Below, piece by piece: positions 1-64,000 of a stretch of 64,000 nt of DNA (positions are counted from its first letter, which is position 1; each line of letters starts with the position of its first letter). The notes under the pieces were generated by a model, which did no database searches, was not told the DNA's origin, and worked only from the letters and a program-made list of their open reading frames with translations. The translations under genes and the position numbers were made by a program. The DNA lies in NCBI RefSeq assembly GCF_021730305.1, contig NZ_CP032674.1, positions 4,139,001-4,203,000 of the forward strand, given 5' to 3'. Origin of the DNA: Xanthobacter sp. YC-JY1 (lineage in GTDB: Bacteria > Pseudomonadota > Alphaproteobacteria > Rhizobiales > Xanthobacteraceae).

Positions 1-2
1 AC

Positions 3-1871
3 GCCGAGGCCCGCACGGTCGAGGCCATCTTCTCCACCGGCGCCCGGGTGCGGCGCTGGGGCATCATCGAGACGCTCGCCGTCTCGCCCGAGGCCATCGA
101 CCTCTCCCGGGTGGCACAGGGCGCGGTGCGCGTTCTCGACACCCACGACCAGTATTCCATCGAGAACATCCTCGGCGTCGTCACCGATGCACGGATCGAG
201 AACGGCCAGCTGGTCGGCACCTTCCGCTTCGCCGACACCGAGCGCGCCCGCACGGCCGAAGCCATGGTCCGGGGCGGCGACCTCACCGGCATCAGCGTCG
301 GCTACCGCGTCACCGCGTGGGCGCTGATCGCCGTGGAAGAGGGGGTCGAGGTGTGGCGTGCCGAGCGGTGGGAACTGCTCGAAGTCTCTCTCGTCGCGGT
401 ACCGGCGGACCCGGCCGCGATGGTGCGTTCCGGGTCCGCGCTTTCACAACAGGAGATCGACGACATGCGTCGTAACGTGCCTTCCGCGCCGGGCAGCGCC
501 CCGGTGGCCCCCGCTGCCCCCGCCGCCGGCACTCCGCCGGCGCCGGCCCCCGAGACCCGCGCGGTTCCGGCCCCCGCCCCTGCGGCTCCCTCGCCGGATG
601 CCGATGCCGGCATCCGGGCCGAGCGCGCCCGCGCCGCCGAGATCATGACCATCGGCCGCCAGCACGGCATCGATGACACGGCGGTCAACGCGGCCATCAC
701 CAACGGCACCGATCTGGAAGCCTTCCGCCGTTCCGTGCTCGACACCCTCGCCAGCCGCGCCGAGCAGACGCGGATCTCCAATGCGTCCGTGGGCGCCTCG
801 GCCGACGACCCGGAGCGCGTCCGTGCCGTGCTCGGCGAGGCGCTGGTGGCGCGCATGGCGGAATCGGGCGGCGCTCGCGTGCAGCCCTCCGAGCAGGCGC
901 GCAGCTACATGGGCCACTCCCTCGTGGAGATGGCAGCGGTCTCCATCGGCCGGCGCACCATGCCCCGCACCGCCCGCGAGCGGCTGGAGGTGCTGGAGCG
1001 TGCGTTCCACTCCACCAGCGACTTCCCCGTCATCTTCTCCGGCGCCATCAACTCGCGGCTGGAGGCGGCCTACCAGGCGGCGCAGCCGATCTATCGGCAG
1101 ATCGCCCGGCAGCAGAACTTCATGGACTTCCGCGCGCATGACGTTCTGCGCGTCGGCGACTTCCCCATGCTGCAGAAGGTGACGCAGGCGGGCGAGATCA
1201 AGTTCGGGACCTTCGGGGAGAAGAAGGAAACCGTGATGGTCGCCCCCTACGGCATCCAGTTCGCGCTCACGCGGCAGATGCTGGTGAACGACAATCTGGG
1301 CGCCATCGATCAGATCCTCGCCGGACAGGGCACCACCGTGGCGCTGTTCGAGGAGATCACCTTCTTCGCCATGAAGGGGACCACCGGCCCGACGCTCAAC
1401 GAGGACAGCACTGCGGTCTACCACGCCAACCATGGCAACCTTGCCGGCAGCGGCACCGCCATCGACGTGGCCGCGCTTTCCGCTGGCCGCGCCGCCCTGC
1501 GCAAGATGAAGCGCCTCGACAAGAATCCGATGAACCTCGCCCCGCGCATCCTGCTGGTGGGGCCGGACAAGGAGACCGAGGCGCAGCTCATCACCGCGCA
1601 GGTGACGCCCACGCAGGCGAGCAACGTCAACCCCTTCTCCGGCACGCTGGAGACCGTGGTGTCCTCGATGATCACCGGCAATGCGTGGGAGCTTTACTCC
1701 GATCTCACCTTCGGCGCGAACTGGCAGTGGGGCCTGCTCGATGGCTACACCGCGCCGCGCCTGCGCATCGAGGAGCCGTTCGGCGTCTCCGGCGTCGCGG
1801 TGAGCCTGGAGCACGACTTCGGCTGCGGCGCCATCGACTTCCGCTTCGGCTACCGCAACCCCGGTAACTGA
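3..1871 (+). CDS. Prohead protease fused to major capsid protein (5' partial)
   Basis: The frame is open to the window edge, so the true start lies to the left; an internal GTG at 48 is only the first visible start codon. The N-terminal part resembles HK97-type S78 prohead proteases: His in DTHD and Ser in TGISVGY are about 50 residues apart, as in the HK97 catalytic pair, followed by the ERWELLEVSLV strand. A Pro/Ala-rich linker (about bases 480 to 600) leads into a capsid domain of roughly 400 residues ending in FRFGYRNPGN. Protease-capsid fusions are known in several alphaproteobacterial phages; the linker is the expected self-cleavage zone. A terminator follows at 1949. Confidence 0.88.
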   Translation, partial: AEARTVEAIFSTGARVRRWGIIETLAVSPEAIDLSRVAQGAVRVLDTHDQYSIENILGVVTDARIENGQLVGTFRFADTERARTAEAMVRGGDLTGISVGYRVTAWALIAVEEGVEVWRAERWELLEVSLVAVPADPAAMVRSGSALSQQEIDDMRRNVPSAPGSAPVAPAAPAAGTPPAPAPETRAVPAPAPAAPSPDADAGIRAERARAAEIMTIGRQHGIDDTAVNAAITNGTDLEAFRRSVLDTLASRAEQTRISNASVGASADDPERVRAVLGEALVARMAESGGARVQPSEQARSYMGHSLVEMAAVSIGRRTMPRTARERLEVLERAFHSTSDFPVIFSGAINSRLEAAYQAAQPIYRQIARQQNFMDFRAHDVLRVGDFPMLQKVTQAGEIKFGTFGEKKETVMVAPYGIQFALTRQMLVNDNLGAIDQILAGQGTTVALFEEITFFAMKGTTGPTLNEDSTAVYHANHGNLAGSGTAIDVAALSAGRAALRKMKRLDKNPMNLAPRILLVGPDKETEAQLITAQVTPTQASNVNPFSGTLETVVSSMITGNAWELYSDLTFGANWQWGLLDGYTAPRLRIEEPFGVSGVAVSLEHDFGCGAIDFRFGYRNPGN

Positions 1872-1948
1872 TCGGGCGGGTTCACTTAACCCCTCCCCTT
1901 TCCTTCCCCGTGCCGCCTGTTAGGCGGCCCTCCCCTTCCTCCCCCCTG

Positions 1949-1975
1949 GGGCCGCCTTCGGGCGGCCCTTTTCTT
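1949..1975 (+). terminator. Rho-independent terminator after the capsid gene
   Basis: A GGGCCGCC/GGCGGCCC stem with a TTCG tetraloop is followed by TTTTCTTTT. A weaker GCCGCC/GGCGGC hairpin without a T run lies just upstream at 1912-1928. It probably trims transcription between the abundant capsid message and the downstream genes. Confidence 0.75.
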
Positions 1976-1998
1976 TTCCAGCTTGAGGGAGCATCCCC

Positions 1999-2331
1999 AT
2001 GAAGAATTTCGTGCAGCACGGCGACACGCTGGACATGACCGCCCCTTCCGGCGGCGTCATCAGCGGCACCGGCTATCTCATTGGCGCGCTGTTTGGTGTG
2101 GCCATCGTGTCCGCCGCCGCCGGCGAGAAGTTCGCCTTCCGCATCGTCGGCGTCTACACCCTGCCCAAGGCGACCGGCGAAGCCTGGACCGAGGGCGCCA
2201 TCGTCTATTGGGACAACACCAACAAGAAGCTCACCACCACCTCGTCCGGCAATACCAAGGTCGGCACGGCGGCGAGCGCGGCGGCCTCCGGCGACACCAC
2301 GGGCGTCGCCCGCCTCAACGGCGTCGCCTGA
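1999..2331 (+). CDS. DUF2190-type capsid decoration/stabilising protein
   Basis: A 110-residue protein starting MKNFVQHGDTLDMTAP with the repeated Gly/Ala/Thr beta pattern of DUF2190 proteins, including the typical VYTLPKATGEAW and VYWDNTNKKLT strands. Members of this family sit beside the major capsid gene and are thought to decorate or stabilise the head. The start has a GGGAG ribosome site 9 bases upstream. It is the first gene after the capsid terminator and is followed after one base by the head-tail joining gene. Assignment rests on the family pattern and gene position. Confidence 0.8.
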   Translation: MKNFVQHGDTLDMTAPSGGVISGTGYLIGALFGVAIVSAAAGEKFAFRIVGVYTLPKATGEAWTEGAIVYWDNTNKKLTTTSSGNTKVGTAASAAASGDTTGVARLNGVA

Positions 2332-2332
2332 G

Positions 2333-2647
2333 ATGGACGCCTATTCGGTTGGGGTGGACCTGTATTTCGCTGACCCCCACCTCGGCCGGACTGCCGTCTA
2401 CCGCGCGGGCGGGGCGGGCGCGGGCCTCACCGTCACCGTGGTGGAGACGCGCGGCGATGCGCAGGCCAACTATGGGCAGGCGCGGGCCGTGGTGGAAACC
2501 GGCATCTTCGACGTGCGCGCGGCCGAGGTGCCGAACCCCGCCGAGGGCGACACGCTTACGCTCGGCGGGCGCACCTATGTGGTGAGCGAGGCGCCCGTGG
2601 CCGATGCCGAGCGCCTTGTCTGGACGCTGGTGACGCGGCCGTCATGA
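2333..2647 (+). CDS. Head-tail joining protein (lambda FII-like)
   Basis: A 104-residue protein starting MDAYSVGVDLYFADPH. I chose this ATG because it directly follows the stop of the DUF2190 gene; the longer open frame reading back into that gene is a shadow. Size, position and the C-terminal beta pattern (GDTLTLGGRTYVVSEAPV) match small head-tail joining proteins that fit between portal and tail. It overlaps the next gene by 4 bases, indicating translational coupling. The exact family is inferred mostly from synteny. Confidence 0.6.
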   Translation: MDAYSVGVDLYFADPHLGRTAVYRAGGAGAGLTVTVVETRGDAQANYGQARAVVETGIFDVRAAEVPNPAEGDTLTLGGRTYVVSEAPVADAERLVWTLVTRPS

Positions 2648-3294
2648 GGCTCACCGCCGCCCTGGTGGGCAACCTCGAGCAATACATGGCCGAGGAAGCC
2701 GCCGCCGCGGCGAAGGCTGTCACCACGGCCATGCAGCAGGGATCGGACGGGCTAAAGGGGGAGCTGCGGGGGCAGGTCACGAGCGCGGGCCTCGGCGAGC
2801 GTCTCGCCAAGACGTGGCGGGGGCAGGTCTACCCGCGCGGGCAGGCCAGCATTTCCGCCGCGGCGCTGGTGTGGACAAAGGCGCCGAAGCTGGTGGACGT
2901 GTTCGACAAGGGCGCCTTGATCCGGTCCCGCGACGGCTTCTTTCTCGCGATCCCGACGCCTGCGGCTGGGCCGGTGCGCGGCTCCGGCTTCACCAAGCGC
3001 CTTACGCCCGGCGCCTGGGAGCGGCGCACGGGCATGCGCCTGCGCTTCGTCTACCGCAAGGGCGCGCCCTCTTTGCTGGTGGCGGACAATGCCCGCATCG
3101 ACAAGAAGGGCCGGGCGCGGGCGAACACCGGCTCTCGCGGCGGGTTGAGCTTCACCCGGCTCGCCGGACGCACCACCACGGTCATCTTCATTCTGCTGCC
3201 GCAGGCCCGGCTGCGCCCGCGTCTCAATGTGAAACGCGCGGCCGATGCGTGGATCGAGCGGGTGCCGGAGCTCATCTTCAGGAACTGGCAATGA
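2644..3294 (+). CDS. DUF6441-type phage virion protein
   Basis: A 216-residue basic protein with an Ala-rich N-terminal helix, a central segment with KTWRGQVYPRG and LVWTKAPKLVDVFDKG, and the C-terminal LRPRLNVKRAADAWI. This pattern is that of the DUF6441 family, found in alphaproteobacterial phages and defective phages between head-tail joining and tail tube genes. By position it could be a neck or tail-completion component (HK97 gp10/lambda Z role), but no function is proven for the family. Its start overlaps the upstream stop and its stop overlaps the next start, so it lies within a tightly coupled structural operon. Confidence 0.7.
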   Translation: MRLTAALVGNLEQYMAEEAAAAAKAVTTAMQQGSDGLKGELRGQVTSAGLGERLAKTWRGQVYPRGQASISAAALVWTKAPKLVDVFDKGALIRSRDGFFLAIPTPAAGPVRGSGFTKRLTPGAWERRTGMRLRFVYRKGAPSLLVADNARIDKKGRARANTGSRGGLSFTRLAGRTTTVIFILLPQARLRPRLNVKRAADAWIERVPELIFRNWQ

Positions 3295-3722
3295 CCAAGC
3301 GCGAAGAGGTCCTGTCGGCGCTGCTCGCCGCGCTGGCCGCCGGCCTGCCGGCCTGCGAGGTGCGGCGCAATGCGGTCGTGCCTGCCCGCGTCCCGCCGGG
3401 CGGCCTTGTCATCCTGCGCGATGGCGACCCCGGCGAGGGCGAACCCCTTCTCTCGCCGCCGTCCTGGTATTTCGAGCATCGCGCCGAGATCGAGCTTCTC
3501 GTGGACGCGGCCGATGCCGCCGCCCGCGCGACCGCCCTCGATGCCATCGCCGCCGCCATCGGCGCGATTCTCGCCGCCGACCGCACGCTGGGCGGAGCCT
3601 GCGACTATGCGCAGGGCACGGCCCCCGATGTGGTCGATATCCCCGTCGAGAATGCCCCCCCGCTGGGGGGCGCCACCCTTTCCGTGGTGCTCACTTATGT
3701 GAGCGCCGATCCGCTGGCCTGA
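3291..3722 (+). CDS. Tail terminator-like protein
   Basis: A 143-residue protein beginning MTKREEVLSALLAALAAGLP, with a pattern (helix, strand LVILRDGDPG, EIELLVDAAD, long Ala-rich helix, C-terminal LSVVLTYVSADPL) typical of lambda gpU-like tail terminators that cap the tail tube and join it to the head. The ATG overlaps the upstream TGA (ATGA). The next gene is the tail tube protein, the usual neighbour of tail terminators. Function is inferred from fold-like pattern, size and synteny rather than a recognised domain signature. Confidence 0.6.
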   Translation: MTKREEVLSALLAALAAGLPACEVRRNAVVPARVPPGGLVILRDGDPGEGEPLLSPPSWYFEHRAEIELLVDAADAAARATALDAIAAAIGAILAADRTLGGACDYAQGTAPDVVDIPVENAPPLGGATLSVVLTYVSADPLA

Positions 3723-3740
3723 CAGAAGAGAGGTTATCCC

Positions 3741-4679
3741 ATGGCACGCGCAGTCGGCGCGCGGTCGCAGTTCGCCGCGGCCTTTGAAACGACCTACGGC
3801 ACCGCCCCGGTCAGTGGCTATCTCAAGCTGCCGTTCGTCTCCACCAGGCTCTCCTCCGAGCAGGGGCTGATCGAGAGCGACCTGCTCGGCCTGGGCCGCG
3901 ACCCGACCGACCCTATCCGCGACGTGATCAATGCGGACGGCGACGTGGTGGTGCCGGTGGACCTGCGCAATTTCGGGCACTGGCTCAAGCTGCTGCTCGG
4001 CACGCCCACCAGCACCGGTTCGGCCGGCGCCTATACCCACACCTTCGCTTCGGGCGGGTGGACCCTGCCGAGCCTCTCGGCCGAGATCGGCACGCCGGAG
4101 GTGCCGAGCTTCCCCATGGTGTCGGGCGTCAAGGCCAACACGCTGGCGATCCAGATGCAGCGGTCGGGGGCGGCGAGCGCCACCATCGGCTGCATCGCGC
4201 AGGGCGAGACCTCGGCCACCAGCACCGCCGCCGGCACGCCGACCGAGGCGGTGCTCGACCGCTTCAACCAGTTTCAGGCGGCCATCAAGAAGGACGGCGT
4301 GGCGCTGGGCAATGTGACCGGCGCCAGCCTGACCTATTCCAACAATCTCGACCGGGTGGAGACCATCCGCAACGACGGCAAGATCGATGGCGCGGACCCC
4401 GGCATGGCGACCCTGACGGGAAGCCTCGACGTGCGCTTCGCCGACACCACGCTGCTGGACGCAGCCATTGCCGGCACCGCGATGGAGCTGGAATTCTCCT
4501 ACACCATCTCCGCCACCAAGAAGCTGGTGCTGACCGCCCACAAGGTGTTCCTGCCCAAGCCCCGGCGCTCCATCTCCGGGCCGGGCGGCATTCAGGCGTC
4601 GTTCGCCTGGCAGGCCGCCAAGGGCGCCTCGCGCATGCTCACCGCCGTGCTCTCCAACGATGTGGCGAGCTACGCATGA
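3741..4679 (+). CDS. Phage tail tube protein
   Basis: A 312-residue protein with the hallmark beta-rich pattern of tail tube/major tail proteins: an N-terminal arm (ARAVGARSQFAAAFETTYGT), a repeated FGHWLKLLLGTPTSTGSAG segment with a downstream YTHTF, a middle region with TGASLTYSNNLDRVE, and a C-terminal KVFLPKPRRSISGPG loop. It would polymerise into the inner tail tube. A GAGAGG ribosome site precedes the ATG. It is followed with a 4-base overlap by the tail-assembly chaperone gene, as in lambda V-G order. Confidence 0.85.
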   Translation: MARAVGARSQFAAAFETTYGTAPVSGYLKLPFVSTRLSSEQGLIESDLLGLGRDPTDPIRDVINADGDVVVPVDLRNFGHWLKLLLGTPTSTGSAGAYTHTFASGGWTLPSLSAEIGTPEVPSFPMVSGVKANTLAIQMQRSGAASATIGCIAQGETSATSTAAGTPTEAVLDRFNQFQAAIKKDGVALGNVTGASLTYSNNLDRVETIRNDGKIDGADPGMATLTGSLDVRFADTTLLDAAIAGTAMELEFSYTISATKKLVLTAHKVFLPKPRRSISGPGGIQASFAWQAAKGASRMLTAVLSNDVASYA

Positions 4680-5107
4680 TCCGGCTCGACCTTGCGCGCG
4701 GGAAGCGCGATATCGACCTCGGCCACGGTGTCACCGTGACCGTCCTGCCCCTCACCTCCGCCATGATGATGATGGCGAAGGACCGGCTTGCCGCGCGCAG
4801 GCGGGCGGACGGCGAGGAGATCCGCCCCGCCGACCTGGTGAAGGAGCTGGGGCTCCTCGCCATCGTCGGCTGGGAGGGCGTTGCAGGCGATGACGGCGAA
4901 CCCGCCCCCGTGACGGAGGTGTCCGTCTCGGCCCTGCTCGACCTCTACCCGATCTTCACCGCCTTCAATGACCTGTTCGTCGGCCCTGCTCTGACGCTGG
5001 ACGCGGAAAAAAACGCATCCGCGCTCTCGCTGAATGGCACTTCGGCGGGGGCGAAGACTATTGCGGCGCCTGCCCGGAGCCGTGCCAAGAGTGCCCGTAT
5101 TCAGTGA
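4676..5107 (+). CDS. Tail assembly chaperone, G-like (frameshift donor)
   Basis: A 143-residue protein starting MIRLDLARGKRDIDLGHGVT. It sits between the tail tube and tape measure genes, the position of lambda G or HK97 gp13 chaperones that coat the tape measure before tail assembly. The start overlaps the tail tube stop. At 5008-5014, near the end, the frame carries the slippery heptamer A AAA AAC in phase. A -1 slip there would extend translation through the T-like frame to 5337, giving a fusion of about 220 residues. In the zero frame the protein ends in a low-complexity basic tail, as expected of a frameshift donor. Confidence 0.75.
   Translation: MIRLDLARGKRDIDLGHGVTVTVLPLTSAMMMMAKDRLAARRRADGEEIRPADLVKELGLLAIVGWEGVAGDDGEPAPVTEVSVSALLDLYPIFTAFNDLFVGPALTLDAEKNASALSLNGTSAGAKTIAAPARSRAKSARIQ
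5008..5014 (+). promoter_or_regulatory. -1 programmed ribosomal frameshift site (A AAA AAC)
   Basis: Seen directly: the heptamer A AAA AAC is in the correct phase with the upstream chaperone frame (codons GAA AAA AAC). The -1 frame is open from 5014 through the end of the downstream ORF at 5337 with no stop. The stretch of -1 frame before the downstream GTG encodes a Cys-rich protein-like segment (CGACPEPCQECP). A G/GT frameshift at this point of the tail operon is a widely conserved feature of long-tailed phages, so this is very likely real. Confidence 0.8.
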
Positions 5108-5337
5108 ACCGGCCCGCCACCCTTGAGGGGTGGCAGGCATGGCAGGTGCTGCGCGCCGCCGGCGGGCAGCTGCGCACCATCGGCCCCGTGGTGATCGGCC
5201 TCGACTTCGGGGCCGTGCTTGCCCTTGGCGCGGGCCTTGGCGCCTGCCCTACCACCCTCGCCGCCGTGCTGGCGGAAGCCGAGGGCACCATCGTCGCCCA
5301 GATCAACGAGCGCCTGAGAGGCATCGAGCATGGCTGA
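5104..5337 (+). CDS. T-like domain of the tail assembly chaperone (DUF7697-like)
   Basis: The separate ORF opens with a GTG overlapping the upstream TGA and reads MNRPATLEGWQAWQVLRAAGGQ (77 residues). Its frame is continuous upstream to the slippery site at 5008-5014, and that upstream part carries a CxxC...CxxC-like cluster and a WHFGG motif. I therefore think the main product is the -1 frameshift fusion with the G-like protein, and the free GTG start is minor or artefactual. The T part is expected to bind tail tube subunits. It overlaps the tape measure start by 8 bases. Confidence 0.7.
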   Translation: MNRPATLEGWQAWQVLRAAGGQLRTIGPVVIGLDFGAVLALGAGLGACPTTLAAVLAEAEGTIVAQINERLRGIEHG

Positions 5338-7789
5338 AAAGCAGGTGGGCGTGCGCCTCGCCGTCATCGATGGCGGCAAGGTGAAGGCGGAGCTGCGTTC
5401 GGTGGGGCAGGAGGGCGCCGCCGCCATGGAGAAGATCCGGGCGGCGACCGGGCCGGCCTCGACGGGGCTGGTGGCGCTGAACACGGCGGCGCAGGGGATT
5501 GGCGAGCAGGTCGGCGGGTTCGCCGACCAGGCTGGCGTGCTTGGGCGGGTGCTGTCCACCCTCGGCCCGGCGGGCACCGTGGCGGCAGCGGGTGTGGCGG
5601 TACTGGCCGCAGGTCTCAGCAAGGGGCTTGCCGACTATGCCGAGGCAGAAAAGATCACGTTGCGCCTCAATGCGGTGCTGGAGGCGACGGGCTACGCGGC
5701 GGGCCTGACCGGCGACCAGCTCGACCAGTTCGCGGACGGCATGGAAGCCGCCACCATGGCGACCGCCGAGCAGGTCAAGACGGCGGCGGCGGTGCTCGCC
5801 ACCTTCAAGTCCATCTCCGGCGACACCTTCACCCGCACGCTCTCGCTGGCGCAGGACCTCGCGGCCACCTTCGGCAGCGACCTGTCCGCCTCGGCGGTGC
5901 AGCTGGGCAAGGCCCTCGAAGATCCCATCAACGGCATTTCGGCCCTCGCCCGCGTTGGCGTCACCTTCTCGGCCTCGCAGAAGGACGTGATCAAGGGGCT
6001 GGTGGAGACCGGGCAGAAAGCCGAGGCGCAGAAGCTGATCCTCGACGTGCTGGCGCAGCAGGTGGGCGGCGCGGGCACGGGCGAGGCCAAGAGCCTGTCG
6101 GGCGCGTTCAAGAGCGCCTCCGATGCCCTGGGCAATTTTCTCGAGGAACTGGCGTCCCTGACCGGGGCGGCGCCGGGCGCACGCGCGGCCCTCGACGGCA
6201 TTGCCGAAGGCATCAACAAGGTGACCGTGAATGCCCTTGGCGCCGGCAGCGCCGGCATTCAGGCCGCCGTCGCCGCGAAGGAGCTGGCCTCCGCGCAGAA
6301 GGAGCTGGCGCAGGCGCAGGAACTGGCGAACGCGACCGGACTGAAGGAGGACTTCGACGCCGTCGCCGCGTGGGAAAAGCGCGTCGCGGATCTGAAGGCG
6401 AAGGTGGAGGCCATCGCCGCCGCCGCCAAGCAGGCCGACGACAAGGTGGATGCCGCTGCCGCCGGCCGCGCCAAGGCGCAGTCCGATCAGGCGACCGAGA
6501 CGGCCCTCGCCCAGCTTGCCGAGCTGAACAAGGAAATCGCCAAGCTGGCGACGCCCGAGGAGAAGATCCGCGAGCTGCGCGACAATCTCGGCGAGATCGT
6601 CAAGCGCATGAACGCCCTCAAGGATCAGGGGGGTGACCCGGCGGCCATCGACAAGACGATCGAGGCGGCGACGGAGTACACGCGCCGCGCCGTGGCGGAG
6701 ATCGAGAAGCCGGGCCTCGATGCCGCGAACAAGGCCTCCGAACAGACGCGCGACCTGATCGCCGACCTCACCACGTCGCTCAACCTGTTCGGTCAGGGGC
6801 GCGAGGAGTTCATCCGCAAATATGTGGAGCGGGTCGGAGACGGGGCGTCGGACGCCGAGATCAAGCGCATCAAGGATCTTGCGGGCGCCCTCTACGACAA
6901 GCAGGCGGCCGAGAAGGCGGCGAAGGAGGCGGCGCAGGACCATGACCAGGTCATGGAGGACGGCAAGCGCGTGCTGGAGGAGGTGCGCGGCGCGGCCGAG
7001 AAGTATGCCGCGCGGCTTGCCGAGCTGGATGGCCTGCTCAAGGCCGGCGCGATTTCGCAGGAGACCTATGCCAAGGCGGTGGAGAAAGCCCGCCGCGAGA
7101 TGGAGGATCACGCCAAGGATGGCATTTCCGGCATCCGCCGCGCCCTGCGCAAATATGCCGAGGAGGCGAACGATTCCGCCAAGCAGATCGATGAGGCGAT
7201 CACCGGCGCCTTCAAATCGGCCGAGGACGCGCTGGTGGAGTTCGTCACCACCGGCAAGCTCAACGTCTCCGATCTGGTCAATTCCATCATCGCCGACCTT
7301 GCCCGCCTCGCCATCCGGCAGGGCATCACCGGGCCTCTGTCGAGCGCGCTGGGCACCCTGTTCGGCGGCAGCAGCGTGGGCATCTATCACTCGGGTGGCC
7401 GGGTGGGTGAATCGCGCTCTACCAGCCGCGACCTGCCTGCCGCGTTGTGGAGTACGGCCCCCCGCGCCCACGCCGGCGCCCGACTGCTGGCGCCGGGCGA
7501 GGTGCCCATCATCGCCCAGCTGGGCGAACGGGTGTTGAATCGGCAGGAGACGCAGGATTACGAGGCCGGCCGCATGGGGCTGATCGCGTCGCGTGCCGAA
7601 AAGCTGTCCGAGCGGCTGTCCATGGTGGTGAACGTGAACGGCGCGGCCGGCAACGGCGAGGTGGTGGCTCTGGTGGAGCAGGGCATTTCGCAGGCGCTGG
7701 AGAAGTACGACCGCACCCGCGCGCGGGAGACGGCCGTGGAGGCGGTGAACGCCCATCGCAGCCGCACGCCCATCGGCCGGCTGCGCTGA
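5330..7789 (+). CDS. Tail tape measure protein
   Basis: An 819-residue, very Ala/Lys/Glu-rich, mostly helical protein, the longest of the tail operon before the tip genes. It has long coiled-coil stretches (about residues 310 to 620), a hydrophobic Gly/Ala segment near residues 70 to 105 and a C-terminal region with GITGPLSSALGTLFGGSS followed by APGEVPIIAQLGERVLNRQ, the ending typical of lambda gpH-type tape measures. It sets tail length and helps DNA entry. It overlaps the chaperone frame and is followed after 10 bases by distal tail genes. Confidence 0.9.
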   Translation: MAEKQVGVRLAVIDGGKVKAELRSVGQEGAAAMEKIRAATGPASTGLVALNTAAQGIGEQVGGFADQAGVLGRVLSTLGPAGTVAAAGVAVLAAGLSKGLADYAEAEKITLRLNAVLEATGYAAGLTGDQLDQFADGMEAATMATAEQVKTAAAVLATFKSISGDTFTRTLSLAQDLAATFGSDLSASAVQLGKALEDPINGISALARVGVTFSASQKDVIKGLVETGQKAEAQKLILDVLAQQVGGAGTGEAKSLSGAFKSASDALGNFLEELASLTGAAPGARAALDGIAEGINKVTVNALGAGSAGIQAAVAAKELASAQKELAQAQELANATGLKEDFDAVAAWEKRVADLKAKVEAIAAAAKQADDKVDAAAAGRAKAQSDQATETALAQLAELNKEIAKLATPEEKIRELRDNLGEIVKRMNALKDQGGDPAAIDKTIEAATEYTRRAVAEIEKPGLDAANKASEQTRDLIADLTTSLNLFGQGREEFIRKYVERVGDGASDAEIKRIKDLAGALYDKQAAEKAAKEAAQDHDQVMEDGKRVLEEVRGAAEKYAARLAELDGLLKAGAISQETYAKAVEKARREMEDHAKDGISGIRRALRKYAEEANDSAKQIDEAITGAFKSAEDALVEFVTTGKLNVSDLVNSIIADLARLAIRQGITGPLSSALGTLFGGSSVGIYHSGGRVGESRSTSRDLPAALWSTAPRAHAGARLLAPGEVPIIAQLGERVLNRQETQDYEAGRMGLIASRAEKLSERLSMVVNVNGAAGNGEVVALVEQGISQALEKYDRTRARETAVEAVNAHRSRTPIGRLR

Positions 7790-7799
7790 GGGGGCTGCG

Positions 7800-8450
7800 A
7801 TGGCGATCACCTATCCCCTCCCCTTCCCGTCCGGCGCCGGCTTCCTCGAGGGGGAATTCTCCCTCGGCGAGGTGCAGGCGGTGAACACCTTGCGCTCCGG
7901 CGCCGTGCAGGCCATGGAGCTGGGAGATTCGCTTTGGTCCGGCCGCTTCGTCACCAGCCTGTGCGATGCCCGCCAGCGGGGCCGCTGGCAGGCGTGGAAA
8001 GGGGCGCTCAACGGCAGCATCGGCACCTTCCTCGCCTACGACCCGGACAAGCAGTACCCGCTCGCCTACGGGGCGGGCGTGCTGGCCCTGACCCGCTTCG
8101 GCGGCGGGGCCTTCGACGGCAATGCGACGCTCGCCGCCTGGACCGCAACCACCCTGCAGATCACCGGCCTGCCCGCGAGCTACCAGGCTGCGGACGGGGA
8201 CATGGTGTCCTTTCCGTGGAACGGCGGGAAGGCGCTCCACATGATCGTGGGCGACACGGCGGCCTCCGCCGGCGGCGTGCTGGATGTGACCGTGGTGCCG
8301 CCGGTGCGGACCTCGCCCGCCCCGTCCGGCGGCGCGGCGGTCGCCCTGGTGAAGCCCAGCTGCATCATGCGCCTGAGGCCCGGCAGCTTCTCCGCCCCCA
8401 CGTCCCGCGCGCGGCGCTCGGTCTCCTTCGAGGGGGTGCAGGTTCCATGA
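7800..8450 (+). CDS. Distal/minor tail protein
   Basis: A 216-residue protein starting MAITYPLPFPSGAGFLEGEF. It contains RGRWQAWKGALNGSIGTFLA and ends SFSAPTSRARRSVSFEGV, a pattern seen in phage tail proteins located just after the tape measure. By position it should be a baseplate or distal tail component connecting tube and tip. A GAGGGGGCTGCG leader precedes the ATG. I recognise no catalytic motif; the functional label is from synteny. Confidence 0.55.
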   Translation: MAITYPLPFPSGAGFLEGEFSLGEVQAVNTLRSGAVQAMELGDSLWSGRFVTSLCDARQRGRWQAWKGALNGSIGTFLAYDPDKQYPLAYGAGVLALTRFGGGAFDGNATLAAWTATTLQITGLPASYQAADGDMVSFPWNGGKALHMIVGDTAASAGGVLDVTVVPPVRTSPAPSGGAAVALVKPSCIMRLRPGSFSAPTSRARRSVSFEGVQVP

Positions 8451-8463
8451 AGAGGGCTCTTTC

Positions 8464-9057
8464 GTGAGGGCGTTCAATGCCAGCACCCTCGCGCTGCTCG
8501 CCTCCGGCCGGGCGGCGTCGCGTGGCCTCGTGCTGTTCGACTTTCCGAGCGGGCTTTACGGCTTCTGGGATGGCATCGGCAGCCTCACGGTGTCGGGCGT
8601 GACCTATGCGGGCTCGGGCGGCCTCATCCGGGCCGATTCCCTCAGCCTTGCCGGTTCGCTCGCCAGCGCCACCATGACCCTGACGCTGTCCTCCATGCCC
8701 GACACGGTGCTGTCCCCCGGCGTGCTGGCGACCATCGAGAGCGAGCAATACCACCAGAGGCCCGTCACCCTGAGCCGGGCCTATTTCAATCCGGCCACGC
8801 GGGCGCTGCTCTCGGTGGAGCGGGTGCTGCGCGGCTATGTGGACCAGATGCGCCACGCCGAGAAGCCCGGCGGCGAGGCGACCCTGAGCTGCCTCATCGA
8901 GACGCGGGCGCGTGACGTGACGCGGCGCGGCTACCGGGTGCGCTCCGACGCCGACCAGAAACAGCTTGCGGCGGCGGACGGGAGCCTGCGCCACGCGGCC
9001 ACGGCGCCGAACGACGATTTCTATTGGGGCCGCCTGCCCGGACAGGTGAAGAAATGA
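8464..9057 (+). CDS. Tail tip/baseplate hub protein (DUF2163-like position)
   Basis: A 197-residue protein from a GTG start (8464), chosen because no ATG exists near the upstream stop in this frame. It reads LVLFDFPSGLYGFWDGIGSL, then MTLTLSSMPDTVLSPGVLAT and TRDVTRRGYRV-like regions. Beta-rich proteins of this kind occupy the slot between distal tail protein and the cell-wall peptidase in alphaproteobacterial phages and gene transfer agents, where DUF2163 baseplate hub proteins sit. Family membership is a pattern match by eye. Confidence 0.5.
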   Translation: MRAFNASTLALLASGRAASRGLVLFDFPSGLYGFWDGIGSLTVSGVTYAGSGGLIRADSLSLAGSLASATMTLTLSSMPDTVLSPGVLATIESEQYHQRPVTLSRAYFNPATRALLSVERVLRGYVDQMRHAEKPGGEATLSCLIETRARDVTRRGYRVRSDADQKQLAAADGSLRHAATAPNDDFYWGRLPGQVKK

Positions 9058-9067
9058 GACGGTCGTC

Positions 9068-9472
9068 ATGAGATTTTGCGATTGGGAGGCGCGCCTCGCC
9101 GCCGTGCTCGCCGCCTATCAGGCGGCGGGCTTCGCCTGGGGCGTGCGCGACTGTTTCCGCCTGCCGCAGGACGTGGCGCGGGCCGTCACCGGCCGGGCCA
9201 TCTGGCCCGAGGTGCGGCCCTATCACAGCGCGCGCGGCGCCGTGCTGCGCCTCAGCCGCCACGGCTTTCGCGGCGTGGGCGACGCCTTCGCCGATGTGCT
9301 CGAAGAGATCCCGCCCGCCTTCGCGCTGCGCGGCGACGTGGGCGTGGTGATCGAGGACGGGGCGGAGGCGGGCGTGGTGGTGCTTGGCGCCGATCTCGCC
9401 GGCATGGCCCCCGACACCGGCCTGACCATTCTCCCTCGCGCCCGGCTGGCGCGCGCCTTCAGGATCGCCTGA
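9068..9472 (+). CDS. NlpC/P60-like tail peptidase (DUF6950-type)
   Basis: A 134-residue protein with WGVRDCFRLPQDVARAVTG near residues 24 to 42. The Asp-Cys followed by a helix is the nucleophile motif of NlpC/P60-like tail-tip peptidases, which open the cell wall during DNA injection (lambda K role). The later catalytic His is not obvious (candidate in YHSARGAV), so activity is uncertain. It sits directly before the J-like tip gene, the same order as K-J in lambda. DUF6950 proteins share this size and DCF motif. Confidence 0.6.
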   Translation: MRFCDWEARLAAVLAAYQAAGFAWGVRDCFRLPQDVARAVTGRAIWPEVRPYHSARGAVLRLSRHGFRGVGDAFADVLEEIPPAFALRGDVGVVIEDGAEAGVVVLGADLAGMAPDTGLTILPRARLARAFRIA

Positions 9473-9473
9473 C

Positions 9474-12347
9474 ATGCCGTTCGTGACCCCCGCCCTGCTC
9501 ACGGTTGTTGGCCTCACGGGTGTGCTTGCGCAGATCGGCGCGGGCCTAATCAACGCCGGCATCGTCGTCGGCCTCTCCTACGTCGCCAAGGCGCTGCAGC
9601 CTGCGACCAAGGTCGAGACCGGCATCAAGACGAGCATCCAGCTTGGCGGCGACCAGCCGCGCGGCTGTGTCTTCGGGGAGTGCGGGACGGAAGGCCATTT
9701 CGTCTATGGCAACACCGCCAACGAGAACAACAACCTGTTGCAATTCGTCTTCGCCATCGGCGAGGGCGTGCATGACGACCTGACCCGCATCTGGGTCAAC
9801 GGCAAGGCCCGCACCCTGACGCTGGTGGAGCAGACCACCTGGTACAAGAAATTCCGGGTGGGTGGCTTCGTGGCGAAGAACGGCACGCCCCTGCTCTACG
9901 TCTATTTCTACTTCGGCTTCGAAAACCAGCCGGCCTGTCCCGAGCTGGTGGAGTGGGCCAAGCCCGCCGATCGCTGGACCTCCAACGATCGGCTGGCCGG
10001 CATCTCCTATGTGGTGGTGTCCGCCTTCTACGGGGAGCAGGCCTTCGACAGCGGCATTCCCCGCTTCCGCTTCGGCATAAAGGGCCGCCGGCTCTACGAC
10101 TGGCGGAAGGACTCCACCAACGGCGGCTCCGGCGCGCATCGCTGGGGCGACGCCACCACATGGGAATACAGCGAGAACCCCATCGTGCAGCTCTACAATT
10201 ACCAGCGCGGCATCCATCTCGGGGGCGAGCTGGTGGTGGGCATGGGCGTTCCGCCGATCGATCTCGTGCTCGACCGCTACACCGCCGCCGCCAATGCCTG
10301 CGACGAGCCGGTCTCCACGGCCGAGGGGAGCGACGCCAACCGCTATCGCTGCAGCACCTATGTTTCCGCCGACGAGGAGCACGGCACCGTGATGGAGCGG
10401 CTGCTCGACAGCTGCATCGGCTCGCTCTACGAGCGCGTCGGCGCCTATGCTCCCATCGTCGGCGTGGCGCAGAGCGCGCTCTACACCTTCACCGATACCG
10501 ACCTGATCACCGATTATCCGGTGAGCTTCGCCGCGAAGCTCGGGCGTGCGGACCTGGTCAACGAGATCCACGGACAGAGGGTGTCGCCGGCCGACCAGTT
10601 CGGCATGGTCTCCTATGCCACCCGCACCGATGCGGCGGCGGTGGCGGCCGACACCGAGAAGCGCCCCATTCAGGTGGACTTCCCGCAGGTGACGGTGGAC
10701 TCGCAGGCGCAGCGGCTGGCGCAGATCCAGCTCAACCTCGCCCGTCTGCAGGCGACCGCGACGCTCACCCTCGGTCTCTCCGCCATCGTGCTGGAGCCGG
10801 GCGACTGGGTGCGCTGGAATTCGGCGCGGCGGGGCGACCGCACCTTCATCATCCTCTCGCTGGTGGAGAACACCGATGAGACGGTGACGCTGAACCTGCG
10901 CGAGATCTCGGCGGCGGCGTTCGGCTGGGACTCTGGCGACGAACTGCCGGCGCCGGCCTCGGGCGGGCCGAGCGAGGGGGGCGGGCTGGCGGATGGCGTG
11001 ACGGGGTTCTCGCTCTCCGCCCTCACCCTCAGCGGGGACGGCGGGGCGCTCACGCCCGCCGTGCGGGTGTTCTGGTCGCCCATCAGCGACCCGACCGTCA
11101 CGGCGGTGCTGATCCAGTATCGTATCGTCGGCACCACGGACGTGCTCACGGCGCGGGCCGAGGCGGTGGGCGCCGGCGAGCTGCTGGTATCGGCCGGGCT
11201 GGTGGCGAACACCGCCTACGAGTTTCAGGCGACCATCGAGACGGCGCCGCCCCGCGACACCGAATGGACGGCATGGGCGAGCATCATCACCGGGCAGCAG
11301 CTGGCCGGCGGGGTGGTGAACGATTCCATCACGCCCGAGCAGTTCACGGCGGCGACGCGCGATATGGTGGTGGCAAAGACAGCTGTCGATATCGTCTCCC
11401 TGCAATATTCGGTCGAGCGGCTGTCCCTGCTGCTGGCCGATGTTGACGCGGCGGGCGACCTCAATCGGCTGAAGCTGACCCGCACGCTGGTGCAGCAGCT
11501 CGGCGCGGCGACGGCGCGCTTTTCCGAGGAGATCACTGCCGCGACCGGGCCGGAGAGCGCGCTCGTGCAGCAGATCACGGATCTGCAAGCCTCGCTGGAG
11601 GCTGCGGACACGTCCTTGTCCGCGCTCATCACCACGGAGAGCACCACGCGGGCGACGGCTGACGATGCCTTGGCGGTGCAGATCAGCACTCTGCAATCGA
11701 CGCTGGAGACCGCCGACGCCAGCCTGTCGGCATCGATCACCTCAGAGGCGGGCACCCGCGCCAGCGCCGACAGTGCTCTCAGCAGCCAGATCACCACGCT
11801 CCAGTCCAGCATGGAAACGGCGGACGCGGCGCTTTCGGCCTCCATCACGTCGGAGGCCGGGACGCGGGCCAGCGCCGATAGCGCGCTGGCAACGCAGATC
11901 GAAACGCTGGAGGCGGCGCTCGGCGATGTGGGCGCGAGCCTTGCGGCGCGCTTCGTGGTGGCTGTGACACCATCGGGTGCCATCGCAGCCTATGAGTTGG
12001 AGGCGACGGCGGAAACGGCGAAGGCCGGCTTTACTGTGGTCGCCAAAAGCGATGGGGCCGGCGGCGCCATCGGCGAGGTGCATATCAATGCCGACCGGTT
12101 CTTCATTACCGCGCCGGACCTGCCGGGCACGGCGGTCTTCCTGGTGGATAATACGGGGCCAGAGCCGGTGCTTTACCTCAATGGCGATCTGATCGCATCC
12201 GGCTCGATCACGGCTGCAAAGCTCGACGTTGCGGAGCTGTCGGCCATCGTGGCCAACCTCGGCGAGATCACCGCCGGCATCGCGCGCTCGGCGGACAACC
12301 GCCTGCGGATCGACTTCGACAACGCACGGATCGTCATCAGCTCATGA
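9474..12347 (+). CDS. Tail tip host-specificity protein J
   Basis: A 957-residue protein. The N-terminus is hydrophobic (GLTGVLAQIGAGLINAGIVVG), followed by the conserved tip core (GGDQPRGCVFGECGTEGHF, WVNGKARTL), a fibronectin-like region (about residues 520 to 610), a coiled-coil region with near-identical repeats of TADASLSASITSEAGTRASA type (about residues 700 to 815), and a C-terminal DUF1983-like segment with ITAAKLDVAELSAIVANLGE. This is the architecture of J proteins that contact the receptor and hold side fibres. The next gene starts inside its last codons. Confidence 0.85.
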   Translation: MPFVTPALLTVVGLTGVLAQIGAGLINAGIVVGLSYVAKALQPATKVETGIKTSIQLGGDQPRGCVFGECGTEGHFVYGNTANENNNLLQFVFAIGEGVHDDLTRIWVNGKARTLTLVEQTTWYKKFRVGGFVAKNGTPLLYVYFYFGFENQPACPELVEWAKPADRWTSNDRLAGISYVVVSAFYGEQAFDSGIPRFRFGIKGRRLYDWRKDSTNGGSGAHRWGDATTWEYSENPIVQLYNYQRGIHLGGELVVGMGVPPIDLVLDRYTAAANACDEPVSTAEGSDANRYRCSTYVSADEEHGTVMERLLDSCIGSLYERVGAYAPIVGVAQSALYTFTDTDLITDYPVSFAAKLGRADLVNEIHGQRVSPADQFGMVSYATRTDAAAVAADTEKRPIQVDFPQVTVDSQAQRLAQIQLNLARLQATATLTLGLSAIVLEPGDWVRWNSARRGDRTFIILSLVENTDETVTLNLREISAAAFGWDSGDELPAPASGGPSEGGGLADGVTGFSLSALTLSGDGGALTPAVRVFWSPISDPTVTAVLIQYRIVGTTDVLTARAEAVGAGELLVSAGLVANTAYEFQATIETAPPRDTEWTAWASIITGQQLAGGVVNDSITPEQFTAATRDMVVAKTAVDIVSLQYSVERLSLLLADVDAAGDLNRLKLTRTLVQQLGAATARFSEEITAATGPESALVQQITDLQASLEAADTSLSALITTESTTRATADDALAVQISTLQSTLETADASLSASITSEAGTRASADSALSSQITTLQSSMETADAALSASITSEAGTRASADSALATQIETLEAALGDVGASLAARFVVAVTPSGAIAAYELEATAETAKAGFTVVAKSDGAGGAIGEVHINADRFFITAPDLPGTAVFLVDNTGPEPVLYLNGDLIASGSITAAKLDVAELSAIVANLGEITAGIARSADNRLRIDFDNARIVISS

Positions 12348-14299
12348 AGCGGTTTGCCGCCGGCGTCTATGAGGGCGTGATGCGCATCCGGGCCTCGCGC
12401 CCTGGCTTCGACGCGGAGGACATGAGCCTCGGTAACGAGCAGATCGTGTTCGATTCGGCGTGGCCGGAAATTCTCTCGGTGCTCGATGCCGATTGGCAGC
12501 TCACGGGGACGCCATCGGTGGAAACATGGGTGGCGGACGGCGGGGTAACGTACACGCGGCGCTGCCGCACCGTGACGTTTGCCACCCTGCCGTGGGAGCC
12601 GATCTGCATCGGCTGGGCGCGCGGCGTCGATACCTCAGGCTATGTGGCCTACACGCAAACGCCGAGTTGCTCCTACACCGACCATTGCACATTCACGGTC
12701 GGTTCCGCTTCGGTCGATAGCGCCTACATCATCTTCGCCAATCCGTTGACACAGGCGGACAGCCGCGAGGCGGACAACGGCGGCAGCTACAACCTGCTCG
12801 CCGGCGTCCACCCGACGCGCGGGCCGGGCCTGTTCGTGCCCCGCCGCGGTGCAGACGTGCTGACCTGCCCTGATCGCGACTTGCGCCTCACCATCGAGCG
12901 CCCGCCCTTCCAGATCGCCGAGGCGGGCGCGGTGTGGCGGGCGTCCGGCGCCGTGACGGTCAACCTCACCGGCAGCTATCCGGACTTTCCGCCTGTCATC
13001 ATCATGGCGAGTGAGGACCGTGGCTCCGCGCCCTCCGTCGCGGCTGGGCCGACCGTCAGGTGGGTCAACGCGAGCACGATCCAGATCGAAATCACAAGCT
13101 CAAACGCGCAAGCCATCCAGTACATCATTCCGGCCTATGACCCGACCTACGTGCATGGGCCGGATGCGGTATCGACGCCGCGCGTGCTGATGGACCAGGC
13201 GGTGGGCCTCGCGATCAGCCAGCGCAACGTGGATGTGCGGTTCGCGAGCGAGAGCCAGCTGCTGTTTCGCGCCACGCGGCCCATGCTCAACGTGGCCGAG
13301 CGCAAGGCGGTCAACAACGCCGGCGTCGCCGCCATCAGCAAGACGGCGCTCACCACTAACCCCGTCGGGCCCCCCATCGCCTTCTTCGGGGCCTACCGCC
13401 TTGGTCGCTGGTGGAGTGCCGCCGGCGGCATCGACATGCAGAATGCCGCGCTGGGCGCGCCCTCCAGCCTGCCATCGCCGGGCGCCATCAACTACGAGAT
13501 GTTTGCGACCATCAACCAGGAGAAGAAGCTCCGGGCGGCGTGGGTAGCGGGCAATTCGACGCCGAACCTGCGGGTCGCCGTGGTCGATCATTCCGCGACC
13601 CTGCTGGACGACAGCGACCTCTATAGCGGCCCGGCCCTGGAGGCCGAGAGCGTCTACGACGACTTCTCCGGCGCGACGGACGGATCTGCGCCGCCGGGCT
13701 GGACGCGTCGGTTTCAGGCGGCGAGCGGCATGGCGGTGGTCACCAATGCCGTCGCCTCGGCGCTCGCCGGCAAGGCCATCCGCGTCACCGGCGGCTTCGG
13801 CACGCCGGCGGCGTCCACCTATGCGGAAATCACCTTCGACGCGCCGGGCAGCGCGGTGACGGACTGCGATATCCTCGCCGGGGTACGGATGGTCAACGGG
13901 CCGATCGTCTTCCCCATGGAGATCATGTTTCGCCGCTCGGCCTCGGCGACGCATCAGGCGGCGGGCATCGTCTGCGACGTGTCGGGTGGCGTCGCCTCCG
14001 GACAGCGCATGTGGTTCGGCCCCGCCTATGACGCCGCCTCCGGCGCCACCGATTTCGCGTGGGCCTATGACACCTGGTACTGGCTCCGGCTGAACGTGAA
14101 GGGCGGCGCACGCCGGCTGAAGATCTGGCCCCGCGGCAGCGCCGAACCGTCATTCTGGGGCCTCGCCTTCGTCGGGCCAGGCTCCGCCTCCGGCTACGTG
14201 GGCCTCACGCAATGGGGCTCCACGTCCACGCCCTACGCCTATCTCGACTTTTTCAGCGTCTGCACCACGGGGCGGCCCGCCTGGGGGCCGCTGACCTGA
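12344..14299 (+). CDS. Large tail-associated protein with C-terminal lectin-like domain
   Basis: A 651-residue protein translated with a 4-base overlap after J. The N-terminal half is beta-rich with VNLTGSYPDFPPVIIMAS and YIIPAYDPTYVHGP segments, which resemble phage-tail beta domains. The last 200 residues (from about DDFSGATDGSAPPGWTRRF) have the strand pattern of a concanavalin A-like/LamG domain, ending GYVGLTQWGSTSTPYAYLDF. Position and composition suggest a side fibre or receptor-binding accessory protein. No family was recognised for the N-terminal half. Confidence 0.55.
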   Translation: MKRFAAGVYEGVMRIRASRPGFDAEDMSLGNEQIVFDSAWPEILSVLDADWQLTGTPSVETWVADGGVTYTRRCRTVTFATLPWEPICIGWARGVDTSGYVAYTQTPSCSYTDHCTFTVGSASVDSAYIIFANPLTQADSREADNGGSYNLLAGVHPTRGPGLFVPRRGADVLTCPDRDLRLTIERPPFQIAEAGAVWRASGAVTVNLTGSYPDFPPVIIMASEDRGSAPSVAAGPTVRWVNASTIQIEITSSNAQAIQYIIPAYDPTYVHGPDAVSTPRVLMDQAVGLAISQRNVDVRFASESQLLFRATRPMLNVAERKAVNNAGVAAISKTALTTNPVGPPIAFFGAYRLGRWWSAAGGIDMQNAALGAPSSLPSPGAINYEMFATINQEKKLRAAWVAGNSTPNLRVAVVDHSATLLDDSDLYSGPALEAESVYDDFSGATDGSAPPGWTRRFQAASGMAVVTNAVASALAGKAIRVTGGFGTPAASTYAEITFDAPGSAVTDCDILAGVRMVNGPIVFPMEIMFRRSASATHQAAGIVCDVSGGVASGQRMWFGPAYDAASGATDFAWAYDTWYWLRLNVKGGARRLKIWPRGSAEPSFWGLAFVGPGSASGYVGLTQWGSTSTPYAYLDFFSVCTTGRPAWGPLT

Positions 14300-14308
14300 G
14301 GATATCTC

Positions 14309-16648
14309 ATGGCTTTCATCGCCTACTATTCTGCGGGTTCGATCTCGGTCGCTCCCGGCAGTACCATCGTGACCGGCGCGGGCACCCTGTGGGCCACTCC
14401 CGTGGTGCCCGGCGACACGCTGGAGGTCGGCGGCCTCTCGGTGCGCATCAAGGATGTGCCGGGCGACGGCACGCTGACGCTGGCCTATCCCTGGCCGGGC
14501 GGGCCGCTCGCCGGCGCCGCCTACATCATCGCCTATACCTCGCCCACGCGGCTCTCCTCGACCTGGCTGGCCGAGCGCGCCCGCGAGCTGATCGAGCGCC
14601 AGCGGGTGCTGGATGCGGGTGTCGCGATCTATTCGGCGCTGACGGTGGGGCTGAACACGCCGCCGGCCGCGCCGGTGACGGATGACCTCTACGTGGTCGG
14701 CACCGCGCCCACAGGCGCATGGTCCGGCTATGCTGGCCATCTCGCCATCTGGAGCGGGACTGCGTGGCTGATGACCGCTCCGGAAGAGGGCATGCACGCC
14801 TACGATAAGAGCCTCGGCAAGATCTGGGCGCGCGGGGTTTCGGCCTGGACCCTGTACAACGGGCTCTCCTCCGGCGTCATCTGGCGCGGCGCATGGTCGA
14901 GTGCCGCCGCCTATGTGGCTGGGGACGCGGTGTCTCTGGCCGGCACGGCCTACGTGGCCAAGGCGAGCAACACCAACTCTGCGCCTCCCTCCGCCAATTG
15001 GGACACCTTCGTGGCCGGGGTGGCGGGCGCTGCGGGGGCGACGCCGGCCATGCGCTTCGCCTTCTCCACTACCACCACGGACGCCGACCCCGGCGCCGGC
15101 ACGGTGCGCTTCAACAGCGCCACCCTGTCCGCCGTCACTTTGCTCTTCATAGACCTGCTGGAGACCGGCGGCGCGGACGTGACCGCCTGGCTCGCGGCCC
15201 TCGACGACAGCACCAACCTCAACGCCCGCGGCTATCTGCGCTTCACCAGCGTGGCGACGCAGACCAAATGGGTGGAGTTCGCGATCACCGGCGCGAATGT
15301 GGATGCGTCCGGCTATCGCAAGATAGCCGTTGGCTATGTGGCCGGGCCGGGCGGCTTCACCAACGGCGAGGTGGTGGCAGTCTCCTTCGCGCGCTCCGGA
15401 GATCTTGGGCCGGCCGGCGCGGTGGCGGGCGCCGGCGCCGAGCTGGCGCGGCTACGGGCGCTGGTGGCCAAGCCGCCGACCCTCATCATGGACTTCACTC
15501 GCGAGGCCCTGTGGGTGGACGGGGCGGCGGGCGGCTCGGTCTCCGGCAACGCGGCGGCGTTCGCTACGCTGCTTTCCGGCAGCTTCAGCCGGGCGAGCAC
15601 GGCATTCTATACCGGCTTCGACGGGCTCCTTAAGTCGGCGGCGAGCGGCGTTCCGCGCATCGACTATGACCCGGTGACGCGGGAGAGGACCGGCATTCTT
15701 ATGGAGTTGTCGGGGACTAACCTACTCCTACGGTCGCAGGAGATGGGCTCATCGCCATGGGTGTCCTCGTTGACCGTCACCGCCGACCAGATCGCCGCGC
15801 CGGATGGGACGGTGACGGCCGACATGCTGACGGCGACCGGGGCGGCCACGCCCAACTACTACCAGGCCGTCACCGTCACGGCCTCGACGGTCTACACCTT
15901 CAGCGCCTGGGTGCGGCTGGGCACCCTGTCGGCCTCCGACTTCAAGATCGCGTTCCGAGACGACACCGCCGGCGTTTTCATCGCGACCGACCTGGTGCCA
16001 TCGGCAGTGCCGACAGCTTCCGGCTGGACCCGCATCGCCTACACCCTGACGACGCCGGTGGGCTGCACGGCGCTGCGCGTCTATCCGTTCCGCAACAGCG
16101 GGTCGCCAACAGGCACGTTCTATTTGTGGGGCGCGCAGCTGACGGCGGGCAGCTTTGTCAACTCCTACATCCCGACCACCAGTGCGGCGGCGGCGCGCGC
16201 GGCGGACAGCCTCACGGTCAACACAGCACCATTCGGCGCGTCCCAGTACGGAACGCTGCTGGCTGAGTTTTCGGCGCAAGCGCCCGCCACGGGCAACGCT
16301 GTAGCCGTAGAGCTGGCGGGCTCCGGTGTCGATAATATCCAGCTATGTCGCAACACGGGCGGCAACGGCGCCGTGCTGGCGGTTACCGCGACCATCAGCC
16401 AGATGGCCACCACCGCCGGCATGGCGTGGCCGAGCGGCGGTGTGGCCCGGCTGGCCATTGCCTGGGCGGCCAACGATGCGGCTTGGGCGTGGATGGGAGC
16501 ACTTGCCGGCAGCTCCTCGACTTATACGGCCAATGCCGGCCTTACGCTGCTGCGGCTGCCGGCCGGCGGCATGAATGGATATGTCCGCCGCGTCGCCTAT
16601 TGGCCGCGCCGCCTTTCCAACACCGAGCTACAGGCCCTCACCGCATGA
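14309..16648 (+). CDS. Tail fibre/receptor-binding protein with carbohydrate-binding domains
   Basis: A 779-residue protein. Residues about 110 to 190 have the DUF2793-like pattern (PVTDDLYVVGTAPTGAW, WLMTAPEEGMHAYDKSLG). A ChiA/CBM5-12-like module follows (GAWSSAAAYVAGDAVSLAGT). The C-terminal 350 residues contain two lectin/CBM-like beta domains (LLRSQEMGSSPWVSSLTV with FSAWVRLGTL, then a LamG-like domain ending YVRRVAYWPRRLSNTELQAL). Such modules bind surface polysaccharide. It lies in the fibre block between the tip gene and the SGNH esterase. Confidence 0.7.
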   Translation: MAFIAYYSAGSISVAPGSTIVTGAGTLWATPVVPGDTLEVGGLSVRIKDVPGDGTLTLAYPWPGGPLAGAAYIIAYTSPTRLSSTWLAERARELIERQRVLDAGVAIYSALTVGLNTPPAAPVTDDLYVVGTAPTGAWSGYAGHLAIWSGTAWLMTAPEEGMHAYDKSLGKIWARGVSAWTLYNGLSSGVIWRGAWSSAAAYVAGDAVSLAGTAYVAKASNTNSAPPSANWDTFVAGVAGAAGATPAMRFAFSTTTTDADPGAGTVRFNSATLSAVTLLFIDLLETGGADVTAWLAALDDSTNLNARGYLRFTSVATQTKWVEFAITGANVDASGYRKIAVGYVAGPGGFTNGEVVAVSFARSGDLGPAGAVAGAGAELARLRALVAKPPTLIMDFTREALWVDGAAGGSVSGNAAAFATLLSGSFSRASTAFYTGFDGLLKSAASGVPRIDYDPVTRERTGILMELSGTNLLLRSQEMGSSPWVSSLTVTADQIAAPDGTVTADMLTATGAATPNYYQAVTVTASTVYTFSAWVRLGTLSASDFKIAFRDDTAGVFIATDLVPSAVPTASGWTRIAYTLTTPVGCTALRVYPFRNSGSPTGTFYLWGAQLTAGSFVNSYIPTTSAAAARAADSLTVNTAPFGASQYGTLLAEFSAQAPATGNAVAVELAGSGVDNIQLCRNTGGNGAVLAVTATISQMATTAGMAWPSGGVARLAIAWAANDAAWAWMGALAGSSSTYTANAGLTLLRLPAGGMNGYVRRVAYWPRRLSNTELQALTA

Positions 16649-17043
16649 TTGACCATCTGATGACCTATGCCGACGAGGCCACGGCCGCGGCGGCGCCGGA
16701 GCTTGCCGCCTATCGCGACGGCGAGGCGTGGGACACCAGCCGGGTGATCGCGGGCGTAAGCGTCTATCGTCACCTTGGCACCGAGATTGTTACCGACCCG
16801 GAGGGGGATTGGCCGCGCGAGATCCGCGACCCCCTCGCTGGCTGGTTTCTGGTGGTGGCGCTGCCGACCCGTGACGCCGCTCTGGAAACGGCGGCCTGCG
16901 TGCTCATCGCCGACCGCGACGCGGGCACCATCCTCCACACCATCACGACTGCCGAAGACCTCGCCACGCTCCGCTTGGAGCCTGTGTTCGCGGGCTCGGC
17001 CTACCCCTTCGGAGCCCCGGTGGTGCCGCCTACATCAACGTGA
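16645..17043 (+). CDS. Small phage fibre-block protein, C-terminus possibly frameshifted
   Basis: A 132-residue acidic protein from the ATG overlapping the fibre stop (MIDHLMTYADEATAAAAPEL). No family recognised; proteins of this kind follow fibre genes and may be assembly chaperones or hinges. The present frame ends GAPVVPPTST, but the -1 frame at the same point reads GGAAYINVTINLFNDA before a stop at 17070, which looks much more like a natural protein end. A single lost base near the CCCCGG at 17015-17020 would explain this. Confidence 0.55.
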   Translation: MIDHLMTYADEATAAAAPELAAYRDGEAWDTSRVIAGVSVYRHLGTEIVTDPEGDWPREIRDPLAGWFLVVALPTRDAALETAACVLIADRDAGTILHTITTAEDLATLRLEPVFAGSAYPFGAPVVPPTST

Positions 17044-17158
17044 CCATCAACCTCTTCAACGACGCCTGACGTCCCGCCGGCTTGGCCTGCCATCTGGCGC
17101 GCCAGTGGCGGCCGGCGCCAAGCCCCGCAAGTCCCATTCAGAATGAGGAGCCTCGGAA

Positions 17159-17473
17159 ATGGTATCGATCAATGCCACGCCAGTGGTGGCAACGCTCGCA
17201 ACGGCGGGCGACGCTTCCGGCTGGTTCCCGACCTCGCAGGGGGCGCCCTTCAATGCATGGGTGCTCTCGGGCTCCTGGACCGGCGCGCTCTACCTTGAGT
17301 TCGCGCCTGCCGGCGCCACGACGGGCGTGCCGATCGTCGTCGGCTCCACGCGGCTCTACAGCTTCACCCAGCCCGGCAAGATGCCGGTGGAGGAATACGA
17401 GGCCGGCGTGCGCGTGCGGTTCAAGGCCGGTGACACTTTCTCGGGCACCGCGAACGTGAGGATCTCGGCATGA
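17159..17473 (+). CDS. Small beta-rich phage protein
   Basis: A 104-residue protein with Thr/Gly/Val-rich strands (MVSINATPVVATLATAGDAS, YLEFAPAGATTGVP, VRFKAGDTFSGTANVRISA) and no cysteine. A GAGGAG ribosome site lies 8 bases before the ATG. It overlaps the SGNH fibre gene by 4 bases, so the two are translationally coupled; it may be a fibre cap, chaperone or head decoration. No family recognised. Confidence 0.6.
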   Translation: MVSINATPVVATLATAGDASGWFPTSQGAPFNAWVLSGSWTGALYLEFAPAGATTGVPIVVGSTRLYSFTQPGKMPVEEYEAGVRVRFKAGDTFSGTANVRISA

Positions 17474-18855
17474 GCGCGCTGGATATTCTTGCGTTGGGGA
17501 TGGCGACGGACCCCGGCAATATCGGCGGCAACTGGAACCAGAGCACCTCCGCTCTCAAGAACCAGTTTGAGCGCGCGCTGGCGCAGGCGCAGCCCCTGCA
17601 AGCCCGCCCGTGGAAGGCCGCACTGGATTACACCGTGGGCGAGGCCATCAAGCAGGGCATGGTGCGGAACAGCAGCGGGAAACTGTATGAAGCCCTGAAC
17701 AGCGGCACCTGCATCACGGCCCCCACCACGCTCGTCACGGCCGTCGAGTCTGGCGGGACACTCAATTGGGCCTACGCCGGCATCGCTCTGAGCCCCCCGG
17801 CCGATCAGGAGGAGACCCCCACCGTTGATCTTGCACAGGGGTCAACGGTTCCCTCGGGCCTCACCGCGTGGCCCACGTACAACAACCGGGCAAGGCTGGC
17901 CCTCATGGGGTGCTACCCGACCGAATATGCCGGCTCGGGACGCCTGCGCCTCTATTCGTTCAGCTCCAATGCCTCCAGCCCAATGGCTCACGGCTCGTCA
18001 CGCTTCTTCTGTGATGCCCCGATCATCGCCGCCGAGGTGACATCTGGCACAAGCGGCATGGCGATTAACGTCAATAGCCGGCCCCTCATCCCCGGAACCC
18101 TGTCGCCGCTGCCAGCGACGAATGACTTCACCAAGATCACATGGGGCTCCCGCCGTCCGCGTCTCTACGAAATCTTCGCCCATCGCGGCGCGGGCAACAT
18201 AGGACTGCTGGGCCTCACGGCGGCAGATCGCATCTGGCCGGCACCGCCCCCTATAAATCTTCGCATGGGCTGGATTGGTGACAGTTACGACGAAGGCTCC
18301 GGCTACGGCCCCATGGTGCCGGGGCGCCGCCTGTGCCAGCTCGTCGGTCGCCGCCTCGGCATCTACGATGTGTGGAGCTGGTCAAAAGGCGGCACCGGGC
18401 TCATCAATCAGGGCGTCGGATCGGCGTTCTATACCTACATCCAGCGCATCCCGGAGATTGCTGCGCGCAGCCCGCACCTCTGGATTATCCAGGGGAGCAC
18501 CAATGACTCCGGCTATTCTGCCGCCCAGATCAAGGCAGCGGCCAAGGCGCTTATAGCGGCCATCCGGGCGGTCAGCAGCGCCCCCATCGTGTGGGTCGGG
18601 CCGGTCTACCTCGCGTCGGTCGCCAACATAGCGACGATCGATGATGCCATCTCGGACGGCGTGGCCGAGATGGCGGCCGGCGGCACCGCGAACGTCTGGT
18701 ACTACAGCATGTATGACGATCTGGTGTGGGACGCCAATAACCTCAGCCTTCAGGTTGCGGGCGACGCGGTTCACGCGTTCGCAGCCTCCCACGACAATCT
18801 GGCGGAGCGGATCTCCGCCTACATCATCAACACCGTGTATCCCGGCATCCAGTGA
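17470..18855 (+). CDS. SGNH/GDSL esterase tail fibre
   Basis: A 461-residue protein with an N-terminal attachment region, a CBM5/12-like segment (ALDYTVGEAIKQGMVRNSSG, about residues 52 to 80), and a C-terminal SGNH hydrolase domain. The SGNH blocks are visible: GDSYDEGSG near residue 270 (Ser nucleophile), GGTG near 312, GSTND near 342 (Asn oxyanion) and DAVH near 431 to 434 (Asp and His). Phage SGNH fibres commonly deacylate capsular or O-antigen sugars during adsorption. It is the only enzyme-like fibre here, so likely the host-range enzyme. Confidence 0.8.
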   Translation: MSALDILALGMATDPGNIGGNWNQSTSALKNQFERALAQAQPLQARPWKAALDYTVGEAIKQGMVRNSSGKLYEALNSGTCITAPTTLVTAVESGGTLNWAYAGIALSPPADQEETPTVDLAQGSTVPSGLTAWPTYNNRARLALMGCYPTEYAGSGRLRLYSFSSNASSPMAHGSSRFFCDAPIIAAEVTSGTSGMAINVNSRPLIPGTLSPLPATNDFTKITWGSRRPRLYEIFAHRGAGNIGLLGLTAADRIWPAPPPINLRMGWIGDSYDEGSGYGPMVPGRRLCQLVGRRLGIYDVWSWSKGGTGLINQGVGSAFYTYIQRIPEIAARSPHLWIIQGSTNDSGYSAAQIKAAAKALIAAIRAVSSAPIVWVGPVYLASVANIATIDDAISDGVAEMAAGGTANVWYYSMYDDLVWDANNLSLQVAGDAVHAFAASHDNLAERISAYIINTVYPGIQ

Positions 18856-18864
18856 GGCATCACC

Positions 18865-19104
18865 ATGCAGACAGCTTCAGCCCTTGGTGACGGGTACATC
18901 ACCTTGTCCGAGCCCATCTCTGCCTTCGACGGCACCGCCCTGTTCGATTGTGTCTATGTCGCGCAGGAGGGTGGGGAGACCCGCATCTATGGCGTCTATC
19001 CCCTCGGCGACGTGAGGGAGATTCACCCGGTTCCCTTTCGCCGCCTGGATGGCCTGATAGAGGCCGGTACGGCGCTTGCGGCGCTCGGCTACACGCTGGC
19101 CTGA
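18865..19104 (+). CDS. Small hypothetical phage protein
   Basis: A 79-residue acidic protein (MQTASALGDGYITLSEPISA) lying 9 bases after the SGNH fibre and just before a strong terminator. It has no signal peptide or membrane segment. It is the last gene of the structural operon; the position suggests a fibre chaperone, but nothing in the sequence proves it. Confidence 0.6.
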   Translation: MQTASALGDGYITLSEPISAFDGTALFDCVYVAQEGGETRIYGVYPLGDVREIHPVPFRRLDGLIEAGTALAALGYTLA

Positions 19105-19128
19105 GCCCTTCCACATCCCCGCCTCCGC

Positions 19129-19150
19129 GCCGCCTCCGGGCGGCTTTTTT
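19129..19150 (+). terminator. Rho-independent terminator between fibre and lysis genes
   Basis: A perfect GCCGCC-TCCG-GGCGGC hairpin followed by TTTTTT. It separates the structural operon from the lysis cassette. Confidence 0.85.
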
Positions 19151-19178
19151 GTGCCCAAACCACATCGACAGGTGATCC

Positions 19179-19964
19179 ATGGATCTGCGCGACCTGCAGT
19201 CGGCGCTCAATGCGCGCGGCTGGACGCCCCCACTTGCTCTTGATGGCGAATGGGGGCCGGCGACCGACAAGGCCGTCTCTGCCCTCCTCGCAGAGGCCGG
19301 CGTTGCGGCCGATGATTGGCCCGCCGCCCGCCGGGAGGTGGCCGCCATGCAGGCGCTCTGCAAGCTGGCGGGTATTGACGCCGGGGCGATCGACGGGCGC
19401 GGGGGGCCGCAGACGCGCCACGCGCTGGATGTATGGGATGCCCGCCAGCGGGGCGACACCTCGGCGGAGACCTGGCGCGACCCGCCGGCGGTGCAGCCGA
19501 TGGTGTGGCCCAAGCAGGTGGACGTGCAGCGCTTCTACGGCGCGCCGGGCGAGCACCAGACGATGCTGGTGCTGCCCTTCCCCATGCGGCTCGCATGGGA
19601 GACGGACACCATCGTCAAGCGCATCTCGGTGCATGAGAAGGTGCATGACAGTGCGGCCCGCGTCTTTGACCGGGTGCTCGACCACTATGGCATCGAGGGT
19701 ATCCAGAAGCTCGGCGTGGATCTCTTCGGCGGCTCGCTGAACGTCCGGCGGATGCGTGGCGGCTCCGCTTGGTCCATGCACTCGTGGGGCATCGCCATTG
19801 ACTTCGACCCCGATCGCAATCAGCTGAAATGGGGTCGCGACCGCGCGCGCCTTGCCCAGCCGGATGCCGAGGTGTTCTGGCAGCTGTGGGAAGAGGAAGG
19901 TTGGCTCTCCCTCGGCCGCGCCCGGAACTACGACTGGATGCACGTGCAGGCGGCGCGGCTGTGA
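19179..19964 (+). CDS. M15-family endolysin with N-terminal peptidoglycan-binding region
   Basis: A 261-residue protein. The N-terminal 95 residues contain two short repeats of the peptidoglycan-binding type (LQSALNARGWTPPLALDGEW and a related block ending GAIDGRGGPQTRHAL). The C-terminal domain has the M15 D-Ala-D-Ala/L-Ala-D-Glu peptidase zinc motif: His in SMHSWGIAIDFD, Asp in the same block, and the last His in YDWMHVQ. It lacks a signal peptide, so needs the holin for release. The gene opens the lysis cassette after the terminator. Confidence 0.85.
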   Translation: MDLRDLQSALNARGWTPPLALDGEWGPATDKAVSALLAEAGVAADDWPAARREVAAMQALCKLAGIDAGAIDGRGGPQTRHALDVWDARQRGDTSAETWRDPPAVQPMVWPKQVDVQRFYGAPGEHQTMLVLPFPMRLAWETDTIVKRISVHEKVHDSAARVFDRVLDHYGIEGIQKLGVDLFGGSLNVRRMRGGSAWSMHSWGIAIDFDPDRNQLKWGRDRARLAQPDAEVFWQLWEEEGWLSLGRARNYDWMHVQAARL

Positions 19965-20293
19965 GAGGCGAGCCCGAGGCGGCGACGTATGAGGAAGAGG
20001 GCTATCCGCGGCCCTCCTGGCGCTCGCGGCGCTTCTGGGTCGCGGGCATCGAAATCTACTGCGCCGTCGGCATCGGCTACCTCATTCTGTTTGGCCAAGA
20101 CACGCGCCTCCACGAGACGATCGCGACCGGCCTGCTGGCGCTCGCCGGCACGACCATCGGGTCGTTCATTTTCGGGGCAGCGTGGGAGGACCGCGGCGCT
20201 TACACCGCCCTCGGCCGCCCGTCCTCTCGTCGCCCGCGCCCCTCTTTCGATGGCATCGACGCGCCCCAACCTCCGAAGGACTACGGCCAATGA
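19961..20293 (+). CDS. Holin-like membrane protein
   Basis: A 110-residue protein from a GTG overlapping the endolysin stop. Two membrane segments are visible (FWVAGIEIYCAVGIGYLILF and TIATGLLALAGTTIGSFIFG) with charged ends, as in two-helix phage holins or the 3TM-like holins of alphaproteobacterial phages. It lies between endolysin and spanin genes, which supports a role in timing lysis. The longer open frame upstream runs inside the endolysin gene and is a shadow. Confidence 0.7.
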   Translation: MRGEPEAATYEEEGYPRPSWRSRRFWVAGIEIYCAVGIGYLILFGQDTRLHETIATGLLALAGTTIGSFIFGAAWEDRGAYTALGRPSSRRPRPSFDGIDAPQPPKDYGQ

Positions 20294-20718
20294 GCATCCT
20301 TGCCATGTTCGCGTCCGGCGCCATCTCCTGGCTGCTGGCGCTGGTGACCGGCGCCGCACTGCTGGTGGGCATCGCGGCCCTTGTCTGGTCGCGTATCCCG
20401 TCCCTGCCCTATCGCCATCTCGCCGCCGGGCTCGCCGGGCTCTTGCTATTCGTCGCAGGCTGGGTGGGGCACGCCTCCGACCAGAGGGGAAGGATGGAGC
20501 GGCAGGCGCTGATCGAGGCCAACCGCGCCCGTGTGAAGGAGGTGACGGCCGAGCGGGGCAAGGTGGCGGCGCTGGCGCGCGACGCACAGACGGCCTCCGC
20601 CCATGCCGCCGCAGCGGAGGCGAAGGCCCGCGCGCTGGAAGAGATCATCGCGCAGACGCCCGACACCCCCGCCCTCGATGCCGACACCAGCGCCCGCGTG
20701 CGCAGCCTGTGGAGGTGA
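20290..20718 (+). CDS. Inner-membrane spanin (Rz-like)
   Basis: A 142-residue protein with hydrophobic segments near residues 8 to 30 and 40 to 58, followed by a long charged Ala/Glu/Arg coiled coil (about residues 65 to 125). This matches i-spanins, which are anchored in the inner membrane with a periplasmic coiled coil, although most have only one membrane segment. It is followed 2 bases later by a small lipoprotein gene, the expected o-spanin partner. Start at 20290 overlaps the holin stop. Confidence 0.65.
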   Translation: MSILAMFASGAISWLLALVTGAALLVGIAALVWSRIPSLPYRHLAAGLAGLLLFVAGWVGHASDQRGRMERQALIEANRARVKEVTAERGKVAALARDAQTASAHAAAAEAKARALEEIIAQTPDTPALDADTSARVRSLWR

Positions 20719-20720
20719 CC

Positions 20721-21023
20721 ATGACACCGACGCGCATCCTGATCGCCGCCGCCTGCATCATCATGCAGGCCCTCGCCCTTGCCGGCTGCAGCAACACGAC
20801 GGGTCGGGTGAGGCTCGATCTCGCCCCCATCCCGGAGGATCTGCGCGCATGTGCCCGGCGCTATGTGCCCCCCCCGGCCGGCGACAAGCCCCTGACACAG
20901 CGCGAGGTGGTCGCCCTGATCGGCCGCCTCAAGGCCAGCGAGGAAGCCAAGAGCGGCTGTCTCGCCCGGCTCATCGCCCTCTATGAATCGCAGGCCGAGA
21001 TGGTGCGGGAGGCGCTGAAATGA
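20721..21023 (+). CDS. Outer-membrane spanin lipoprotein (Rz1-like)
   Basis: A 100-residue protein with a lipoprotein signal peptide ending LALAGC (lipobox, Cys at about residue 24). The mature part contains a YVPPPAG proline patch and a helix. The small lipoprotein directly after the i-spanin gene fits an o-spanin, which joins the i-spanin to fuse the outer membrane in the last step of lysis. A GGAGGTGACC ribosome site precedes the ATG. Confidence 0.75.
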   Translation: MTPTRILIAAACIIMQALALAGCSNTTGRVRLDLAPIPEDLRACARRYVPPPAGDKPLTQREVVALIGRLKASEEAKSGCLARLIALYESQAEMVREALK

Positions 21024-21346
21024 CAGGAGAGATCTCGGCGGCGGCCCGCGGTTCGGAGGGGGCCATCATCATTTCCGAACGGGCACTGGAGCTGATGGTG
21101 ATTGAGGTGGCCGAGGATGCGGCCGAAAAGGCGGTCCGCAAGGTGCTGAAGGAAATCGGCCTTTCCACCTCAGACGAAGCCCGGATCGAGGAGGCGCGCG
21201 CCGATATCGAGCATTTGCGCCGCTTCCGCCGGATGTGGAACCGCGCGGCGCTGGTCGTCGGCACCGCCGTCCTCACAGTGGTGGCGGGTGGCGCGCTTGC
21301 TGTGTTCTGGCTGGGGATCAAGACGCATGTCCTCAAGCAGCCCTGA
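21020..21346 (+). CDS. Small phage membrane protein with C-terminal TM
   Basis: A 108-residue protein: a charged helical N-terminal region likely to form a coiled coil (about residues 20 to 72), then one membrane helix (LVVGTAVLTVVAGGALAVFW) near the C-terminus. The ATG overlaps the o-spanin stop, so it belongs to the lysis cassette. It could be a second holin-like, antiholin or superinfection-exclusion protein. No family confidently recognised. Confidence 0.6.
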   Translation: MTGEISAAARGSEGAIIISERALELMVIEVAEDAAEKAVRKVLKEIGLSTSDEARIEEARADIEHLRRFRRMWNRAALVVGTAVLTVVAGGALAVFWLGIKTHVLKQP

Positions 21347-21587
21347 GGGTAGCGTCTCGATCGACTGGGATTGTGATGGCGTGTTCCTGGTCATCACCCG
21401 GGCCGACCGGCCGGCCGAGGTGATTCGCCTGCCCGACCATGATCGGATAGCGACAGAGGCCATGACGGCGGCGCTGGCGATGCGCGGGCGAATGGTGGTG
21501 AGGCCGGCGCGCTGGCCGACTTCTTTGCGTGAAATGCAAAGAAGTGAGGAGCCGCCCGAATCGCACATCGGCCGATTCGGGGAGTGA
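21327..21587 (+). CDS. Small hypothetical phage protein
   Basis: An 86-residue soluble protein starting MSSSSPEGSVSIDWDCDGVF from an ATG inside the last codons of the upstream membrane gene. The strand pattern VFLVITRADRPAEVIRLPDH looks protein-like. It ends one base before the convergent small gene on the other strand. Last rightward gene of the prophage; role unknown. Confidence 0.55.
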   Translation: MSSSSPEGSVSIDWDCDGVFLVITRADRPAEVIRLPDHDRIATEAMTAALAMRGRMVVRPARWPTSLREMQRSEEPPESHIGRFGE

Positions 21588-21588
21588 T

Positions 21589-21843
21589 CTACCCTTCAAA
21601 TCTCGGCAGGACCCGCCCCATTCTTGGCACGCCCGGCGCGTCCGCGTGCCGGGTCCATTTCGCCTCTGCCTCCTCAGCGCTGAGACTTGCCCCGCAGCGC
21701 TCGCATCGGAACCGCATTTCGCGCAGCGGCCGCGCCGGTAGCTGCCGCAGCGGCACATGCACGATCAGCTGACAGTGGTAGACCGAGACGGCCTCATATT
21801 CGTATCGGGCGGCATCGGCCGGAGTGGCGTCCATAGCGAGCAT
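21589..21843 (-). CDS. Small zinc-ribbon-like protein
   Basis: An 84-residue basic protein with one CxxC (RFRCERCGASL) and an extra Cys in VSVYHCQLIV, ending GRVLPRFEG. A single CxxC could bind zinc as a dimer or with the nearby His. It converges on the last lysis-side gene, with stops one base apart, which supports it as a real boundary gene of the prophage. Possible small regulator; not recognised. Confidence 0.45.
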   Translation of the reverse strand: MLAMDATPADAARYEYEAVSVYHCQLIVHVPLRQLPARPLREMRFRCERCGASLSAEEAEAKWTRHADAPGVPRMGRVLPRFEG

Positions 21844-21959
21844 GGGGCCTAGGATAGTCTAGAACGAATAAGGAACAAGGTTCGCCATGGGGCGGCGGAA
21901 CGGATCGTGAAAATAGGTTAGCCATCCTATTCTTAACCATCTGATTTTGCTCGATTATG

Positions 21960-21980
21960 CGAGTCCCCTTGGGAGCGCCA
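21960..21980 (+). repeat. attachment-site repeat (left copy), tRNA 3'-end-like
   Basis: A 21-bp sequence ending GGGAGCGCCA is repeated identically at 42745-42765. It has the layout of a T-loop remainder (CGAGT), the 3' strand of a T stem (CCCCT), seven acceptor bases and CCA. The sequence upstream does not form the rest of a tRNA, so this copy is an att remnant. Downstream, TTCAATGGCTTA resembles TTCAATGACTTA near the right copy. Confidence 0.75.
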
Positions 21981-21996
21981 ATCTTTTCAATGGCTT

Positions 21997-22021
21997 AGCC
22001 CCGCCCATCGCGGGGCTTTTT
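21997..22021 (+). terminator. Terminator just inside the left att
   Basis: AGCCCCG, a 7-base loop, then CGGGGCT followed by TTTTT. Its place 16 bases after a tRNA-like 3' end is where a tRNA terminator would be, so it may have been carried over from a tRNA locus. Confidence 0.75.
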
Positions 22022-22562
22022 CGTTTCTGGGAAGAATTTGGGGAGTATGCGTCGGCGGACGCGGGCGGATTCGGCGGGATTTGGCGAATTGGGGCGGGGC
22101 CAGACGAAGGCCGCGGTCCTTTGGCTTCTCTGCGCGAGCGCCATCTTTTCAGCGATGCTATGGGTCCGCGTACAAGTGATCCGACAGTAGCCGGCTTGGC
22201 ACCCGATCAGCGAGCAGGAGACTGAGCGGTGCTTAGCGCTTCCTTCTGGCTGGGGTTGCTCCCCAACTGACCCTCGACAATCTTTCAGCGGCGTCCGCTT
22301 TGCGCATAGCTGCCGTTCGGGTCGGTCATCGATAATCCCGCAAGCTGGCGTTGGCTTCGCTGACCCGGGAGCAGCCGCTCAATGGTCACCGGGAGGAACC
22401 TAGCAAGTTGCTCCGTCCCCAGCTTCGGATATGGCTTTCGTGCTGATCCTGTCCCGCACAATCTGCCGTTTCCTCTTTTATCCAATCTCGATAGGATCGT
22501 GTTGGGGCTAGGCAGCAACGGTGAACCGTACGCCATTTACGGACCTAAGCGATTGAATTAAA
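22022..22562. other. Intergenic region without a supported gene
   Basis: Short open frames occur on both strands (for example 22285-22536, minus) but none shows a recognisable pattern or ribosome site. The start of hsdM at 22563 follows an AT-rich GATTGAATTAAA leader without a clear Shine-Dalgarno sequence. The hsdM promoter should be in the last 150 bases. Confidence 0.5.
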
Positions 22563-23980
22563 ATGAGAAACGATAGCGTTGTCCAAAAAATCTGGGCTTT
22601 ATGCCATATTCTTCGCGGGGACGGGATCAGCTATCACCAATATGTATCCGAACTGACCTATCTTTTATTCCTCAAAATGGCAGAGGAAAATGGCGTCGAG
22701 CGGCTGCTCCCGCCAAACTATCGCTGGGCGGATCTCGCCCGCCATCCGAAGGAAGGATTGCTCGGCTTCTATCAGGAGATGCTGACCCATCTCGGCACCA
22801 CCGCCGAAAGCGAGGTCATCCGAGCGATCTACGCTTTTCCGACGACCGTCTTCTCGCATTCTGAGAACCTCCACGCCGTTATCGACGGGATCGCGAAGAT
22901 CGACTGGCACGATGTCAGCGGCGACCGGTTCGGCGAAATCTATGAGGGGCTTATTGAAAAGAGCTCGCAGGATGTACGATCGGGAGCGGGACAATATTTT
23001 ACGCCGCGCGCCTTGGTGAATTCAATGGTTCGCGTCTCCCGGCCGGCTCTTGGCGAATTGATCCAAGATCCGGCGGTCGGCAGCGGCGGCTTCCTGATCA
23101 CGGCCGACCGATATATCCGCTCCCGCCATTCAGATGCGGCGTACCGCGACACTCCGCCAAAATATCAGGGTGTTGAAATCGAGAAGAACACCCGCAGAAT
23201 CTGCCTGATGAATACGTTCTTGAATAGGCTCGATGCCGATATCATCCACGGCGACGCGCTGACCGACATGGCCGTCAACTCGGGAAAGCGAGCCTCGTGC
23301 TGGCGAACCCGCCCTTCGGCAGCAAGGCGGGCAGTCGTCGGGCACTCCGCGCGGACATCTCATATCGTAACACCAACAAGCAGTTAGCGTTTCTACAGCA
23401 TATCTACCTAACGCTGAGCGAGAGCGGGCGCGCCGCGGTCGTGCTCCCCGACAATGTCCTGTTCGAGGATGGTGTCGGCCGTGCCGTGCGGCAGGAACTG
23501 ATGGCGACCTGCCGCCTGCACACGATCCTGCGCCTTCCGAAAGGCATCTTCCCCGGCGCGGGGGTGAAGACAAATGTGCTCTTCTTCGCCAAGCGAGCGG
23601 GGCACGCTACGGACGATGTCTGGTTCTACGATCTGCGCAGCAATATGCCCGCGTTCGGCAAGAGCAATGCGCTGCTCGATGCGCATTTCAAAGATTTTGA
23701 GCGCGTTTACGGCGCCGATCCCGCGGGGATGTCGTCCCGCAAGGACGAGGGCGAAGACAGCCGTTGGCGCAAGCTGACGCGCGCGCAGATCGCCGAACGC
23801 ACCGACAACTTGAACTGGTTGTGGCTGCGTGACGAGAGCGGCGATCCGGACGATACCATGCAGGATCCGGCCGAGATTCTCGTCGCGATCATCGGCCATC
23901 TCCGCGGGGCCCTTGGCGAACTGAATGCGCTCAATAATGAGATCGAGGGCGACGACTTTCAGCTGAAACTGACCCAATGA
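22563..23980 (+). pseudogene. hsdM: Type I N-6 adenine methyltransferase, frameshifted
   Basis: Together the two frames encode a 470-residue HsdM. The first frame (to about 23285) has the N-terminal helical domain, the QYFTPRALVNSMV segment and SAM motif I (QDPAVGSGGFLI). The second frame (from about 23288, ending 23980) resumes with LVLANPPFGSKAG, the NPPF catalytic motif, and the C-terminal region ending GDDFQLKLTQ. The change needs one extra base near GGGAAAGCG (23282-23290). Unless this is a sequencing slip or a frameshift is used, no full methyltransferase is made. HsdM methylates DNA with HsdS to protect host sites. Confidence 0.85.
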
Positions 23981-24065
23981 GCACGGGCTATCTTCGAAGG
24001 CACCAGATTCCAGCGCGGTGCCGCCTCGGCCATGAGGGCCGGGCGCGAACCGCCCTGCCCTGCCT

Positions 24066-25727
24066 ATGCGGTGCGGCGTCACGATGGTAAGCAGGCTTCC
24101 GCCCGGCTGGGCGCGCGCGAAGCTCGGAGATATCGGCATTCTCTATGCCGGCCAGTCTCCGAGCGCGCACATGGTCAACGAGGAGGGGCGCGGCACGCCC
24201 TATGTCACTGGACCCGAGCAGTGGGATGGCCGGGCATTCCACAAGCCGAAGTGGACGACCGATCCGCGCAGGATCGTGCCCGAGGGGTGCATCTTTATCA
24301 CCGTTAAGGGCGGGGGAGTCGGCAAGACCTTCCCTGGCATCACCGCGGCGATCGGGCGGGATATCCAAGCTTATCAGCCCAGCACCGAACTGGATTTCCA
24401 GTTCATGCTTCGCACTATTGCCTATCGCGCAAGCGAGATCATCGAACACGCCCGCGGTGATATTCCAGGGCTTTCGAAACGCCATATTGAAGATTATGCG
24501 GCGGCGATCCCGCCTGTCGCCGAGCAGCGCAGGATCGTCGCCCGCCTTGAGGACCTGAGCCCGCTAATCGACGTCTCGCGCAGCGAGTTGCACAAAGTCG
24601 TGCCACTGGTCGGTCAATATAGACTTGCCCTTTTGCGCTCCGCCTTCCGCGGGGAACTCACTGTCGATTTTCGCGCGGAGCACACGCTTGAGCCAATCGC
24701 GGACCTGTTGGCGCGTATCGAGGCGCCTGAACAGACCCGTGGCGGGCGGGCGCCGACGAACGAGATCATTGCCGGGAGAGGCGGAATCTCGGTCAACAGT
24801 CCCGGCACTGCACTCGCCGACGGCTGGGCGTGGGTACCGCTCATGCGGGTGGCACGTCAGGAAACCGGGCACACACCGAGCCGGTCTCATCCGGAATGGT
24901 GGAACGGCGATGTGCCTTGGGTCGGGATTCCCGACGCCAACCGGCACCACGGCGGAGTGATCAATGACACTCTGCAAACCATCAACGCGGCAGGCCTCGC
25001 CAATTCCGCAGCGCGGCTGCTTCCAGCGGGAACGGTCGTGCTATCGCGTACGGCGTCGGTTGGCTACGTCGCGATCATGGGCCGAGAGATGGCGACCAGC
25101 CAGGATTTCGCTACCTGGTCGTGCACCGAGGCGCTCGATCCGCGATACCTCATGTATGCCCTGCTGTCGGAAGGTGACGACATCCGAGAGTTCGGGCGCG
25201 GCACGACCCACACGACGATCTATTTTCCCGAGATCAGGGCGTTCACCATCAAGCTCGCACCGATCGAGGAGCAGCGGGAGATCGTCCGGCGGATAGAGGA
25301 GGCGCTTGCTAGAATCGATCGAGTTATCGCTGATGTGGAGCTGTCGTTGCGATTGATCGATCGAGCGGAGCAGCGCATTTTGACAAGGGCGTTTTCGGGA
25401 CAACTGGTCGAACAAAATCCCGCTGAGGAATCCGCCCAGCAGTTGCTTGACCGCATACAGAAAATGCCTACCGCTCCCCTCGTCACGGCGCCCAAGCTTC
25501 CGAAAGCGAAGACAGTGAAAACAGACCCAACGCAGGCCTTGTTAGCCGACAGCGCCGACTGGCCCGACAAAGGCTTGACGTTCGAGGCGATAGCTAAACG
25601 GGTCGTTCTGCCTTACGACGCCGTGCGCGATGCGCTCTTCGAGCTGCTCGGCAGTGCCTCTCCCAGTCTGGTTCAGGTATTCGACGAAGAGGAAGGCCGC
25701 ATGCTGCTGAGGAGGGCCGCTCCATGA
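24066..25727 (+). CDS. hsdS: Type I restriction-modification specificity subunit
   Basis: A 553-residue HsdS with two target-recognition domains, each closed by a conserved helix: the first around IPPVAEQRRIVARLEDL (about residue 150), the second around APIEEQREIVRRIEEALARI (about residue 400). The N-terminal half is similar in pattern to the second, as expected from the internal duplication that recognises two half-sites. The start could also be the ATG at 24084 (MVSRLPPGWARAKLGDIG), which fits the family better. A long C-terminal extension (about 110 residues) follows the second helix. It overlaps the ATPase gene by 4 bases. Confidence 0.88.
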   Translation: MRCGVTMVSRLPPGWARAKLGDIGILYAGQSPSAHMVNEEGRGTPYVTGPEQWDGRAFHKPKWTTDPRRIVPEGCIFITVKGGGVGKTFPGITAAIGRDIQAYQPSTELDFQFMLRTIAYRASEIIEHARGDIPGLSKRHIEDYAAAIPPVAEQRRIVARLEDLSPLIDVSRSELHKVVPLVGQYRLALLRSAFRGELTVDFRAEHTLEPIADLLARIEAPEQTRGGRAPTNEIIAGRGGISVNSPGTALADGWAWVPLMRVARQETGHTPSRSHPEWWNGDVPWVGIPDANRHHGGVINDTLQTINAAGLANSAARLLPAGTVVLSRTASVGYVAIMGREMATSQDFATWSCTEALDPRYLMYALLSEGDDIREFGRGTTHTTIYFPEIRAFTIKLAPIEEQREIVRRIEEALARIDRVIADVELSLRLIDRAEQRILTRAFSGQLVEQNPAEESAQQLLDRIQKMPTAPLVTAPKLPKAKTVKTDPTQALLADSADWPDKGLTFEAIAKRVVLPYDAVRDALFELLGSASPSLVQVFDEEEGRMLLRRAAP

Positions 25728-27316
25728 GGCTACGGCTACTCAAGGTCGAGCGATCGGGCACCGGTGGCGGCCTTTACGACGGCACTCAGATCTGGTTCGG
25801 CCGCGATGCCGACGGCAAGGCGGGCGAGGCCCTCGCACCTCTGTGCATGATCGGCCCCAATGGTTCGGGTAAGTCGCAGTTCCTCCAATTGGTTGCCGAG
25901 ATTTTCCAAGCGGCGTGGCATGCGCATGCGCCCGATGAGGAGCGGCGTAGTGCTAACGACGCTGTACTGTTCGACCTAGAATACATGGTGCAGCCTAAAG
26001 GCGCGGATAGCTATGAGACTGTGCGTCTCATCCGCGAGGCTAAGGGCAAAAAGCCCGGACCAATCGCACTTATCCGCACTAATGGTCAAAGCATCAAGCC
26101 GGGAGACCCGGACTTCGGACAGTTTCTGCCGACTTTGATCATCGGCTACACCTCGGGCGATAATGAGACGCTGAGCCTGCCGTTTCTTGCCAGCCGAAGC
26201 GGTTACGCAAGAGATGTCGCCAAAGCGGCGCGCATGGTAGAAGCCAGGAAGGTGCCGGATAACCGGCTGATGCTGATCGATTATGGCACCAATCTGGAGG
26301 TGCTGTTTTCCAATCTCATGCTCGGCTCCGAGTTCGTTAAGTCAGAACTGCTGCGACATGCCAGCCTGGGCGACCTTGCGTCCTGCCGCTGCATAGTGCG
26401 GCTTGCGCACTCAGCCGTACCTAAAATCCCGAAGAAGAAGCGCATTTCTTCGCGCAAGGGCGTCCAGCTCACCGATGAACTCGAGACGGTCATCGACAAT
26501 CTCCAGCGCACCGCAACCTGCTGGCATTTCGACGAGAAGACCGAGACATACACCTTCGATTTCCTGATCACTGAGGCGACACGTGAAGCATTCCGGCATT
26601 TCTGGTCCGACGCCTTTTCGCTCTACCGGTCTTTGCACAAGCTAGCACTGCTCAACGACCTCGCCATTCCGCGTCCTGCGCGCAAGCGATTCGACAAAGC
26701 GGTTAAGGAGCGGCGCTTCGCCTCGAGGTTGCCCGAGCCGCAGCAGGAGGACATGGTCTTCAGCTTCGAGGAAGTCCGCTTCTGGCCGAAGGACAAGGCA
26801 TCGGATCCGGTTGACTATGTATCGTTGTCCGATGGCGAGCATCAGCAAGCGCTGATCCTCGGCATTTATGCGATGATCGCCGATGCCAACGCGATTTTTC
26901 TGCTCGATGAGCCAGAGTCGCATTTCAACCCGAAGTGGCGCGTCGAATTCGTCCAACAACTAATGAAGATGGTGGGCGACCGCGGCAATCAAGAATTTCT
27001 GCTAACGACGCATGCGCCATTCGTGCCGTCGGATATGCCGAGAGATCAGGTGATGATCTTCTCGAGGGACGCGAGTACAGGCAAGTTCATCGTCGAGGCG
27101 CCCAAAATCGAAACTTTCGGCACCACGTTCGACCGCATTCTCGAAAGCTGCTTCGGCATTCGCCCGCCCAACTCGCACATCGCCGAAAAAGAAATCGCAA
27201 AGCTCCTCAAGTCGGACGATCTAGCGAAGGTTGAGGAGGGGTTCAGGGAGCTCGGCCCGTCGATCGGGAAAGCGCTTCTGGCCGATCATCTGCGAAAGCT
27301 GAAAAATCGGGACTAG
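25724..27316 (+). CDS. AAA/ABC-type ATPase of a restriction-linked defence module (PtuA-like)
   Basis: A 530-residue ATPase with Walker A GPNGSGKS (residues 44 to 51), ABC-like signature LSDGEHQ (about 367 to 373), Walker B IFLLDEPESHFNP (about 391 to 403) and H-loop TTHAPF (about 430). This SMC/OLD-like layout is that of ATPases found with restriction systems and of Septu PtuA. It overlaps hsdS by 4 bases and is followed 2 bases later by an HNH nuclease gene, the PtuA-PtuB arrangement. Likely an effector that senses DNA or phage and licenses the nuclease. Confidence 0.8.
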   Translation: MRLRLLKVERSGTGGGLYDGTQIWFGRDADGKAGEALAPLCMIGPNGSGKSQFLQLVAEIFQAAWHAHAPDEERRSANDAVLFDLEYMVQPKGADSYETVRLIREAKGKKPGPIALIRTNGQSIKPGDPDFGQFLPTLIIGYTSGDNETLSLPFLASRSGYARDVAKAARMVEARKVPDNRLMLIDYGTNLEVLFSNLMLGSEFVKSELLRHASLGDLASCRCIVRLAHSAVPKIPKKKRISSRKGVQLTDELETVIDNLQRTATCWHFDEKTETYTFDFLITEATREAFRHFWSDAFSLYRSLHKLALLNDLAIPRPARKRFDKAVKERRFASRLPEPQQEDMVFSFEEVRFWPKDKASDPVDYVSLSDGEHQQALILGIYAMIADANAIFLLDEPESHFNPKWRVEFVQQLMKMVGDRGNQEFLLTTHAPFVPSDMPRDQVMIFSRDASTGKFIVEAPKIETFGTTFDRILESCFGIRPPNSHIAEKEIAKLLKSDDLAKVEEGFRELGPSIGKALLADHLRKLKNRD

Positions 27317-27318
27317 GA

Positions 27319-28401
27319 ATGCTTTTCTCGTATCCGATAGAAGCCATCGGCCAGAACTGGCTGAACGCGGTTGCCGTCGATCTGATGCTCGCTGGCATGG
27401 ACGCGATCGACGCGGGGCGCCGACCCGCGGCTTGGCCCGCGTGCCTGCCGCAGGCTCGGCGTGCACTTCTCGAGCAGCGCACCGGTCTGAAATCGAAACT
27501 CACCGCTCTGCTGCGCGAGTATCGCAGACTCCCCGCGGCTGAGCGGCCGGACGTGCGAGCGGCCATTCTCAGACAGACCGAATTGCCCAATGTCTTCAGC
27601 GATGCCGCCCCGTGCCCGACGCTCGCTTCGCTGCCGGCGTCGATCCGCGCACCGGCGAGTGCGCTCGCGGACTATCTCTTCGACCAGCTGTCGAGCCTTA
27701 AAGAGGGCGACGGCTTCCTACGCGACAATCAATATAAGATTATCTACGCAAGCGAGATTAGGCATTGTCCGTTCTGTGGTCTCAATTATTTTCGCGCGCC
27801 TGGCGCACCGCGGCACGCGCTCGACCATCTGTTGCCGATCTCGATCTACGCGTTTGCTGCCGCCGACCTACGCAATCTCCCGCCAGCCTGTGACGAGTGC
27901 AATTCAACCTACAAACGCGGCATCGATATCTTGATCGGCCTGGGCGGACTGCGCCGCCGCTGCTCAGATCCTTATTCTGGACCGACCTATCGGATCAGCC
28001 TGGAAGGCAGTGAGTTTTTCAAGGGCAACACGGTCGGCGGGTATGTCCTACCGCGGTGGAACATCTCGATGGTCGGCGACGAGCTAGACCGGGCTGAGAC
28101 ATGGAACGCCGTGTATCAGATTAAGCTGCGCTACGCGCGCGACATCCTCGATGCCGACTTCCTCAGCTGGATCAAGCATTACAGTGGCTGGTTTTTGGCC
28201 GAACTGGGGCGCGGCCGTGACGCCAACGGAGTAGCGGCCGAACTACCCCGCTATATCAACAATGTGATCCAGGATGGCTATGCAGATCGCGCCTTCCTCA
28301 AGGCCGAAGCGTTCAGGCTCCTCAATCACGCCTGTCAGGACCCGGGGATCGGGGATGACGTCCGACACTGGCTTTGGGCCTTCGTCGAATATGCACAATA
28401 A
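27319..28401 (+). CDS. HNH endonuclease (PtuB-like effector)
   Basis: A 360-residue protein with a zinc-bound HNH nuclease core: CPFC (residues 150 to 153), HALDHLLP with the catalytic His at 170, NLPPACDECN with Asn 186, CxxC at 191 to 194 and Asn 195, then TYKRG. The N-terminal 140 residues are helical and may contact the ATPase. It starts 2 bases after the ATPase stop, so the pair is co-translated. By analogy with Septu, it should cut DNA or RNA on activation. No HsdR is found next to hsdMS, so this nuclease may be the cutting arm. Confidence 0.8.
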   Translation: MLFSYPIEAIGQNWLNAVAVDLMLAGMDAIDAGRRPAAWPACLPQARRALLEQRTGLKSKLTALLREYRRLPAAERPDVRAAILRQTELPNVFSDAAPCPTLASLPASIRAPASALADYLFDQLSSLKEGDGFLRDNQYKIIYASEIRHCPFCGLNYFRAPGAPRHALDHLLPISIYAFAAADLRNLPPACDECNSTYKRGIDILIGLGGLRRRCSDPYSGPTYRISLEGSEFFKGNTVGGYVLPRWNISMVGDELDRAETWNAVYQIKLRYARDILDADFLSWIKHYSGWFLAELGRGRDANGVAAELPRYINNVIQDGYADRAFLKAEAFRLLNHACQDPGIGDDVRHWLWAFVEYAQ

Positions 28402-28737
28402 AGATGCGCTGGGTCCGGACGCGCCGATCACAGCGTCATTGCCTGGGCGTCATTCGGATGGCGCCTGTGATGCAGCGTCGGGACGCAAGCCTATTGGCGC
28501 TGTCGCTCAGGCGCGAGGCTGCTGCGCCGCCCCTCTCCACCGATCGAAGACGAACGCGATGCCGCCGAGCAGGCGCGGTCGGCTTTTGGGCACCCGACAT
28601 TGGCCGAATCTGCTTTTCGCTATGGCCCGACATTAGCTGCCAGTCCGCAACCGGCCCCATACAAGCCATTTGTGATAACCGCTGCGGACTTCTCCACCTG
28701 GCGCAGAGGTGACCTTAACCCGTCCTGCGATCTCAGC
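28402..28737. other. Intergenic region without a supported gene
   Basis: 336 bases between the HNH gene and a convergent small gene. Several short frames cross it but none looks coding. I see no clear terminator with a T run. Confidence 0.5.
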
Positions 28738-29247
28738 TCACCCGACGGGACTTCGGCATGCCAGCTCTTCGGCCAGCAGCCATAGCGCGTTCGCCAGCAA
28801 CTGCATCGCCCATTGCGGATAGACAACAGCCCTCCTAGCGCCGAATGATAGGCTGCAGTAGGTCCTCGAAGTGCTCAGCCCATTATCGGCACTCGCGACG
28901 AGATGAAGGGTCGGTGACAGCGTCAGACAGAGACGCATCGCATACGAGTCGTCGATAGGACCGGCGACATATTGTTCGCGGCCCGATCCTGCACGTTGAT
29001 AGCTGATGCAGAGGGGCAGGCGCTCCTGGATGTCACCATGGGGGGTGCCGAGCGTGATGCTGGCGAGGTGCGTGGCCGCGGGATCGATGCTGAACTTGAG
29101 GCCCATGTGAGGCGCGGCCGTGTCGAGCGAGGTAAAGAGAGCCGGATCGCACCACGCTCCGATGATTGCTTCGGACGGGGCATGGATAAGACGGCGGTGC
29201 CGGGCAAACAGCGGACGCGGGTGGGCTGAGGAAACGTGCGGGAACAT
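28738..29247 (-). CDS. Hypothetical protein next to IS66, possibly 5'-interrupted
   Basis: A 169-residue protein from an ATG at 29247 (MFPHVSSAHPRPLFARHRRL), with protein-like beta patterns (MGLKFSIDPAATHLASITLG, AMRLCLTLSPTLHLVASAD) and a C-terminal helix. The frame stays open upstream to the IS66 insertion at 29347. Removing the IS and one target repeat joins it in frame to an open segment starting at 31935, giving up to 246 residues. So the IS may have cut the real 5' end. No family recognised. Confidence 0.45.
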   Translation of the reverse strand: MFPHVSSAHPRPLFARHRRLIHAPSEAIIGAWCDPALFTSLDTAAPHMGLKFSIDPAATHLASITLGTPHGDIQERLPLCISYQRAGSGREQYVAGPIDDSYAMRLCLTLSPTLHLVASADNGLSTSRTYCSLSFGARRAVVYPQWAMQLLANALWLLAEELACRSPVG

Positions 29248-29410
29248 GAGGCGACCTCTCGCATGAGAAGAGCGCCTCACCCCGGCCTGGGTGGCTTTAT
29301 GCAGAAGGTCGAGAGAAGACCCAACGATGATATTCGCTGGACGAAGCGTAAGCGTCGTCCCGAGCGCACCTTCATCGGCAGGGCGCGAGAGCGCAGTTTG
29401 ACGATCCTGC

Positions 29411-29857
29411 ATGGAGGATCGTTTTGTGTCTGGGCTTGACCATAGACTTGAGCCGGAGGTTGAGGTCCGGCGCTTCGAAGTGATCACCGGCGCGATGGGG
29501 CGCCGACGCTGGACGGCGGACGACCGGGCGCGGATCCTGGAAGAAACGCTCGTTCCCGGTGCCGTGGTCTCGGCGGTTGCCCGTCGCCACGGCCTGACAC
29601 CGCAGCAACTGTTCACCTGGCGCCGTGCGGCACGCAAGGCAAGCGAGATGATGCCGGCGTTCGTGCCGGCCGTGGTCGCGCCGGAAGCGGCTCCGGCATC
29701 TGCGTCCGTCCCACCGTCACGGCCGAAGCGGCGTGGCCGGCGACGTCGCGCGGCAGCCATCGAGGTCGATGTCGGCGGGGTCAGGGTGACAATCGAGAAC
29801 GGGGCCTCGCCGGCCACCATCGCAGCGGTGATCGGCGTGCTGAAGGCCGGGTCGTGA
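29411..29857 (+). CDS. tnpA: IS66-family accessory protein TnpA
   Basis: A 148-residue protein with the helix-turn-helix of IS66 TnpA/IS3 OrfA type: RRRWTADDRARILEETLVPG, then VSAVARRHGLTPQQLFTWRR. The C-terminal half is Pro/Ala/Arg-rich (PSRPKRRGRRRRAA) and ends in IEVDVGGVRVTIENGA, typical of this family. It overlaps tnpB by 4 bases. A GTG at 29423 is an alternative start. Confidence 0.88.
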   Translation: MEDRFVSGLDHRLEPEVEVRRFEVITGAMGRRRWTADDRARILEETLVPGAVVSAVARRHGLTPQQLFTWRRAARKASEMMPAFVPAVVAPEAAPASASVPPSRPKRRGRRRRAAAIEVDVGGVRVTIENGASPATIAAVIGVLKAGS

Positions 29858-30210
29858 TCGGCCCGAGCGGCGCAGTCCGCGTCATGGTGGCGACGCGGCC
29901 GGTGGACTTCCGCAAAGGGGCGGAGGGGCTCGCCGCCTTGGTGCGCGAGACCATGGGCGCCGATCCGTTCTCCGGCACGGTGTACGTGTTCCGGGCCAAG
30001 CGCGCGGACCGGGTGAAGCTGGTGTTCTGGGACGGGACCGGCGTCGTGCTGGTGGCGAAGAGGCTGGAGGATGGGGAGTTCCGCTGGCCGAAGATCGAGG
30101 ACGGCACCCTGCAGCTGACGGCGGCCCAGCTCCAGGCCCTGCTTGAGGGCCTCGACTGGCGACGGGTCCACGAGGTGCAACGCACGACGACACCGGTCGC
30201 CGCCAGCTGA
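29854..30210 (+). CDS. tnpB: IS66-family accessory protein TnpB
   Basis: A 118-residue protein with the signature VATRPVDFRKGAEGLAALV and VYVFRAKRADRVKLVFWDGTG, then a C-terminal LQLTAAQLQALLEGLDWRRV. This is the conserved IS66 Orf2 family (PF05717). It overlaps tnpA and precedes tnpC by 42 bases. Intact. Confidence 0.92.
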   Translation: MIGPSGAVRVMVATRPVDFRKGAEGLAALVRETMGADPFSGTVYVFRAKRADRVKLVFWDGTGVVLVAKRLEDGEFRWPKIEDGTLQLTAAQLQALLEGLDWRRVHEVQRTTTPVAAS

Positions 30211-30252
30211 AGAGGCTCGCAGGGGCCCGGCGAATATGATTCTATCTTTGCC

Positions 30253-31783
30253 ATGGCTTCGCTCTCCACCGAGCTCCCCCACGATCCCGAGACGCTCCAG
30301 GCGATGCTGGTCGCGCGGGATGCGGAGATCGAGCGCCTGAGCCAGATCATCAAGGAGCTGCAGCGTCACCGCTTCGGGCGCCGGGCGGAGAGCCTCCCCG
30401 AGGACCAGCTGCTGCTGGCCCTGGAAGAGGCCGAGCAGGTCGAGGCCTCTGGCTTCGCCGCATCCGAGGATGAGGCGCCGGCCGAGAAGGCCGAACGGGT
30501 CGCCAAACGCCGTACGAACCGGGGCGCTGCCCGCCCATCTGCCGCGGATCGAGACCGTGGTCGATATCGAGAGCGACATCTGCCCGTGCTGTTCCGGCAA
30601 GCTGCACCGCATCGGCGAGGACGTGGCCGAGCGGCTCGACATGGTACCCGCCCAGTTCCGCGTCCTGGTGGTGCGCCGGCCGAAATATGCCTGCCGTTCC
30701 TGCGCCGACGTGGTGGTGCAGGCTCCGGCGCCGGCACGGCTGATCGAGGGCGGACTGCCGACCGAAGCGACCGTCGCTCATGTGCTCGTCTCCAAATATG
30801 CCGACCATCTGCCCCTGTATCGCCAGGCCCAGATCTACGGGCGCCAGGGCATCGCGCTCGACCGTTCGACGCTGGCGGACTGGGTCGGGCGCGCGGCCTT
30901 CCTGCTGCGGCCTGTCCATGAGCGGCTGCTGGCGGTGCTGAGGGCCTCGCCCAAGCTGTTCGCCGACGAGACCACGGCGCCGGTGCTCGATCCCGGGCGA
31001 GGCCGGACCAAGACCGGGCAGCTCTTCGTCTATGCCCGTGATGACCGTCCATGGGGCGGCGCGGGTCCGCCTGCCGTCGCTTATGTCTATGCGCCGGATC
31101 GCAAGGGTGAGCGGCCCATCGCCCATCTCGACGGCTTCACCGGCATCCTGCAGGTCGACGGCTATGGCGGCTACAAAGCGCTGGCCGGACGCAACACGGT
31201 GAAGCTGGCGTTCTGCTGGGCGCATGTGCGCCGCCGCTTCTACGAGCTCGCCCAGGCAGGCCCGGCGCCGATCGCCAGTGAAGCCCTGCAGCGCATCGCC
31301 GAACTCTACCACGTCGAGGCTGCGATCCGGGGCCGGCCCCCGGATGAGCGCCAGGCCACGCGCCGGGAGAAAAGCAGACCGACCATCGAGGCCCTCGAGC
31401 CGTGGCTGCGGGCGAAGCTGGCGCTGATCAGCCAGAAGACCAAGCTCGCCGAGGCGATCCGCTATGCGCTCTCGCGCTGGGAGGGCCTCACCCTGTTCCT
31501 CGACGACGGCCGCGTCGAGCTGGACAACAACATCGTGGAGCGCTCCATCCGACCCTTGGCCCTCACCCGGAAGAATGCGCTCTTCGCCGGCTCCGACGGG
31601 GGTGCCGAGCACTGGGCCGTCATCGCTTCGCAGGTCGAGACCTGCAAGCTCAACGGCATCGACCCCCAGGCCTATCTCGCGGACGTCATCACCCGCATCG
31701 TCAACGGCCATCCCAACAGCCGCATCGACGACCTCATGCCATGGGCCTACCCAGCACAGCCCGCCCTCAGCAACGTGGCCTGA
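30253..31783 (+). pseudogene. tnpC: IS66 transposase TnpC, frameshifted
   Basis: The first frame encodes the N-terminal coiled coil and RHRFGRRAESLPEDQLLLAL up to about 30523. The second frame continues with GALPAHLPRIETVVDIES, the zinc-binding CPCCSGKL, then the DDE catalytic domain (LFADETTAPVLDPG, ILQVDGYGGYKAL, VELDNNIVERSIRPLALTRK) to the stop at 31783. The break lies at CCGGGGCG (30519-30527), where one base too many or two too few are present. Total length is normal for IS66 transposases. Confidence 0.85.
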
Positions 31784-31930
31784 TCACGACGGTTACGACG
31801 AAGATAGAAGGGAAGAGAGAGGACTGTTGTTGGTCTTGAGACGGAGCGACCCAGGCCAGGCATGAGACACTGCCGGGCAGAAGCGCGTCGGCTCAACTCA
31901 TATAGAAATATCGTCTGCGTCAAAACACTG

Positions 31931-31974
31931 GACACCTGTTCAGGGTAACCGCCGCGTTATCTGAACAGGATGTC
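31931..31974. repeat. Inverted repeat downstream of the toxin gene
   Basis: GACACCTGTTCAG and CTGAACAGGATGTC pair over 9 consecutive bases plus 4 outer bases, with a 17-base loop. There is no T run on either side, so a terminator role for the leftward toxin operon is unsure. It could also be the end of an old mobile element. Confidence 0.4.
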
Positions 31975-32410
31975 ACGCTATGTTCAGCGCCGCCTCTATT
32001 CTTCTTGCGAGTTCGTCTTCGGTCAACTCACTCGCCGCCAGCGCCAACCATGTCGTCACCGCTGCGGCATCGTCCATAGTCAGATCGTACCCGTTGAGGG
32101 CGAGGAACAACTCGCACACCACGAAGGAGGTCCGCTTGTTGCCGTCCACGAAGGGATGGTTCTTGGCGATGCCGTAGGCGTAGGCAGCTGCCAGGGCCGC
32201 CACGTCAGAGGCGGACATCTGCTCTTGGCCGCCTTCGTCCTGCTGCATGTAGTGGTAGCGGTTCTTCGGACGATCGAGTGCCGTTTCCAACAACCCCTCG
32301 TCGCGCACGCCTCTGCCACCGCCATGCTCCGCGAGCTGGGCGTCATGAACGGCGAGCACCACGGCCTTTGTCACCCAGCGCGGTTCCTGTCGGCCGTCGG
32401 GCTCGCTCAC
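31973..32410 (-). CDS. doc: Doc-type Fic domain toxin
   Basis: A 145-residue protein with the Fic motif HPFVDGNKR (residues 85 to 93) and the Doc-family N-terminus (AVHDAQLAEHGGGRGVRDEG). Doc toxins phosphorylate EF-Tu and stop translation; the shorter HPFxDGNKR form fits Doc rather than AMP-adding Fic proteins. It is translated with a 4-base overlap after the AbrB-like antitoxin gene, the classical antitoxin-first order. It may stabilise the island. Confidence 0.9.
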   Translation of the reverse strand: MSEPDGRQEPRWVTKAVVLAVHDAQLAEHGGGRGVRDEGLLETALDRPKNRYHYMQQDEGGQEQMSASDVAALAAAYAYGIAKNHPFVDGNKRTSFVVCELFLALNGYDLTMDDAAAVTTWLALAASELTEDELARRIEAALNIA

Positions 32411-32631
32411 TTTGCCAGCTCACGCAGCGCGTTACGCCGCTTCTTCATGATCTTGCGGGCTTCCTCCATCTGCGCCTCGAACTCCGGTTCGTAGGGCGTG
32501 AGGTGGTAGCCGTCCGGCGTCTCGGTCAGATAGAGCGTATCGCCCTGCTCCACCTTGAGGCGGGCCAACACCTCCTTGGGCAGCACGGCGCCGACCGAAT
32601 TGCCGATCCTTCCAAGCTTGAGTGCGACCAT
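32407..32631 (-). CDS. AbrB/MazE-type antitoxin
   Basis: A 74-residue protein with the swapped-hairpin AbrB fold pattern LKLGRIGNSVGAVLPKEVLA and a charged C-terminal helix (EFEAQMEEARKIMKKRRNAL) that should cover the toxin. An AGGAG ribosome site lies 9 bases before the ATG. Together with the Fic toxin downstream it forms a type II toxin-antitoxin operon; it is probably the autorepressor. Pairing AbrB-type antitoxins with Doc is common in Proteobacteria. Confidence 0.88.
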   Translation of the reverse strand: MVALKLGRIGNSVGAVLPKEVLARLKVEQGDTLYLTETPDGYHLTPYEPEFEAQMEEARKIMKKRRNALRELAK

Positions 32632-32731
32632 GGCGATAGCTCCTTTCGTATGTACAGATGTATGAACGAACGTGGGTCGTCAAGGCATGTCCGCTTCCGC
32701 ACCCAACAGAGCGGACCTGCGTCAGCCCAAA

Positions 32732-33736
32732 TTAGTCCTCGGTGAAAGGCTGCCAGTCGTCGATGAGACGATGAACCGGCGAGAAGTCCGTGTACCGCGC
32801 ATGCAGGCGCGCGGAGAGGTCGGGGTCACCCGCTTCGCTAACGGCCGCGATCACATCCTCCAGGGCAATCGCCATGAAGGATACCCCGTCAGGCCGACGG
32901 TCGAGCATGGAGCGGTAAAGTTCCACGGCATACCAAGCTTCCCGGTTGGCGGCAGGTGCGATCGTGACGAACAGGCCATGGGCACCCTGCCCCCACTGCT
33001 CCCGGATCAGAGCGGCCAGAAGATGCTCGGCGGTGAGCTGGGCGAGGTGACCGGTCAAAAGGCTCGGCGCCTCAGGATCGAGATGAAGGGCGCAGGCACG
33101 GGTGAGTTCCCGATACCGGGCAGACCCGCTCCGTCCCGGCTGTCGCATATCCTCGGAATACTTGACCTCGATGGCGATGAAGGCGGGCCGACCGTCCGGG
33201 CAGGTACCGCTCACGAAGAGGTCGAAGGCGGTGTAGTCACCGAGATAGCGCGGGTCACCACGCCCCGGCGAGTGCTCGAAGGCCAGCTTCTCCACCTTCC
33301 CGAAGAAGCCGGGGAAGAGGCGCTCGAAGAGGCGATGGCGGCGTTCCTCATCCACCTGGCACAGTGCGAACAGGTTGAAGGTGAGCGGCTGGCTCGACAG
33401 GAGATTCTCCCACAGGCGCTGCTCATCGATGAGGGCGCCGTATTCTCGATAGGCTACGGCACGGCGCGCCAGCCGAGCTATGTCCGGGGTAAGGAAATTA
33501 CGACCACGACGCGCATCGGCAGGATCCAGGCGACTGCCCAGGACGCGGAGGCGCCCATCCCGCCCTCGATGCCGGCCGGCGGCAAGTCCACGCCCTGCAC
33601 GCCACAAAGATTGCAAAAGTCGCGCACAGCTCGCAAATCGAGTATCCCCCACCTCAAACACGTGATGTTCCTGGAGAATATCCCGTGGGACAAGGGGGAG
33701 ACGTACATTGCCGTAAGTGTCTTTATTTTCAGTCAT
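32732..33736 (-). CDS. PGN_0703-type putative restriction endonuclease
   Basis: A 334-residue protein with the PD-(D/E)XK core: FDLFVSGTCPDGRPAFIAIE followed by VKYSED (Asp, then Glu-x-Lys), preceded by LTFNLFALCQVDEE. This matches the PGN_0703-type putative restriction nucleases. The N-terminus contains LQSLWRAGRGLAAG and GRNFLTPDIARLARR, also typical. No methyltransferase is adjacent. It lies 100 bases upstream of the antitoxin gene on the same strand and is divergent from the replication-like gene at 33811. Confidence 0.75.
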   Translation of the reverse strand: MTENKDTYGNVRLPLVPRDILQEHHVFEVGDTRFASCARLLQSLWRAGRGLAAGRHRGRDGRLRVLGSRLDPADARRGRNFLTPDIARLARRAVAYREYGALIDEQRLWENLLSSQPLTFNLFALCQVDEERRHRLFERLFPGFFGKVEKLAFEHSPGRGDPRYLGDYTAFDLFVSGTCPDGRPAFIAIEVKYSEDMRQPGRSGSARYRELTRACALHLDPEAPSLLTGHLAQLTAEHLLAALIREQWGQGAHGLFVTIAPAANREAWYAVELYRSMLDRRPDGVSFMAIALEDVIAAVSEAGDPDLSARLHARYTDFSPVHRLIDDWQPFTED

Positions 33737-33810
33737 TTCGTCACCAAAACGCTTATTGGTGACGAAGCTTCCCGCGCATCAGCGACAATATAACGCAGAC
33801 CTGCGCCAAC

Positions 33811-34740
33811 TTGAAATTTCAGCAAAACACTATATATCTAAAGCTTGGGCATCCCCCAGGCGTTTGGATAAATTGCCTGGAGTCAACCTCGGTGTCCCTT
33901 CCGACTTCTCAGCCCCTCCCCCCTTCTGCAACTCAGCCGCAGGTCACGGCGCGCTTTGGCGCTCATTTTGCGCCGGCCTTTCCCGTTGGCGCTCGTTCAG
34001 CCGAATTCACTTGGCGGAAGGCACCCCCAGCGACAACCAAGTATATTAGCCGCAATCAGGCCATCAAACTTTACAGTTCTATACTTTTTGCAAACTATCA
34101 GGGCGTCGTTCTAAACGTAGAACTGACAATAGCGTGGAAGGTGGCAAATATCGTCAGCGCCAAGGCTGTTACCCAAAATTTGGAAAAGTTCCTCGATCGA
34201 TTCCGCAAGTTTATGGCACACCGAAAACTTTCTGCATTCTATTACGCAGTGCATGAAAACGGGAAGACGCTTGGGTACCACACGCATTTAGCACTACATG
34301 TTCCGGATCGGTATCGAAAGGAATTTCACCGATGGTGGCATAATATTGACAATGCATCAGACGGCTCCGATGGCACAGAGAGTTTCATGAACGCGCGTTT
34401 TCATCGCGACGATTCGGTGCATAGCCAGTGGCGCTGGTTCCAGTACTGCATGAAGGGCCTAGACCCCAGGCTAATGCCCAAGGAAAAAACGATTAGCGGG
34501 CGAAAAAATACTGATCTAAATACATTGGCTGGCGTTTGGCGCAGAGAGACCGGGCGGGTCGAAATGCGGAGGGTGTTGACATCACGGTCACTCGGCCCGG
34601 ATGCCCGAAGCAAGGCGAGCTACCAGCCGCCCCTCTCCTTCAACCGTGCGCCCTTTGAAGAGCGCTATACGGATGCGGAGTATAAACGCGGCCAGTCGGA
34701 GCGCATGGCGACAAAGTACCCCACGTTAGAACCGACTTGA
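33811..34740 (+). CDS. Putative HUH/inovirus Gp2-like replication protein
   Basis: A 309-residue basic protein in an AT-richer patch. It contains HTHLALH (residues 157 to 163), a His-hydrophobic-His-like motif, and WFQYCMKGLD with YCMK at 212 to 215, resembling the YxxK motif of rolling-circle initiators and the YagK/YfjJ (inovirus Gp2) group. The first 75 residues are low complexity and may be non-coding; the start is uncertain. A 17-bp perfect hairpin lies 10 bases after its stop and an AlpA-like gene is nearby, both consistent with a small replicon or satellite. Confidence 0.5.
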   Translation: MKFQQNTIYLKLGHPPGVWINCLESTSVSLPTSQPLPPSATQPQVTARFGAHFAPAFPVGARSAEFTWRKAPPATTKYISRNQAIKLYSSILFANYQGVVLNVELTIAWKVANIVSAKAVTQNLEKFLDRFRKFMAHRKLSAFYYAVHENGKTLGYHTHLALHVPDRYRKEFHRWWHNIDNASDGSDGTESFMNARFHRDDSVHSQWRWFQYCMKGLDPRLMPKEKTISGRKNTDLNTLAGVWRRETGRVEMRRVLTSRSLGPDARSKASYQPPLSFNRAPFEERYTDAEYKRGQSERMATKYPTLEPT

Positions 34741-34750
34741 TTAGGCTGTT

Positions 34751-34797
34751 TACGGAGGCTCCGCTTATGAAGATACTCAATAAGCGGAGCCTCCGTA
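34751..34797. repeat. 17-bp perfect inverted repeat (candidate origin hairpin)
   Basis: TACGGAGGCTCCGCTTA and its exact reverse complement are separated by 13 bases. There is no T run next to the stem, so it does not look like a plain terminator. It sits just after a putative HUH replication gene and could be its double-strand origin, or a hairpin ending convergent transcripts. Confidence 0.6.
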
Positions 34798-34837
34798 TCC
34801 CATCTTCCGCCCGGAGCCCGGCGAAGCAATCGATAAA

Positions 34838-35092
34838 TCAATGGATTAAGAGGGGCGTTTTTGGCGCCAACCGCGCAAGCAATGCCTCCAGGCCCCTGTC
34901 CTGCTCGGGTAAGCCGCCATCACGAACGATGGTCCCCCGGCCGGGGTAGAAATTCCACTGGTCAATCTTGAGCTGGTACAGGGTCTTGCGCTCGAACATG
35001 ATCCCGAGGCTGTTGAGGCGATCGATGGCCTGCACCATTTTGGGCGGGTCATCGGGGAGTGGGGCATCAGTTTGGATGGTGGTCTTAGGCAT
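34838..35092 (-). CDS. Small paralogous protein A
   Basis: An 84-residue protein starting MPKTTIQTDAPLPDDPPKM; this ATG has an AAAGGAG ribosome site 6 bases upstream, better than the longer frame start at 35125. Its C-terminal half (KIDQWNFYPGRGTIVRDGG, then GLEALLARL) is clearly similar to the gene at 35381-35695, so the two are paralogues. Unknown function; conserved Trp/Phe/Gly strands suggest a small beta-sheet domain with a helical end. Confidence 0.65.
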   Translation of the reverse strand: MPKTTIQTDAPLPDDPPKMVQAIDRLNSLGIMFERKTLYQLKIDQWNFYPGRGTIVRDGGLPEQDRGLEALLARLAPKTPLLIH

Positions 35093-35380
35093 GGTTTTCT
35101 CCTTTAGCCCGCTCCTGCTCAGCATTGGGCCTAGGGGGGCATTGGTGCTGGGGGCTAGAGGGAGTGCTGGTGGTCATGCAGATGTTGGTGGGTGGATGGT
35201 GGGTGGATCGATCGGTGATCGAAGGGGGGTATCGCGATATTGTGCGCGAGGTGCAGCCTGAACACCAATGACCTGCGTCGCGTTTGATTTTCCGGACCCA
35301 TTCGTCGAGCGCGAACGAAAAGAGCCGCTACCGAACGTAGTCGGCAGCGGCTCTATCAAGCGGACCCTCGCGTTTTCCGT
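35093..35380. other. Intergenic region with G-rich tandem repeats
   Basis: Contains strongly G-rich runs on the plus strand and a perfect tandem duplication of GGTGGGTGGAT (35187-35208). The end nearest 35381 holds a terminator-like hairpin. No gene is supported. Confidence 0.5.
35321..35354 (-). terminator. Terminator of the leftward small gene
   Basis: AGAGCCGCT-A-CCGA, a 6-base loop, then TCGG-C-AGCGGCTCT, a 13-pair stem with one mismatch. On the minus strand the stem is followed by TTTTC. It lies 27 bases past the stop of the gene at 35381-35695. Confidence 0.7.
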
Positions 35381-35695
35381 TCAGGGTTTGATAACGCCCG
35401 CGAGCGCCGGCGGTATATAAAGATTGAGTGGGAACTTGACCTCAGACCGACTGCGCCCCAGCAGCGCAAGCAAGGCGTCGAGTCCCCTCTCGGGTTCAGG
35501 CTCGCCATCACCGACCACAATCAATCCGGGGCGAAAATAATAGGTTATGTTACCGATCTTGGCCCATTCGAGATTGACGAAAGTGTATTCAATTTTTAAA
35601 CCCCTCATGTATTGATCAAATTCGTATCCGGGCTCTGTCAGATGGTCCGTTGGAGAGCAGACATACTCATAGTATTCTTTTGGTGGTTTGGTCAT
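35381..35695 (-). CDS. Small paralogous protein B
   Basis: A 104-residue acidic protein (MTKPPKEYYEYVCSPTDHL). Residues about 45 to 82 (AKIGNITYYFRPGLIVVGDG, then ERGLDALLALLG) align by eye with the neighbour at 34838, with the same Tyr/Phe-x-Pro-Gly and GLxALLAxL pattern. The C-terminus adds LNLYIPPALAG. Both lie downstream of the AlpA-like regulator on the same strand. Function unknown. Confidence 0.65.
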   Translation of the reverse strand: MTKPPKEYYEYVCSPTDHLTEPGYEFDQYMRGLKIEYTFVNLEWAKIGNITYYFRPGLIVVGDGEPEPERGLDALLALLGRSRSEVKFPLNLYIPPALAGVIKP

Positions 35696-35747
35696 TATTT
35701 ATCCATCTCCGCTCTTGAACTGCGTCCAATATTCGATCGCCGCTCCA

Positions 35748-35939
35748 TCAGCCCGCCCCATCCGACAGCCCACTAAGCCAGTCCCGAGCTGCATCCATGG
35801 TGACCAGAGTGCGGCGGCCGACCTTCTTGATCTTCAGCTGTCCGGATTCGATTTCCTTGTAGGCGAGTGACCGGCCGATCCCGGCCCACTTACAAAACTG
35901 CAGAATTGAGAAGGCACCATGCCCATTTTCTTCTGCCAT
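35748..35939 (-). CDS. AlpA/excisionase-like helix-turn-helix protein
   Basis: A 63-residue protein. The start at 35939 (MAEENGHGAFS) has a GGAGG site 8 bases upstream and is preferred over the longer frame to 35999. The core FSILQFCKWAGIGRSLAYKE is a winged helix of the MerR/excisionase (HTH_17) type, followed by IKKVGRRTLVTMDAARDWL. Such proteins act as excisionases or as AlpA-type activators of element genes. It could control island or satellite excision. Confidence 0.75.
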   Translation of the reverse strand: MAEENGHGAFSILQFCKWAGIGRSLAYKEIESGQLKIKKVGRRTLVTMDAARDWLSGLSDGAG

Positions 35940-36405
35940 ATTCAGCCTCCATTTGATGTTGGCTCCGACGATATAGAGGCGGCTTCGCGGATGACTCATC
36001 GCCGTCGCGATTTTTTTGCTGGGCTTCGAAGCAATTGGGAGGGACCTCTACGCGGAGGCTTCACCTTCGGGCTAAAGCAGGCCGTCGGGGGCGGGCTGGA
36101 GCTGCGGCAGCATTGGCCGTCACCCGATAACGGCATCCAGACAATCATCTCGTAGGGTCCTGGATAGGCGCTGCGAACACAGCGCGTCCGCCAAGGCTGA
36201 GTGCGGGTGCTCGCATTTGCCATCCCACGCCCGCTCGGCAAGGGCCGGACGAACATCGACAAGATCGCTGTCGACGGCTCCGTTTGGCGCCCGTCGCCTC
36301 CTGCATCCGGATTTGACGTAGCGGCGTGGTAGCGCTCGACCGCGATCTGCCTGGAGCGGACGGCGGCGATTTGCCGAGGTTCGTGTCCGGTGCATGGGGG
36401 GAAGC
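35940..36405. other. Intergenic region without a supported gene
   Basis: About 460 bases of divergent upstream sequence between the AlpA-like gene and the metallo-nuclease gene. Short frames on both strands look like shadows. The base composition returns from AT-rich to GC-rich across it, which may mark a junction inside the island. Confidence 0.5.
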
Positions 36406-37650
36406 ATGCGGGCGCGTATCCATCGCGGGACGAAGCAGATCGGCGGCTCCGTGATCGAGCTGGAAGCCCAGGGGCAACGCCTGCTGCTCGACTGCGGCCT
36501 GCCTCTGGATGGCGATGCCAACGATGACATCATGCTTCCGCTTGTACCCGGCTTCTCGGAGCCGGACCCGTCGCTGCTCGGCGTCGTGATCTCCCACGGC
36601 CATCGCGACCATTGGGGATTGCTCGGGCGGGCTCATGCAGGGTTGCCTATCTTCGTGGGCTCGGCCACCGAACGTATTCTGAACGCCTCCGCCTTCTTCA
36701 TTCGCGACCTGCCGGCCATCTCGGCGGCCGGACACCTCGCGGATGGCCAGCCGCGGCGCATCGGCCCATTCGAAGTCACGCCGCATCTGGTCGACCATTC
36801 GGCGTTCGACGCCTATGCGCTGACCGTGAAAGCTGGCGGGCGGCGCCTCTTCTATTCAGGCGACATCCGCAGCCACGGCCGCAAAGGCGCCCTGTTCGAG
36901 CGGCTGGTGAGCCGGCCGCCCCAGGGCATCGACGTGATGCTGATGGAGGGATCGAGCCTCGGACGGCTGGATGAAGATGCGCGCTTTCCCACCGAGACCG
37001 AGATCGAGGCCGCGCTGACGGACGTCATCCGTCGCACGCCCGGCATGGCGTTGGTGGCCGCATCGGCCCAGAACATCGACCGGGTGGTCTCCATCTTCCG
37101 CGCGGCGAAACGCTGCGGGCGCAAGCTGGTGGTCGATCTCTATGCCGCCGAGATGCTGCACGCGACGGGCAGGGACAGCATTCCCCAGACGTCCTGGCCG
37201 GAGGTGGCCTTGTTCACCCCGTGGCACCAGCGGGTCAAGGTGAAGAAGGCCGGGCGGTTCGACCTGATCGAACGGCACAAGAGCGGTCGCCTTTATCCTG
37301 AAGACCTCGCGGCGCATCCTGAGCGATACGTGCTGCTGTTCCGGGCAAGCCTGCTCGACGATCTGGTGAAAGCCGGATGCCTCTCGGGTGCCCATGCCAT
37401 CTGGTCGCAATGGGCCGGCTATCTGAAGGATGAGAAGACCGCCGCGCTTCTCGCGATGCTGAAGGCGCACGGCGTCGGCTTCGAGGTCGTCCATACGTCG
37501 GGCCATGCCTCCATCCCCGATCTGAAGCGGCTCGCCGCGGCCATCTCGCCGCGCGCCCTCGTGCCGATCCACACCTTCGAGGCGGACCGGTTTCCATCCT
37601 TGTTCGAGAACGTCGTCGTGCGACACGACGGTGAATGGTGGGAGGTCTGA
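36406..37650 (+). CDS. Beta-CASP metallo-beta-lactamase-fold nuclease
   Basis: A 414-residue protein. The start at 36406 (MRARIHRGTKQIGGSVIELE) follows a GGGGGAAG site; the in-frame ATG at 36394 is less likely. MBL motifs are clear: SHGHRDHWG (zinc ligands), VDHSAFDAY (His) and FYSGDIRSHG (Asp). Beta-CASP motifs follow: LVVDLYAAE (A), HTSGHAS (B) and VPIHTFEAD (C), as in RNase J-type nucleases. Such enzymes cut or degrade RNA or DNA. Its stop abuts the start of the next gene, so the two form a unit. Confidence 0.8.
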   Translation: MRARIHRGTKQIGGSVIELEAQGQRLLLDCGLPLDGDANDDIMLPLVPGFSEPDPSLLGVVISHGHRDHWGLLGRAHAGLPIFVGSATERILNASAFFIRDLPAISAAGHLADGQPRRIGPFEVTPHLVDHSAFDAYALTVKAGGRRLFYSGDIRSHGRKGALFERLVSRPPQGIDVMLMEGSSLGRLDEDARFPTETEIEAALTDVIRRTPGMALVAASAQNIDRVVSIFRAAKRCGRKLVVDLYAAEMLHATGRDSIPQTSWPEVALFTPWHQRVKVKKAGRFDLIERHKSGRLYPEDLAAHPERYVLLFRASLLDDLVKAGCLSGAHAIWSQWAGYLKDEKTAALLAMLKAHGVGFEVVHTSGHASIPDLKRLAAAISPRALVPIHTFEADRFPSLFENVVVRHDGEWWEV

Positions 37651-38553
37651 ATGGCTGGGTTCAAGCGTGGCATCCGCAAGCCGGGCATGATGGATGCCCT
37701 TGCGGAGTTGGCGGCACGGCCAAGCTGGTGGCGCGACGTGCTTCAGGACGAGAGACTCATCATCGGCGTGCGCGACAACTACCTTAATGTCTATTGGCAC
37801 GGCCAGTCCATCTTCAAGGTAGAGATGAAGAAAGAGAGGGGGATTGTCGCCACAACGCACCCCAAATATCTCCTAAATCCAGATCTCAAGCGTCAGATTG
37901 CTCTCGACCCGTCCACAAGCGAGTTCCGCTTCGATCCAACTCTCCTCCTCACGCACCGTTACGTCCCGGGTGAGACGCTGGAGAAGCTCAAGAAGGCGGC
38001 CCAGCGCTACGCGGGCAAAGAAAAGCGTGGTGTGCAGGAGATCGCCGAAGCCAACACGAACCTCGTCGATGTCGAGATCGCGTTTCGAGAAGATGCCGAG
38101 GGCCGCCGCGTCCCACGTATTGATTTTGCTACTTTCGAGGAGCGCGCATCCAGAATTGAGTTGGTTTTCTGGGAGGCAAAGCTATTCGGAAATGCGGAGT
38201 TGTCAGATAACGAAGACAAGGGGGTTATCGCACAAATCAAAGGTTACGACCGTTTTCTGATTCAAAATCGCGATGAAATTACAACAAATTATCAGATAAT
38301 CGCGAAAGATATTTCACGTATCGTAGAAATGAGCGACCGTGCACGTTCTTTGTCGCCTGCCATCCGTCGCATCGCGGATGGTGAAACGCTGCATCTCACA
38401 AAGCCTGATGATGTACGCCTCGTGGTATTTGGGTTCACAGAACAACAGCGCGACGGAATCCTAATGCCTCTGTTTACTCGGCTCGAGAAGCACCTTGGAT
38501 CAGGGCGCTTCTTGGCCCGGGGTAAGTCCTCGGGCATGCGCCTGAAACTGTGA
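37651..38553 (+). CDS. PD-(D/E)XK-like protein partnered with the beta-CASP nuclease
   Basis: A 300-residue protein starting directly at the base after the upstream stop. The N-terminal part reads LIIGVRDNYLNVYWHGQSIF. The central block has RIDFATFEERASRIELVFWE, continuing with AK (Asp, then Glu-x-Lys), compatible with a PD-(D/E)XK nuclease core, followed by AQIKGYDRFLIQ. I do not recognise a named family. Its base use is more AT-rich than the partner gene. The strict coupling with a nuclease inside a defence-rich island suggests a two-gene defence system, but this is inference. Confidence 0.6.
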   Translation: MAGFKRGIRKPGMMDALAELAARPSWWRDVLQDERLIIGVRDNYLNVYWHGQSIFKVEMKKERGIVATTHPKYLLNPDLKRQIALDPSTSEFRFDPTLLLTHRYVPGETLEKLKKAAQRYAGKEKRGVQEIAEANTNLVDVEIAFREDAEGRRVPRIDFATFEERASRIELVFWEAKLFGNAELSDNEDKGVIAQIKGYDRFLIQNRDEITTNYQIIAKDISRIVEMSDRARSLSPAIRRIADGETLHLTKPDDVRLVVFGFTEQQRDGILMPLFTRLEKHLGSGRFLARGKSSGMRLKL

Positions 38554-38815
38554 GCCGGCGACCTCAGTCCCCGTTCCGTGTCCCCGCCGCCAGCGTCTGC
38601 AAGAGTTGTTCCGCATCCGCTCCGGCCCGGTGCCGGGACGGAAGCTTCCTCGATGGCCGCCAGAACAAGTTCGCGGCACTCGTCCGGCAGGGTGCGCAGC
38701 AAGCCAGCCCAATTGCCGAGGCTGAAACTGTGCCTGGTGCCTGCGGCATCGAACAAGCTCTCGGCGCCCCGAGCTATACCCCATTGTACTCACGCGAGGC
38801 CGTCTATTGACAGAA

Positions 38816-38870
38816 CCGGCCGGTGAAAGCGCTCTCTTTCCAAAGTGATGGAGAGCGCTCAACCGGCCGG
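38816..38870. repeat. Interrupted inverted repeat between convergent genes
   Basis: Outer arms CCGGCCGG (38816-38823 and 38863-38870) and inner arms AGCGCTCTC / GAGAGCGCT (38828-38836 and 38851-38859) can form a two-part hairpin. It lies between the rightward nuclease pair and a leftward gene, where a bidirectional terminator is expected, but there is no T run. Confidence 0.5.
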
Positions 38871-38900
38871 AACTGTGAGATGTGCCGGTGCGGGCGGGCT

Positions 38901-39338
38901 TCAGGGTTGCCCCTTCACCTTGAACTTTGCTCCGCTGTAATGGGCGTCGAAGGCGAACGTGGTCTTGTCCGCCGGCAGGGCGAAGTGGGCCAGCAGATAG
39001 GTCTTGAAGGGGGCGCCGGCAAGCTGCCGGTCGATATAGACCGTGAAGCGGCCGTCCCGCACGTTGTAGACCACGCGACCACGCGGCCAATCCTCGTATT
39101 CTCCGATAACCTTGAGTCGGCGTTGCAGGGTCGGCCAGAACTCATAGTGGGCCGTGGGCTCGGTCTTGAAGTCTCCGTAGTCTTCCGCCTCCTGCCACGG
39201 CGTCTTGCAGGAGGCGAGCTCAGGCCGGCCGCCACGCATGACGAACCAGAAGATGCCCACGCACGCCGCTGAAGGCTCAGCCCCGTTCTCCCGCACCTCC
39301 TCCGGGGCTTGGGCGGGCTCGGTCACATGTGCCGTCAT
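38901..39338 (-). CDS. Hypothetical soluble protein
   Basis: A 145-residue protein. The ATG at 39338 (MTAHVTEPAQAPEEVRENGA) has an AAGGAGG site 7 bases upstream; the longer frame to 39530 overlaps the next gene and is not used. The body contains WPTLQRRLKVIGEYEDWPRG and RFTVYIDRQLAGAPFKTYLL, a clear beta-alpha pattern without known motifs. It follows an exported-protein gene by 17 bases, in a leftward group after the WYL regulator. Confidence 0.6.
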   Translation of the reverse strand: MTAHVTEPAQAPEEVRENGAEPSAACVGIFWFVMRGGRPELASCKTPWQEAEDYGDFKTEPTAHYEFWPTLQRRLKVIGEYEDWPRGRVVYNVRDGRFTVYIDRQLAGAPFKTYLLAHFALPADKTTFAFDAHYSGAKFKVKGQP

Positions 39339-39355
39339 GGTCTGGCCTCCTTGCT

Positions 39356-39802
39356 TCAGCGGTAGTTGTCGGCCTTCGGGCTGTGCTGCGGCACGGCGCA
39401 CAGGCGGTAGAGGATGGGGTCGCCGGTCCCCGACAGCAGGCCGCCCTTTCTCAGCTGGACAGCGAGGGTGCCGAGATAAAGCGGGGCAATCTCGAACTTG
39501 ATGCTTCCCCGCTCTCCCTCGGCTTCGCAATCGGTGTCGATCTCGTAGAAATAGCCCTGCGCGGAGATGCGGCGGATGCGGCAGTGGGTCTCGTAGAGAT
39601 GAATCTCGGACTTGGAGATGAGCATACGGTCCTTGCTGTCCGGGTCATCGCAGCCACCGTCCTGCCCCGATGAATAGAGCCCCGGCTGGATCGGCTCCAG
39701 CTGTCGGTTCAGGGCGTAGCCCGGGCTCGGCCACAAAAAGAAGGCCGCGTTCGTGAGCAATATCGAGGCCAGAAGCCCCATCAGAAAGACCATACGGCGC
39801 AT
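39356..39802 (-). CDS. Exported hypothetical protein
   Basis: A 148-residue protein with an N-terminal signal peptide or anchor (MVFLMGLLASILLTNAAFFL) and a Cys-containing mature domain (GGCDDPDSKDRM, THCRIRRIS, DTDCEAEGE, YRLCAVPQ: four Cys, probably disulphide bonded). It should act in the periplasm. It is co-directional with the downstream soluble protein and the WYL regulator upstream. No family recognised. Confidence 0.6.
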   Translation of the reverse strand: MRRMVFLMGLLASILLTNAAFFLWPSPGYALNRQLEPIQPGLYSSGQDGGCDDPDSKDRMLISKSEIHLYETHCRIRRISAQGYFYEIDTDCEAEGERGSIKFEIAPLYLGTLAVQLRKGGLLSGTGDPILYRLCAVPQHSPKADNYR

Positions 39803-39857
39803 GACGCGCTCCCTTTGATCGTGAACTCAGCTGGATCGGAGACCGGACCAGAGCCGA

Positions 39858-40835
39858 TCAGGGTTGGCCCGGCTCCATTGGCGCCGCGCCCATCAGCCCC
39901 CTCAGCCGCTCCGGCTTCATCACCTTCACCATATTCACGTAAGGGGTCAGGAATTGTGCGAGCTCGGAGAAACCTCCCGCCTCGAAGGTGACGCGCAGGC
40001 TGCCATCCGCCAGCGTTTCCATCTGCTGATCGGGATGCAGGGACTGGTCCCTGAACTCCGGTGCAATCGACGGGTCAAACACCAGTTCGATGGGCTCCGG
40101 CTCTTCCTGAAAGAACCCGAATGAGCGTTCCGCATAGGCGCGCAGGCTGAAGCCCTCGGGGCGGCTCGCCCGCTCCTCCAGTTCAGCAACGGCGTCGATG
40201 CGGTCCAGCCGGAGCTGGTGGGGCTGGTCGTTATCGGGAAAGCCCACCACCAGATAGTGGGACCGCCCGAAGATCAGCCCATAGGGGACAGCCCGATAGC
40301 TCCGCGATGTTTCGTCCCCGACCCTCCGATACCGGATTTCGAGCAACCCGGCGGCCAGGATGGCATGCCGGATGGCCTTCAGGACCTCGGGCTTGCAGAG
40401 CTGTGCCGGCCCCGGTGTATGAGCCCAGACCTCGGTTTCCAGATGCAGTTCGACGTCCGGCTCAAGGCGACGGCGGTCCGCCGCGCGCAGGCCGGCGCTG
40501 ATCTTCCTGGACAGGCTGTCCAGGAGGCTCGCCCGCGCCGGATCCCGCGCCTGCATGGCCTGTGCGAGGTTCCTCAACTCCGCCAGTTCCTCGGCCGTGG
40601 GCGTGGCGATGAACCGAACCCCCTTGGGCAGATTTGGAAGCCGGAAGCGGACGATCTTGCCGTCGTGGACGCGCTCCAGCGGCCCGAACATGTCGGCGAC
40701 GAGGTTGCGCATGCGCTCCGCCGTGCTTCGGGATACGCCGTGCCGAGCGCTGATCTCTTCCAGACTGAGGCCGGTGGATGAAGCGGCCAGATCCAATGCG
40801 AGTTCAAGCGACGCCCGCACCTTGTCGAAACGCAT
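39858..40835 (-). CDS. WYL-domain transcriptional regulator
   Basis: A 325-residue protein: N-terminal winged helix (LSLEEISARHGVSRSTAERM) and a WYL domain (about residues 155 to 230) with LEIRYRRVGDETSRSYRAVP, PYGLIFGRSHYLVVGF and LRLDRIDAVAEL, then a WCX-type C-terminus. The start at 40835 (MRFDKVRAS) seems better than 40850. WYL regulators commonly control defence genes in response to nucleotides or nucleic acids, which fits this island. Divergent from the XRE gene at 40987. Confidence 0.85.
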   Translation of the reverse strand: MRFDKVRASLELALDLAASSTGLSLEEISARHGVSRSTAERMRNLVADMFGPLERVHDGKIVRFRLPNLPKGVRFIATPTAEELAELRNLAQAMQARDPARASLLDSLSRKISAGLRAADRRRLEPDVELHLETEVWAHTPGPAQLCKPEVLKAIRHAILAAGLLEIRYRRVGDETSRSYRAVPYGLIFGRSHYLVVGFPDNDQPHQLRLDRIDAVAELEERASRPEGFSLRAYAERSFGFFQEEPEPIELVFDPSIAPEFRDQSLHPDQQMETLADGSLRVTFEAGGFSELAQFLTPYVNMVKVMKPERLRGLMGAAPMEPGQP

Positions 40836-40986
40836 GACGTAAGCCCGCAATTATCCGGTGACCGCCACAGGAGCAGGGCACCACCCAATGATGCAACCTA
40901 TTGGCGAAGCATGAGCCCGGCAATGCGAGATTCTATCTGAAATCTCGATTATCTGAAAAGCCGATTATTCCGGCGTCCGCTCCCCC

Positions 40987-41247
40987 ATGCGGATGCCGGA
41001 ATTGCCGCGCGACCTTCGTCAGCCCCGTTACGCCAGACTGCGCGAACTCATGATCGAGGCGCGCAAGGCGGCTGGGCTGTCACAGGCGGCGGTCGCGGCA
41101 AAGCTCGGGCGGCCGCAGTCGTACATCGCAGACATCGAACGCAACGAACGGCGCATCGACGTCATCGAGTATCTGGCGCTCTCCGAGGCCATTGGGTTCG
41201 ACGCAATCGGCATTCTGGAGCAAGTTCGCGCAGCACCGGGAGAGTGA
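40987..41247 (+). CDS. XRE-family helix-turn-helix regulator
   Basis: An 86-residue protein made mostly of one HTH_3 domain: LRELMIEARKAAGLSQAAVA, KLGRPQSYIADIERNERRID, then VIEYLALSEAIGFD. It lies between the WYL regulator and the integrase and converges on the integrase gene. A likely local repressor of island functions. The start could also be the ATG 6 bases downstream. Confidence 0.85.
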   Translation: MRMPELPRDLRQPRYARLRELMIEARKAAGLSQAAVAAKLGRPQSYIADIERNERRIDVIEYLALSEAIGFDAIGILEQVRAAPGE

Positions 41248-41283
41248 CCAAGAGCGGCAGTCGCTGGTTCTGCCCCCCAAGCG

Positions 41284-42585
41284 TCACCCCTTCTTAGGTG
41301 CCAACTCCTTCACATTACTCTCCGGCACAATGCCCAGCTTCGGGAAGGCCGCGCGGATAGTGTCGGCCACGTAGGACGGAGCGAGGTGGGCGTAGTGCTT
41401 CTCAGTGATGCGCGTGTCCGCATGCCCGAGTTGTGCCGCGATCACGCCCATGGGCACCCCGGCCATGGCCAAAGTGCTGGCATGGGTGTGGCGGAGCACA
41501 TGAAAGCCGATGGCCGGCACGATCGTCGCCACAGCGCAGGCCTCGGCCAGCGGCCGTGTCTGCTGCGCCGGCTTCCAAGGCCCACCGTCGTCGCGCGCGA
41601 AAACCAGCGCACTCCCGTCCTTGCCATGGATCAGGCTGCGGAACAGCGCCGTGGCTTCGTCGGTCAGGACGATGTGACGGGGCTTGCCCCCTTTCGCCTC
41701 CCGCACTGCGACCGTGCGAGCATCGAGATCGATGTCCACCACCTTCAGGCGGGCCAGTTCGCTGTACCGCGCACCGGTCAGCAGTGCGCCGCGCACCAGC
41801 GCACGAAGTGGCTCCGCGCAAGCGTTCACCAGCCGCGTGCATTCGGCGGGCTTCAGATAGCGGATCACCGGCGCATCCACCGCAGCGAAGGGCTTCACTG
41901 CGCGCCACGCTTCGTCACTGCTGATGTGCCGTTCGTGCCAGGCGTGGTTCAGGGCCGCCTTCAACACCGTGAGGATGCGATTGGCGGTGGCGCGTCGCGA
42001 ACGCACCGCATCCGTGTCGTCATGATCCACCGCTCGTGTGGCTCGTTCCTTGGCGGTGCTCTTGGTGCGGACCATCCTGGGGGCGGTGGCGATGCCCCGA
42101 TGCCAATCTCGGATGCGGCGCGTGGTCAGCTTCGCCAGTTCCACACCGCCGAGCGATGGACGGATGTGGATCTCGATGACCCGGCGGGTGGCATATTCCG
42201 AGCGGCCGCCTTTCCCCACATAATGTGCCATGTAGTCATCGCAGGCATCCGCCACCGTATAGGGGCCGGTGCTGGCAGAGAGCCCCAGCGCACGGCGCTC
42301 CTCTTCCTGGTACCAATTACGGGCCACTGCCTGGGCCTGGCTGAAGGACAGGTGCGCCGCGCCATCCGCATCCTGCACGTCGTCCGTCGAGCCGAGCGCA
42401 TGTTCGGTGTAGCGCTTGCGCTCGCCATCCCATCGCCGGGCAAGCCAGCTGCCGCCGCTTTTCTTTCGCCGGTAGCCGAGAGCGAGCCCGCCATCAAGCT
42501 GCTTCCAATAGGGCTCGCCCCGCACGGCAAGTCGTGCTCGGGCGGTGCGAGTTTCGAGGGCTGTATCTCGGACGGTGCGGGCCAT
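41284..42585 (-). CDS. int: Tyrosine site-specific integrase
   Basis: A 433-residue integrase. Catalytic residues are visible: Arg in LLTGARYSELARLK, His/Arg in HVLRHTHAS, His in LGHADTRI and Tyr in TEKHYAHL. The N-terminal arm-binding and core-binding (SAM-like) regions precede it (YTVADACDDYMAHYVGKGG). It lies 160 bases from the right att repeat, transcribed away from it, as usual for island integrases. It should recombine the 21-bp tRNA-like site. Intact. Confidence 0.92.
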   Translation of the reverse strand: MARTVRDTALETRTARARLAVRGEPYWKQLDGGLALGYRRKKSGGSWLARRWDGERKRYTEHALGSTDDVQDADGAAHLSFSQAQAVARNWYQEEERRALGLSASTGPYTVADACDDYMAHYVGKGGRSEYATRRVIEIHIRPSLGGVELAKLTTRRIRDWHRGIATAPRMVRTKSTAKERATRAVDHDDTDAVRSRRATANRILTVLKAALNHAWHERHISSDEAWRAVKPFAAVDAPVIRYLKPAECTRLVNACAEPLRALVRGALLTGARYSELARLKVVDIDLDARTVAVREAKGGKPRHIVLTDEATALFRSLIHGKDGSALVFARDDGGPWKPAQQTRPLAEACAVATIVPAIGFHVLRHTHASTLAMAGVPMGVIAAQLGHADTRITEKHYAHLAPSYVADTIRAAFPKLGIVPESNVKELAPKKG

Positions 42586-42744
42586 GGGAAGAATGGGAAG
42601 ATTCTGGGGAGTAAGTGGAGACGAACGCCAGCAGATCCCCGCGAACGGGCACGGCTTAACATATTGTGATTCAACGATCTAGCGTGATCCACTTTAGTCC
42701 GCTAATGCTCATGCATTCTCCCTCTCACGGCGAAAACAGGGGGT

Positions 42745-42765
42745 CGAGTCCCCTTGGGAGCGCCA
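42745..42765 (+). repeat. attachment-site repeat (right copy), tRNA 3'-end-like
   Basis: Identical over 21 bp to 21960-21980. Here the sequence upstream (AGGGGGTCGAGTCCCCT) can fold into a T-arm-like stem-loop with a 7-base loop, but no anticodon arm or 5' acceptor strand is found upstream, so it is not a whole tRNA. Marks the island end beside the integrase. Confidence 0.75.
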
Positions 42766-43221
42766 TTTTTCCCATATTTCAATGACTTACCCACGGTGAT
42801 ACACACTCGAGGGTACGTTTATGGGAAGATCCAGCGGCTTGCCTGATTGCAGCCCACTCGCCACGGCGCTTTCCGGTATCGGAGGGTCGTCCCACCCTCG
42901 TTGATCAACGCGGCCGGCAAGCGGAAGAGTTTCATTTCCCCGCCGACCAGGCCGCTCCGCCAACTGAAGCTCTGAACCGAAGCCTGCGGAAACCGCCAAC
43001 CATTCGGCGGCTCTCACACCCGCGCTCGCCTTGCTGGGCGCGACCTCCCCCGCGCCAAAGCTTCGGAGGTGAGACATCGACCGCACCACGCGGGTGATCT
43101 CAACCGACTTCAGCCGAGCGCACATCATGGTGGTTCCGACCAACGAGGAAATCGTCGTCGCACGGGCCGCCAGACGAGGGTCGGCTACCCCGAAGCGGCG
43201 GCGGAGCGAGGGAGGGGGCAC
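42766..43221. other. Intergenic region without a supported gene
   Basis: About 455 bases between the right att and the first CoA-transferase gene. A minus-strand open frame crosses it but continues antisense to the CoA-transferase gene and shows no recognisable domain. The promoter of the CoA-transferase pair should be here; a GGAGGGGGC ribosome site lies at its end. Confidence 0.5.
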
Positions 43222-43875
43222 ATGAGGAAGGCGATCAGACCGGAGGAAGCGGCGGACATCGTGCCGGACGGTGCCGTTGTGCTCATCGGAGGCTTCATGG
43301 GCGTGGGGACGCCCGAGCGCATGATCGACGCGCTGGTGGCGCGCGGGGTGAAGAACCTCACCGTGGTGGCGAACGATGCCGCCATGCCGGGCAAGGGGAT
43401 CGGCAAGCTGGTGAGCGCCGGCGCCGTTTCCCGGGCGATCATGTCGCACATCGGCCTCAACCCGGAGATCCAGCAGAAGATGATCGCGGGCGAGATCGAG
43501 GTCGAGCTGGTGCCGCAGGGCACGCTGGTGGAGCGCATCCGCGCCGCCGGCGTGGGGCTCGGCGCCGTCGTCACCGCCACCGGCATCGGCACGCCAGTGG
43601 AAGAGGGCAAGCAGGTGCTCGAAATCGACGGCAAGCGCTATCTGGTGGAAAAGCCCATCCATGGCGACTACGCGCTGATCGCCGCGCAACAGGCGGACTA
43701 TGCCGGCAACCTGCTCTATTCGCTGACCGCCCACAACTTCAACCCGATCATGGCGCTGGCCGGCCGCACCGTCATCGTGGAGCCGGAGATGATCGTTCCG
43801 ATCGGCGTGATCCCGCCCGATGCGGTGAAGACGCCGGGTGTGCTCGTCGACCACATGCTCGCGAGGGCAGCGTGA
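43222..43875 (+). CDS. 3-oxoacid CoA-transferase subunit A
   Basis: A 217-residue protein starting MRKAIRPEEAADIVPDGAVV after a GGAGGGGG site. Motifs of the family I CoA-transferase alpha subunit: VVLIGGFMGVGTPERMIDAL, MPGKGIGKLVSAGAVSRAI, ELVPQGTLVERIRAAGVGLG. It moves CoA between succinyl-CoA and a 3-oxoacid (acetoacetate or 3-oxoadipate); the sequence alone does not fix which. The subunit B gene follows with a 1-4 base overlap. A second, probably pca-specific pair lies at 49129. Confidence 0.85.
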   Translation: MRKAIRPEEAADIVPDGAVVLIGGFMGVGTPERMIDALVARGVKNLTVVANDAAMPGKGIGKLVSAGAVSRAIMSHIGLNPEIQQKMIAGEIEVELVPQGTLVERIRAAGVGLGAVVTATGIGTPVEEGKQVLEIDGKRYLVEKPIHGDYALIAAQQADYAGNLLYSLTAHNFNPIMALAGRTVIVEPEMIVPIGVIPPDAVKTPGVLVDHMLARAA

Positions 43876-44564
43876 TGGATGCCAAGGTGATGGACCGCCC
43901 CCGCGCTGGCATGAGCGCCAAGGAAGTGATCGCCCGCCGGGTGGCGCAGGAGATCAAGCCCGGCATGCTGGTCAATCTCGGCATCGGCCTGCCCAGCATG
44001 GTGGCCAACTACATTCCCCATGATTACGGCGTCTACTTCCAGGCGGAGAATGGGGTGATCGGCCTCGGCGCCCGCCCGCCGGAAGGCATGGAGGACCCGC
44101 ACCTCACGGACGCCGGCGGCGGCTTCGTCACCGCGGTGCCGGGCGCGGCCTCCATCGACAGCGCCATGAGCTTCGGCATCATCCGCGGCGGCCATCTCGA
44201 CATGACCGTACTCGGCGGCCTGCAGGTGGACGAGCGGGGCTATCTCGCCAACTGGATGGTGCCGGGCAAGATGGTTCCCGGCATGGGCGGCGCCATGGAC
44301 CTCGTCGCGGGCGCCAAGCGCGTCGTTGTGGCCATGGTCCATTCCGCCAAGGGCGAGGCCAAGATCGTGCCCGGATGCACCCTGCCCCTCACCGCCATGC
44401 GCCGCGTCAGCCTCATCGTCACCGAACTCGCGGTGATCGAGCCGACGCGCGAGGGCCTGTTGCTGCGCGAGCGCGGCCCCGATGTCCGCGTCGAGGACAT
44501 CCTCGCCCAGACGTCGTCGCGCCTCATCATCGAGGATGAGGTGCCCGAGATGCGGATCGGCTGA
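43875..44564 (+). CDS. 3-oxoacid CoA-transferase subunit B
   Basis: A 229-residue protein; either the ATG at 43875 or the overlapping GTG at 43872 may be used. The catalytic Glu lies in FQAENGVIGLG, the residue that forms the glutamyl-CoA intermediate. Other family blocks: NLGIGLPSMVANYIP, GGHLDMTVLGGLQVDERGYL, CTLPLTAMRRVS. It forms a heteromer with the subunit A upstream. Converges on the DUF3141 gene with 22 bases between. Confidence 0.88.
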   Translation: MDAKVMDRPRAGMSAKEVIARRVAQEIKPGMLVNLGIGLPSMVANYIPHDYGVYFQAENGVIGLGARPPEGMEDPHLTDAGGGFVTAVPGAASIDSAMSFGIIRGGHLDMTVLGGLQVDERGYLANWMVPGKMVPGMGGAMDLVAGAKRVVVAMVHSAKGEAKIVPGCTLPLTAMRRVSLIVTELAVIEPTREGLLLRERGPDVRVEDILAQTSSRLIIEDEVPEMRIG

Positions 44565-44586
44565 TTACCCTTGCGTGGGGGCGGCG

Positions 44587-46995
44587 CTATTGCGCCGCTT
44601 CCGTCAGGGTGCCGAGCGGATCGGTGAGCACATCCATGGTCGCCGGGGGCAGGCCAAGCACGTCGTGGAAGCGCTGGAGCATGGCGAGGGTGCGCGGCTC
44701 CATGTCGGACAGCGCGCCGGGGACGAACTGCACCACCTCGGCCGCCCGGCGCCGCTCCTCCGGCGTGCGCAGGAGAAGCGGCAGGGTCTCGATGGCCGCG
44801 GGACCGGCATATTCCACGATCAGGCTCTGCTCATGGATGATCTGGGCGCGCTGGTCCGTCTTCAGCGAGCGGAAGGGCTCGTCCTTGGTGAGCACCCGGG
44901 CGGACCGCTCCAGCCGGTCGCGCCGCACCGTGCCACGCGCGTCTGCCAGGAGGATCAGCATGCGGATCACCGCCTCCACGAACCCACCCGACGAGAGGTG
45001 CAGCAGCGCCGACCGCACTTCCGGAAGGCCGATCAGCTCTTCCCTGGACTTGTGCGTCCGCTCGAAATTGAAGTTGCGGCCGAACCAGCGCATCTGTGGC
45101 GTGGCGTAGATGCTGAAGAACAGCGTCTCGTACCAGGCGTCGCGCACGTCGCGGATGATGTCGAAGCTCTGCTCGATGGCATCGGCGACGAGCCTCTCGG
45201 CCAGAACGAACGGATTGTCCTCAGCGACCGGCTGGCGGCTCTGCGCGGTCGTCTGGGCCGCGCCCGGCAGCGCGGCGAGGAAGGGGTTGCGCGAGGACAT
45301 GAGCCCCCGCTGCAGCCGGAGCGGATGAAGCTGCCGCCCCAGTTCCGCGCTCGCCTTGGTCACGCAGGCCTGCACCCACGGCCGCACGCAGATGTCGTAG
45401 AGCTCGCCCTGCAGTTCGGACACGCGCTCCACCGCGCCGAAGGGCACCTCGTCCTGCCGGCCGTCGCCGTAGCCGGGCAGGTCGGAAAGGCGGCGCTCCG
45501 AGAAGGAGACGGTGAAGTGCTTGTCGGCGCCCTCCTGGATCTCGTCCTCGATGATCATCTCATAGAGGCCGGGCGCCAGAGCCTCGATGGTCTTCAGGGT
45601 CGATGCCACCTCCTGGTGCTCGCGCCGGGCGATGGAGGAGGACACGAAGATGCCGAGATGGCCGATGGAATCGTGGACCATGTAGACGATGCGCTGGCCG
45701 CGGATCTTGATCTCGGTCTCGTCGGCGTAGGCGTCCATGATCCAGTTCACGGCCTGCTTGACCGGCGTGATGTTGTCGCCGTGGCTGGCGAACACGATGA
45801 TGGGCGAGCGGATTTGCTTGACGTCCAGAACGCGACCGTGCTCAAGGCGGGCCTCGTTGCGCGCAAGCTTGTTGCCGACGAACAGCTCGCGCACGATCCA
45901 GACGATCTCCGGCTCATTGAGCAGGAAGAAGCCACTCCACCACTTCTCGAACTCCAGGAACCGGCCGCGCTCGGTGTCCACCTTCTCGAACACGTCGTAA
46001 TATTTGCGGAACCACGTGCGCCCCGGATTCAGCATTTCGAAGTTCAGCACCAGCCAGGCGCCGTCGAAGACGCCGTCGCCATAGTCGGACCAGAACATGG
46101 GCTGGACCTGCCCGCCAAGGAGGCCGGCATTGTAGCGCATGGGATTGGAGCCCACATCGCCGGACCAGGTCTCCACCGGCGCGCCGTTGAGCACCAGCGG
46201 TCCGGTGAGGTCGGGATTGGAGGCGCCGAGCACCAGCGTGGCCCAGCCGCCCTGGCAATTGCCGATGACCACCGGCTTGGGCGCTTCCGGGTGCTGTTCC
46301 TGCACATAGCGGACGAACGAGGCCTCCGCGCGGGCGACATCGGCGAGCGTCTGTCGCGGCTCGGGATTGCGCCAGAATGCGGTGAAGTAGACGGGATGCC
46401 CCGCCTTCAGCGCCACGCCCACCTGGCTGTCAGCCTTGAATCCGCCAATCCCGGCGCCGTGGCCGGCACGCGGGTCGATGATGACGTAGGGCCGCTTCCA
46501 GTCGAGCACCTCGATGTCCTCGGGCGGAGTGATCTTCAGCAGCATGTAGTTGCAAGGGCGCGGCAGCTGACGCCCGTCCACGGCAATCTCATAGTCGTAG
46601 ATCAGCACCGGCGGGCAGCCGGCGGCCTCGTGGGCGAAGAAGGTGTCGCCGCGCTCGCGCAGGCAATCCGCCATCAGGATGGCGCGCTGGGTGCGGTCGG
46701 TGGCGTATTCCCGGAATTCGCCGAGCAGGGACAGGGGCGAGGCGCGCGGCTTGGTCACCTCGGCCACGAGGCCGGTCAAGGCATTGAATGTGGCGCGCAG
46801 GCGGTCGCCATGGGTGGCCGAGATGTTGTTGAAATGCCGTCCGGCCGCCTTCGACGTCAGCTCACCCACCGTCGACCATTCAGAGAGCTGGGCGGTAAGA
46901 GCAAGGTCCCGCTGGCGGGCCGTCCATGCGTTGCCGTCGGTTACAGCCGCGAAGAACGGATTGCGATCGCCCGTCTTGCTGTCCGCAGTATTCAC
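44587..46995 (-). CDS. DUF3141 protein, PhaC-like alpha/beta hydrolase
   Basis: An 802-residue protein. Residues about 175 to 450 form an alpha/beta hydrolase: strand YVIIDPRAGHGAGIGGFK, nucleophile elbow VVIGNCQGGWA with Cys in place of Ser, as in poly-hydroxyalkanoate synthases, and SHGDNITP / DSIGHLGIF for the acid and His. The remaining C-terminal half is helical. This is the DUF3141 family of Rhizobiales and related bacteria, often linked to polyester or acetate metabolism. Function not established; an acyl transfer or depolymerase role is likely. Confidence 0.85.
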   Translation of the reverse strand: MNTADSKTGDRNPFFAAVTDGNAWTARQRDLALTAQLSEWSTVGELTSKAAGRHFNNISATHGDRLRATFNALTGLVAEVTKPRASPLSLLGEFREYATDRTQRAILMADCLRERGDTFFAHEAAGCPPVLIYDYEIAVDGRQLPRPCNYMLLKITPPEDIEVLDWKRPYVIIDPRAGHGAGIGGFKADSQVGVALKAGHPVYFTAFWRNPEPRQTLADVARAEASFVRYVQEQHPEAPKPVVIGNCQGGWATLVLGASNPDLTGPLVLNGAPVETWSGDVGSNPMRYNAGLLGGQVQPMFWSDYGDGVFDGAWLVLNFEMLNPGRTWFRKYYDVFEKVDTERGRFLEFEKWWSGFFLLNEPEIVWIVRELFVGNKLARNEARLEHGRVLDVKQIRSPIIVFASHGDNITPVKQAVNWIMDAYADETEIKIRGQRIVYMVHDSIGHLGIFVSSSIARREHQEVASTLKTIEALAPGLYEMIIEDEIQEGADKHFTVSFSERRLSDLPGYGDGRQDEVPFGAVERVSELQGELYDICVRPWVQACVTKASAELGRQLHPLRLQRGLMSSRNPFLAALPGAAQTTAQSRQPVAEDNPFVLAERLVADAIEQSFDIIRDVRDAWYETLFFSIYATPQMRWFGRNFNFERTHKSREELIGLPEVRSALLHLSSGGFVEAVIRMLILLADARGTVRRDRLERSARVLTKDEPFRSLKTDQRAQIIHEQSLIVEYAGPAAIETLPLLLRTPEERRRAAEVVQFVPGALSDMEPRTLAMLQRFHDVLGLPPATMDVLTDPLGTLTEAAQ

Positions 46996-47258
46996 CGCAC
47001 TCTCCCGTGACTCGGCAGTCTATGCCGGTCGCGTCGCGCGCACGGAGAAATAAAGACTGCAACCATCTCCTTAGCGGAACAATGCTGCAATAAGGTGTCT
47101 GCTGTGGATCAAATCAGTTGAGCCGGCTTAGCTGGAGAACGGAACCTCCGATTAAAGATGATTCCATTCTTATCGGGTGGGGGTAGTCCGCGTAGACAGA
47201 AAATCTTTCAGGATACGCCCTTGCATCGCGAATCTCGCGGGGGCTGCGCCGGTCCGCT

Positions 47259-48152
47259 TCAGCCGGTGCGTTGCTGCTGTGCAGCGTCGCCCACCGCATC
47301 CCGCGATGGCGTCTCTTCTTCGGCAAAGGAACAGCGGTCGATCCATTGGTGGATCGCCGCCAGTGCCTCCGGCTCGTCGAGGAAGGGCGTGTGGCCTCGA
47401 TCGGGTACGTCCGCATAGATCATGTCCGGGCGCCGGGCCGCCATCGCCGCCGCGGCGCCGGCACTCAGCACGTCGGAATTGGCGCCGCGGATCAGGGCCA
47501 GCGGCCCGCCGGCGCAAGCGTCGAACAGGGGCCAGGCGTCCGTCGCCGGTGCCGCCAGGGCCTTCTGGAACGACAGGCGCAGATCGGGGTCATAGGGCAG
47601 GCCCACCCCGTTCGGCGTTTGCACAAAGCGGCGGATCGCCTCCTCCTCCCACCGCAGTTCCGGCACATGGTGGAAGCCGGGATTGGCCTGCGGCATGCGG
47701 TCGGCGATCTCCTCCAGCGTGGTCACGGCGGGCTCGACGCCGATATAGGCGCCGATGCGCTCGAGGCCCGCGCGCTCCATCACCGGCCCGACATCGTTGA
47801 GGCACACCCCGGCGACGCGCGCCGGCGCCTTCATGGCCATCAGCATGGCGAGGATCCCGCCCCGCGACGAGCCGATGATGGCAACGCGCGAGATCCCGAG
47901 ATGGTCCAGCAAAGCGAGCGCGTCGTCGCTTTCCTGGAGCGCAGTGTAGGTATCGGCCCCGGTCCACTGGGATTCGCCGCGCCCCCGGCTGTCGAGCCGG
48001 ATCAGCCGCACGTCATGGAGATGCCGGCCGAGATAGTCGAAATCGCGCCCGTTGCGGGTGAAGCCGGCCAGCGCCAGCAGCGGCCGCCCGGTGCCGACGT
48101 CGGAAAAGGCGAGGCTCGCGCCGTCCTGCGCGTGAAAGGTATCTCTTTTCAT
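47259..48152 (-). CDS. Alpha/beta hydrolase
   Basis: A 297-residue hydrolase: oxyanion strand LLALAGFTRNGRDFDYLGRH, RGRGES motif, nucleophile elbow IIGSSRGGILA (Ser), acid region and C-terminal His in VPDRGHTPFLDEP. Similar proteins include lactonases and C-C bond hydrolases of aromatic pathways, but the sequence does not single out a substrate. It lies next to the IclR/PcaR gene on the same strand, which hints at a catabolic role. Confidence 0.85.
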   Translation of the reverse strand: MKRDTFHAQDGASLAFSDVGTGRPLLALAGFTRNGRDFDYLGRHLHDVRLIRLDSRGRGESQWTGADTYTALQESDDALALLDHLGISRVAIIGSSRGGILAMLMAMKAPARVAGVCLNDVGPVMERAGLERIGAYIGVEPAVTTLEEIADRMPQANPGFHHVPELRWEEEAIRRFVQTPNGVGLPYDPDLRLSFQKALAAPATDAWPLFDACAGGPLALIRGANSDVLSAGAAAAMAARRPDMIYADVPDRGHTPFLDEPEALAAIHQWIDRCSFAEEETPSRDAVGDAAQQQRTG

Positions 48153-48231
48153 GGCATCCCGCGTGATCGCACCATTCTAGCATCGTGCGGGCGGCTGCGG
48201 TCCACCTTGATCCATCGCGGGGTGCCCGCTT

Positions 48232-48996
48232 CTATCTCAGGATCTTGCGGATTTCCCCCTGCACCCGCACGAGCGCGGGAAGATAGCGCGCCGCCAGGGT
48301 TTCGGCATCTCCGGCGAGGGCGGGCAGGCCGAGGTTGAGCGCCGCCACTGCGACGCCTCGCGCATTGAGAAGGGGCACCGCGATGGAGCAGAGGCCGAGT
48401 TCCACCTCCTGGTCGATCACCGCATATCCCCGCTCCCGCGCGCCCTTCACTTGCACCATCACCGCCTCGGGATCGGTCAGCGTCAGCGGCGTGCGGGCCG
48501 CGAGCGGACGCAGGCGCAGGAGACGCATGGCTTCCGCTTCCGGCAAGGCGGCGAGCAGCACGCGGCCCATGGACGTGCAATAGGCCGGCAGCCGCGAGCC
48601 GGGCATGAGAGCGATGGACATCAGCTTGCGCTGCGCCGCGCGCGCCACATAGACGATCTCGTCCACATCGAGGATGGAGACGGAGGAGCTTTCCCCCAGC
48701 TCCTCCGACAGCCGGTCGAGCCAGGGCTGCACCATCTGCGGCAGCGGCATGGCCGCGAGGCAGGCCGTGCCGAGCCTGAGCACGCGGGGCGTGAGGGTGA
48801 AGAACTTCCCGTCATAGTCCGCATAGCCGAGATGGGCGAGCGTGAGCAGGCAGCGCCGGGCGGTCGCCCGGTCGAGCCCGCTTGCGACGGAGACCTCGGC
48901 GATGGACTGGCGTGGCCGCTCGGCGGTGAAGGTCTCGATCACCGAGAGCCCCTTGGCGAGCCCGCCCATGGTGTCGCGCTGGGATATGCCGGTCAC
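48232..48996 (-). CDS. pcaR: IclR-family regulator of the pca genes (PcaR-like)
   Basis: A 254-residue IclR protein: winged helix (RQSIAEVSVASGLDRATARR, CLLTLAHLGYADYDGKFFTL) and effector domain with VYVARAAQRKLMSIALMPGS, LPAYCTSMGRVLLAALP and YAVIDQEVELGLCSIAVPL. This matches the PcaR/PcaU/PobR group that responds to 3-oxoadipate or protocatechuate. It is divergent from pcaIJF, and a 13-bp perfect inverted repeat lies between them. It probably activates pcaIJF when 3-oxoadipate is present and represses itself. Confidence 0.85.
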   Translation of the reverse strand: MTGISQRDTMGGLAKGLSVIETFTAERPRQSIAEVSVASGLDRATARRCLLTLAHLGYADYDGKFFTLTPRVLRLGTACLAAMPLPQMVQPWLDRLSEELGESSSVSILDVDEIVYVARAAQRKLMSIALMPGSRLPAYCTSMGRVLLAALPEAEAMRLLRLRPLAARTPLTLTDPEAVMVQVKGARERGYAVIDQEVELGLCSIAVPLLNARGVAVAALNLGLPALAGDAETLAARYLPALVRVQGEIRKILR

Positions 48997-49009
48997 GAAC
49001 CGCCCTTCG

Positions 49010-49050
49010 ATTTGTGCGATATGTCAACAAATATCCTATATCGCACAAAT
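49010..49050. promoter_or_regulatory. Candidate PcaR operator
   Basis: ATTTGTGCGATAT (49010-49022) and its exact reverse complement ATATCGCACAAAT (49038-49050) with a 15-base spacer, between the divergent IclR gene and pcaI. Length, symmetry and location fit an IclR-family binding site. Confidence 0.7.
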
Positions 49051-49054
49051 TGGA

Positions 49055-49083
49055 TTGAAGTCGAGAGGGGCGTTTTTTATTCG
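49055..49083 (+). promoter_or_regulatory. Candidate pcaIJF promoter
   Basis: TTGAAG, 17 bases, TATTCG, a possible -35/-10 pair. It begins 4 bases after the inverted repeat, so an activator bound there would contact RNA polymerase. Weak -10 fits an activated promoter. Confidence 0.4.
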
Positions 49084-49128
49084 TCGGATATGGAAAGGGG
49101 CGCCGCCCCAGGCGCAACAGGGACCAGA

Positions 49129-49851
49129 ATGGACAAGACGATCGCCACACCCGCGGAGGCGGTGGCCGACATCGGCGACAACGCCACGGTGATGATCGGA
49201 GGCTTCGGCGGCTCCGGCGCGCCCATCGAGCTGATCCACGCCCTCATCGACCGCTTCGTGAAGACCGGTTCGCCGCGCAACATCACGGTGGTCAACAACA
49301 ATGCCGGCAACGGCCATGTCGGCCTCGCCGCCATGATCGAGGTGGGGATGGTGGGCAAGCTCATCTGCTCCTTCCCCCGCTCGGCAGATCCGCGTGTGTT
49401 CACGCAGAAGTATCTCGCCGGGGAGATCGCGCTGGAGCTGGTGCCGCAGGGCACACTGGCCGAGCGCATCCGCGCGGGCGGCGCCGGCATCCCGGCCTTC
49501 TACACGCCCACCTCCTACGGCACCGAGCTCGCCAACGGAAAGCCCACCGCCGAGTTCGACGGTCGGCCCTATGTGCAGGAGCGCTGGCTGAAGGCCGATT
49601 TCGCGCTGGTGAAGGCGCATCTCGGCGACCGCCTCGGCAACCTCACCTACAACAAGGCGGCCCGCAACTTCGGCCCGCTGATGTGCACGGCGGCCCGGCA
49701 CGCCATCGTGCAGGTGTCGAAGGTGGTGCCGCCCGGCACCATCGATCCCGAGCATGTCGTCACCCCCGGCATCTTCGTCTCGCGCGTGGTGGAAGTGCCC
49801 AACCCCGCCCAGGAAGAGCTGCTGAACCGCGCCGGAGCAACCTATCCATGA
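49129..49851 (+). CDS. pcaI: 3-oxoadipate CoA-transferase subunit A
   Basis: A 240-residue protein; the ATG at 49129 (MDKTIATPAEAVADIGDNAT) fits the family, the longer open frame upstream is antisense to the regulator. Motifs: VMIGGFGGSGAPIELIHALI, NNNAGNGHVGLAAMI, ALELVPQGTLAERIRAGGAG and a C-terminal FVSRVVEVPNP. With PcaJ it makes 3-oxoadipyl-CoA from succinyl-CoA. Divergent from the PcaR-like gene, 4-base overlap with pcaJ. Confidence 0.92.
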   Translation: MDKTIATPAEAVADIGDNATVMIGGFGGSGAPIELIHALIDRFVKTGSPRNITVVNNNAGNGHVGLAAMIEVGMVGKLICSFPRSADPRVFTQKYLAGEIALELVPQGTLAERIRAGGAGIPAFYTPTSYGTELANGKPTAEFDGRPYVQERWLKADFALVKAHLGDRLGNLTYNKAARNFGPLMCTAARHAIVQVSKVVPPGTIDPEHVVTPGIFVSRVVEVPNPAQEELLNRAGATYP

Positions 49852-50531
49852 CCGCCAGCGACGATACCAAGCTCTCCAACGCCCAGATCGCCTGGCGCGC
49901 GGCGCAGGACATCGCCGACGGCGCCTATGTCAATCTCGGCATCGGCTTCCCCGAGATGGTCGCGCGCTATCAGCCGGCCGGCCGGGAGGTGATCTACCAC
50001 ACCGAGAACGGCATCCTCGATTTCGGCCAGGAACCCCCGGCCGGCGAGGAGGACTGGGACCTCATCAATGCCGGCAAGAAGGCGGTGACGCTGAAGCCCG
50101 GCTCGGCCTTCTTCCACCATGCGGACAGCTTCGCCATGGTGCGCGGCGGGCATCTCGACGTCGCCATCCTCGGCGCCTACCAGGTGGCGCAGAATGGCGA
50201 CCTCGCCAACTGGAGCGTCGGCGCCAAGGGCGTTCCGGCGGTGGGCGGGGCCATGGACCTCGTGCATGGCGCCAAGCGCGTCGCGGTCATCACCGAGCAC
50301 GTCACCAAGGCCGGCGAGCCGAAGCTACTGGACCGCTGCACCCTGCCCCTCACCGGCGTCGGCTGCGTCACGCGGGTCTATACCAGCCTCGCCGTGGTGG
50401 ACATCGAGGGCGGCCGCTTCGTGCTGCGCGAGAAGCTGCCCACCATCACGCTCGAAAAGCTCCAGTCCCTCACCGGGGCCGAGCTGGTCATCGCCGGCCC
50501 CGTGGCCGACCTCATCGTTCCCCAGCTGTAG
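49848..50531 (+). CDS. pcaJ: 3-oxoadipate CoA-transferase subunit B
   Basis: A 227-residue protein starting MTASDDTKLSNAQIAWRAAQ. The catalytic Glu is in YHTENGILDFG. Other family blocks: YVNLGIGFPEMVARYQPAGR, GGHLDVAILGAYQVAQNGDL, DRCTLPLTGVGCV. It overlaps pcaI by 4 bases and is followed after 9 bases by pcaF. The pair is clearly closer to PcaIJ/CatIJ than the pair at 43222, judging by position with pcaF and the regulator. Confidence 0.92.
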   Translation: MTASDDTKLSNAQIAWRAAQDIADGAYVNLGIGFPEMVARYQPAGREVIYHTENGILDFGQEPPAGEEDWDLINAGKKAVTLKPGSAFFHHADSFAMVRGGHLDVAILGAYQVAQNGDLANWSVGAKGVPAVGGAMDLVHGAKRVAVITEHVTKAGEPKLLDRCTLPLTGVGCVTRVYTSLAVVDIEGGRFVLREKLPTITLEKLQSLTGAELVIAGPVADLIVPQL

Positions 50532-50540
50532 GAGCCCGCA

Positions 50541-51743
50541 ATGAAGGACGTCTTCATCTGCGACTATGTCCGCACGCCCATCGGTCGCTTCGGCGGCGCG
50601 CTCGCCTCGGTGCGGGCGGACGATCTCGGTGCCGTGCCCCTGAAGGCGCTCATGGCGCGCAATCCCGGCGTGGATTTCGGCGCCGTGGACGATGTGATCT
50701 TCGGCTGCGCCAACCAGGCGGGCGAGGACAATCGCAACGTCGCGCGCATGTCGCTGCTGCTCGCCGGCCTGCCGGTCGGCGTGCCCGGCACCACCATCAA
50801 CCGCCTGTGCGGCTCGGGCATGGATGCGATCATCGCCGCCGCCCGCGCCATCAAGGCGGGCGAGGCGTCCCTGATGATCGCCGGCGGCGTGGAATCCATG
50901 TCCCGCGCCCCGTTCGTCATGCCCAAGGCGGACACCGCCTTCTCCCGCCATGCCGAGATCCACGACACCACCATCGGCTGGCGCTTTGTGAACCCGCTGA
51001 TGAAGGCTCAGTACGGCGTGGATTCCATGCCGGAGACGGGCGAGAACGTCGCCGAGGACTTCGCCATCAACCGCGCCGACCAGGACGCCTTCGCCCTGCG
51101 CTCGCAGGCCAAGGCCGCCGCCGCGCAGGCGAACGGGCGGCTGGCGCGGGAGATCGTTTCCGTGGCCATCCCCCAGCGCAAGGGCGAGCCCCTTCTCGTG
51201 GAGCGGGACGAGCATCCGCGCGCCACCACCATCGAGGCGCTGGCCAAGCTGCCGACGCCGTTCCGCAAGGGCGGCACGGTGACGGCGGGCAACGCCTCGG
51301 GCGTCAATGACGGTGCCGCTGCGCTGATCCTCGCGGACGCGGAGACGGCGGCGAAATACGGCCTCACCCCCATTGCCCGCGTGCTGGGCGGGGTGGCGGC
51401 CGGCGTGCCGCCGCGCATCATGGGCATCGGCCCTGCGCCGGCCTCCAAGAAGCTGATGGCGCGCCTCGGCCTCACCCCGGCCGATTTCGACGTGATCGAG
51501 CTGAACGAGGCCTTCGCCTCCCAGGGCCTCGCCACCCTGCGCGACCTCGGCATCGCCGATGACGATGCCCGGGTGAACCCCAATGGCGGCGCCATCGCGC
51601 TCGGCCATCCCCTCGGCATGTCCGGCGCGCGCATCACCGGCACGGCGGCGCTGGAACTCTCCCTGACCGGCGGCAAGCGCTCGCTCAGCACCATGTGCAT
51701 CGGCGTCGGCCAGGGCATCGCGGTGGCGCTGGAGCGGGTGTGA
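50541..51743 (+). CDS. pcaF: 3-oxoadipyl-CoA thiolase
   Basis: A 400-residue thiolase: start MKDVFICDYVRTPIGRFGGA, nucleophile Cys in INRLCGSGMDAI (about residue 90), QAGEDNRNVARM typical of PcaF, HPLGMSGARITG (His) and the C-terminal Cys in STMCIGVGQG. It splits 3-oxoadipyl-CoA into succinyl-CoA and acetyl-CoA, the last step of the beta-ketoadipate pathway. Third gene of the pcaIJF operon. Confidence 0.95.
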   Translation: MKDVFICDYVRTPIGRFGGALASVRADDLGAVPLKALMARNPGVDFGAVDDVIFGCANQAGEDNRNVARMSLLLAGLPVGVPGTTINRLCGSGMDAIIAAARAIKAGEASLMIAGGVESMSRAPFVMPKADTAFSRHAEIHDTTIGWRFVNPLMKAQYGVDSMPETGENVAEDFAINRADQDAFALRSQAKAAAAQANGRLAREIVSVAIPQRKGEPLLVERDEHPRATTIEALAKLPTPFRKGGTVTAGNASGVNDGAAALILADAETAAKYGLTPIARVLGGVAAGVPPRIMGIGPAPASKKLMARLGLTPADFDVIELNEAFASQGLATLRDLGIADDDARVNPNGGAIALGHPLGMSGARITGTAALELSLTGGKRSLSTMCIGVGQGIAVALERV

Positions 51744-51770
51744 TCGGCCCTTCCGGCAGGTAATAGAAAA

Positions 51771-51803
51771 GCAGCGGCGAGGGGCCAAGCCTTTCGCCGC
51801 TGC
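51771..51803. terminator. Bidirectional terminator between pcaF and the FMN reductase gene
   Basis: GCAGCGGCGA and TCGCCGCTGC form a 10-bp perfect stem with a 13-base loop. It is flanked by GAAAA on the left (a T run for the minus strand) and CGTTT on the right, between convergent genes. Confidence 0.65.
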
Positions 51804-51829
51804 CGTTTCAGGGGCATGCCAGCTTCAGG

Positions 51830-52393
51830 TCAGCGCAGGCGCTCGGTCCAGGCGGCAAGCGCGGTGAACAGCTGGCGGATGAAGTCCGCCGTCGCCTCGT
51901 CCGTCAGAGAGCCTGAGGCGTCGAACTTGGTCTGGGCGGCGCCGATCATCACCTCCGGCTTGTTCAGCGGGAAGGCGTTGAGGAACACCAGCATCTGCCG
52001 CAGCTGATACTGCGCCCGCGCGGTGCCCAGCACGCCCATGCTGGCGCCCATGATGGCCACCGGCTTGTTGTCGAACGGCTGGCTCGGCGGGCGGGAGGCC
52101 CAGTCGATGGCGTTCTTCAGCACGCCGGGGATGGAGTAATTGTACTCCGGCGTCACGAACAGGATGGCGTCCGCCGCCGCAAGCTGGGCGCGAAAGCGCT
52201 CCACCTCAGCGGGATAGCCGGCGAGGCGTACGTCGTCATTGTAGTGCGGCAGATCGCCGATCTCGGCCGCCTCGATGGTCATGCCTTCGGGCGCGAGGTC
52301 CATAGCCGCCTTGAGGGCCATCGTGTTGTAGGAGCCCTTGCGCAGGCTGCCGGAAATTCCCACCACCCGGATCGGGCGGGCATCGCTTGCCAT
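51830..52393 (-). CDS. NAD(P)H-dependent FMN reductase
   Basis: A 187-residue flavodoxin-fold reductase: flavin phosphate loop VVGISGSLRKGSYNTM and the family signature VTPEYNYSIPGVLKNAIDWA. Related to chromate/azo reductase-like FMN reductases. It may supply reduced flavin or protect from quinones made in aromatic breakdown. It follows the YciI gene on the same strand by 43 bases. Confidence 0.9.
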   Translation of the reverse strand: MASDARPIRVVGISGSLRKGSYNTMALKAAMDLAPEGMTIEAAEIGDLPHYNDDVRLAGYPAEVERFRAQLAAADAILFVTPEYNYSIPGVLKNAIDWASRPPSQPFDNKPVAIMGASMGVLGTARAQYQLRQMLVFLNAFPLNKPEVMIGAAQTKFDASGSLTDEATADFIRQLFTALAAWTERLR

Positions 52394-52436
52394 AAGTCGT
52401 CTCCTTGAAATGCTTGGGCATTCACCCCTGTGGACG

Positions 52437-52724
52437 TCAGCCCTGGCGCCGCAGGAAGCCGGTGATCGTCACCCGCTCCCAGATGTCCGCCTTCTTGAAG
52501 GGATCGGCCGCGTTGAAGGCCTCGACCGCCCCGCGGTCCGGCGCCTCAATGAGAAAGAGACTGCCGATCATTGTGGTTCCATCATCAGCCACCAGCGGGC
52601 CGGACATGACGATCTCCACCCCGAATGCGGAGGTGTCGGACAGAAAGGCCTTGTGCGCCTCATAGTGGGCGAGGCGGGTGTCGAGCGCGCCTTGGCGATC
52701 AACGCCGTGGATGACGAACAGCAT
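52437..52724 (-). CDS. YciI-family protein
   Basis: A 95-residue protein with the YciI/muconolactone-isomerase-like fold: MLFVIHGVDRQGALDTRLAH, YEAHKAFLSDTS, then VMSGPLVADDGTTMIGSLFL. The conserved His-Asp pair of YciI proteins appears as RLAHYEAH. Members near aromatic pathways can act as small lyases or dehalogenases. A GAAGGAGCCC ribosome site precedes the ATG. It lies downstream of the ABC transporter operon on the same strand. Confidence 0.85.
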   Translation of the reverse strand: MLFVIHGVDRQGALDTRLAHYEAHKAFLSDTSAFGVEIVMSGPLVADDGTTMIGSLFLIEAPDRGAVEAFNAADPFKKADIWERVTITGFLRRQG

Positions 52725-52744
52725 GGGATGGGCTCCTTCGCGAT

Positions 52745-52779
52745 CGGGGCGGCACGCGGCCTGTGCCGGTGTCGCCCCG
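52745..52779 (-). other. Hairpin between binding-protein gene and YciI gene
   Basis: CGGGGCGGCAC and GTGTCGCCCCG form an 11-pair stem with one G-T pair and a 13-base loop. No T run follows on the minus strand, so it may stabilise or attenuate the transcript rather than end it. Confidence 0.4.
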
Positions 52780-52813
52780 CCTGGTTGTCATGGGCCGATT
52801 TTGCGAAACGTCT

Positions 52814-53812
52814 TCAGTTCGTCTTGGTCGGGGTCTTGGTGGCCATGGCGGCGGCGTCCGCCCAGCTCGGGCAGGCGCGGGCGTCCAGCGGCACGTCGTA
52901 GGGCTGGTAGTTGGAGGCGTTGACCACGGTGGGCTTCAGCACCACCTCGGTCACGATGGCCTCGTTGCGCAGCGCGCGGATGGCCACCATGGTGCCGATG
53001 CAGCCCTGCACGAAGCCGTTATAGTCGCCCGAGGCGAGCAGCTTGCCGGCCTTGATGGCGTCCACAGCCTCCTTCGTGCCGTTGATGCCGATGACCTTGG
53101 CCTTGCGGTTGGCGCCGTCCAGCGCCTCGATGGCGCCGATGGCCATGGCATCGTTGGCGGCGAGCACGCCGTCGATCTGCGTATGGGACTGCATCAGGTT
53201 TTCCATCACCTGCAGGCCCTGCAGGCGCTGGTAGTTGGCGGGCTGGCTGGCGAGCAGCTTCACGTCCTTGTTTTCCTTGATGGCGTCCGTGAAGCCGCGC
53301 ACCCGGTCGATATTGGTGAGCGAGCCCTTCACACCCTCCAGGATCACCACATTGCCCTTGCCGCCCATTTCCTTGAGCAGGTAGCGGCCGGTCTCGAGGC
53401 CGAGGCTGTAGTCGTCGGCGCCGACGAAGGCGAGGAACTTGCCGCCCGCCGAGCGGTCGGTGACGTTCACCACGGGGATCTTGGCGTCGTTGATCTGCTC
53501 CACGCCCGGCACCATGGCCTTGTAGTCCACCGGCACGAAGACAATCGCGCTCGGCTTCTTCACGATCACGTCCTCGATCTGGCTGAGCTGCTCGGGGATC
53601 GAGTCCGGCTTGGTGGGAATGTAGTGCACCACCTTGGCGCCCATGGACTTGGCCGCAGCCTCGGCGCCCACGCGCACGGTCTGGAAATAGGGGTTGGTCT
53701 GGTTCTTGGTGAAGACGGCGATGGTCTCGTCCGCGGCCAGCGCGCCGGTGGACAGGAGCGCCACGGGCAGCGCCGCGGCGATGAGCTTGAGGTTGGACTT
53801 CAACGTCTTCAT
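52814..53812 (-). CDS. Ribose-type ABC transporter substrate-binding protein
   Basis: A 332-residue periplasmic protein with a signal peptide ending STGALA (about residue 26). The mature protein has the type I sugar-binding pattern: AVFTKNQTNPYFQTVRVGAE, DAKIPVVNVTDRS, FVGADDYSLGLETGRYLL, VLAANDAMAIGAIEALDGAN. It should bind a sugar, polyol or related cyclic compound. It is the last transporter gene, 49 bases after the permease, and has the usual spacing for high expression. Confidence 0.9.
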   Translation of the reverse strand: MKTLKSNLKLIAAALPVALLSTGALAADETIAVFTKNQTNPYFQTVRVGAEAAAKSMGAKVVHYIPTKPDSIPEQLSQIEDVIVKKPSAIVFVPVDYKAMVPGVEQINDAKIPVVNVTDRSAGGKFLAFVGADDYSLGLETGRYLLKEMGGKGNVVILEGVKGSLTNIDRVRGFTDAIKENKDVKLLASQPANYQRLQGLQVMENLMQSHTQIDGVLAANDAMAIGAIEALDGANRKAKVIGINGTKEAVDAIKAGKLLASGDYNGFVQGCIGTMVAIRALRNEAIVTEVVLKPTVVNASNYQPYDVPLDARACPSWADAAAMATKTPTKTN

Positions 53813-53861
53813 GGGGTCTTCCTCCGATTCTTGATATTTGGCTTTTGACTTGAAATACGCC

Positions 53862-54836
53862 CTACGAGCGCTTGCGGCCGATCATGTCGAGCCACACGGC
53901 GAAGATGACGATCACGCCCGTCACCAAAGGCTGCCAGCTGGAATTGACCGCCAGCAGGTTCATGCCGTTCAGCACCAGCGTGAGAATGAGGGCGCCGACG
54001 AAGGTGCCGAAGACGCTGCCCACACCGCCGAACAGCGAGGCACCGCCGATGAGCACCGCCGCGATGGCCGGCAGCGTCATCGCCTCGCCGATGTCGCCCT
54101 CGGCCGAGTTCAGCCGGGCGAGGAAGACGATGGAGGCGACGCCCGCCATGGCGCCCGAGAAGGCGTAGACGAGGATGAGGCGGCGATCGACGGGAATGCC
54201 GGTGAGCCGCGCCGCCACAGGATTGGCGCCGATGGCATAGATCTGCTGCCCCCACACCGTGCGCTGGGCGAAGACGGTGCCGGCAATGAGGAAGCCGATC
54301 ATCAGATAGACCGGGATCGGGATGCCGAGGAAATAGCCCGAGCCGATCTGCCGGAAACCAGGCGGGAAGCCGTGGATGGTCTCGCCGGCCATGTAGTAAT
54401 AGGTCAGGCCGTGCAGCACCCAGAGCATGCCATAGGTGGCGATGAAGGAGGGAATGCGCAGCTTCGCCACCATCAGCCCGTTACAGACGCCGATGGCGCA
54501 GCCCGTGGCGAGCCCGGTGAGCGTGCCGAGTGCCGGCGAGCCGGTGGCCTTGATAACGGTCGCCGCGAGGCAGGCGGAAAGCCCGATATTGGCGCCCACC
54601 GAGAGGTCGAGCCCTCCGGTGAGGATCACCAGCGTCAGCCCCGAGGCGAGGAAGAACAGCAGGCTCGCCTGCCGGAGCACGTTGAGGATGTTGTTGGTGG
54701 TGAAGAAGGCGTCCGTCGCGACGCTCAGCGCCACGCACAGGAGGCCCGCCGCCAGCAGCCGGTAGATGAGCTGCTGCATGTCCTTGGACAGGTGGATGCG
54801 GGGCGTGCCCGCGGAGATGTCGCCGGCGAGGCTCAT
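53862..54836 (-). CDS. ABC transporter permease (RbsC-like) 1
   Basis: A 324-residue membrane protein starting at 54836 (MSLAGDISAGTPRIHLSKDM); the much longer open frame upstream is a shadow of the previous genes. It has about 8 to 10 membrane segments and the family blocks GLTLVILTGGLDLSVGANIG and IYAIGANPVAARLTGIPVDR. It should form the channel with the second permease. Overlaps that gene by 4 bases. Confidence 0.9.
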   Translation of the reverse strand: MSLAGDISAGTPRIHLSKDMQQLIYRLLAAGLLCVALSVATDAFFTTNNILNVLRQASLLFFLASGLTLVILTGGLDLSVGANIGLSACLAATVIKATGSPALGTLTGLATGCAIGVCNGLMVAKLRIPSFIATYGMLWVLHGLTYYYMAGETIHGFPPGFRQIGSGYFLGIPIPVYLMIGFLIAGTVFAQRTVWGQQIYAIGANPVAARLTGIPVDRRLILVYAFSGAMAGVASIVFLARLNSAEGDIGEAMTLPAIAAVLIGGASLFGGVGSVFGTFVGALILTLVLNGMNLLAVNSSWQPLVTGVIVIFAVWLDMIGRKRS

Positions 54837-55798
54837 GACTTCTTGCTCCGCATGCCGTCGAGGAAGAGGGCGAAGATGACGAGGACGCCGATGCAGGCCA
54901 CCTGCACCGAGGAGGGCACGGCCATGAGGTTCAGCCCGTTGCGCAGCACGCCCACGGTGAGCACGCCCATGAGGGTGCCGAAGATCCAGCCGTTCCCCTT
55001 CTCGAAGGAAGTCCCGCCCAGCGCCACGGCGGCGATGGCGTCGAACTCCATGCCGATGGCGGCGGTGGGGTGGCCGGCATTCATGCGCGCCGTCATCAGC
55101 AGGGCCGCGACGCCGGCCATGGCTCCGCCCAGCATGTAGACGGAGATGAGCAGCCGCTTCCACTTGACGCCGGCCAGCGTCAGCGCCTCGCGGTTGCCGC
55201 CCAGCGCGCAGATGTAGGTGCCGAAGCGGGTGTGGTAGAGCAGCACGTGGAACAGGGCGTAGAAGCCCGCTCCGATGAGGATGGGGTTCGGGATGCCCGC
55301 CACCTCGCCGGAATAGACCAGCCGCACGAAGCGCGGGATGCCCACCACGCTCTGCCCGTCCGAGACGATGAGCGCGAGCCCCTGCGCCGCCCCCAGCGTG
55401 CCGAGGGTGGCGACGAAGGGCGGGATGCCCAGCGACGCCACCAGCCAGCCGTTGGTGAGGCCGAAGGCGAGGCCCACGCACAGCGCGCCGGCGAGCCCTA
55501 GCATCAGCGACTGGGTGGCCACCACGATCAGCGCCAGCACCAGCGAGGCAAGGGTGAGCACCGCGCCCATGGAGAGGTCGAGCCCCTCCGTCATGATGAT
55601 GAGCGTCATGGGCAAAGCGAGGAGCAGCAGGATCACCGACTGCACCAGGATGTTGGAGAGGTTGCCGGCGGTGAGGAAGCCGGGGCTCGCCACCGCGAAC
55701 AGCACGCTGAGGCCGACCAGCGCAACGGCAACGCCGGGCACGGACGGGATGCGCGCCCGCGCGGAGCCGGGAGCGGAGGAAAGGGCGTGGTCACTCAT
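54833..55798 (-). CDS. ABC transporter permease (RbsC-like) 2
   Basis: A 321-residue membrane protein starting at 55798 (MSDHALSSAPGSARARIPSV), inside the last codons of the ATPase gene. Family blocks: PMTLIIMTEGLDLSMGAVLT and ICALGGNREALTLAGVKWKR. Two different permeases plus one ATPase and one binding protein make a complete heteromeric CUT2-type importer. Longer upstream frame to 55900 overlaps the ATPase and is not used. Confidence 0.9.
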   Translation of the reverse strand: MSDHALSSAPGSARARIPSVPGVAVALVGLSVLFAVASPGFLTAGNLSNILVQSVILLLLALPMTLIIMTEGLDLSMGAVLTLASLVLALIVVATQSLMLGLAGALCVGLAFGLTNGWLVASLGIPPFVATLGTLGAAQGLALIVSDGQSVVGIPRFVRLVYSGEVAGIPNPILIGAGFYALFHVLLYHTRFGTYICALGGNREALTLAGVKWKRLLISVYMLGGAMAGVAALLMTARMNAGHPTAAIGMEFDAIAAVALGGTSFEKGNGWIFGTLMGVLTVGVLRNGLNLMAVPSSVQVACIGVLVIFALFLDGMRSKKS

Positions 55799-57341
55799 CG
55801 TGCATCCCCATTCGGACGATGTTCTCTTCGGAGAGGTCGGCGCGGCCGAGTTCGCCGACGATGCGCTTGCCCCGCATGACGTAGGCGCGGTCGCAGACAT
55901 GGACGATCTCCGCCTGCTCGGAAGAGATCATGAGCACCGCCGCCCCTTCGGCCACCAACTGGTCGATGAGGGCGAAGATCTCGGACTTGGCGCCCACGTC
56001 GATGCCACGGGTGGGCTCGTCGAAGATGAACAGGCGCGTGCCGGCGGCGAGCCACTTGCCGATCACCACCTTCTGCTGGTTGCCGCCCGACAGGACGGCG
56101 ACGCTCTGGTTCGGCGAGGGCGTGGCGATGCGCAGGCGCTGGATCAGCTCCTGCGCCGAGCGCCGGGCCTTGCCGGGCGAGAACATCATGTTGGGGAAGA
56201 GCTTCGGGAGGCCGGCCACGGCAAGGTTGTCGCTGACCGTGCGGATGAGTGCGAGGCCTTCCGCCTTCCGGCTCTCCGGGATGAGGCCGACGCCCGCAAA
56301 GGCTGCGGCATCCGGCCCGCCGGTCCGCTGCTTGCCGAAGATGCGCACCTCTCCCGCCGTCACCGCGTCCGCCCCGAAGATGGCGCGCGCCACCTCCGTG
56401 CGGCCGGAGCCGACGAGGCCGCACAGGCCGACGATCTCGCCCGCCCGCACCTTCAGGTCGATGTCGCGGATGCCGTTGCTGGACGAGAGGCCCTTGGTCT
56501 CCAGCACCACCTCGCCCGGTTCGGTGGCGAAGCGGCGGGGATAGGACATGTCCACGTTGCGGCCGACCATCATCCGCACCAGCTCGTCCGGCGAGGTCTC
56601 GCCGGGAAGCGCGCGACCCACCAGCTTGCCGTCGCGCAGCACGGTGATCCGGTCGCCGAGGGCGAACACCTCGGCCATGCGGTGCGAGATGTAGACGAGG
56701 GCGACGCCCTTCGCCTGCAACTGGCGCATCACCTCGAACAGCCGCTCGGTCTCGCGGTCGGACAGCGCCGCGGTGGGCTCGTCCATGACGAGGATGCGCG
56801 CATCCTGCGACAGCGCCTTGCCGATCTCCACCATCTGCTGCTGGGCAACGCCGAGCTGGTGGACCTTGGTGCGCGGATCCACCTCGAGGCCGATGAGGTC
56901 CAGCACCTTCTGCGCCTCGCGATAGAGGCGGCGGCGGTCGAGCAGGCCCGGAATGCGCGAGGGGAACTCGCGGCCGAGGAAGATGTTCTGCGCCACGTCC
57001 AGATAGGGGACGAGGGAGAATTCCTGGAAGATGACCGCGATGCCGAAGCGCCGCGCATCGGCGGGGGAGCGGATCTCCACCTTCTCGCCATTGTGGAAGT
57101 ATTCGCCGGCATCCGCCTGATAGGCGCCGCAAAGCACCTTCATGAGCGAGGACTTGCCGGCGCCGTTCTCGCCGAGGAGCATGTGCACCTCGCCCGGCCA
57201 CACGGCGAAGGACACATCGTCCAGCGCCTTCACGCCCGGAAAGGTCTTGGAGATGCCCTTCAGCTCCAGAATGGGGGTGCCGGGCACGGCCGGGGGCGCG
57301 GCCAGCTCGAGGCGAGGCGTCGTTGCCATGACCGCCCTCAT
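55791..57341 (-). CDS. Sugar ABC transporter ATP-binding protein (RbsA-like)
   Basis: A 516-residue protein with two nucleotide-binding domains. First: Walker A LLGENGAGKSSLMKVL, signature region LGVAQQQMVEIGKAL, Walker B ARILVMDEPTAALSD. Second: degenerate Walker A GLVGSGRTEV, signature LSGGNQQKVVIGKWL, LFIFDEPTRGIDVG. This is the CUT2 (ribose-type) layout. The start at 57341 has an AAGGAG site; MATTPRLE at 57329 is an alternative. It overlaps the FAD oxidase by 4 bases, linking transport to catabolism. Confidence 0.93.
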   Translation of the reverse strand: MRAVMATTPRLELAAPPAVPGTPILELKGISKTFPGVKALDDVSFAVWPGEVHMLLGENGAGKSSLMKVLCGAYQADAGEYFHNGEKVEIRSPADARRFGIAVIFQEFSLVPYLDVAQNIFLGREFPSRIPGLLDRRRLYREAQKVLDLIGLEVDPRTKVHQLGVAQQQMVEIGKALSQDARILVMDEPTAALSDRETERLFEVMRQLQAKGVALVYISHRMAEVFALGDRITVLRDGKLVGRALPGETSPDELVRMMVGRNVDMSYPRRFATEPGEVVLETKGLSSSNGIRDIDLKVRAGEIVGLCGLVGSGRTEVARAIFGADAVTAGEVRIFGKQRTGGPDAAAFAGVGLIPESRKAEGLALIRTVSDNLAVAGLPKLFPNMMFSPGKARRSAQELIQRLRIATPSPNQSVAVLSGGNQQKVVIGKWLAAGTRLFIFDEPTRGIDVGAKSEIFALIDQLVAEGAAVLMISSEQAEIVHVCDRAYVMRGKRIVGELGRADLSEENIVRMGMHDE

Positions 57342-58762
57342 GGTGCGTCTCCTTGCTGTCTGTCGCGAGGCCGGAAGATCTTGCCCGGATTGAGGATGCC
57401 GTCGGGGTCGAGCGCGCCCTTCACGAGGCGCATGACATCCACGGCATCGCCCAGCTCGAGCGGCAGGAAGTCCATCTTGCCGAAGCCGATGCCGTGCTCG
57501 CCGGTGCAGGTGCCCTCCAGCGCGATGGCGCGGCGGGCGAGGCGGTCGCAGAAGGCCTTGGCGCGGGCCAGCTCCTCGGCGCTGGCGGGATCGATCAGTA
57601 CCAGCAAGTGGAAATTGCCGTCGCCCACATGGCCGACCACGGGCGCCACGAGACCGGTGTGCGCGATGTCGGCCGCTGTCTCCACCAGGCATTCGGCGAG
57701 GCGCGAGATGGGCACGCACACGTCGGTGATCATCGCCTTCGCGCCGGGGCGCAGGGCGAGGCCGGCATAGAGCGTGTTGTCGCGGGCATGCCAGAGGCGG
57801 CTGCGCTCCTCCGGGGTCGTCGCCCACTGGAAGCCCTCGCCGCCGAACTCGGTCGCCAGCGCCTCGGTGGTCTCGGCCTGCTCGGCCACATACGCCTTGG
57901 AGCCGTGGAACTCGAAGAAGAGGTGCGGCACCTCGGGCAGGCCGAGCTTGGCGTGGAGGTTCATGCCGCGCATCATCACCGCGTCGAGCAATTCCACCCG
58001 CGCCACCGGCACGCCGGACTGGATGACGGCGATGGCCGTGTCCACGGCGGCCTTGAGGTCGGGGAAGGCGCAGACGGCGGAGGAGATGGCCTCCGGCTGC
58101 GGGTGCAGCTTCAGCGTCACCTGCGTGATGACGCCGAGCGTGCCCTCGGCCCCTACGAACAGGCGGGTGAGGTCGTAGCCAGCGGCGGACTTGCGCGCCC
58201 GCTGGGCGGTGCGGATGACGCGGCCGTCGGCCAGCACCACTTCCAGCGCCAGCACATTGTCCTTCATGGTGCCGTAGCGCACCGCCATGGTGCCCGAGGC
58301 GCGCGTGGAGGTCATGCCGCCGATGGAGGCGTCGGCGCCGGGATCGATGGGGAAGAACAGGCCGGTGTCCCGCAGCTGGGCGTTGAGCTGCTTGCGGGTG
58401 ATGCCGGGCTGGACGGTGACGTCCATGTCCTCGGCGTTCACCTTCAGCACCGCATTCATCCGCCCCATGTCGAGGCAGACGCCACCGTGGAGCGCCGCCG
58501 CATTGCCCTCCAGCGAGGTGCCGGCACCGAAGGCGACGACCGGCAGCTTCATCTCGCGGCACAGGCGCACGATGGCCTGCACCTCGGCCGTCGTCTCCGG
58601 ATACACCACCACGTCCGGCGGAGTGGCCGGGTGGTAGGCCTCGCTGCGGCCGTGGTCGGCGAGCACGCCGGGGGCGCGGGTGGCCCGTTCCCCGACGATC
58701 TCGGCGAGCCGCGCCAGGGCGCCATCCATGGGATGCGCTGCGATGGGCATATGGGCAGACAT
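57338..58762 (-). CDS. FAD-linked oxidase (GlcD/D-lactate dehydrogenase type)
   Basis: A 474-residue flavoprotein of the PCMH/VAO family: FAD-binding PVVAFGAGTSLEGNAAAL, FPIDPGADASIGGMTSTRAS, GAEGTLGVITQVTLKL, and the C-terminal GHVGDGNFHLLVL and GTCTGEHGIGFGKMDFLPLE blocks of the GlcD/DLD group. It would oxidise a 2-hydroxy acid or sugar-acid-like compound. Its place between the importer genes and the hydroxyquinol dioxygenase suggests it acts on the imported substrate. Confidence 0.88.
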   Translation of the reverse strand: MSAHMPIAAHPMDGALARLAEIVGERATRAPGVLADHGRSEAYHPATPPDVVVYPETTAEVQAIVRLCREMKLPVVAFGAGTSLEGNAAALHGGVCLDMGRMNAVLKVNAEDMDVTVQPGITRKQLNAQLRDTGLFFPIDPGADASIGGMTSTRASGTMAVRYGTMKDNVLALEVVLADGRVIRTAQRARKSAAGYDLTRLFVGAEGTLGVITQVTLKLHPQPEAISSAVCAFPDLKAAVDTAIAVIQSGVPVARVELLDAVMMRGMNLHAKLGLPEVPHLFFEFHGSKAYVAEQAETTEALATEFGGEGFQWATTPEERSRLWHARDNTLYAGLALRPGAKAMITDVCVPISRLAECLVETAADIAHTGLVAPVVGHVGDGNFHLLVLIDPASAEELARAKAFCDRLARRAIALEGTCTGEHGIGFGKMDFLPLELGDAVDVMRLVKGALDPDGILNPGKIFRPRDRQQGDAP

Positions 58763-58819
58763 GCTTTCCTCCCTCCGCGCGTCCCGTTGTCCGGGCTTGC
58801 TGCGCGTCTGTCCGTCCCG

Positions 58820-59701
58820 TTACGCCGCCTGCGAAGTCGCGGCGGAGACGGGGTTGAGCTTGAAATCGTAGGTCAGCTGGCACCAGGGCTGGTCCATCAC
58901 CCGCCCGTCCGGTGCGGCGCCCTGCGCGTGGGCGGTGAAATCGCGGATGAGCGAGTCCTTCACGCCGAACACCGAGTCGCTGTCGAGATAGGCGTCGCCG
59001 TCGACGAACACATGGGTCACGAGCTTCTCGTGGCCGGGCGCCTCGATCATGAAATGCACATGGGCTGGCCGCCACGGATGGCGCCCCTGCGCCTCCAGCA
59101 TCTTGCCCACCGGGCCATCGTGCGGGATGGGATAGGCGGCGGGCTTGATGGACCAGAAGGAGAAGCGGCCCTGATCGTCCGTCCGCAGGCGCGCGCGGGC
59201 CACAAGCCCGTTCTCCTCGTGCTGCACGTCGTAATAGCCGTCCACGTCCGAGTGCCAGACATCGACGATGGCATTCACCAGCGGCGTGCCGTCGAGCGTC
59301 GCGACCGAGCCGGAGACGAACATGGGCTCGCCTTCGAGATGCCCGGAAATGTCGGTGCCGCAGGCCACTTCCGGCGGGCCTTCCACATAGAAGGGGCCGA
59401 GGACGGTGCTCTCGGTGACCGCCGTCTGGTGGTCGTGATTGATGGCGTCCACCAGCATGGAGACGCCGAGCGTGTCCGACAGCAGGATGAATTCCTGCCG
59501 CGTGCCGGTGCACATGTGGCCGGTGTCGGTGAGGAAGGCGATGCCCTTTTCCCATTCCGCCTGGGTGGGGCGCACCTCGCGGATGAAATTGTGCAGGTGG
59601 CGGACCAGCGCCTCGCTGATCTCGCGGATGCGGGCATCAGGCGCGTTGGCGACGCGCTCCAGCACCGCCTCGGTGATGGAAAACTGGTCGAAATTCCTCA
59701 T
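58820..59701 (-). CDS. Hydroxyquinol 1,2-dioxygenase
   Basis: A 293-residue intradiol dioxygenase. Iron ligands fit the family spacing: Tyr 157 in DGYYDVQ, Tyr 190 in AAYPIPHDGP, His 214 and His 216 in RPAHVHFM. The N-terminal dimer-linker domain and TESTVLGPFYVEGPP are typical of hydroxyquinol enzymes. It cleaves hydroxyquinol (1,2,4-trihydroxybenzene) to maleylacetate. It overlaps the upstream dehydrogenase by 4 bases. The adjacent maleylacetate reductase strongly supports hydroxyquinol rather than catechol as substrate. Confidence 0.92.
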   Translation of the reverse strand: MRNFDQFSITEAVLERVANAPDARIREISEALVRHLHNFIREVRPTQAEWEKGIAFLTDTGHMCTGTRQEFILLSDTLGVSMLVDAINHDHQTAVTESTVLGPFYVEGPPEVACGTDISGHLEGEPMFVSGSVATLDGTPLVNAIVDVWHSDVDGYYDVQHEENGLVARARLRTDDQGRFSFWSIKPAAYPIPHDGPVGKMLEAQGRHPWRPAHVHFMIEAPGHEKLVTHVFVDGDAYLDSDSVFGVKDSLIRDFTAHAQGAAPDGRVMDQPWCQLTYDFKLNPVSAATSQAA

Positions 59702-60618
59702 GCGAGCCTCCCGTCATTCTTGTCGAGATCCGGCTCGCCCAGTCCGGCAAGCCATTCGGCGAGGCGGACCGGTGCAATGAAGTCCGCCTCCCCGTCGCCG
59801 CGCCCGATGAGCGCGCCGTAGATCTCCCGCGTGAGCGTGGCGAGGGGCATGGCCATCTCGGCGGCGTGGCCGGCCCCGACGATAAGGTCGAGGTCCTTGG
59901 CCATCTGCCGGCAGGAGAAAGTGGAATTGAAGTCGCGCGTTTCCAGGCTCTTGGCCTTGTAATGGACCATGGGCGAGCCCACCGCGCTGTTGGTGAGCAC
60001 GTCGAGGATGTCCTGCCAGGCGAGGTTGCCCTTGCGCGCGAGCACGATGCTCTCGCCCATCATGGCGGCGGAGACGGCGATCATCAGGTTCACTGAGAGC
60101 TTGGCGTAGCGCGCCTCCTCCTGCGTCCCGAGATACTTCTGGGCGCGGGTGAAGTCCTGCGCCACCGGCAGGAAGGTGTCGAACGCGGCGCGCGGGCCGG
60201 AGACGAAGCAGGTGAGATTGCCGGTGTGGGCGATGGCCGCGTTGCCGGAAACCGGTGCGCGCAGATAGAGGATGCCGGCGCGTTCCGCCGCAGCGCCCAG
60301 CTCGGCCGAAATGGTGGGGCTCACGGTGGAGGTCTCCACCAGAATCGCGCCCTTGCGCATGGCGGAGAGCAGCGGCCCGTCCAGCGCTACGGCGCGGAGC
60401 GCCCTGTCGTCGGGGAGCGAGGTGAAAACGATGTCCCGGCCGGCCGCATCCTCCAGCGTCGCGGCGGGCGTGACGCCGCCGGCGGCGGCCTCGGCGATGC
60501 GCTCCTGATCGCGGTCGAAGCCGGCGATGTCGCGGCCGGTGCCGGCGAGGCGGGTGGAGATAGGCAGGCCCATCTTGCCGAGCCCGATCCAGCCGAGTGT
60601 CAAAGTATCAGCCATCAT
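59698..60618 (-). CDS. NAD(P)-dependent dehydrogenase (3-hydroxyisobutyrate dehydrogenase family)
   Basis: A 306-residue beta-hydroxyacid dehydrogenase: Rossmann motif GWIGLGKMGLPISTRL, substrate block LRAPVSGNAAIAHTGNLTCF, catalytic Lys in AKLSVNLMIAV and KDLDLIVGAGH. The ATGs at 60618 and 60615 follow GAGGAG; the longer frame to 60669 overlaps the amidohydrolase gene end. It probably reduces or oxidises a 3-hydroxy acid side product of the imported compound. Substrate not deducible. Confidence 0.88.
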   Translation of the reverse strand: MMADTLTLGWIGLGKMGLPISTRLAGTGRDIAGFDRDQERIAEAAAGGVTPAATLEDAAGRDIVFTSLPDDRALRAVALDGPLLSAMRKGAILVETSTVSPTISAELGAAAERAGILYLRAPVSGNAAIAHTGNLTCFVSGPRAAFDTFLPVAQDFTRAQKYLGTQEEARYAKLSVNLMIAVSAAMMGESIVLARKGNLAWQDILDVLTNSAVGSPMVHYKAKSLETRDFNSTFSCRQMAKDLDLIVGAGHAAEMAMPLATLTREIYGALIGRGDGEADFIAPVRLAEWLAGLGEPDLDKNDGRLA

Positions 60619-60637
60619 CCTCTCCTCACGCCGCCTT

Positions 60638-62002
60638 TCATGCCGCCTTCTTGCCGAGGCCGAGCTCATCGACGATGCGCGCGCCCGAGGCTTTGAGCCG
60701 GGCGAGCTTCTCCTCGATGCCGCTCGCGGCGAGCGTCCTGTTCTTCTTGACGAAACGACCGGCGATCATCACCGCTTCCACGTCGCCCCGCCCCGCCTGC
60801 ATCACCACCGTGGCGACGGGATCATGGACCGGCTGGAGGTGCAGCGCGCGGGCGTCGATGAGCACGAGATCCGCCTGCTTGCCGGGGGCGAGGGAGCCGA
60901 TGCGATGGTCGAGCCCGAGCATCCGCGCGCCCTCGATGGTGATCCATTCCAGCGCCTGCCGCACCCGCACCGTGGAGGTGGGCGGAATGGCCCCGATCTC
61001 GCGGCGGCTGTCCGTATTGTCCAGCACCCGCTGCATGCCGAGGGCGATGCGCGCGACGCCCATCATGTCGCCGGCCAGCACGCTTTCCAGATCCACCCCG
61101 AGGGACGGCGCCGCGCCGAGCTTCAGCAGGCGGCCGGTGACGGGGAAGCCGTGGCCCTGAGTCATCTCGTTTTCCGGCGTCACCGAGAAGGAGGCGCCGA
61201 GGTCGACGAGGCGGGAGAACAGTTCGTCGGAGAGGTCGTTACCGTGCACGACATTGACGCCGGGGCCGACCAGCCCCTCGGCGATCAGCGTCTCCCAGCC
61301 GCCCGGCGTCTTCGCCGCGCCGCCGCCCTGATGCATGGAGGCGACGAGGCCGAACTCGCGGGCGAGCCGGAAGTCGGCGCGGGCGACCTCCATGGTGGAA
61401 TAATGGGGGCCGAGGATGGCGAGGCCCAGCGTCAGCAGACCCTCGTCGCTGGCGAACGGCCCCCGCCGCAGGCGCTCGATCTCGGCGCGCGGGTGCGGCA
61501 CTTCGGAGAAATGCGGCTCGCCGGGCTTGGGATCGGGCTTGGGGGAGCCGTGGAAGAAGGCCGCGCGGATGCCGCTCTCGGCGAGCGCGGCGACGGCGGC
61601 GTCGGTGTGGTCCGGCGTGGGGTTGTTGTGGCACCAGTCCACCAGCGTGGTGGTGCCGGCATCGATCTGCCCGAGCGCGCCCACCAGCGTCGCGATGCCG
61701 ATGTCCTCCGGCCGGAATCGGGTGGCGAGGCCCGCATGCACCCAGCGGAAATATTCCAGCAGCGTCCAGTCGGCGGCAAGGCTCCTGAGGCCGGTCTGCC
61801 AGGTGTGCATGTGGGCGTTGACGAAGCCGGGCACGCAGATGCGCCCTGCCCCATCGACCCGCTCCGCATCCCCGGCCGCAATCTCCGCACCAATGGCGGC
61901 GATGCGGCAATCCTCGATGAGGATGTCGCCCTTCGGCAGGTCGCCGACCGACGGGTCCATCGACAGAATGGTGGCGCCGGAGATGAGGGTGCGGGTGCCC
62001 AT
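60638..62002 (-). CDS. TRZ/ATZ-type amidohydrolase
   Basis: A 454-residue amidohydrolase with metal ligands in VNAHMHTWQTG (HxH), SMHQGGG, VVHGNDL and a C-terminal Asp in SLGVDLESV. It resembles aminohydrolases/deaminases and cyclic-amide hydrolases of the TRZ/ATZ group (guanine deaminase-like). The C-terminal block SLAPGKQADLVLIDARAL is typical. In this operon it may remove an amino group or open an amide in the starting compound before it becomes hydroxyquinol. Overlaps the maleylacetate reductase by one base. Confidence 0.88.
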   Translation of the reverse strand: MGTRTLISGATILSMDPSVGDLPKGDILIEDCRIAAIGAEIAAGDAERVDGAGRICVPGFVNAHMHTWQTGLRSLAADWTLLEYFRWVHAGLATRFRPEDIGIATLVGALGQIDAGTTTLVDWCHNNPTPDHTDAAVAALAESGIRAAFFHGSPKPDPKPGEPHFSEVPHPRAEIERLRRGPFASDEGLLTLGLAILGPHYSTMEVARADFRLAREFGLVASMHQGGGAAKTPGGWETLIAEGLVGPGVNVVHGNDLSDELFSRLVDLGASFSVTPENEMTQGHGFPVTGRLLKLGAAPSLGVDLESVLAGDMMGVARIALGMQRVLDNTDSRREIGAIPPTSTVRVRQALEWITIEGARMLGLDHRIGSLAPGKQADLVLIDARALHLQPVHDPVATVVMQAGRGDVEAVMIAGRFVKKNRTLAASGIEEKLARLKASGARIVDELGLGKKAA

Positions 62003-63090
62003 CAGGCCGCCTCCTCCGCCCGCTCGGCCGCCACGGGCCGCTCGCCGGCATAAGCGCGAGCGATGAGGGCGCGGATGCCGTCGCGCGTGACGGGGCGCGG
62101 GTTCCAGTAGGGGTTCTCCACGGCGATGTCGGCGGCGGTATCGATGCCATCAGCCGGCATGCCGATTTCCGACAGCGCGCGCGGCACGCCCAGCGCCCGC
62201 ACCAGATCAAACAGCCCCTGCGCCGCATCCGGCGCGCCGAGCGCGCGGGTGATGGCGGCCATGGCCTCCGGCGCGGCGGGGGCGTTGTAGGCCACCGCGT
62301 GGGGCAGCACGATGGTATGCGTTTCCGCGTGGGGCAGGTTGAAGGTGCCGCCGAGCGTGTGGCAGAGCTTGTGGTGCAGCGCCATGCCCACCGCGCCGAG
62401 GCAGCAGCCGCACAGCCAGGCACCATAGAGCGCCATGGTGCGCGCCTCGATGTTTGCCGGCTCGTGGATGAGGATGGGCAGGGCCGAGGAGAGGGTGCGG
62501 ATGCCGTCCTCCGCCATCAGCGAGATCACTGGATTGCGGTCGCGGGCGTAGAGCGCCTCCACCGCATGGGCGATGGCGTTGACGCCGGAGGTGGCGGAGA
62601 GGCCGGCCGGCAAAGTGAGTGTGAGGTCCACGTCGTAGATGACCGCCTCGGGCAGCACATCGAGGGAGCGGATGGTGGTCTTGCGCCCCTCCTGCGTCTC
62701 GCCGAGGATGGGCGTCATCTCCGAACCGGCATAGGTGGTGGGGATGACCAGCTGAGGCACGCCGGTGCGCAGAGCAATCGCCTTGCCAAGGCCCGTGGTG
62801 GAGCCGCCGCCCAGCGCCACGACGCAGTCGGCATCGGCGGCCTTCAGCGCATTGAGCGCCTGCTCCGTCACCTCCACCGGCGTATGCATGGTGGCGCCGG
62901 GAAAGACGCCCGCGCACGCTTCGCCGATGAGCCCGCCAATGCGCTCGCCCTCGCCCGCCTGCTGCGGCGTGGTCAACACCAGCGCCCGCCGCGCGCCGAG
63001 CCGCGCCACCTCGGCGCCGACCTCGGCGACGGTGCCGCGACCGAAGCGGACGCGGATGGGCAGGGCCTCGTAGGTGAAGGTCTCGATCAT
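62002..63090 (-). CDS. Maleylacetate reductase
   Basis: A 362-residue iron-type alcohol dehydrogenase: NAD-binding ALGGGSTTGLGKAIA, VIPTTYAGSEMTPILGETQE, metal ligand region NAIAHAVEALYARD and HHKLCHTLGGTFNLPHAETH. Size and the TYAGSEMTPI block are those of maleylacetate reductases, which reduce maleylacetate to 3-oxoadipate with NAD(P)H. The dioxygenase gene in the same operon supplies its substrate. It follows the Dabb gene by 43 bases. Confidence 0.93.
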   Translation of the reverse strand: MIETFTYEALPIRVRFGRGTVAEVGAEVARLGARRALVLTTPQQAGEGERIGGLIGEACAGVFPGATMHTPVEVTEQALNALKAADADCVVALGGGSTTGLGKAIALRTGVPQLVIPTTYAGSEMTPILGETQEGRKTTIRSLDVLPEAVIYDVDLTLTLPAGLSATSGVNAIAHAVEALYARDRNPVISLMAEDGIRTLSSALPILIHEPANIEARTMALYGAWLCGCCLGAVGMALHHKLCHTLGGTFNLPHAETHTIVLPHAVAYNAPAAPEAMAAITRALGAPDAAQGLFDLVRALGVPRALSEIGMPADGIDTAADIAVENPYWNPRPVTRDGIRALIARAYAGERPVAAERAEEAA

Positions 63091-63133
63091 GGTTCAGATC
63101 CGTTCGCGGCGCACACGGAGGCGAGCCTTAGGG

Positions 63134-63529
63134 TCACTCGCCGGCGAGGAGGGCGCCGCGGGGATGCGGGACCGGGGCAGCCGTGGGATGGCGGGTCTCG
63201 ATGGCGCCGAAGGCGGCGTCCTCGGCCACATAGTCCACCTGGAAGCGCGCGATGCGCAGGTCCGCCAGTTCCTGGCGCACGCGCAGATGCTCGGGATGGG
63301 AGGCATAGGCCGCTAGATCGGCGGCGGTGGCGAATTCAGACACCAGCACCACGTCGCAAGCATAATCGACATCGGAAATGTCGAGGCCGATCTCGACGCG
63401 GGTCATGCCGGCGACGCGGCCGCGCAGGCCTTCGAATGCAGCCTTGACCTTCTGGCGGGCGGCGGCGCGCTCCTCGCGCGTCTCTCCGCTCACGCGCCAC
63501 ATCACGATGTGGCGAATGGGTCCCATCAT
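63134..63529 (-). CDS. Dabb-family (stress-responsive alpha/beta barrel) protein
   Basis: A 131-residue protein with the Dabb pattern: IRHIVMWRVSGETREERAAA, LRGRVAGMTRVEIGLDIS, CDVVLVSEFATAADLAAYAS, HPEHLRVRQELAD. Dabb proteins include small cyclases and isomerases acting on aromatic or polyketide-like intermediates. It is the first gene of the leftward catabolic operon and is divergent from the LysR gene, so it should follow the operon promoter directly. Confidence 0.88.
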   Translation of the reverse strand: MMGPIRHIVMWRVSGETREERAAARQKVKAAFEGLRGRVAGMTRVEIGLDISDVDYACDVVLVSEFATAADLAAYASHPEHLRVRQELADLRIARFQVDYVAEDAAFGAIETRHPTAAPVPHPRGALLAGE

Positions 63530-63576
63530 TGGCGTTTCCTCGACCTATTGGTCTTTCGTTGGATGTGAGTTTTGAC

Positions 63577-63636
63577 TTGCGCGCAGCGGAAATAAACGGG
63601 ATTTTCCGGAACTGTCTTTTGCGCGAAGTGGAAATA
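63577..63636. promoter_or_regulatory. Direct-repeat operator in the LysR/Dabb intergenic region
   Basis: Two 18-bp copies of TTGCGCGxAGyGGAAATA (63577-63594 and 63619-63636) differ at two positions and are spaced by 42 bp, four helical turns. The right copy runs into the LysR start codon. Likely binding sites of the LysR protein, for operon activation and autoregulation. A TTCCGGAA palindrome lies between them. Confidence 0.6.
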
Positions 63637-64000
63637 TGGATCGCTTCACCCAGCTCGAGGTGTTCGTGAAGACGGCCGAGTTGCGCAGCCTCTCGCGCGC
63701 GGCGGAGGCGCTGGGCATGTCCAATGCGGCGGCGAGCCGGCATCTCGCGGCGCTGGAGGAGCGGCTTGCCGCGCGCCTGGTGGAGCGCAACACCCGACGC
63801 CTCTGGCTGACCGAGGCGGGGCAGGAATTCTACCAGCGCAGCGGCACCCTGCTGACCGAGCTGGCGGAGGCCGAGGAGGCGGTGAACGAGCACACCCTCG
63901 CCCCGCAGGGCCTGCTGCGGGTGACGAGCTCGCTCTCCTTCGCCACCATCTATCTCGCGCCCATGCTGCCTGAGTTCCGCAAGCTCTATCCCAAGCTCAA
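63636..64000 (+). CDS. LysR-family regulator (3' partial)
   Basis: The gene runs off the window end; about 121 residues are visible. The N-terminus is the LysR winged helix: MDRFTQLEVFVKTAELRSLS, RAAEALGMSNAAASRHLAAL, EERLAARLVERNTRRLWLTE. The start of the effector domain follows (GLLRVTSSLSFATIYLAPML). The form with DRFTQLEVFVKTAE is that of the LTTR-2 type with a long linker helix. Divergent from the hydroxyquinol operon, it is probably its regulator. Confidence 0.92.
   Translation, partial: MDRFTQLEVFVKTAELRSLSRAAEALGMSNAAASRHLAALEERLAARLVERNTRRLWLTEAGQEFYQRSGTLLTELAEAEEAVNEHTLAPQGLLRVTSSLSFATIYLAPMLPEFRKLYPKL

Follow-up and report, generated by a model that had tools for sequence, protein, structure and literature searches.

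Genes at the locus

The window (the whole stretch of 64,000 nt analyzed here) carries a cassette of hsdM, hsdS, a gene for a PtuA-like ATPase, and a gene for a zinc HNH protein, all in the order and at the places given by an initial annotation of this DNA (Table 1). Of the tight junctions claimed there, the 4-base overlap of hsdS with the ATPase gene and the 2-base gap between the ATPase and HNH genes stand, but hsdM and hsdS are spaced by at least 85 bases. The layout is that of the TIGR04435 cassettes discussed below, with hsdM and hsdS directly upstream of the ATPase gene and the HNH gene directly downstream, the one departure being the frameshift that breaks hsdM in two. The cassette lies beside prophage genes and an IS66-like element; no tRNA was found in the window, and no long repeats marking a prophage end were seen within its positions 1 to 36,000.

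Table 1. Features of the cassette (positions in the window)
Feature	Positions	Strand	Basis
hsdM piece ahead of the frameshift (HsdM_N, SAM-binding part)	22563..23387	+	Pfam HsdM_N, N6_Mtase; PADLOC MTase_I 1-266
hsdM piece in the other frame (from the NPPF motif to the C-terminus)	23297..23980	+	PADLOC MTase_I 258-480; continues alignment to L049 HsdM
hsdS, two target-recognition domains; start possibly 24084	24066..25727	+	two Methylase_S stretches; PADLOC Specificity_I 5e-103
HsdS C-terminal extension	25440..25727	+	leave-one-out profile tests; Bacteroidota genome search
PtuA-like ABC-type ATPase, TIGR04435	25724..27316	+	398 bits, cut-off 300; PADLOC PtuA 1.1e-40
Zinc HNH protein (CxxC...DH...CxxCN), PtuB-like in core only	27319..28401	+	PADLOC PDC-M62B 3e-9, PtuB 9e-4

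The hsdM frameshift reported initially is indeed present, with the gene split near 23.29 kb into two frames. The two halves cover neighboring stretches of a single PADLOC type I methyltransferase model (487 positions) and align end to end with the intact HsdM of L049; motif I is in the first half, the NPPF motif in the second. Given these two frames, the intact HsdM of classical type I restriction-modification is not found here.

The ATPase is a member of the NCBIfam family TIGR04435, "restriction system-associated AAA family ATPase" (398.1 bits against a curated cut-off of 300), the name of which already states a tie to restriction systems. This name gives the association only and holds neither the HNH partner nor the HsdS extension nor the state of hsdR, and we found no papers on the family by its name wording or accession in the literature searched. 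Despite its clear match to the PADLOC PtuA model, the protein reaches only 47.7 bits with NCBIfam PtuA, below the 500-bit cut-off. Its best named matches among solved structures are PtuA, the top two rows being named just "AAA family ATPase". Its Walker A, LSDGEHQ, Walker B, and His switch motifs are invariant or nearly so (6 and 10 sequences), and no such ATPase was found in phage records at E 1e-10.

For the HNH protein, the cysteines, DH, and CxxCN are invariant in 10 sequences. Its match to PtuB spans only about 55 core residues (PADLOC, 8.6e-4), and 9 of 10 aligned HNH proteins match the PtuB profile with E values of 1e-3 or lower. A search of solved structures with the family profile brought up no convincing relative (best E 4.6), nor did a single-sequence scan find a relative in viral contigs. 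The label "Septu-like" initially given to the pair is fair for the ATPase, which resembles PtuA, but the likeness of the nuclease to PtuB is weak and confined to the HNH core.

Recurrence of the gene order

The four-gene order recurs in records of Pseudomonadota, Bacteroidota, Bacillota, and Cyanobacteriota, with hsdR in front of it or without (hsdR-hsdM-hsdS-ATPase-HNH or hsdM-hsdS-ATPase-HNH), and this recurrence across four phyla makes the arrangement more than chance. Among the matches listed, the overlap of hsdS with the ATPase gene measures exactly 4 bases in 16 of 26 clade loci, and 23 of the 26 have the two genes no more than 20 bases apart, as counted with a script that picks whichever start codon is closest to the upstream stop and is thus biased to small gaps. 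In the three exceptions, hsdS is split (L039), the ATPase gene is split (L044), or hsdS lies 1.8 kb away (the remote L055).

Within one phylum, the ATPase and strong HNH matches co-occur in the identical 8 of 345 Bacteroidota genomes, each time beside hsdM and hsdS, with weak partial HNH matches in 6 further genomes. In these genomes, the pair accompanies hsdMS as in the window, and a prevalence of ATPase-HNH pairs lacking hsdMS was not seen (8/8 beside both genes). No full DNA copy of the window's cassette was found in 140 other genomes (13 of them listed as the same genus), 20 of which hold partial DNA matches of 64% to 94%. The literature searched yielded no published account of an hsdM-hsdS-PtuAB-type operon.

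A C-terminal extension of HsdS

New here is that the HsdS linked to this pair bears a C-terminal extension, so far only in cassettes with a TIGR04435 ATPase. A profile of the extension recovered it in 20 of 24 leave-one-out tests and in none of 10 control HsdS proteins. In the Bacteroidota, it matched 7 of the 345 genomes, always with the extension beside the ATPase (6 of the 7 had supplied profile rows, and only G972 is independent), and left 337 genomes without the ATPase unmatched, as counted per genome and not per HsdS. A kin system in Stutzerimonas with the same kind of hsdR and hsdM and no ATPase has an HsdS without the extension, and HsdS matches to solved structures end before it. From this specificity and the position of the extension, we would guess that it anchors the ATPase-HNH pair. 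Against such anchoring, the profile missed 4 of the 24 leave-one-out tests as well as G750, although the cassette is present there.

Presence and absence of hsdR

As initially reported, the window has no hsdR: a tblastn search with collected hsdR proteins and fragments gave a best match of only E 0.048 and no remnant. The genome has a single HSDR_N match, at 0.62 Mb and accompanied by an hsdM and hsdS of its own; the cassette lies at 4.16 Mb of the 5.39-Mb contig, so the classical type I combination of hsdR with hsdM and hsdS is not found at the cassette. The wider proposal that the ATPase-HNH pair replaces HsdR fails for the family. Among the matches listed, the ATPase clade has 24 loci whose hsdR state could be told: 15 carry hsdR upstream, and in 9, including the window's, it is absent or wrecked. 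The family is therefore not defined by HsdR replacement. The 15 include L045 and L055, which have long branches and are unsure clade members. Excluded before the counts were L053 (all four genes in pieces) and L060, L061, and L062 (remote or truncated, with an ATPase lacking a visible HNH partner), and L052 and L073 stand outside the 24 loci because contig ends leave their hsdR state indeterminable. Only L047 and L048 were taken further from the weak PtuA-type matches, and the locus set, taken among the matches listed and from genome samples, is not exhaustive.

Remains of an internally deleted hsdR persist in L056, the nearest relative of the window's copy among the matches listed, making loss of hsdR likelier than its original absence; the sister locus L049 has none in the 6.9 kb covered upstream of hsdM. 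Parsimony gives 6 changes of hsdR state among the matches listed, 4 of them forced by well-supported branches, on a tree with 12 of 27 inner branches poorly supported. Such a patchy distribution is what would be expected if a second effector depends on M2S.

Locally hsdR-less cassettes also occur in E. coli ET490, E. coli NCTC11121, and on a Pantoea plasmid, and no HSDR_N match was found on the plasmid records of L037 and L038. All 6 hsdR-less genomes searched carry hsdR elsewhere: G946 about 15 kb downstream of the cassette beside its own hsdM and hsdS, and G918 twice, each with its own hsdM and hsdS. In Stutzerimonas, the hsdR located elsewhere in the genome is of the same kind as that of L036.

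Possible function of the operon

As with the PtuAB of Septu and retron Ec78, a zinc HNH partner is encoded directly downstream of the cassette's ATPase, the best named solved relatives of which are PtuA, but its HNH protein is PtuB-like only in the core and it is coupled to a type I methyltransferase, whereas Septu PtuAB is described as standing alone or with a reverse transcriptase (types I and II; PMC8565338). The PtuAB of retron-Eco7 is described to degrade tRNA-Tyr (PMC11555353), and a Septu to cleave it (PMC13096335). An ATPase-type effector is also what the cassette has in common with PrrC (EcoprrI) and RloC. PrrC is a single protein with anticodon nuclease activity, whereas the cassette has two proteins, an HNH nuclease, and possibly no hsdR. 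PrrC is described as genetically tied to a type I system (PMC2610378), residing within its locus and activated upon inhibition of the enzyme (PMC12707154). For BREX, a different modification system, an ABC ATPase paired with a varying nuclease is likewise described as a back-up effector (PMC12839542, which cites Krishnan 2020 for RM-like systems).

Our best reading from sequence comparison, which we hold tentatively and at somewhat less than even confidence, is a PtuAB-like nuclease that serves as a back-up, is anchored to M2S, and compares with PrrC, with hsdR being optional. The cassette would belong to a mobile operon hsdR-hsdM-hsdS-(TIGR04435 ATPase)-HNH, in which HsdM and HsdS would make up the type I methyltransferase and mark self DNA, HsdR would restrict where it is encoded, and the ATPase and HNH protein would be a second, latent effector. 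We infer a complex, a trigger, and a target for the latter: The additional C-terminal portion of HsdS probably anchors it to M2S, and interference of a phage with the methyltransferase complex, by blocking or remodeling (anti-restriction proteins, unmodified DNA), probably sets it free or activates it, upon which the HNH subunit may cut tRNA or DNA. This would be the logic of PrrC executed with PtuAB-type parts. A more far-reaching version, possible yet doubtful to us, is that HsdS gained a docking domain for a PtuAB-type effector and turned M2S into a phage sensor, making HsdR dispensable and repeatedly lost, with self-recognition by modification and killing by another nuclease.

The 9 of 24 loci without a working hsdR (among the matches listed) are as compatible with a nuclease that stands in for HsdR as with a guard, and HsdR could act in trans; one of these loci, L044, has its ATPase gene itself in pieces. 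In a hybrid system, HsdMS would mark self and locate unmodified sites, and the ATPase-HNH pair would cut DNA instead of HsdR. In favor of such a hybrid at these loci, their arrangement recurs, including in E. coli, in Pantoea, and with the HSDR_N-free plasmid records. We nevertheless regard it as rather unlikely, since a second DNA cutter would be redundant in the 15 loci that have hsdR, and since an unguarded self-cutter should harm a cell in which ATPase and HNH gene are intact and hsdM is split. Type I and Septu genes both tend to gather in defense islands, and independent genes might merely be co-located there; the recurrent order with its overlap, the joint occurrence, and the link between HsdS extension and ATPase disfavor this reading so strongly that we give it hardly any credit.

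With many relatives still having hsdR in front, the window's cassette is a shortened and probably damaged version of a wider defense operon, and it is probably impaired given the split hsdM and the missing, probably lost, hsdR. That it is a decaying remnant near prophage genes and an IS66-like element, with no present function, has in our view a little under an even chance. The split hsdM, the lack of any hsdR remnant, the state of hsdR in both sister loci, the likewise broken L044 and L053, and the failure to find a full copy in the 140 other genomes all point that way. However, hsdS, ATPase, and HNH genes are full length with intact motifs, and the hsdM frameshift may be a sequencing error or bypassed; decay would also concern this copy and not the family, and is compatible with a back-up nuclease. 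One means of bypass would be programmed -1 ribosomal frameshifting that reads through hsdM and so regulates the level of HsdM and hence the effector. The first hsdM piece has just one in-frame X XXY YYZ heptamer, located at the frame junction (23282-23288), and the other cassette frames have a single one in 1662 codon positions. Yet a Gly-Lys pair encoded in both frames also gives rise to such a heptamer, the sequence downstream of it shows no unusual fold (z 0.12), and the hsdM genes of L036, L049, and L056 are open throughout with no in-frame heptamer at the corresponding point, making this mechanism quite improbable.

If the back-up nuclease reading is true, type I methyltransferases would be a third setting for PtuAB-type effectors after Septu alone and retrons, and type I systems would be able to swap or duplicate their killing arm. 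A concrete docking hypothesis open to testing comes from the HsdS extension, and the E. coli relatives without local hsdR would make the cassette testable in a laboratory host.

The window cassette

Gene calls in the window bore out the positions that the initial annotation had given for the four genes (see table). The hsdS gene encodes two recognition domains and overlaps the ATPase gene by 4 bases, while the HNH gene starts 2 bases past the ATPase end; the two tight junctions proposed before are thus as stated. hsdM and hsdS are joined more loosely. The reported hsdM frameshift was recovered as two frames whose products are adjoining parts of one methyltransferase profile and align end to end to the intact HsdM of a Stutzerimonas locus (L049). 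As claimed, hsdR is missing, with neither gene nor remnant found in the 64-kb window, and the only HSDR_N match genome-wide lies at 0.62 Mb beside its own hsdM and hsdS (cassette, 4.16 Mb). With hsdR missing and hsdM split, this copy probably does not work fully, unless sequencing error accounts for the frameshift or translation gets past it. On the left are genes for a prophage tail and endolysin, and the ORFs to the right are putatively IS66-like.

Features in and around the cassette and its homologous loci
Locus	Position	Strand	Feature
Window		+	hsdM, split (frames 22563-23387 and 23297-23980)
Window	23282-23288		in-frame heptamer (X XXY YYZ) where the two hsdM frames meet; the first hsdM piece has no other
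Window	24066-25727	+	hsdS
Window	25724-27316	+	ATPase gene
Window	27319-28401	+	HNH gene
Window	31973-33736	minus	Fic protein and PDDEXK_13/REase-ARP nuclease, downstream of cassette
Window	41284-42585		integrase
L036 (Sphingobium)	8710-10427		8xMP membrane protein and GIY-YIG/DUF4357 protein between hsdM and hsdS
L037 (no hsdR)	6135-8000		DUF2075-annotated gene near hsdM
L054 (no hsdR)	5206-6978		Schlafen group 3 helicase gene near hsdM
L076	6512-8026		patatin-like phospholipase gene flanking cassette (Bacteroidota)
L077	11553-13091		gene of the same kind flanking cassette (related Bacteroidota locus)
L044	7352-13266		permuted hsdS-ATPase-partner-hsdM, hsdM last; hsdR not seen
L092	7388-13086		as L044
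L094	7245-13035		permuted, hsdM last; hsdR not seen; no gene annotated at the partner's place
L040 (E. coli)	11993-17669		locally hsdR-less M-S-ATPase-HNH-like cassette, second ATPase clade
L041 (E. coli)	12001-17528		as L040

The ATPase falls within TIGR04435 ("restriction system-associated AAA family ATPase"). PtuA models are its top PADLOC matches, and PtuA entries are the best named matches of a ten-sequence ATPase profile among solved structures, where the two highest rows carry just the name "AAA family ATPase". The CxxC, DH and CxxCN motifs of the HNH protein are kept in all ten aligned proteins, including the window's; at E <=1e-3, the PADLOC candidate pairs PDC-M62B and PDC-M01B match all ten and PtuB nine. 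The suggested likeness to the Septu pair is fair for the ATPase; in the window's HNH protein the PADLOC match is confined to the HNH core.

Distribution and probable loss of hsdR

Relatives were drawn from plasmids, Pseudomonadota and Bacteroidota genome samples, GTDB contigs (among the matches listed) and viral contigs, so the locus set is a minimum. The cassette is uncommon: an ATPase over the TIGR04435 cut-off occurs twice among the order's 397 genomes and twice among the 398 sampled from the phylum (own genome included in both), and in 8 of 345 Bacteroidota genomes, whose sample centre, G750, was known beforehand. The window's ATPase clade holds at least 26 loci, two of them unscored for hsdR because of contig ends. 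Among the matches listed, hsdR lies upstream of hsdM in 15 of the 24 decidable loci (13 of 22 when long-branch rows L045 and L055 are dropped; 1.5 kb off in L071), so replacement of HsdR does not define the family. The nine without working hsdR are the window, L037 and L038 (no HSDR_N match in their plasmid records), L044, L049, L054, L056 (a wreck), L076 and L077.

On the ATPase tree, where support is poor for 12 of 27 inner branches and the bootstrap has not settled, parsimony gives six changes of hsdR state, four forced by well-supported branches. The window pairs with L056, and L049 joins them; none of the three has a working hsdR adjoining. L036, from a Sphingobium plasmid, branches off just outside this group and does have hsdR. 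These neighbours, and the N- and C-terminal hsdR pieces kept in L056, suggest that absence in the window is more likely a loss than the original design. All six searched genomes with hsdR-less cassettes carry hsdR elsewhere; in Stutzerimonas one is of the L036 kind, beside its own hsdM and hsdS, so HsdR could help such cassettes in trans.

HsdS extension and proposed working

An HNH profile gave strong matches (E <1e-39) in the same eight Bacteroidota genomes as the ATPase, and weak partial ones in 6 others of the 345. Cassette HsdS proteins carry a C-terminal extension of ~95 residues, and HsdS profile matches to solved structures stop by position 440 of 520. Leave-one-out tests of an extension profile succeeded in 20 of 24 cases. 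The profile matched none of 10 control HsdS, one of them a fragment, that had been obtained from 14 stretches surrounding ordinary hsdR genes. In four additional ordinary loci, too, no HsdS matched it at E <=1e-5. It matched in 7 of 345 Bacteroidota genomes, six of which had supplied profile rows, and always in an hsdS abutting the ATPase gene; G972 has 13 HSDR_N matches and one extension. The profile missed the G750 cassette.

PrrC, an effector tied to a type I system, is described in PMC12707154 as residing in the type I locus and being activated when phage inhibits the enzyme. The parts for the same logic are present here, and the cassette may well run it, in which case HsdS would be the likely anchor; HsdR is optional. 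The hybrid put forward initially, in which HsdMS marks self and the ATPase-HNH pair cuts instead of HsdR, is possible for the hsdR-less members.

A second ATPase clade

E. coli ET490, NCTC11121 and several plasmids carry M-S-ATPase-short partner or S-ATPase-partner-M orders. Both ATPases scanned fall under the TIGR04435 cut-off, and none of four HsdS matched the extension profile. Two of eight loci viewed (L040, L041, L047, L048, L091-L094) have hsdR, namely L047 and L093, a count bounded by incomplete plasmid annotation and by L091 beginning too close for a call. Of 5426 E. coli genomes, 6 hold 80% or more of the ET490 cassette.
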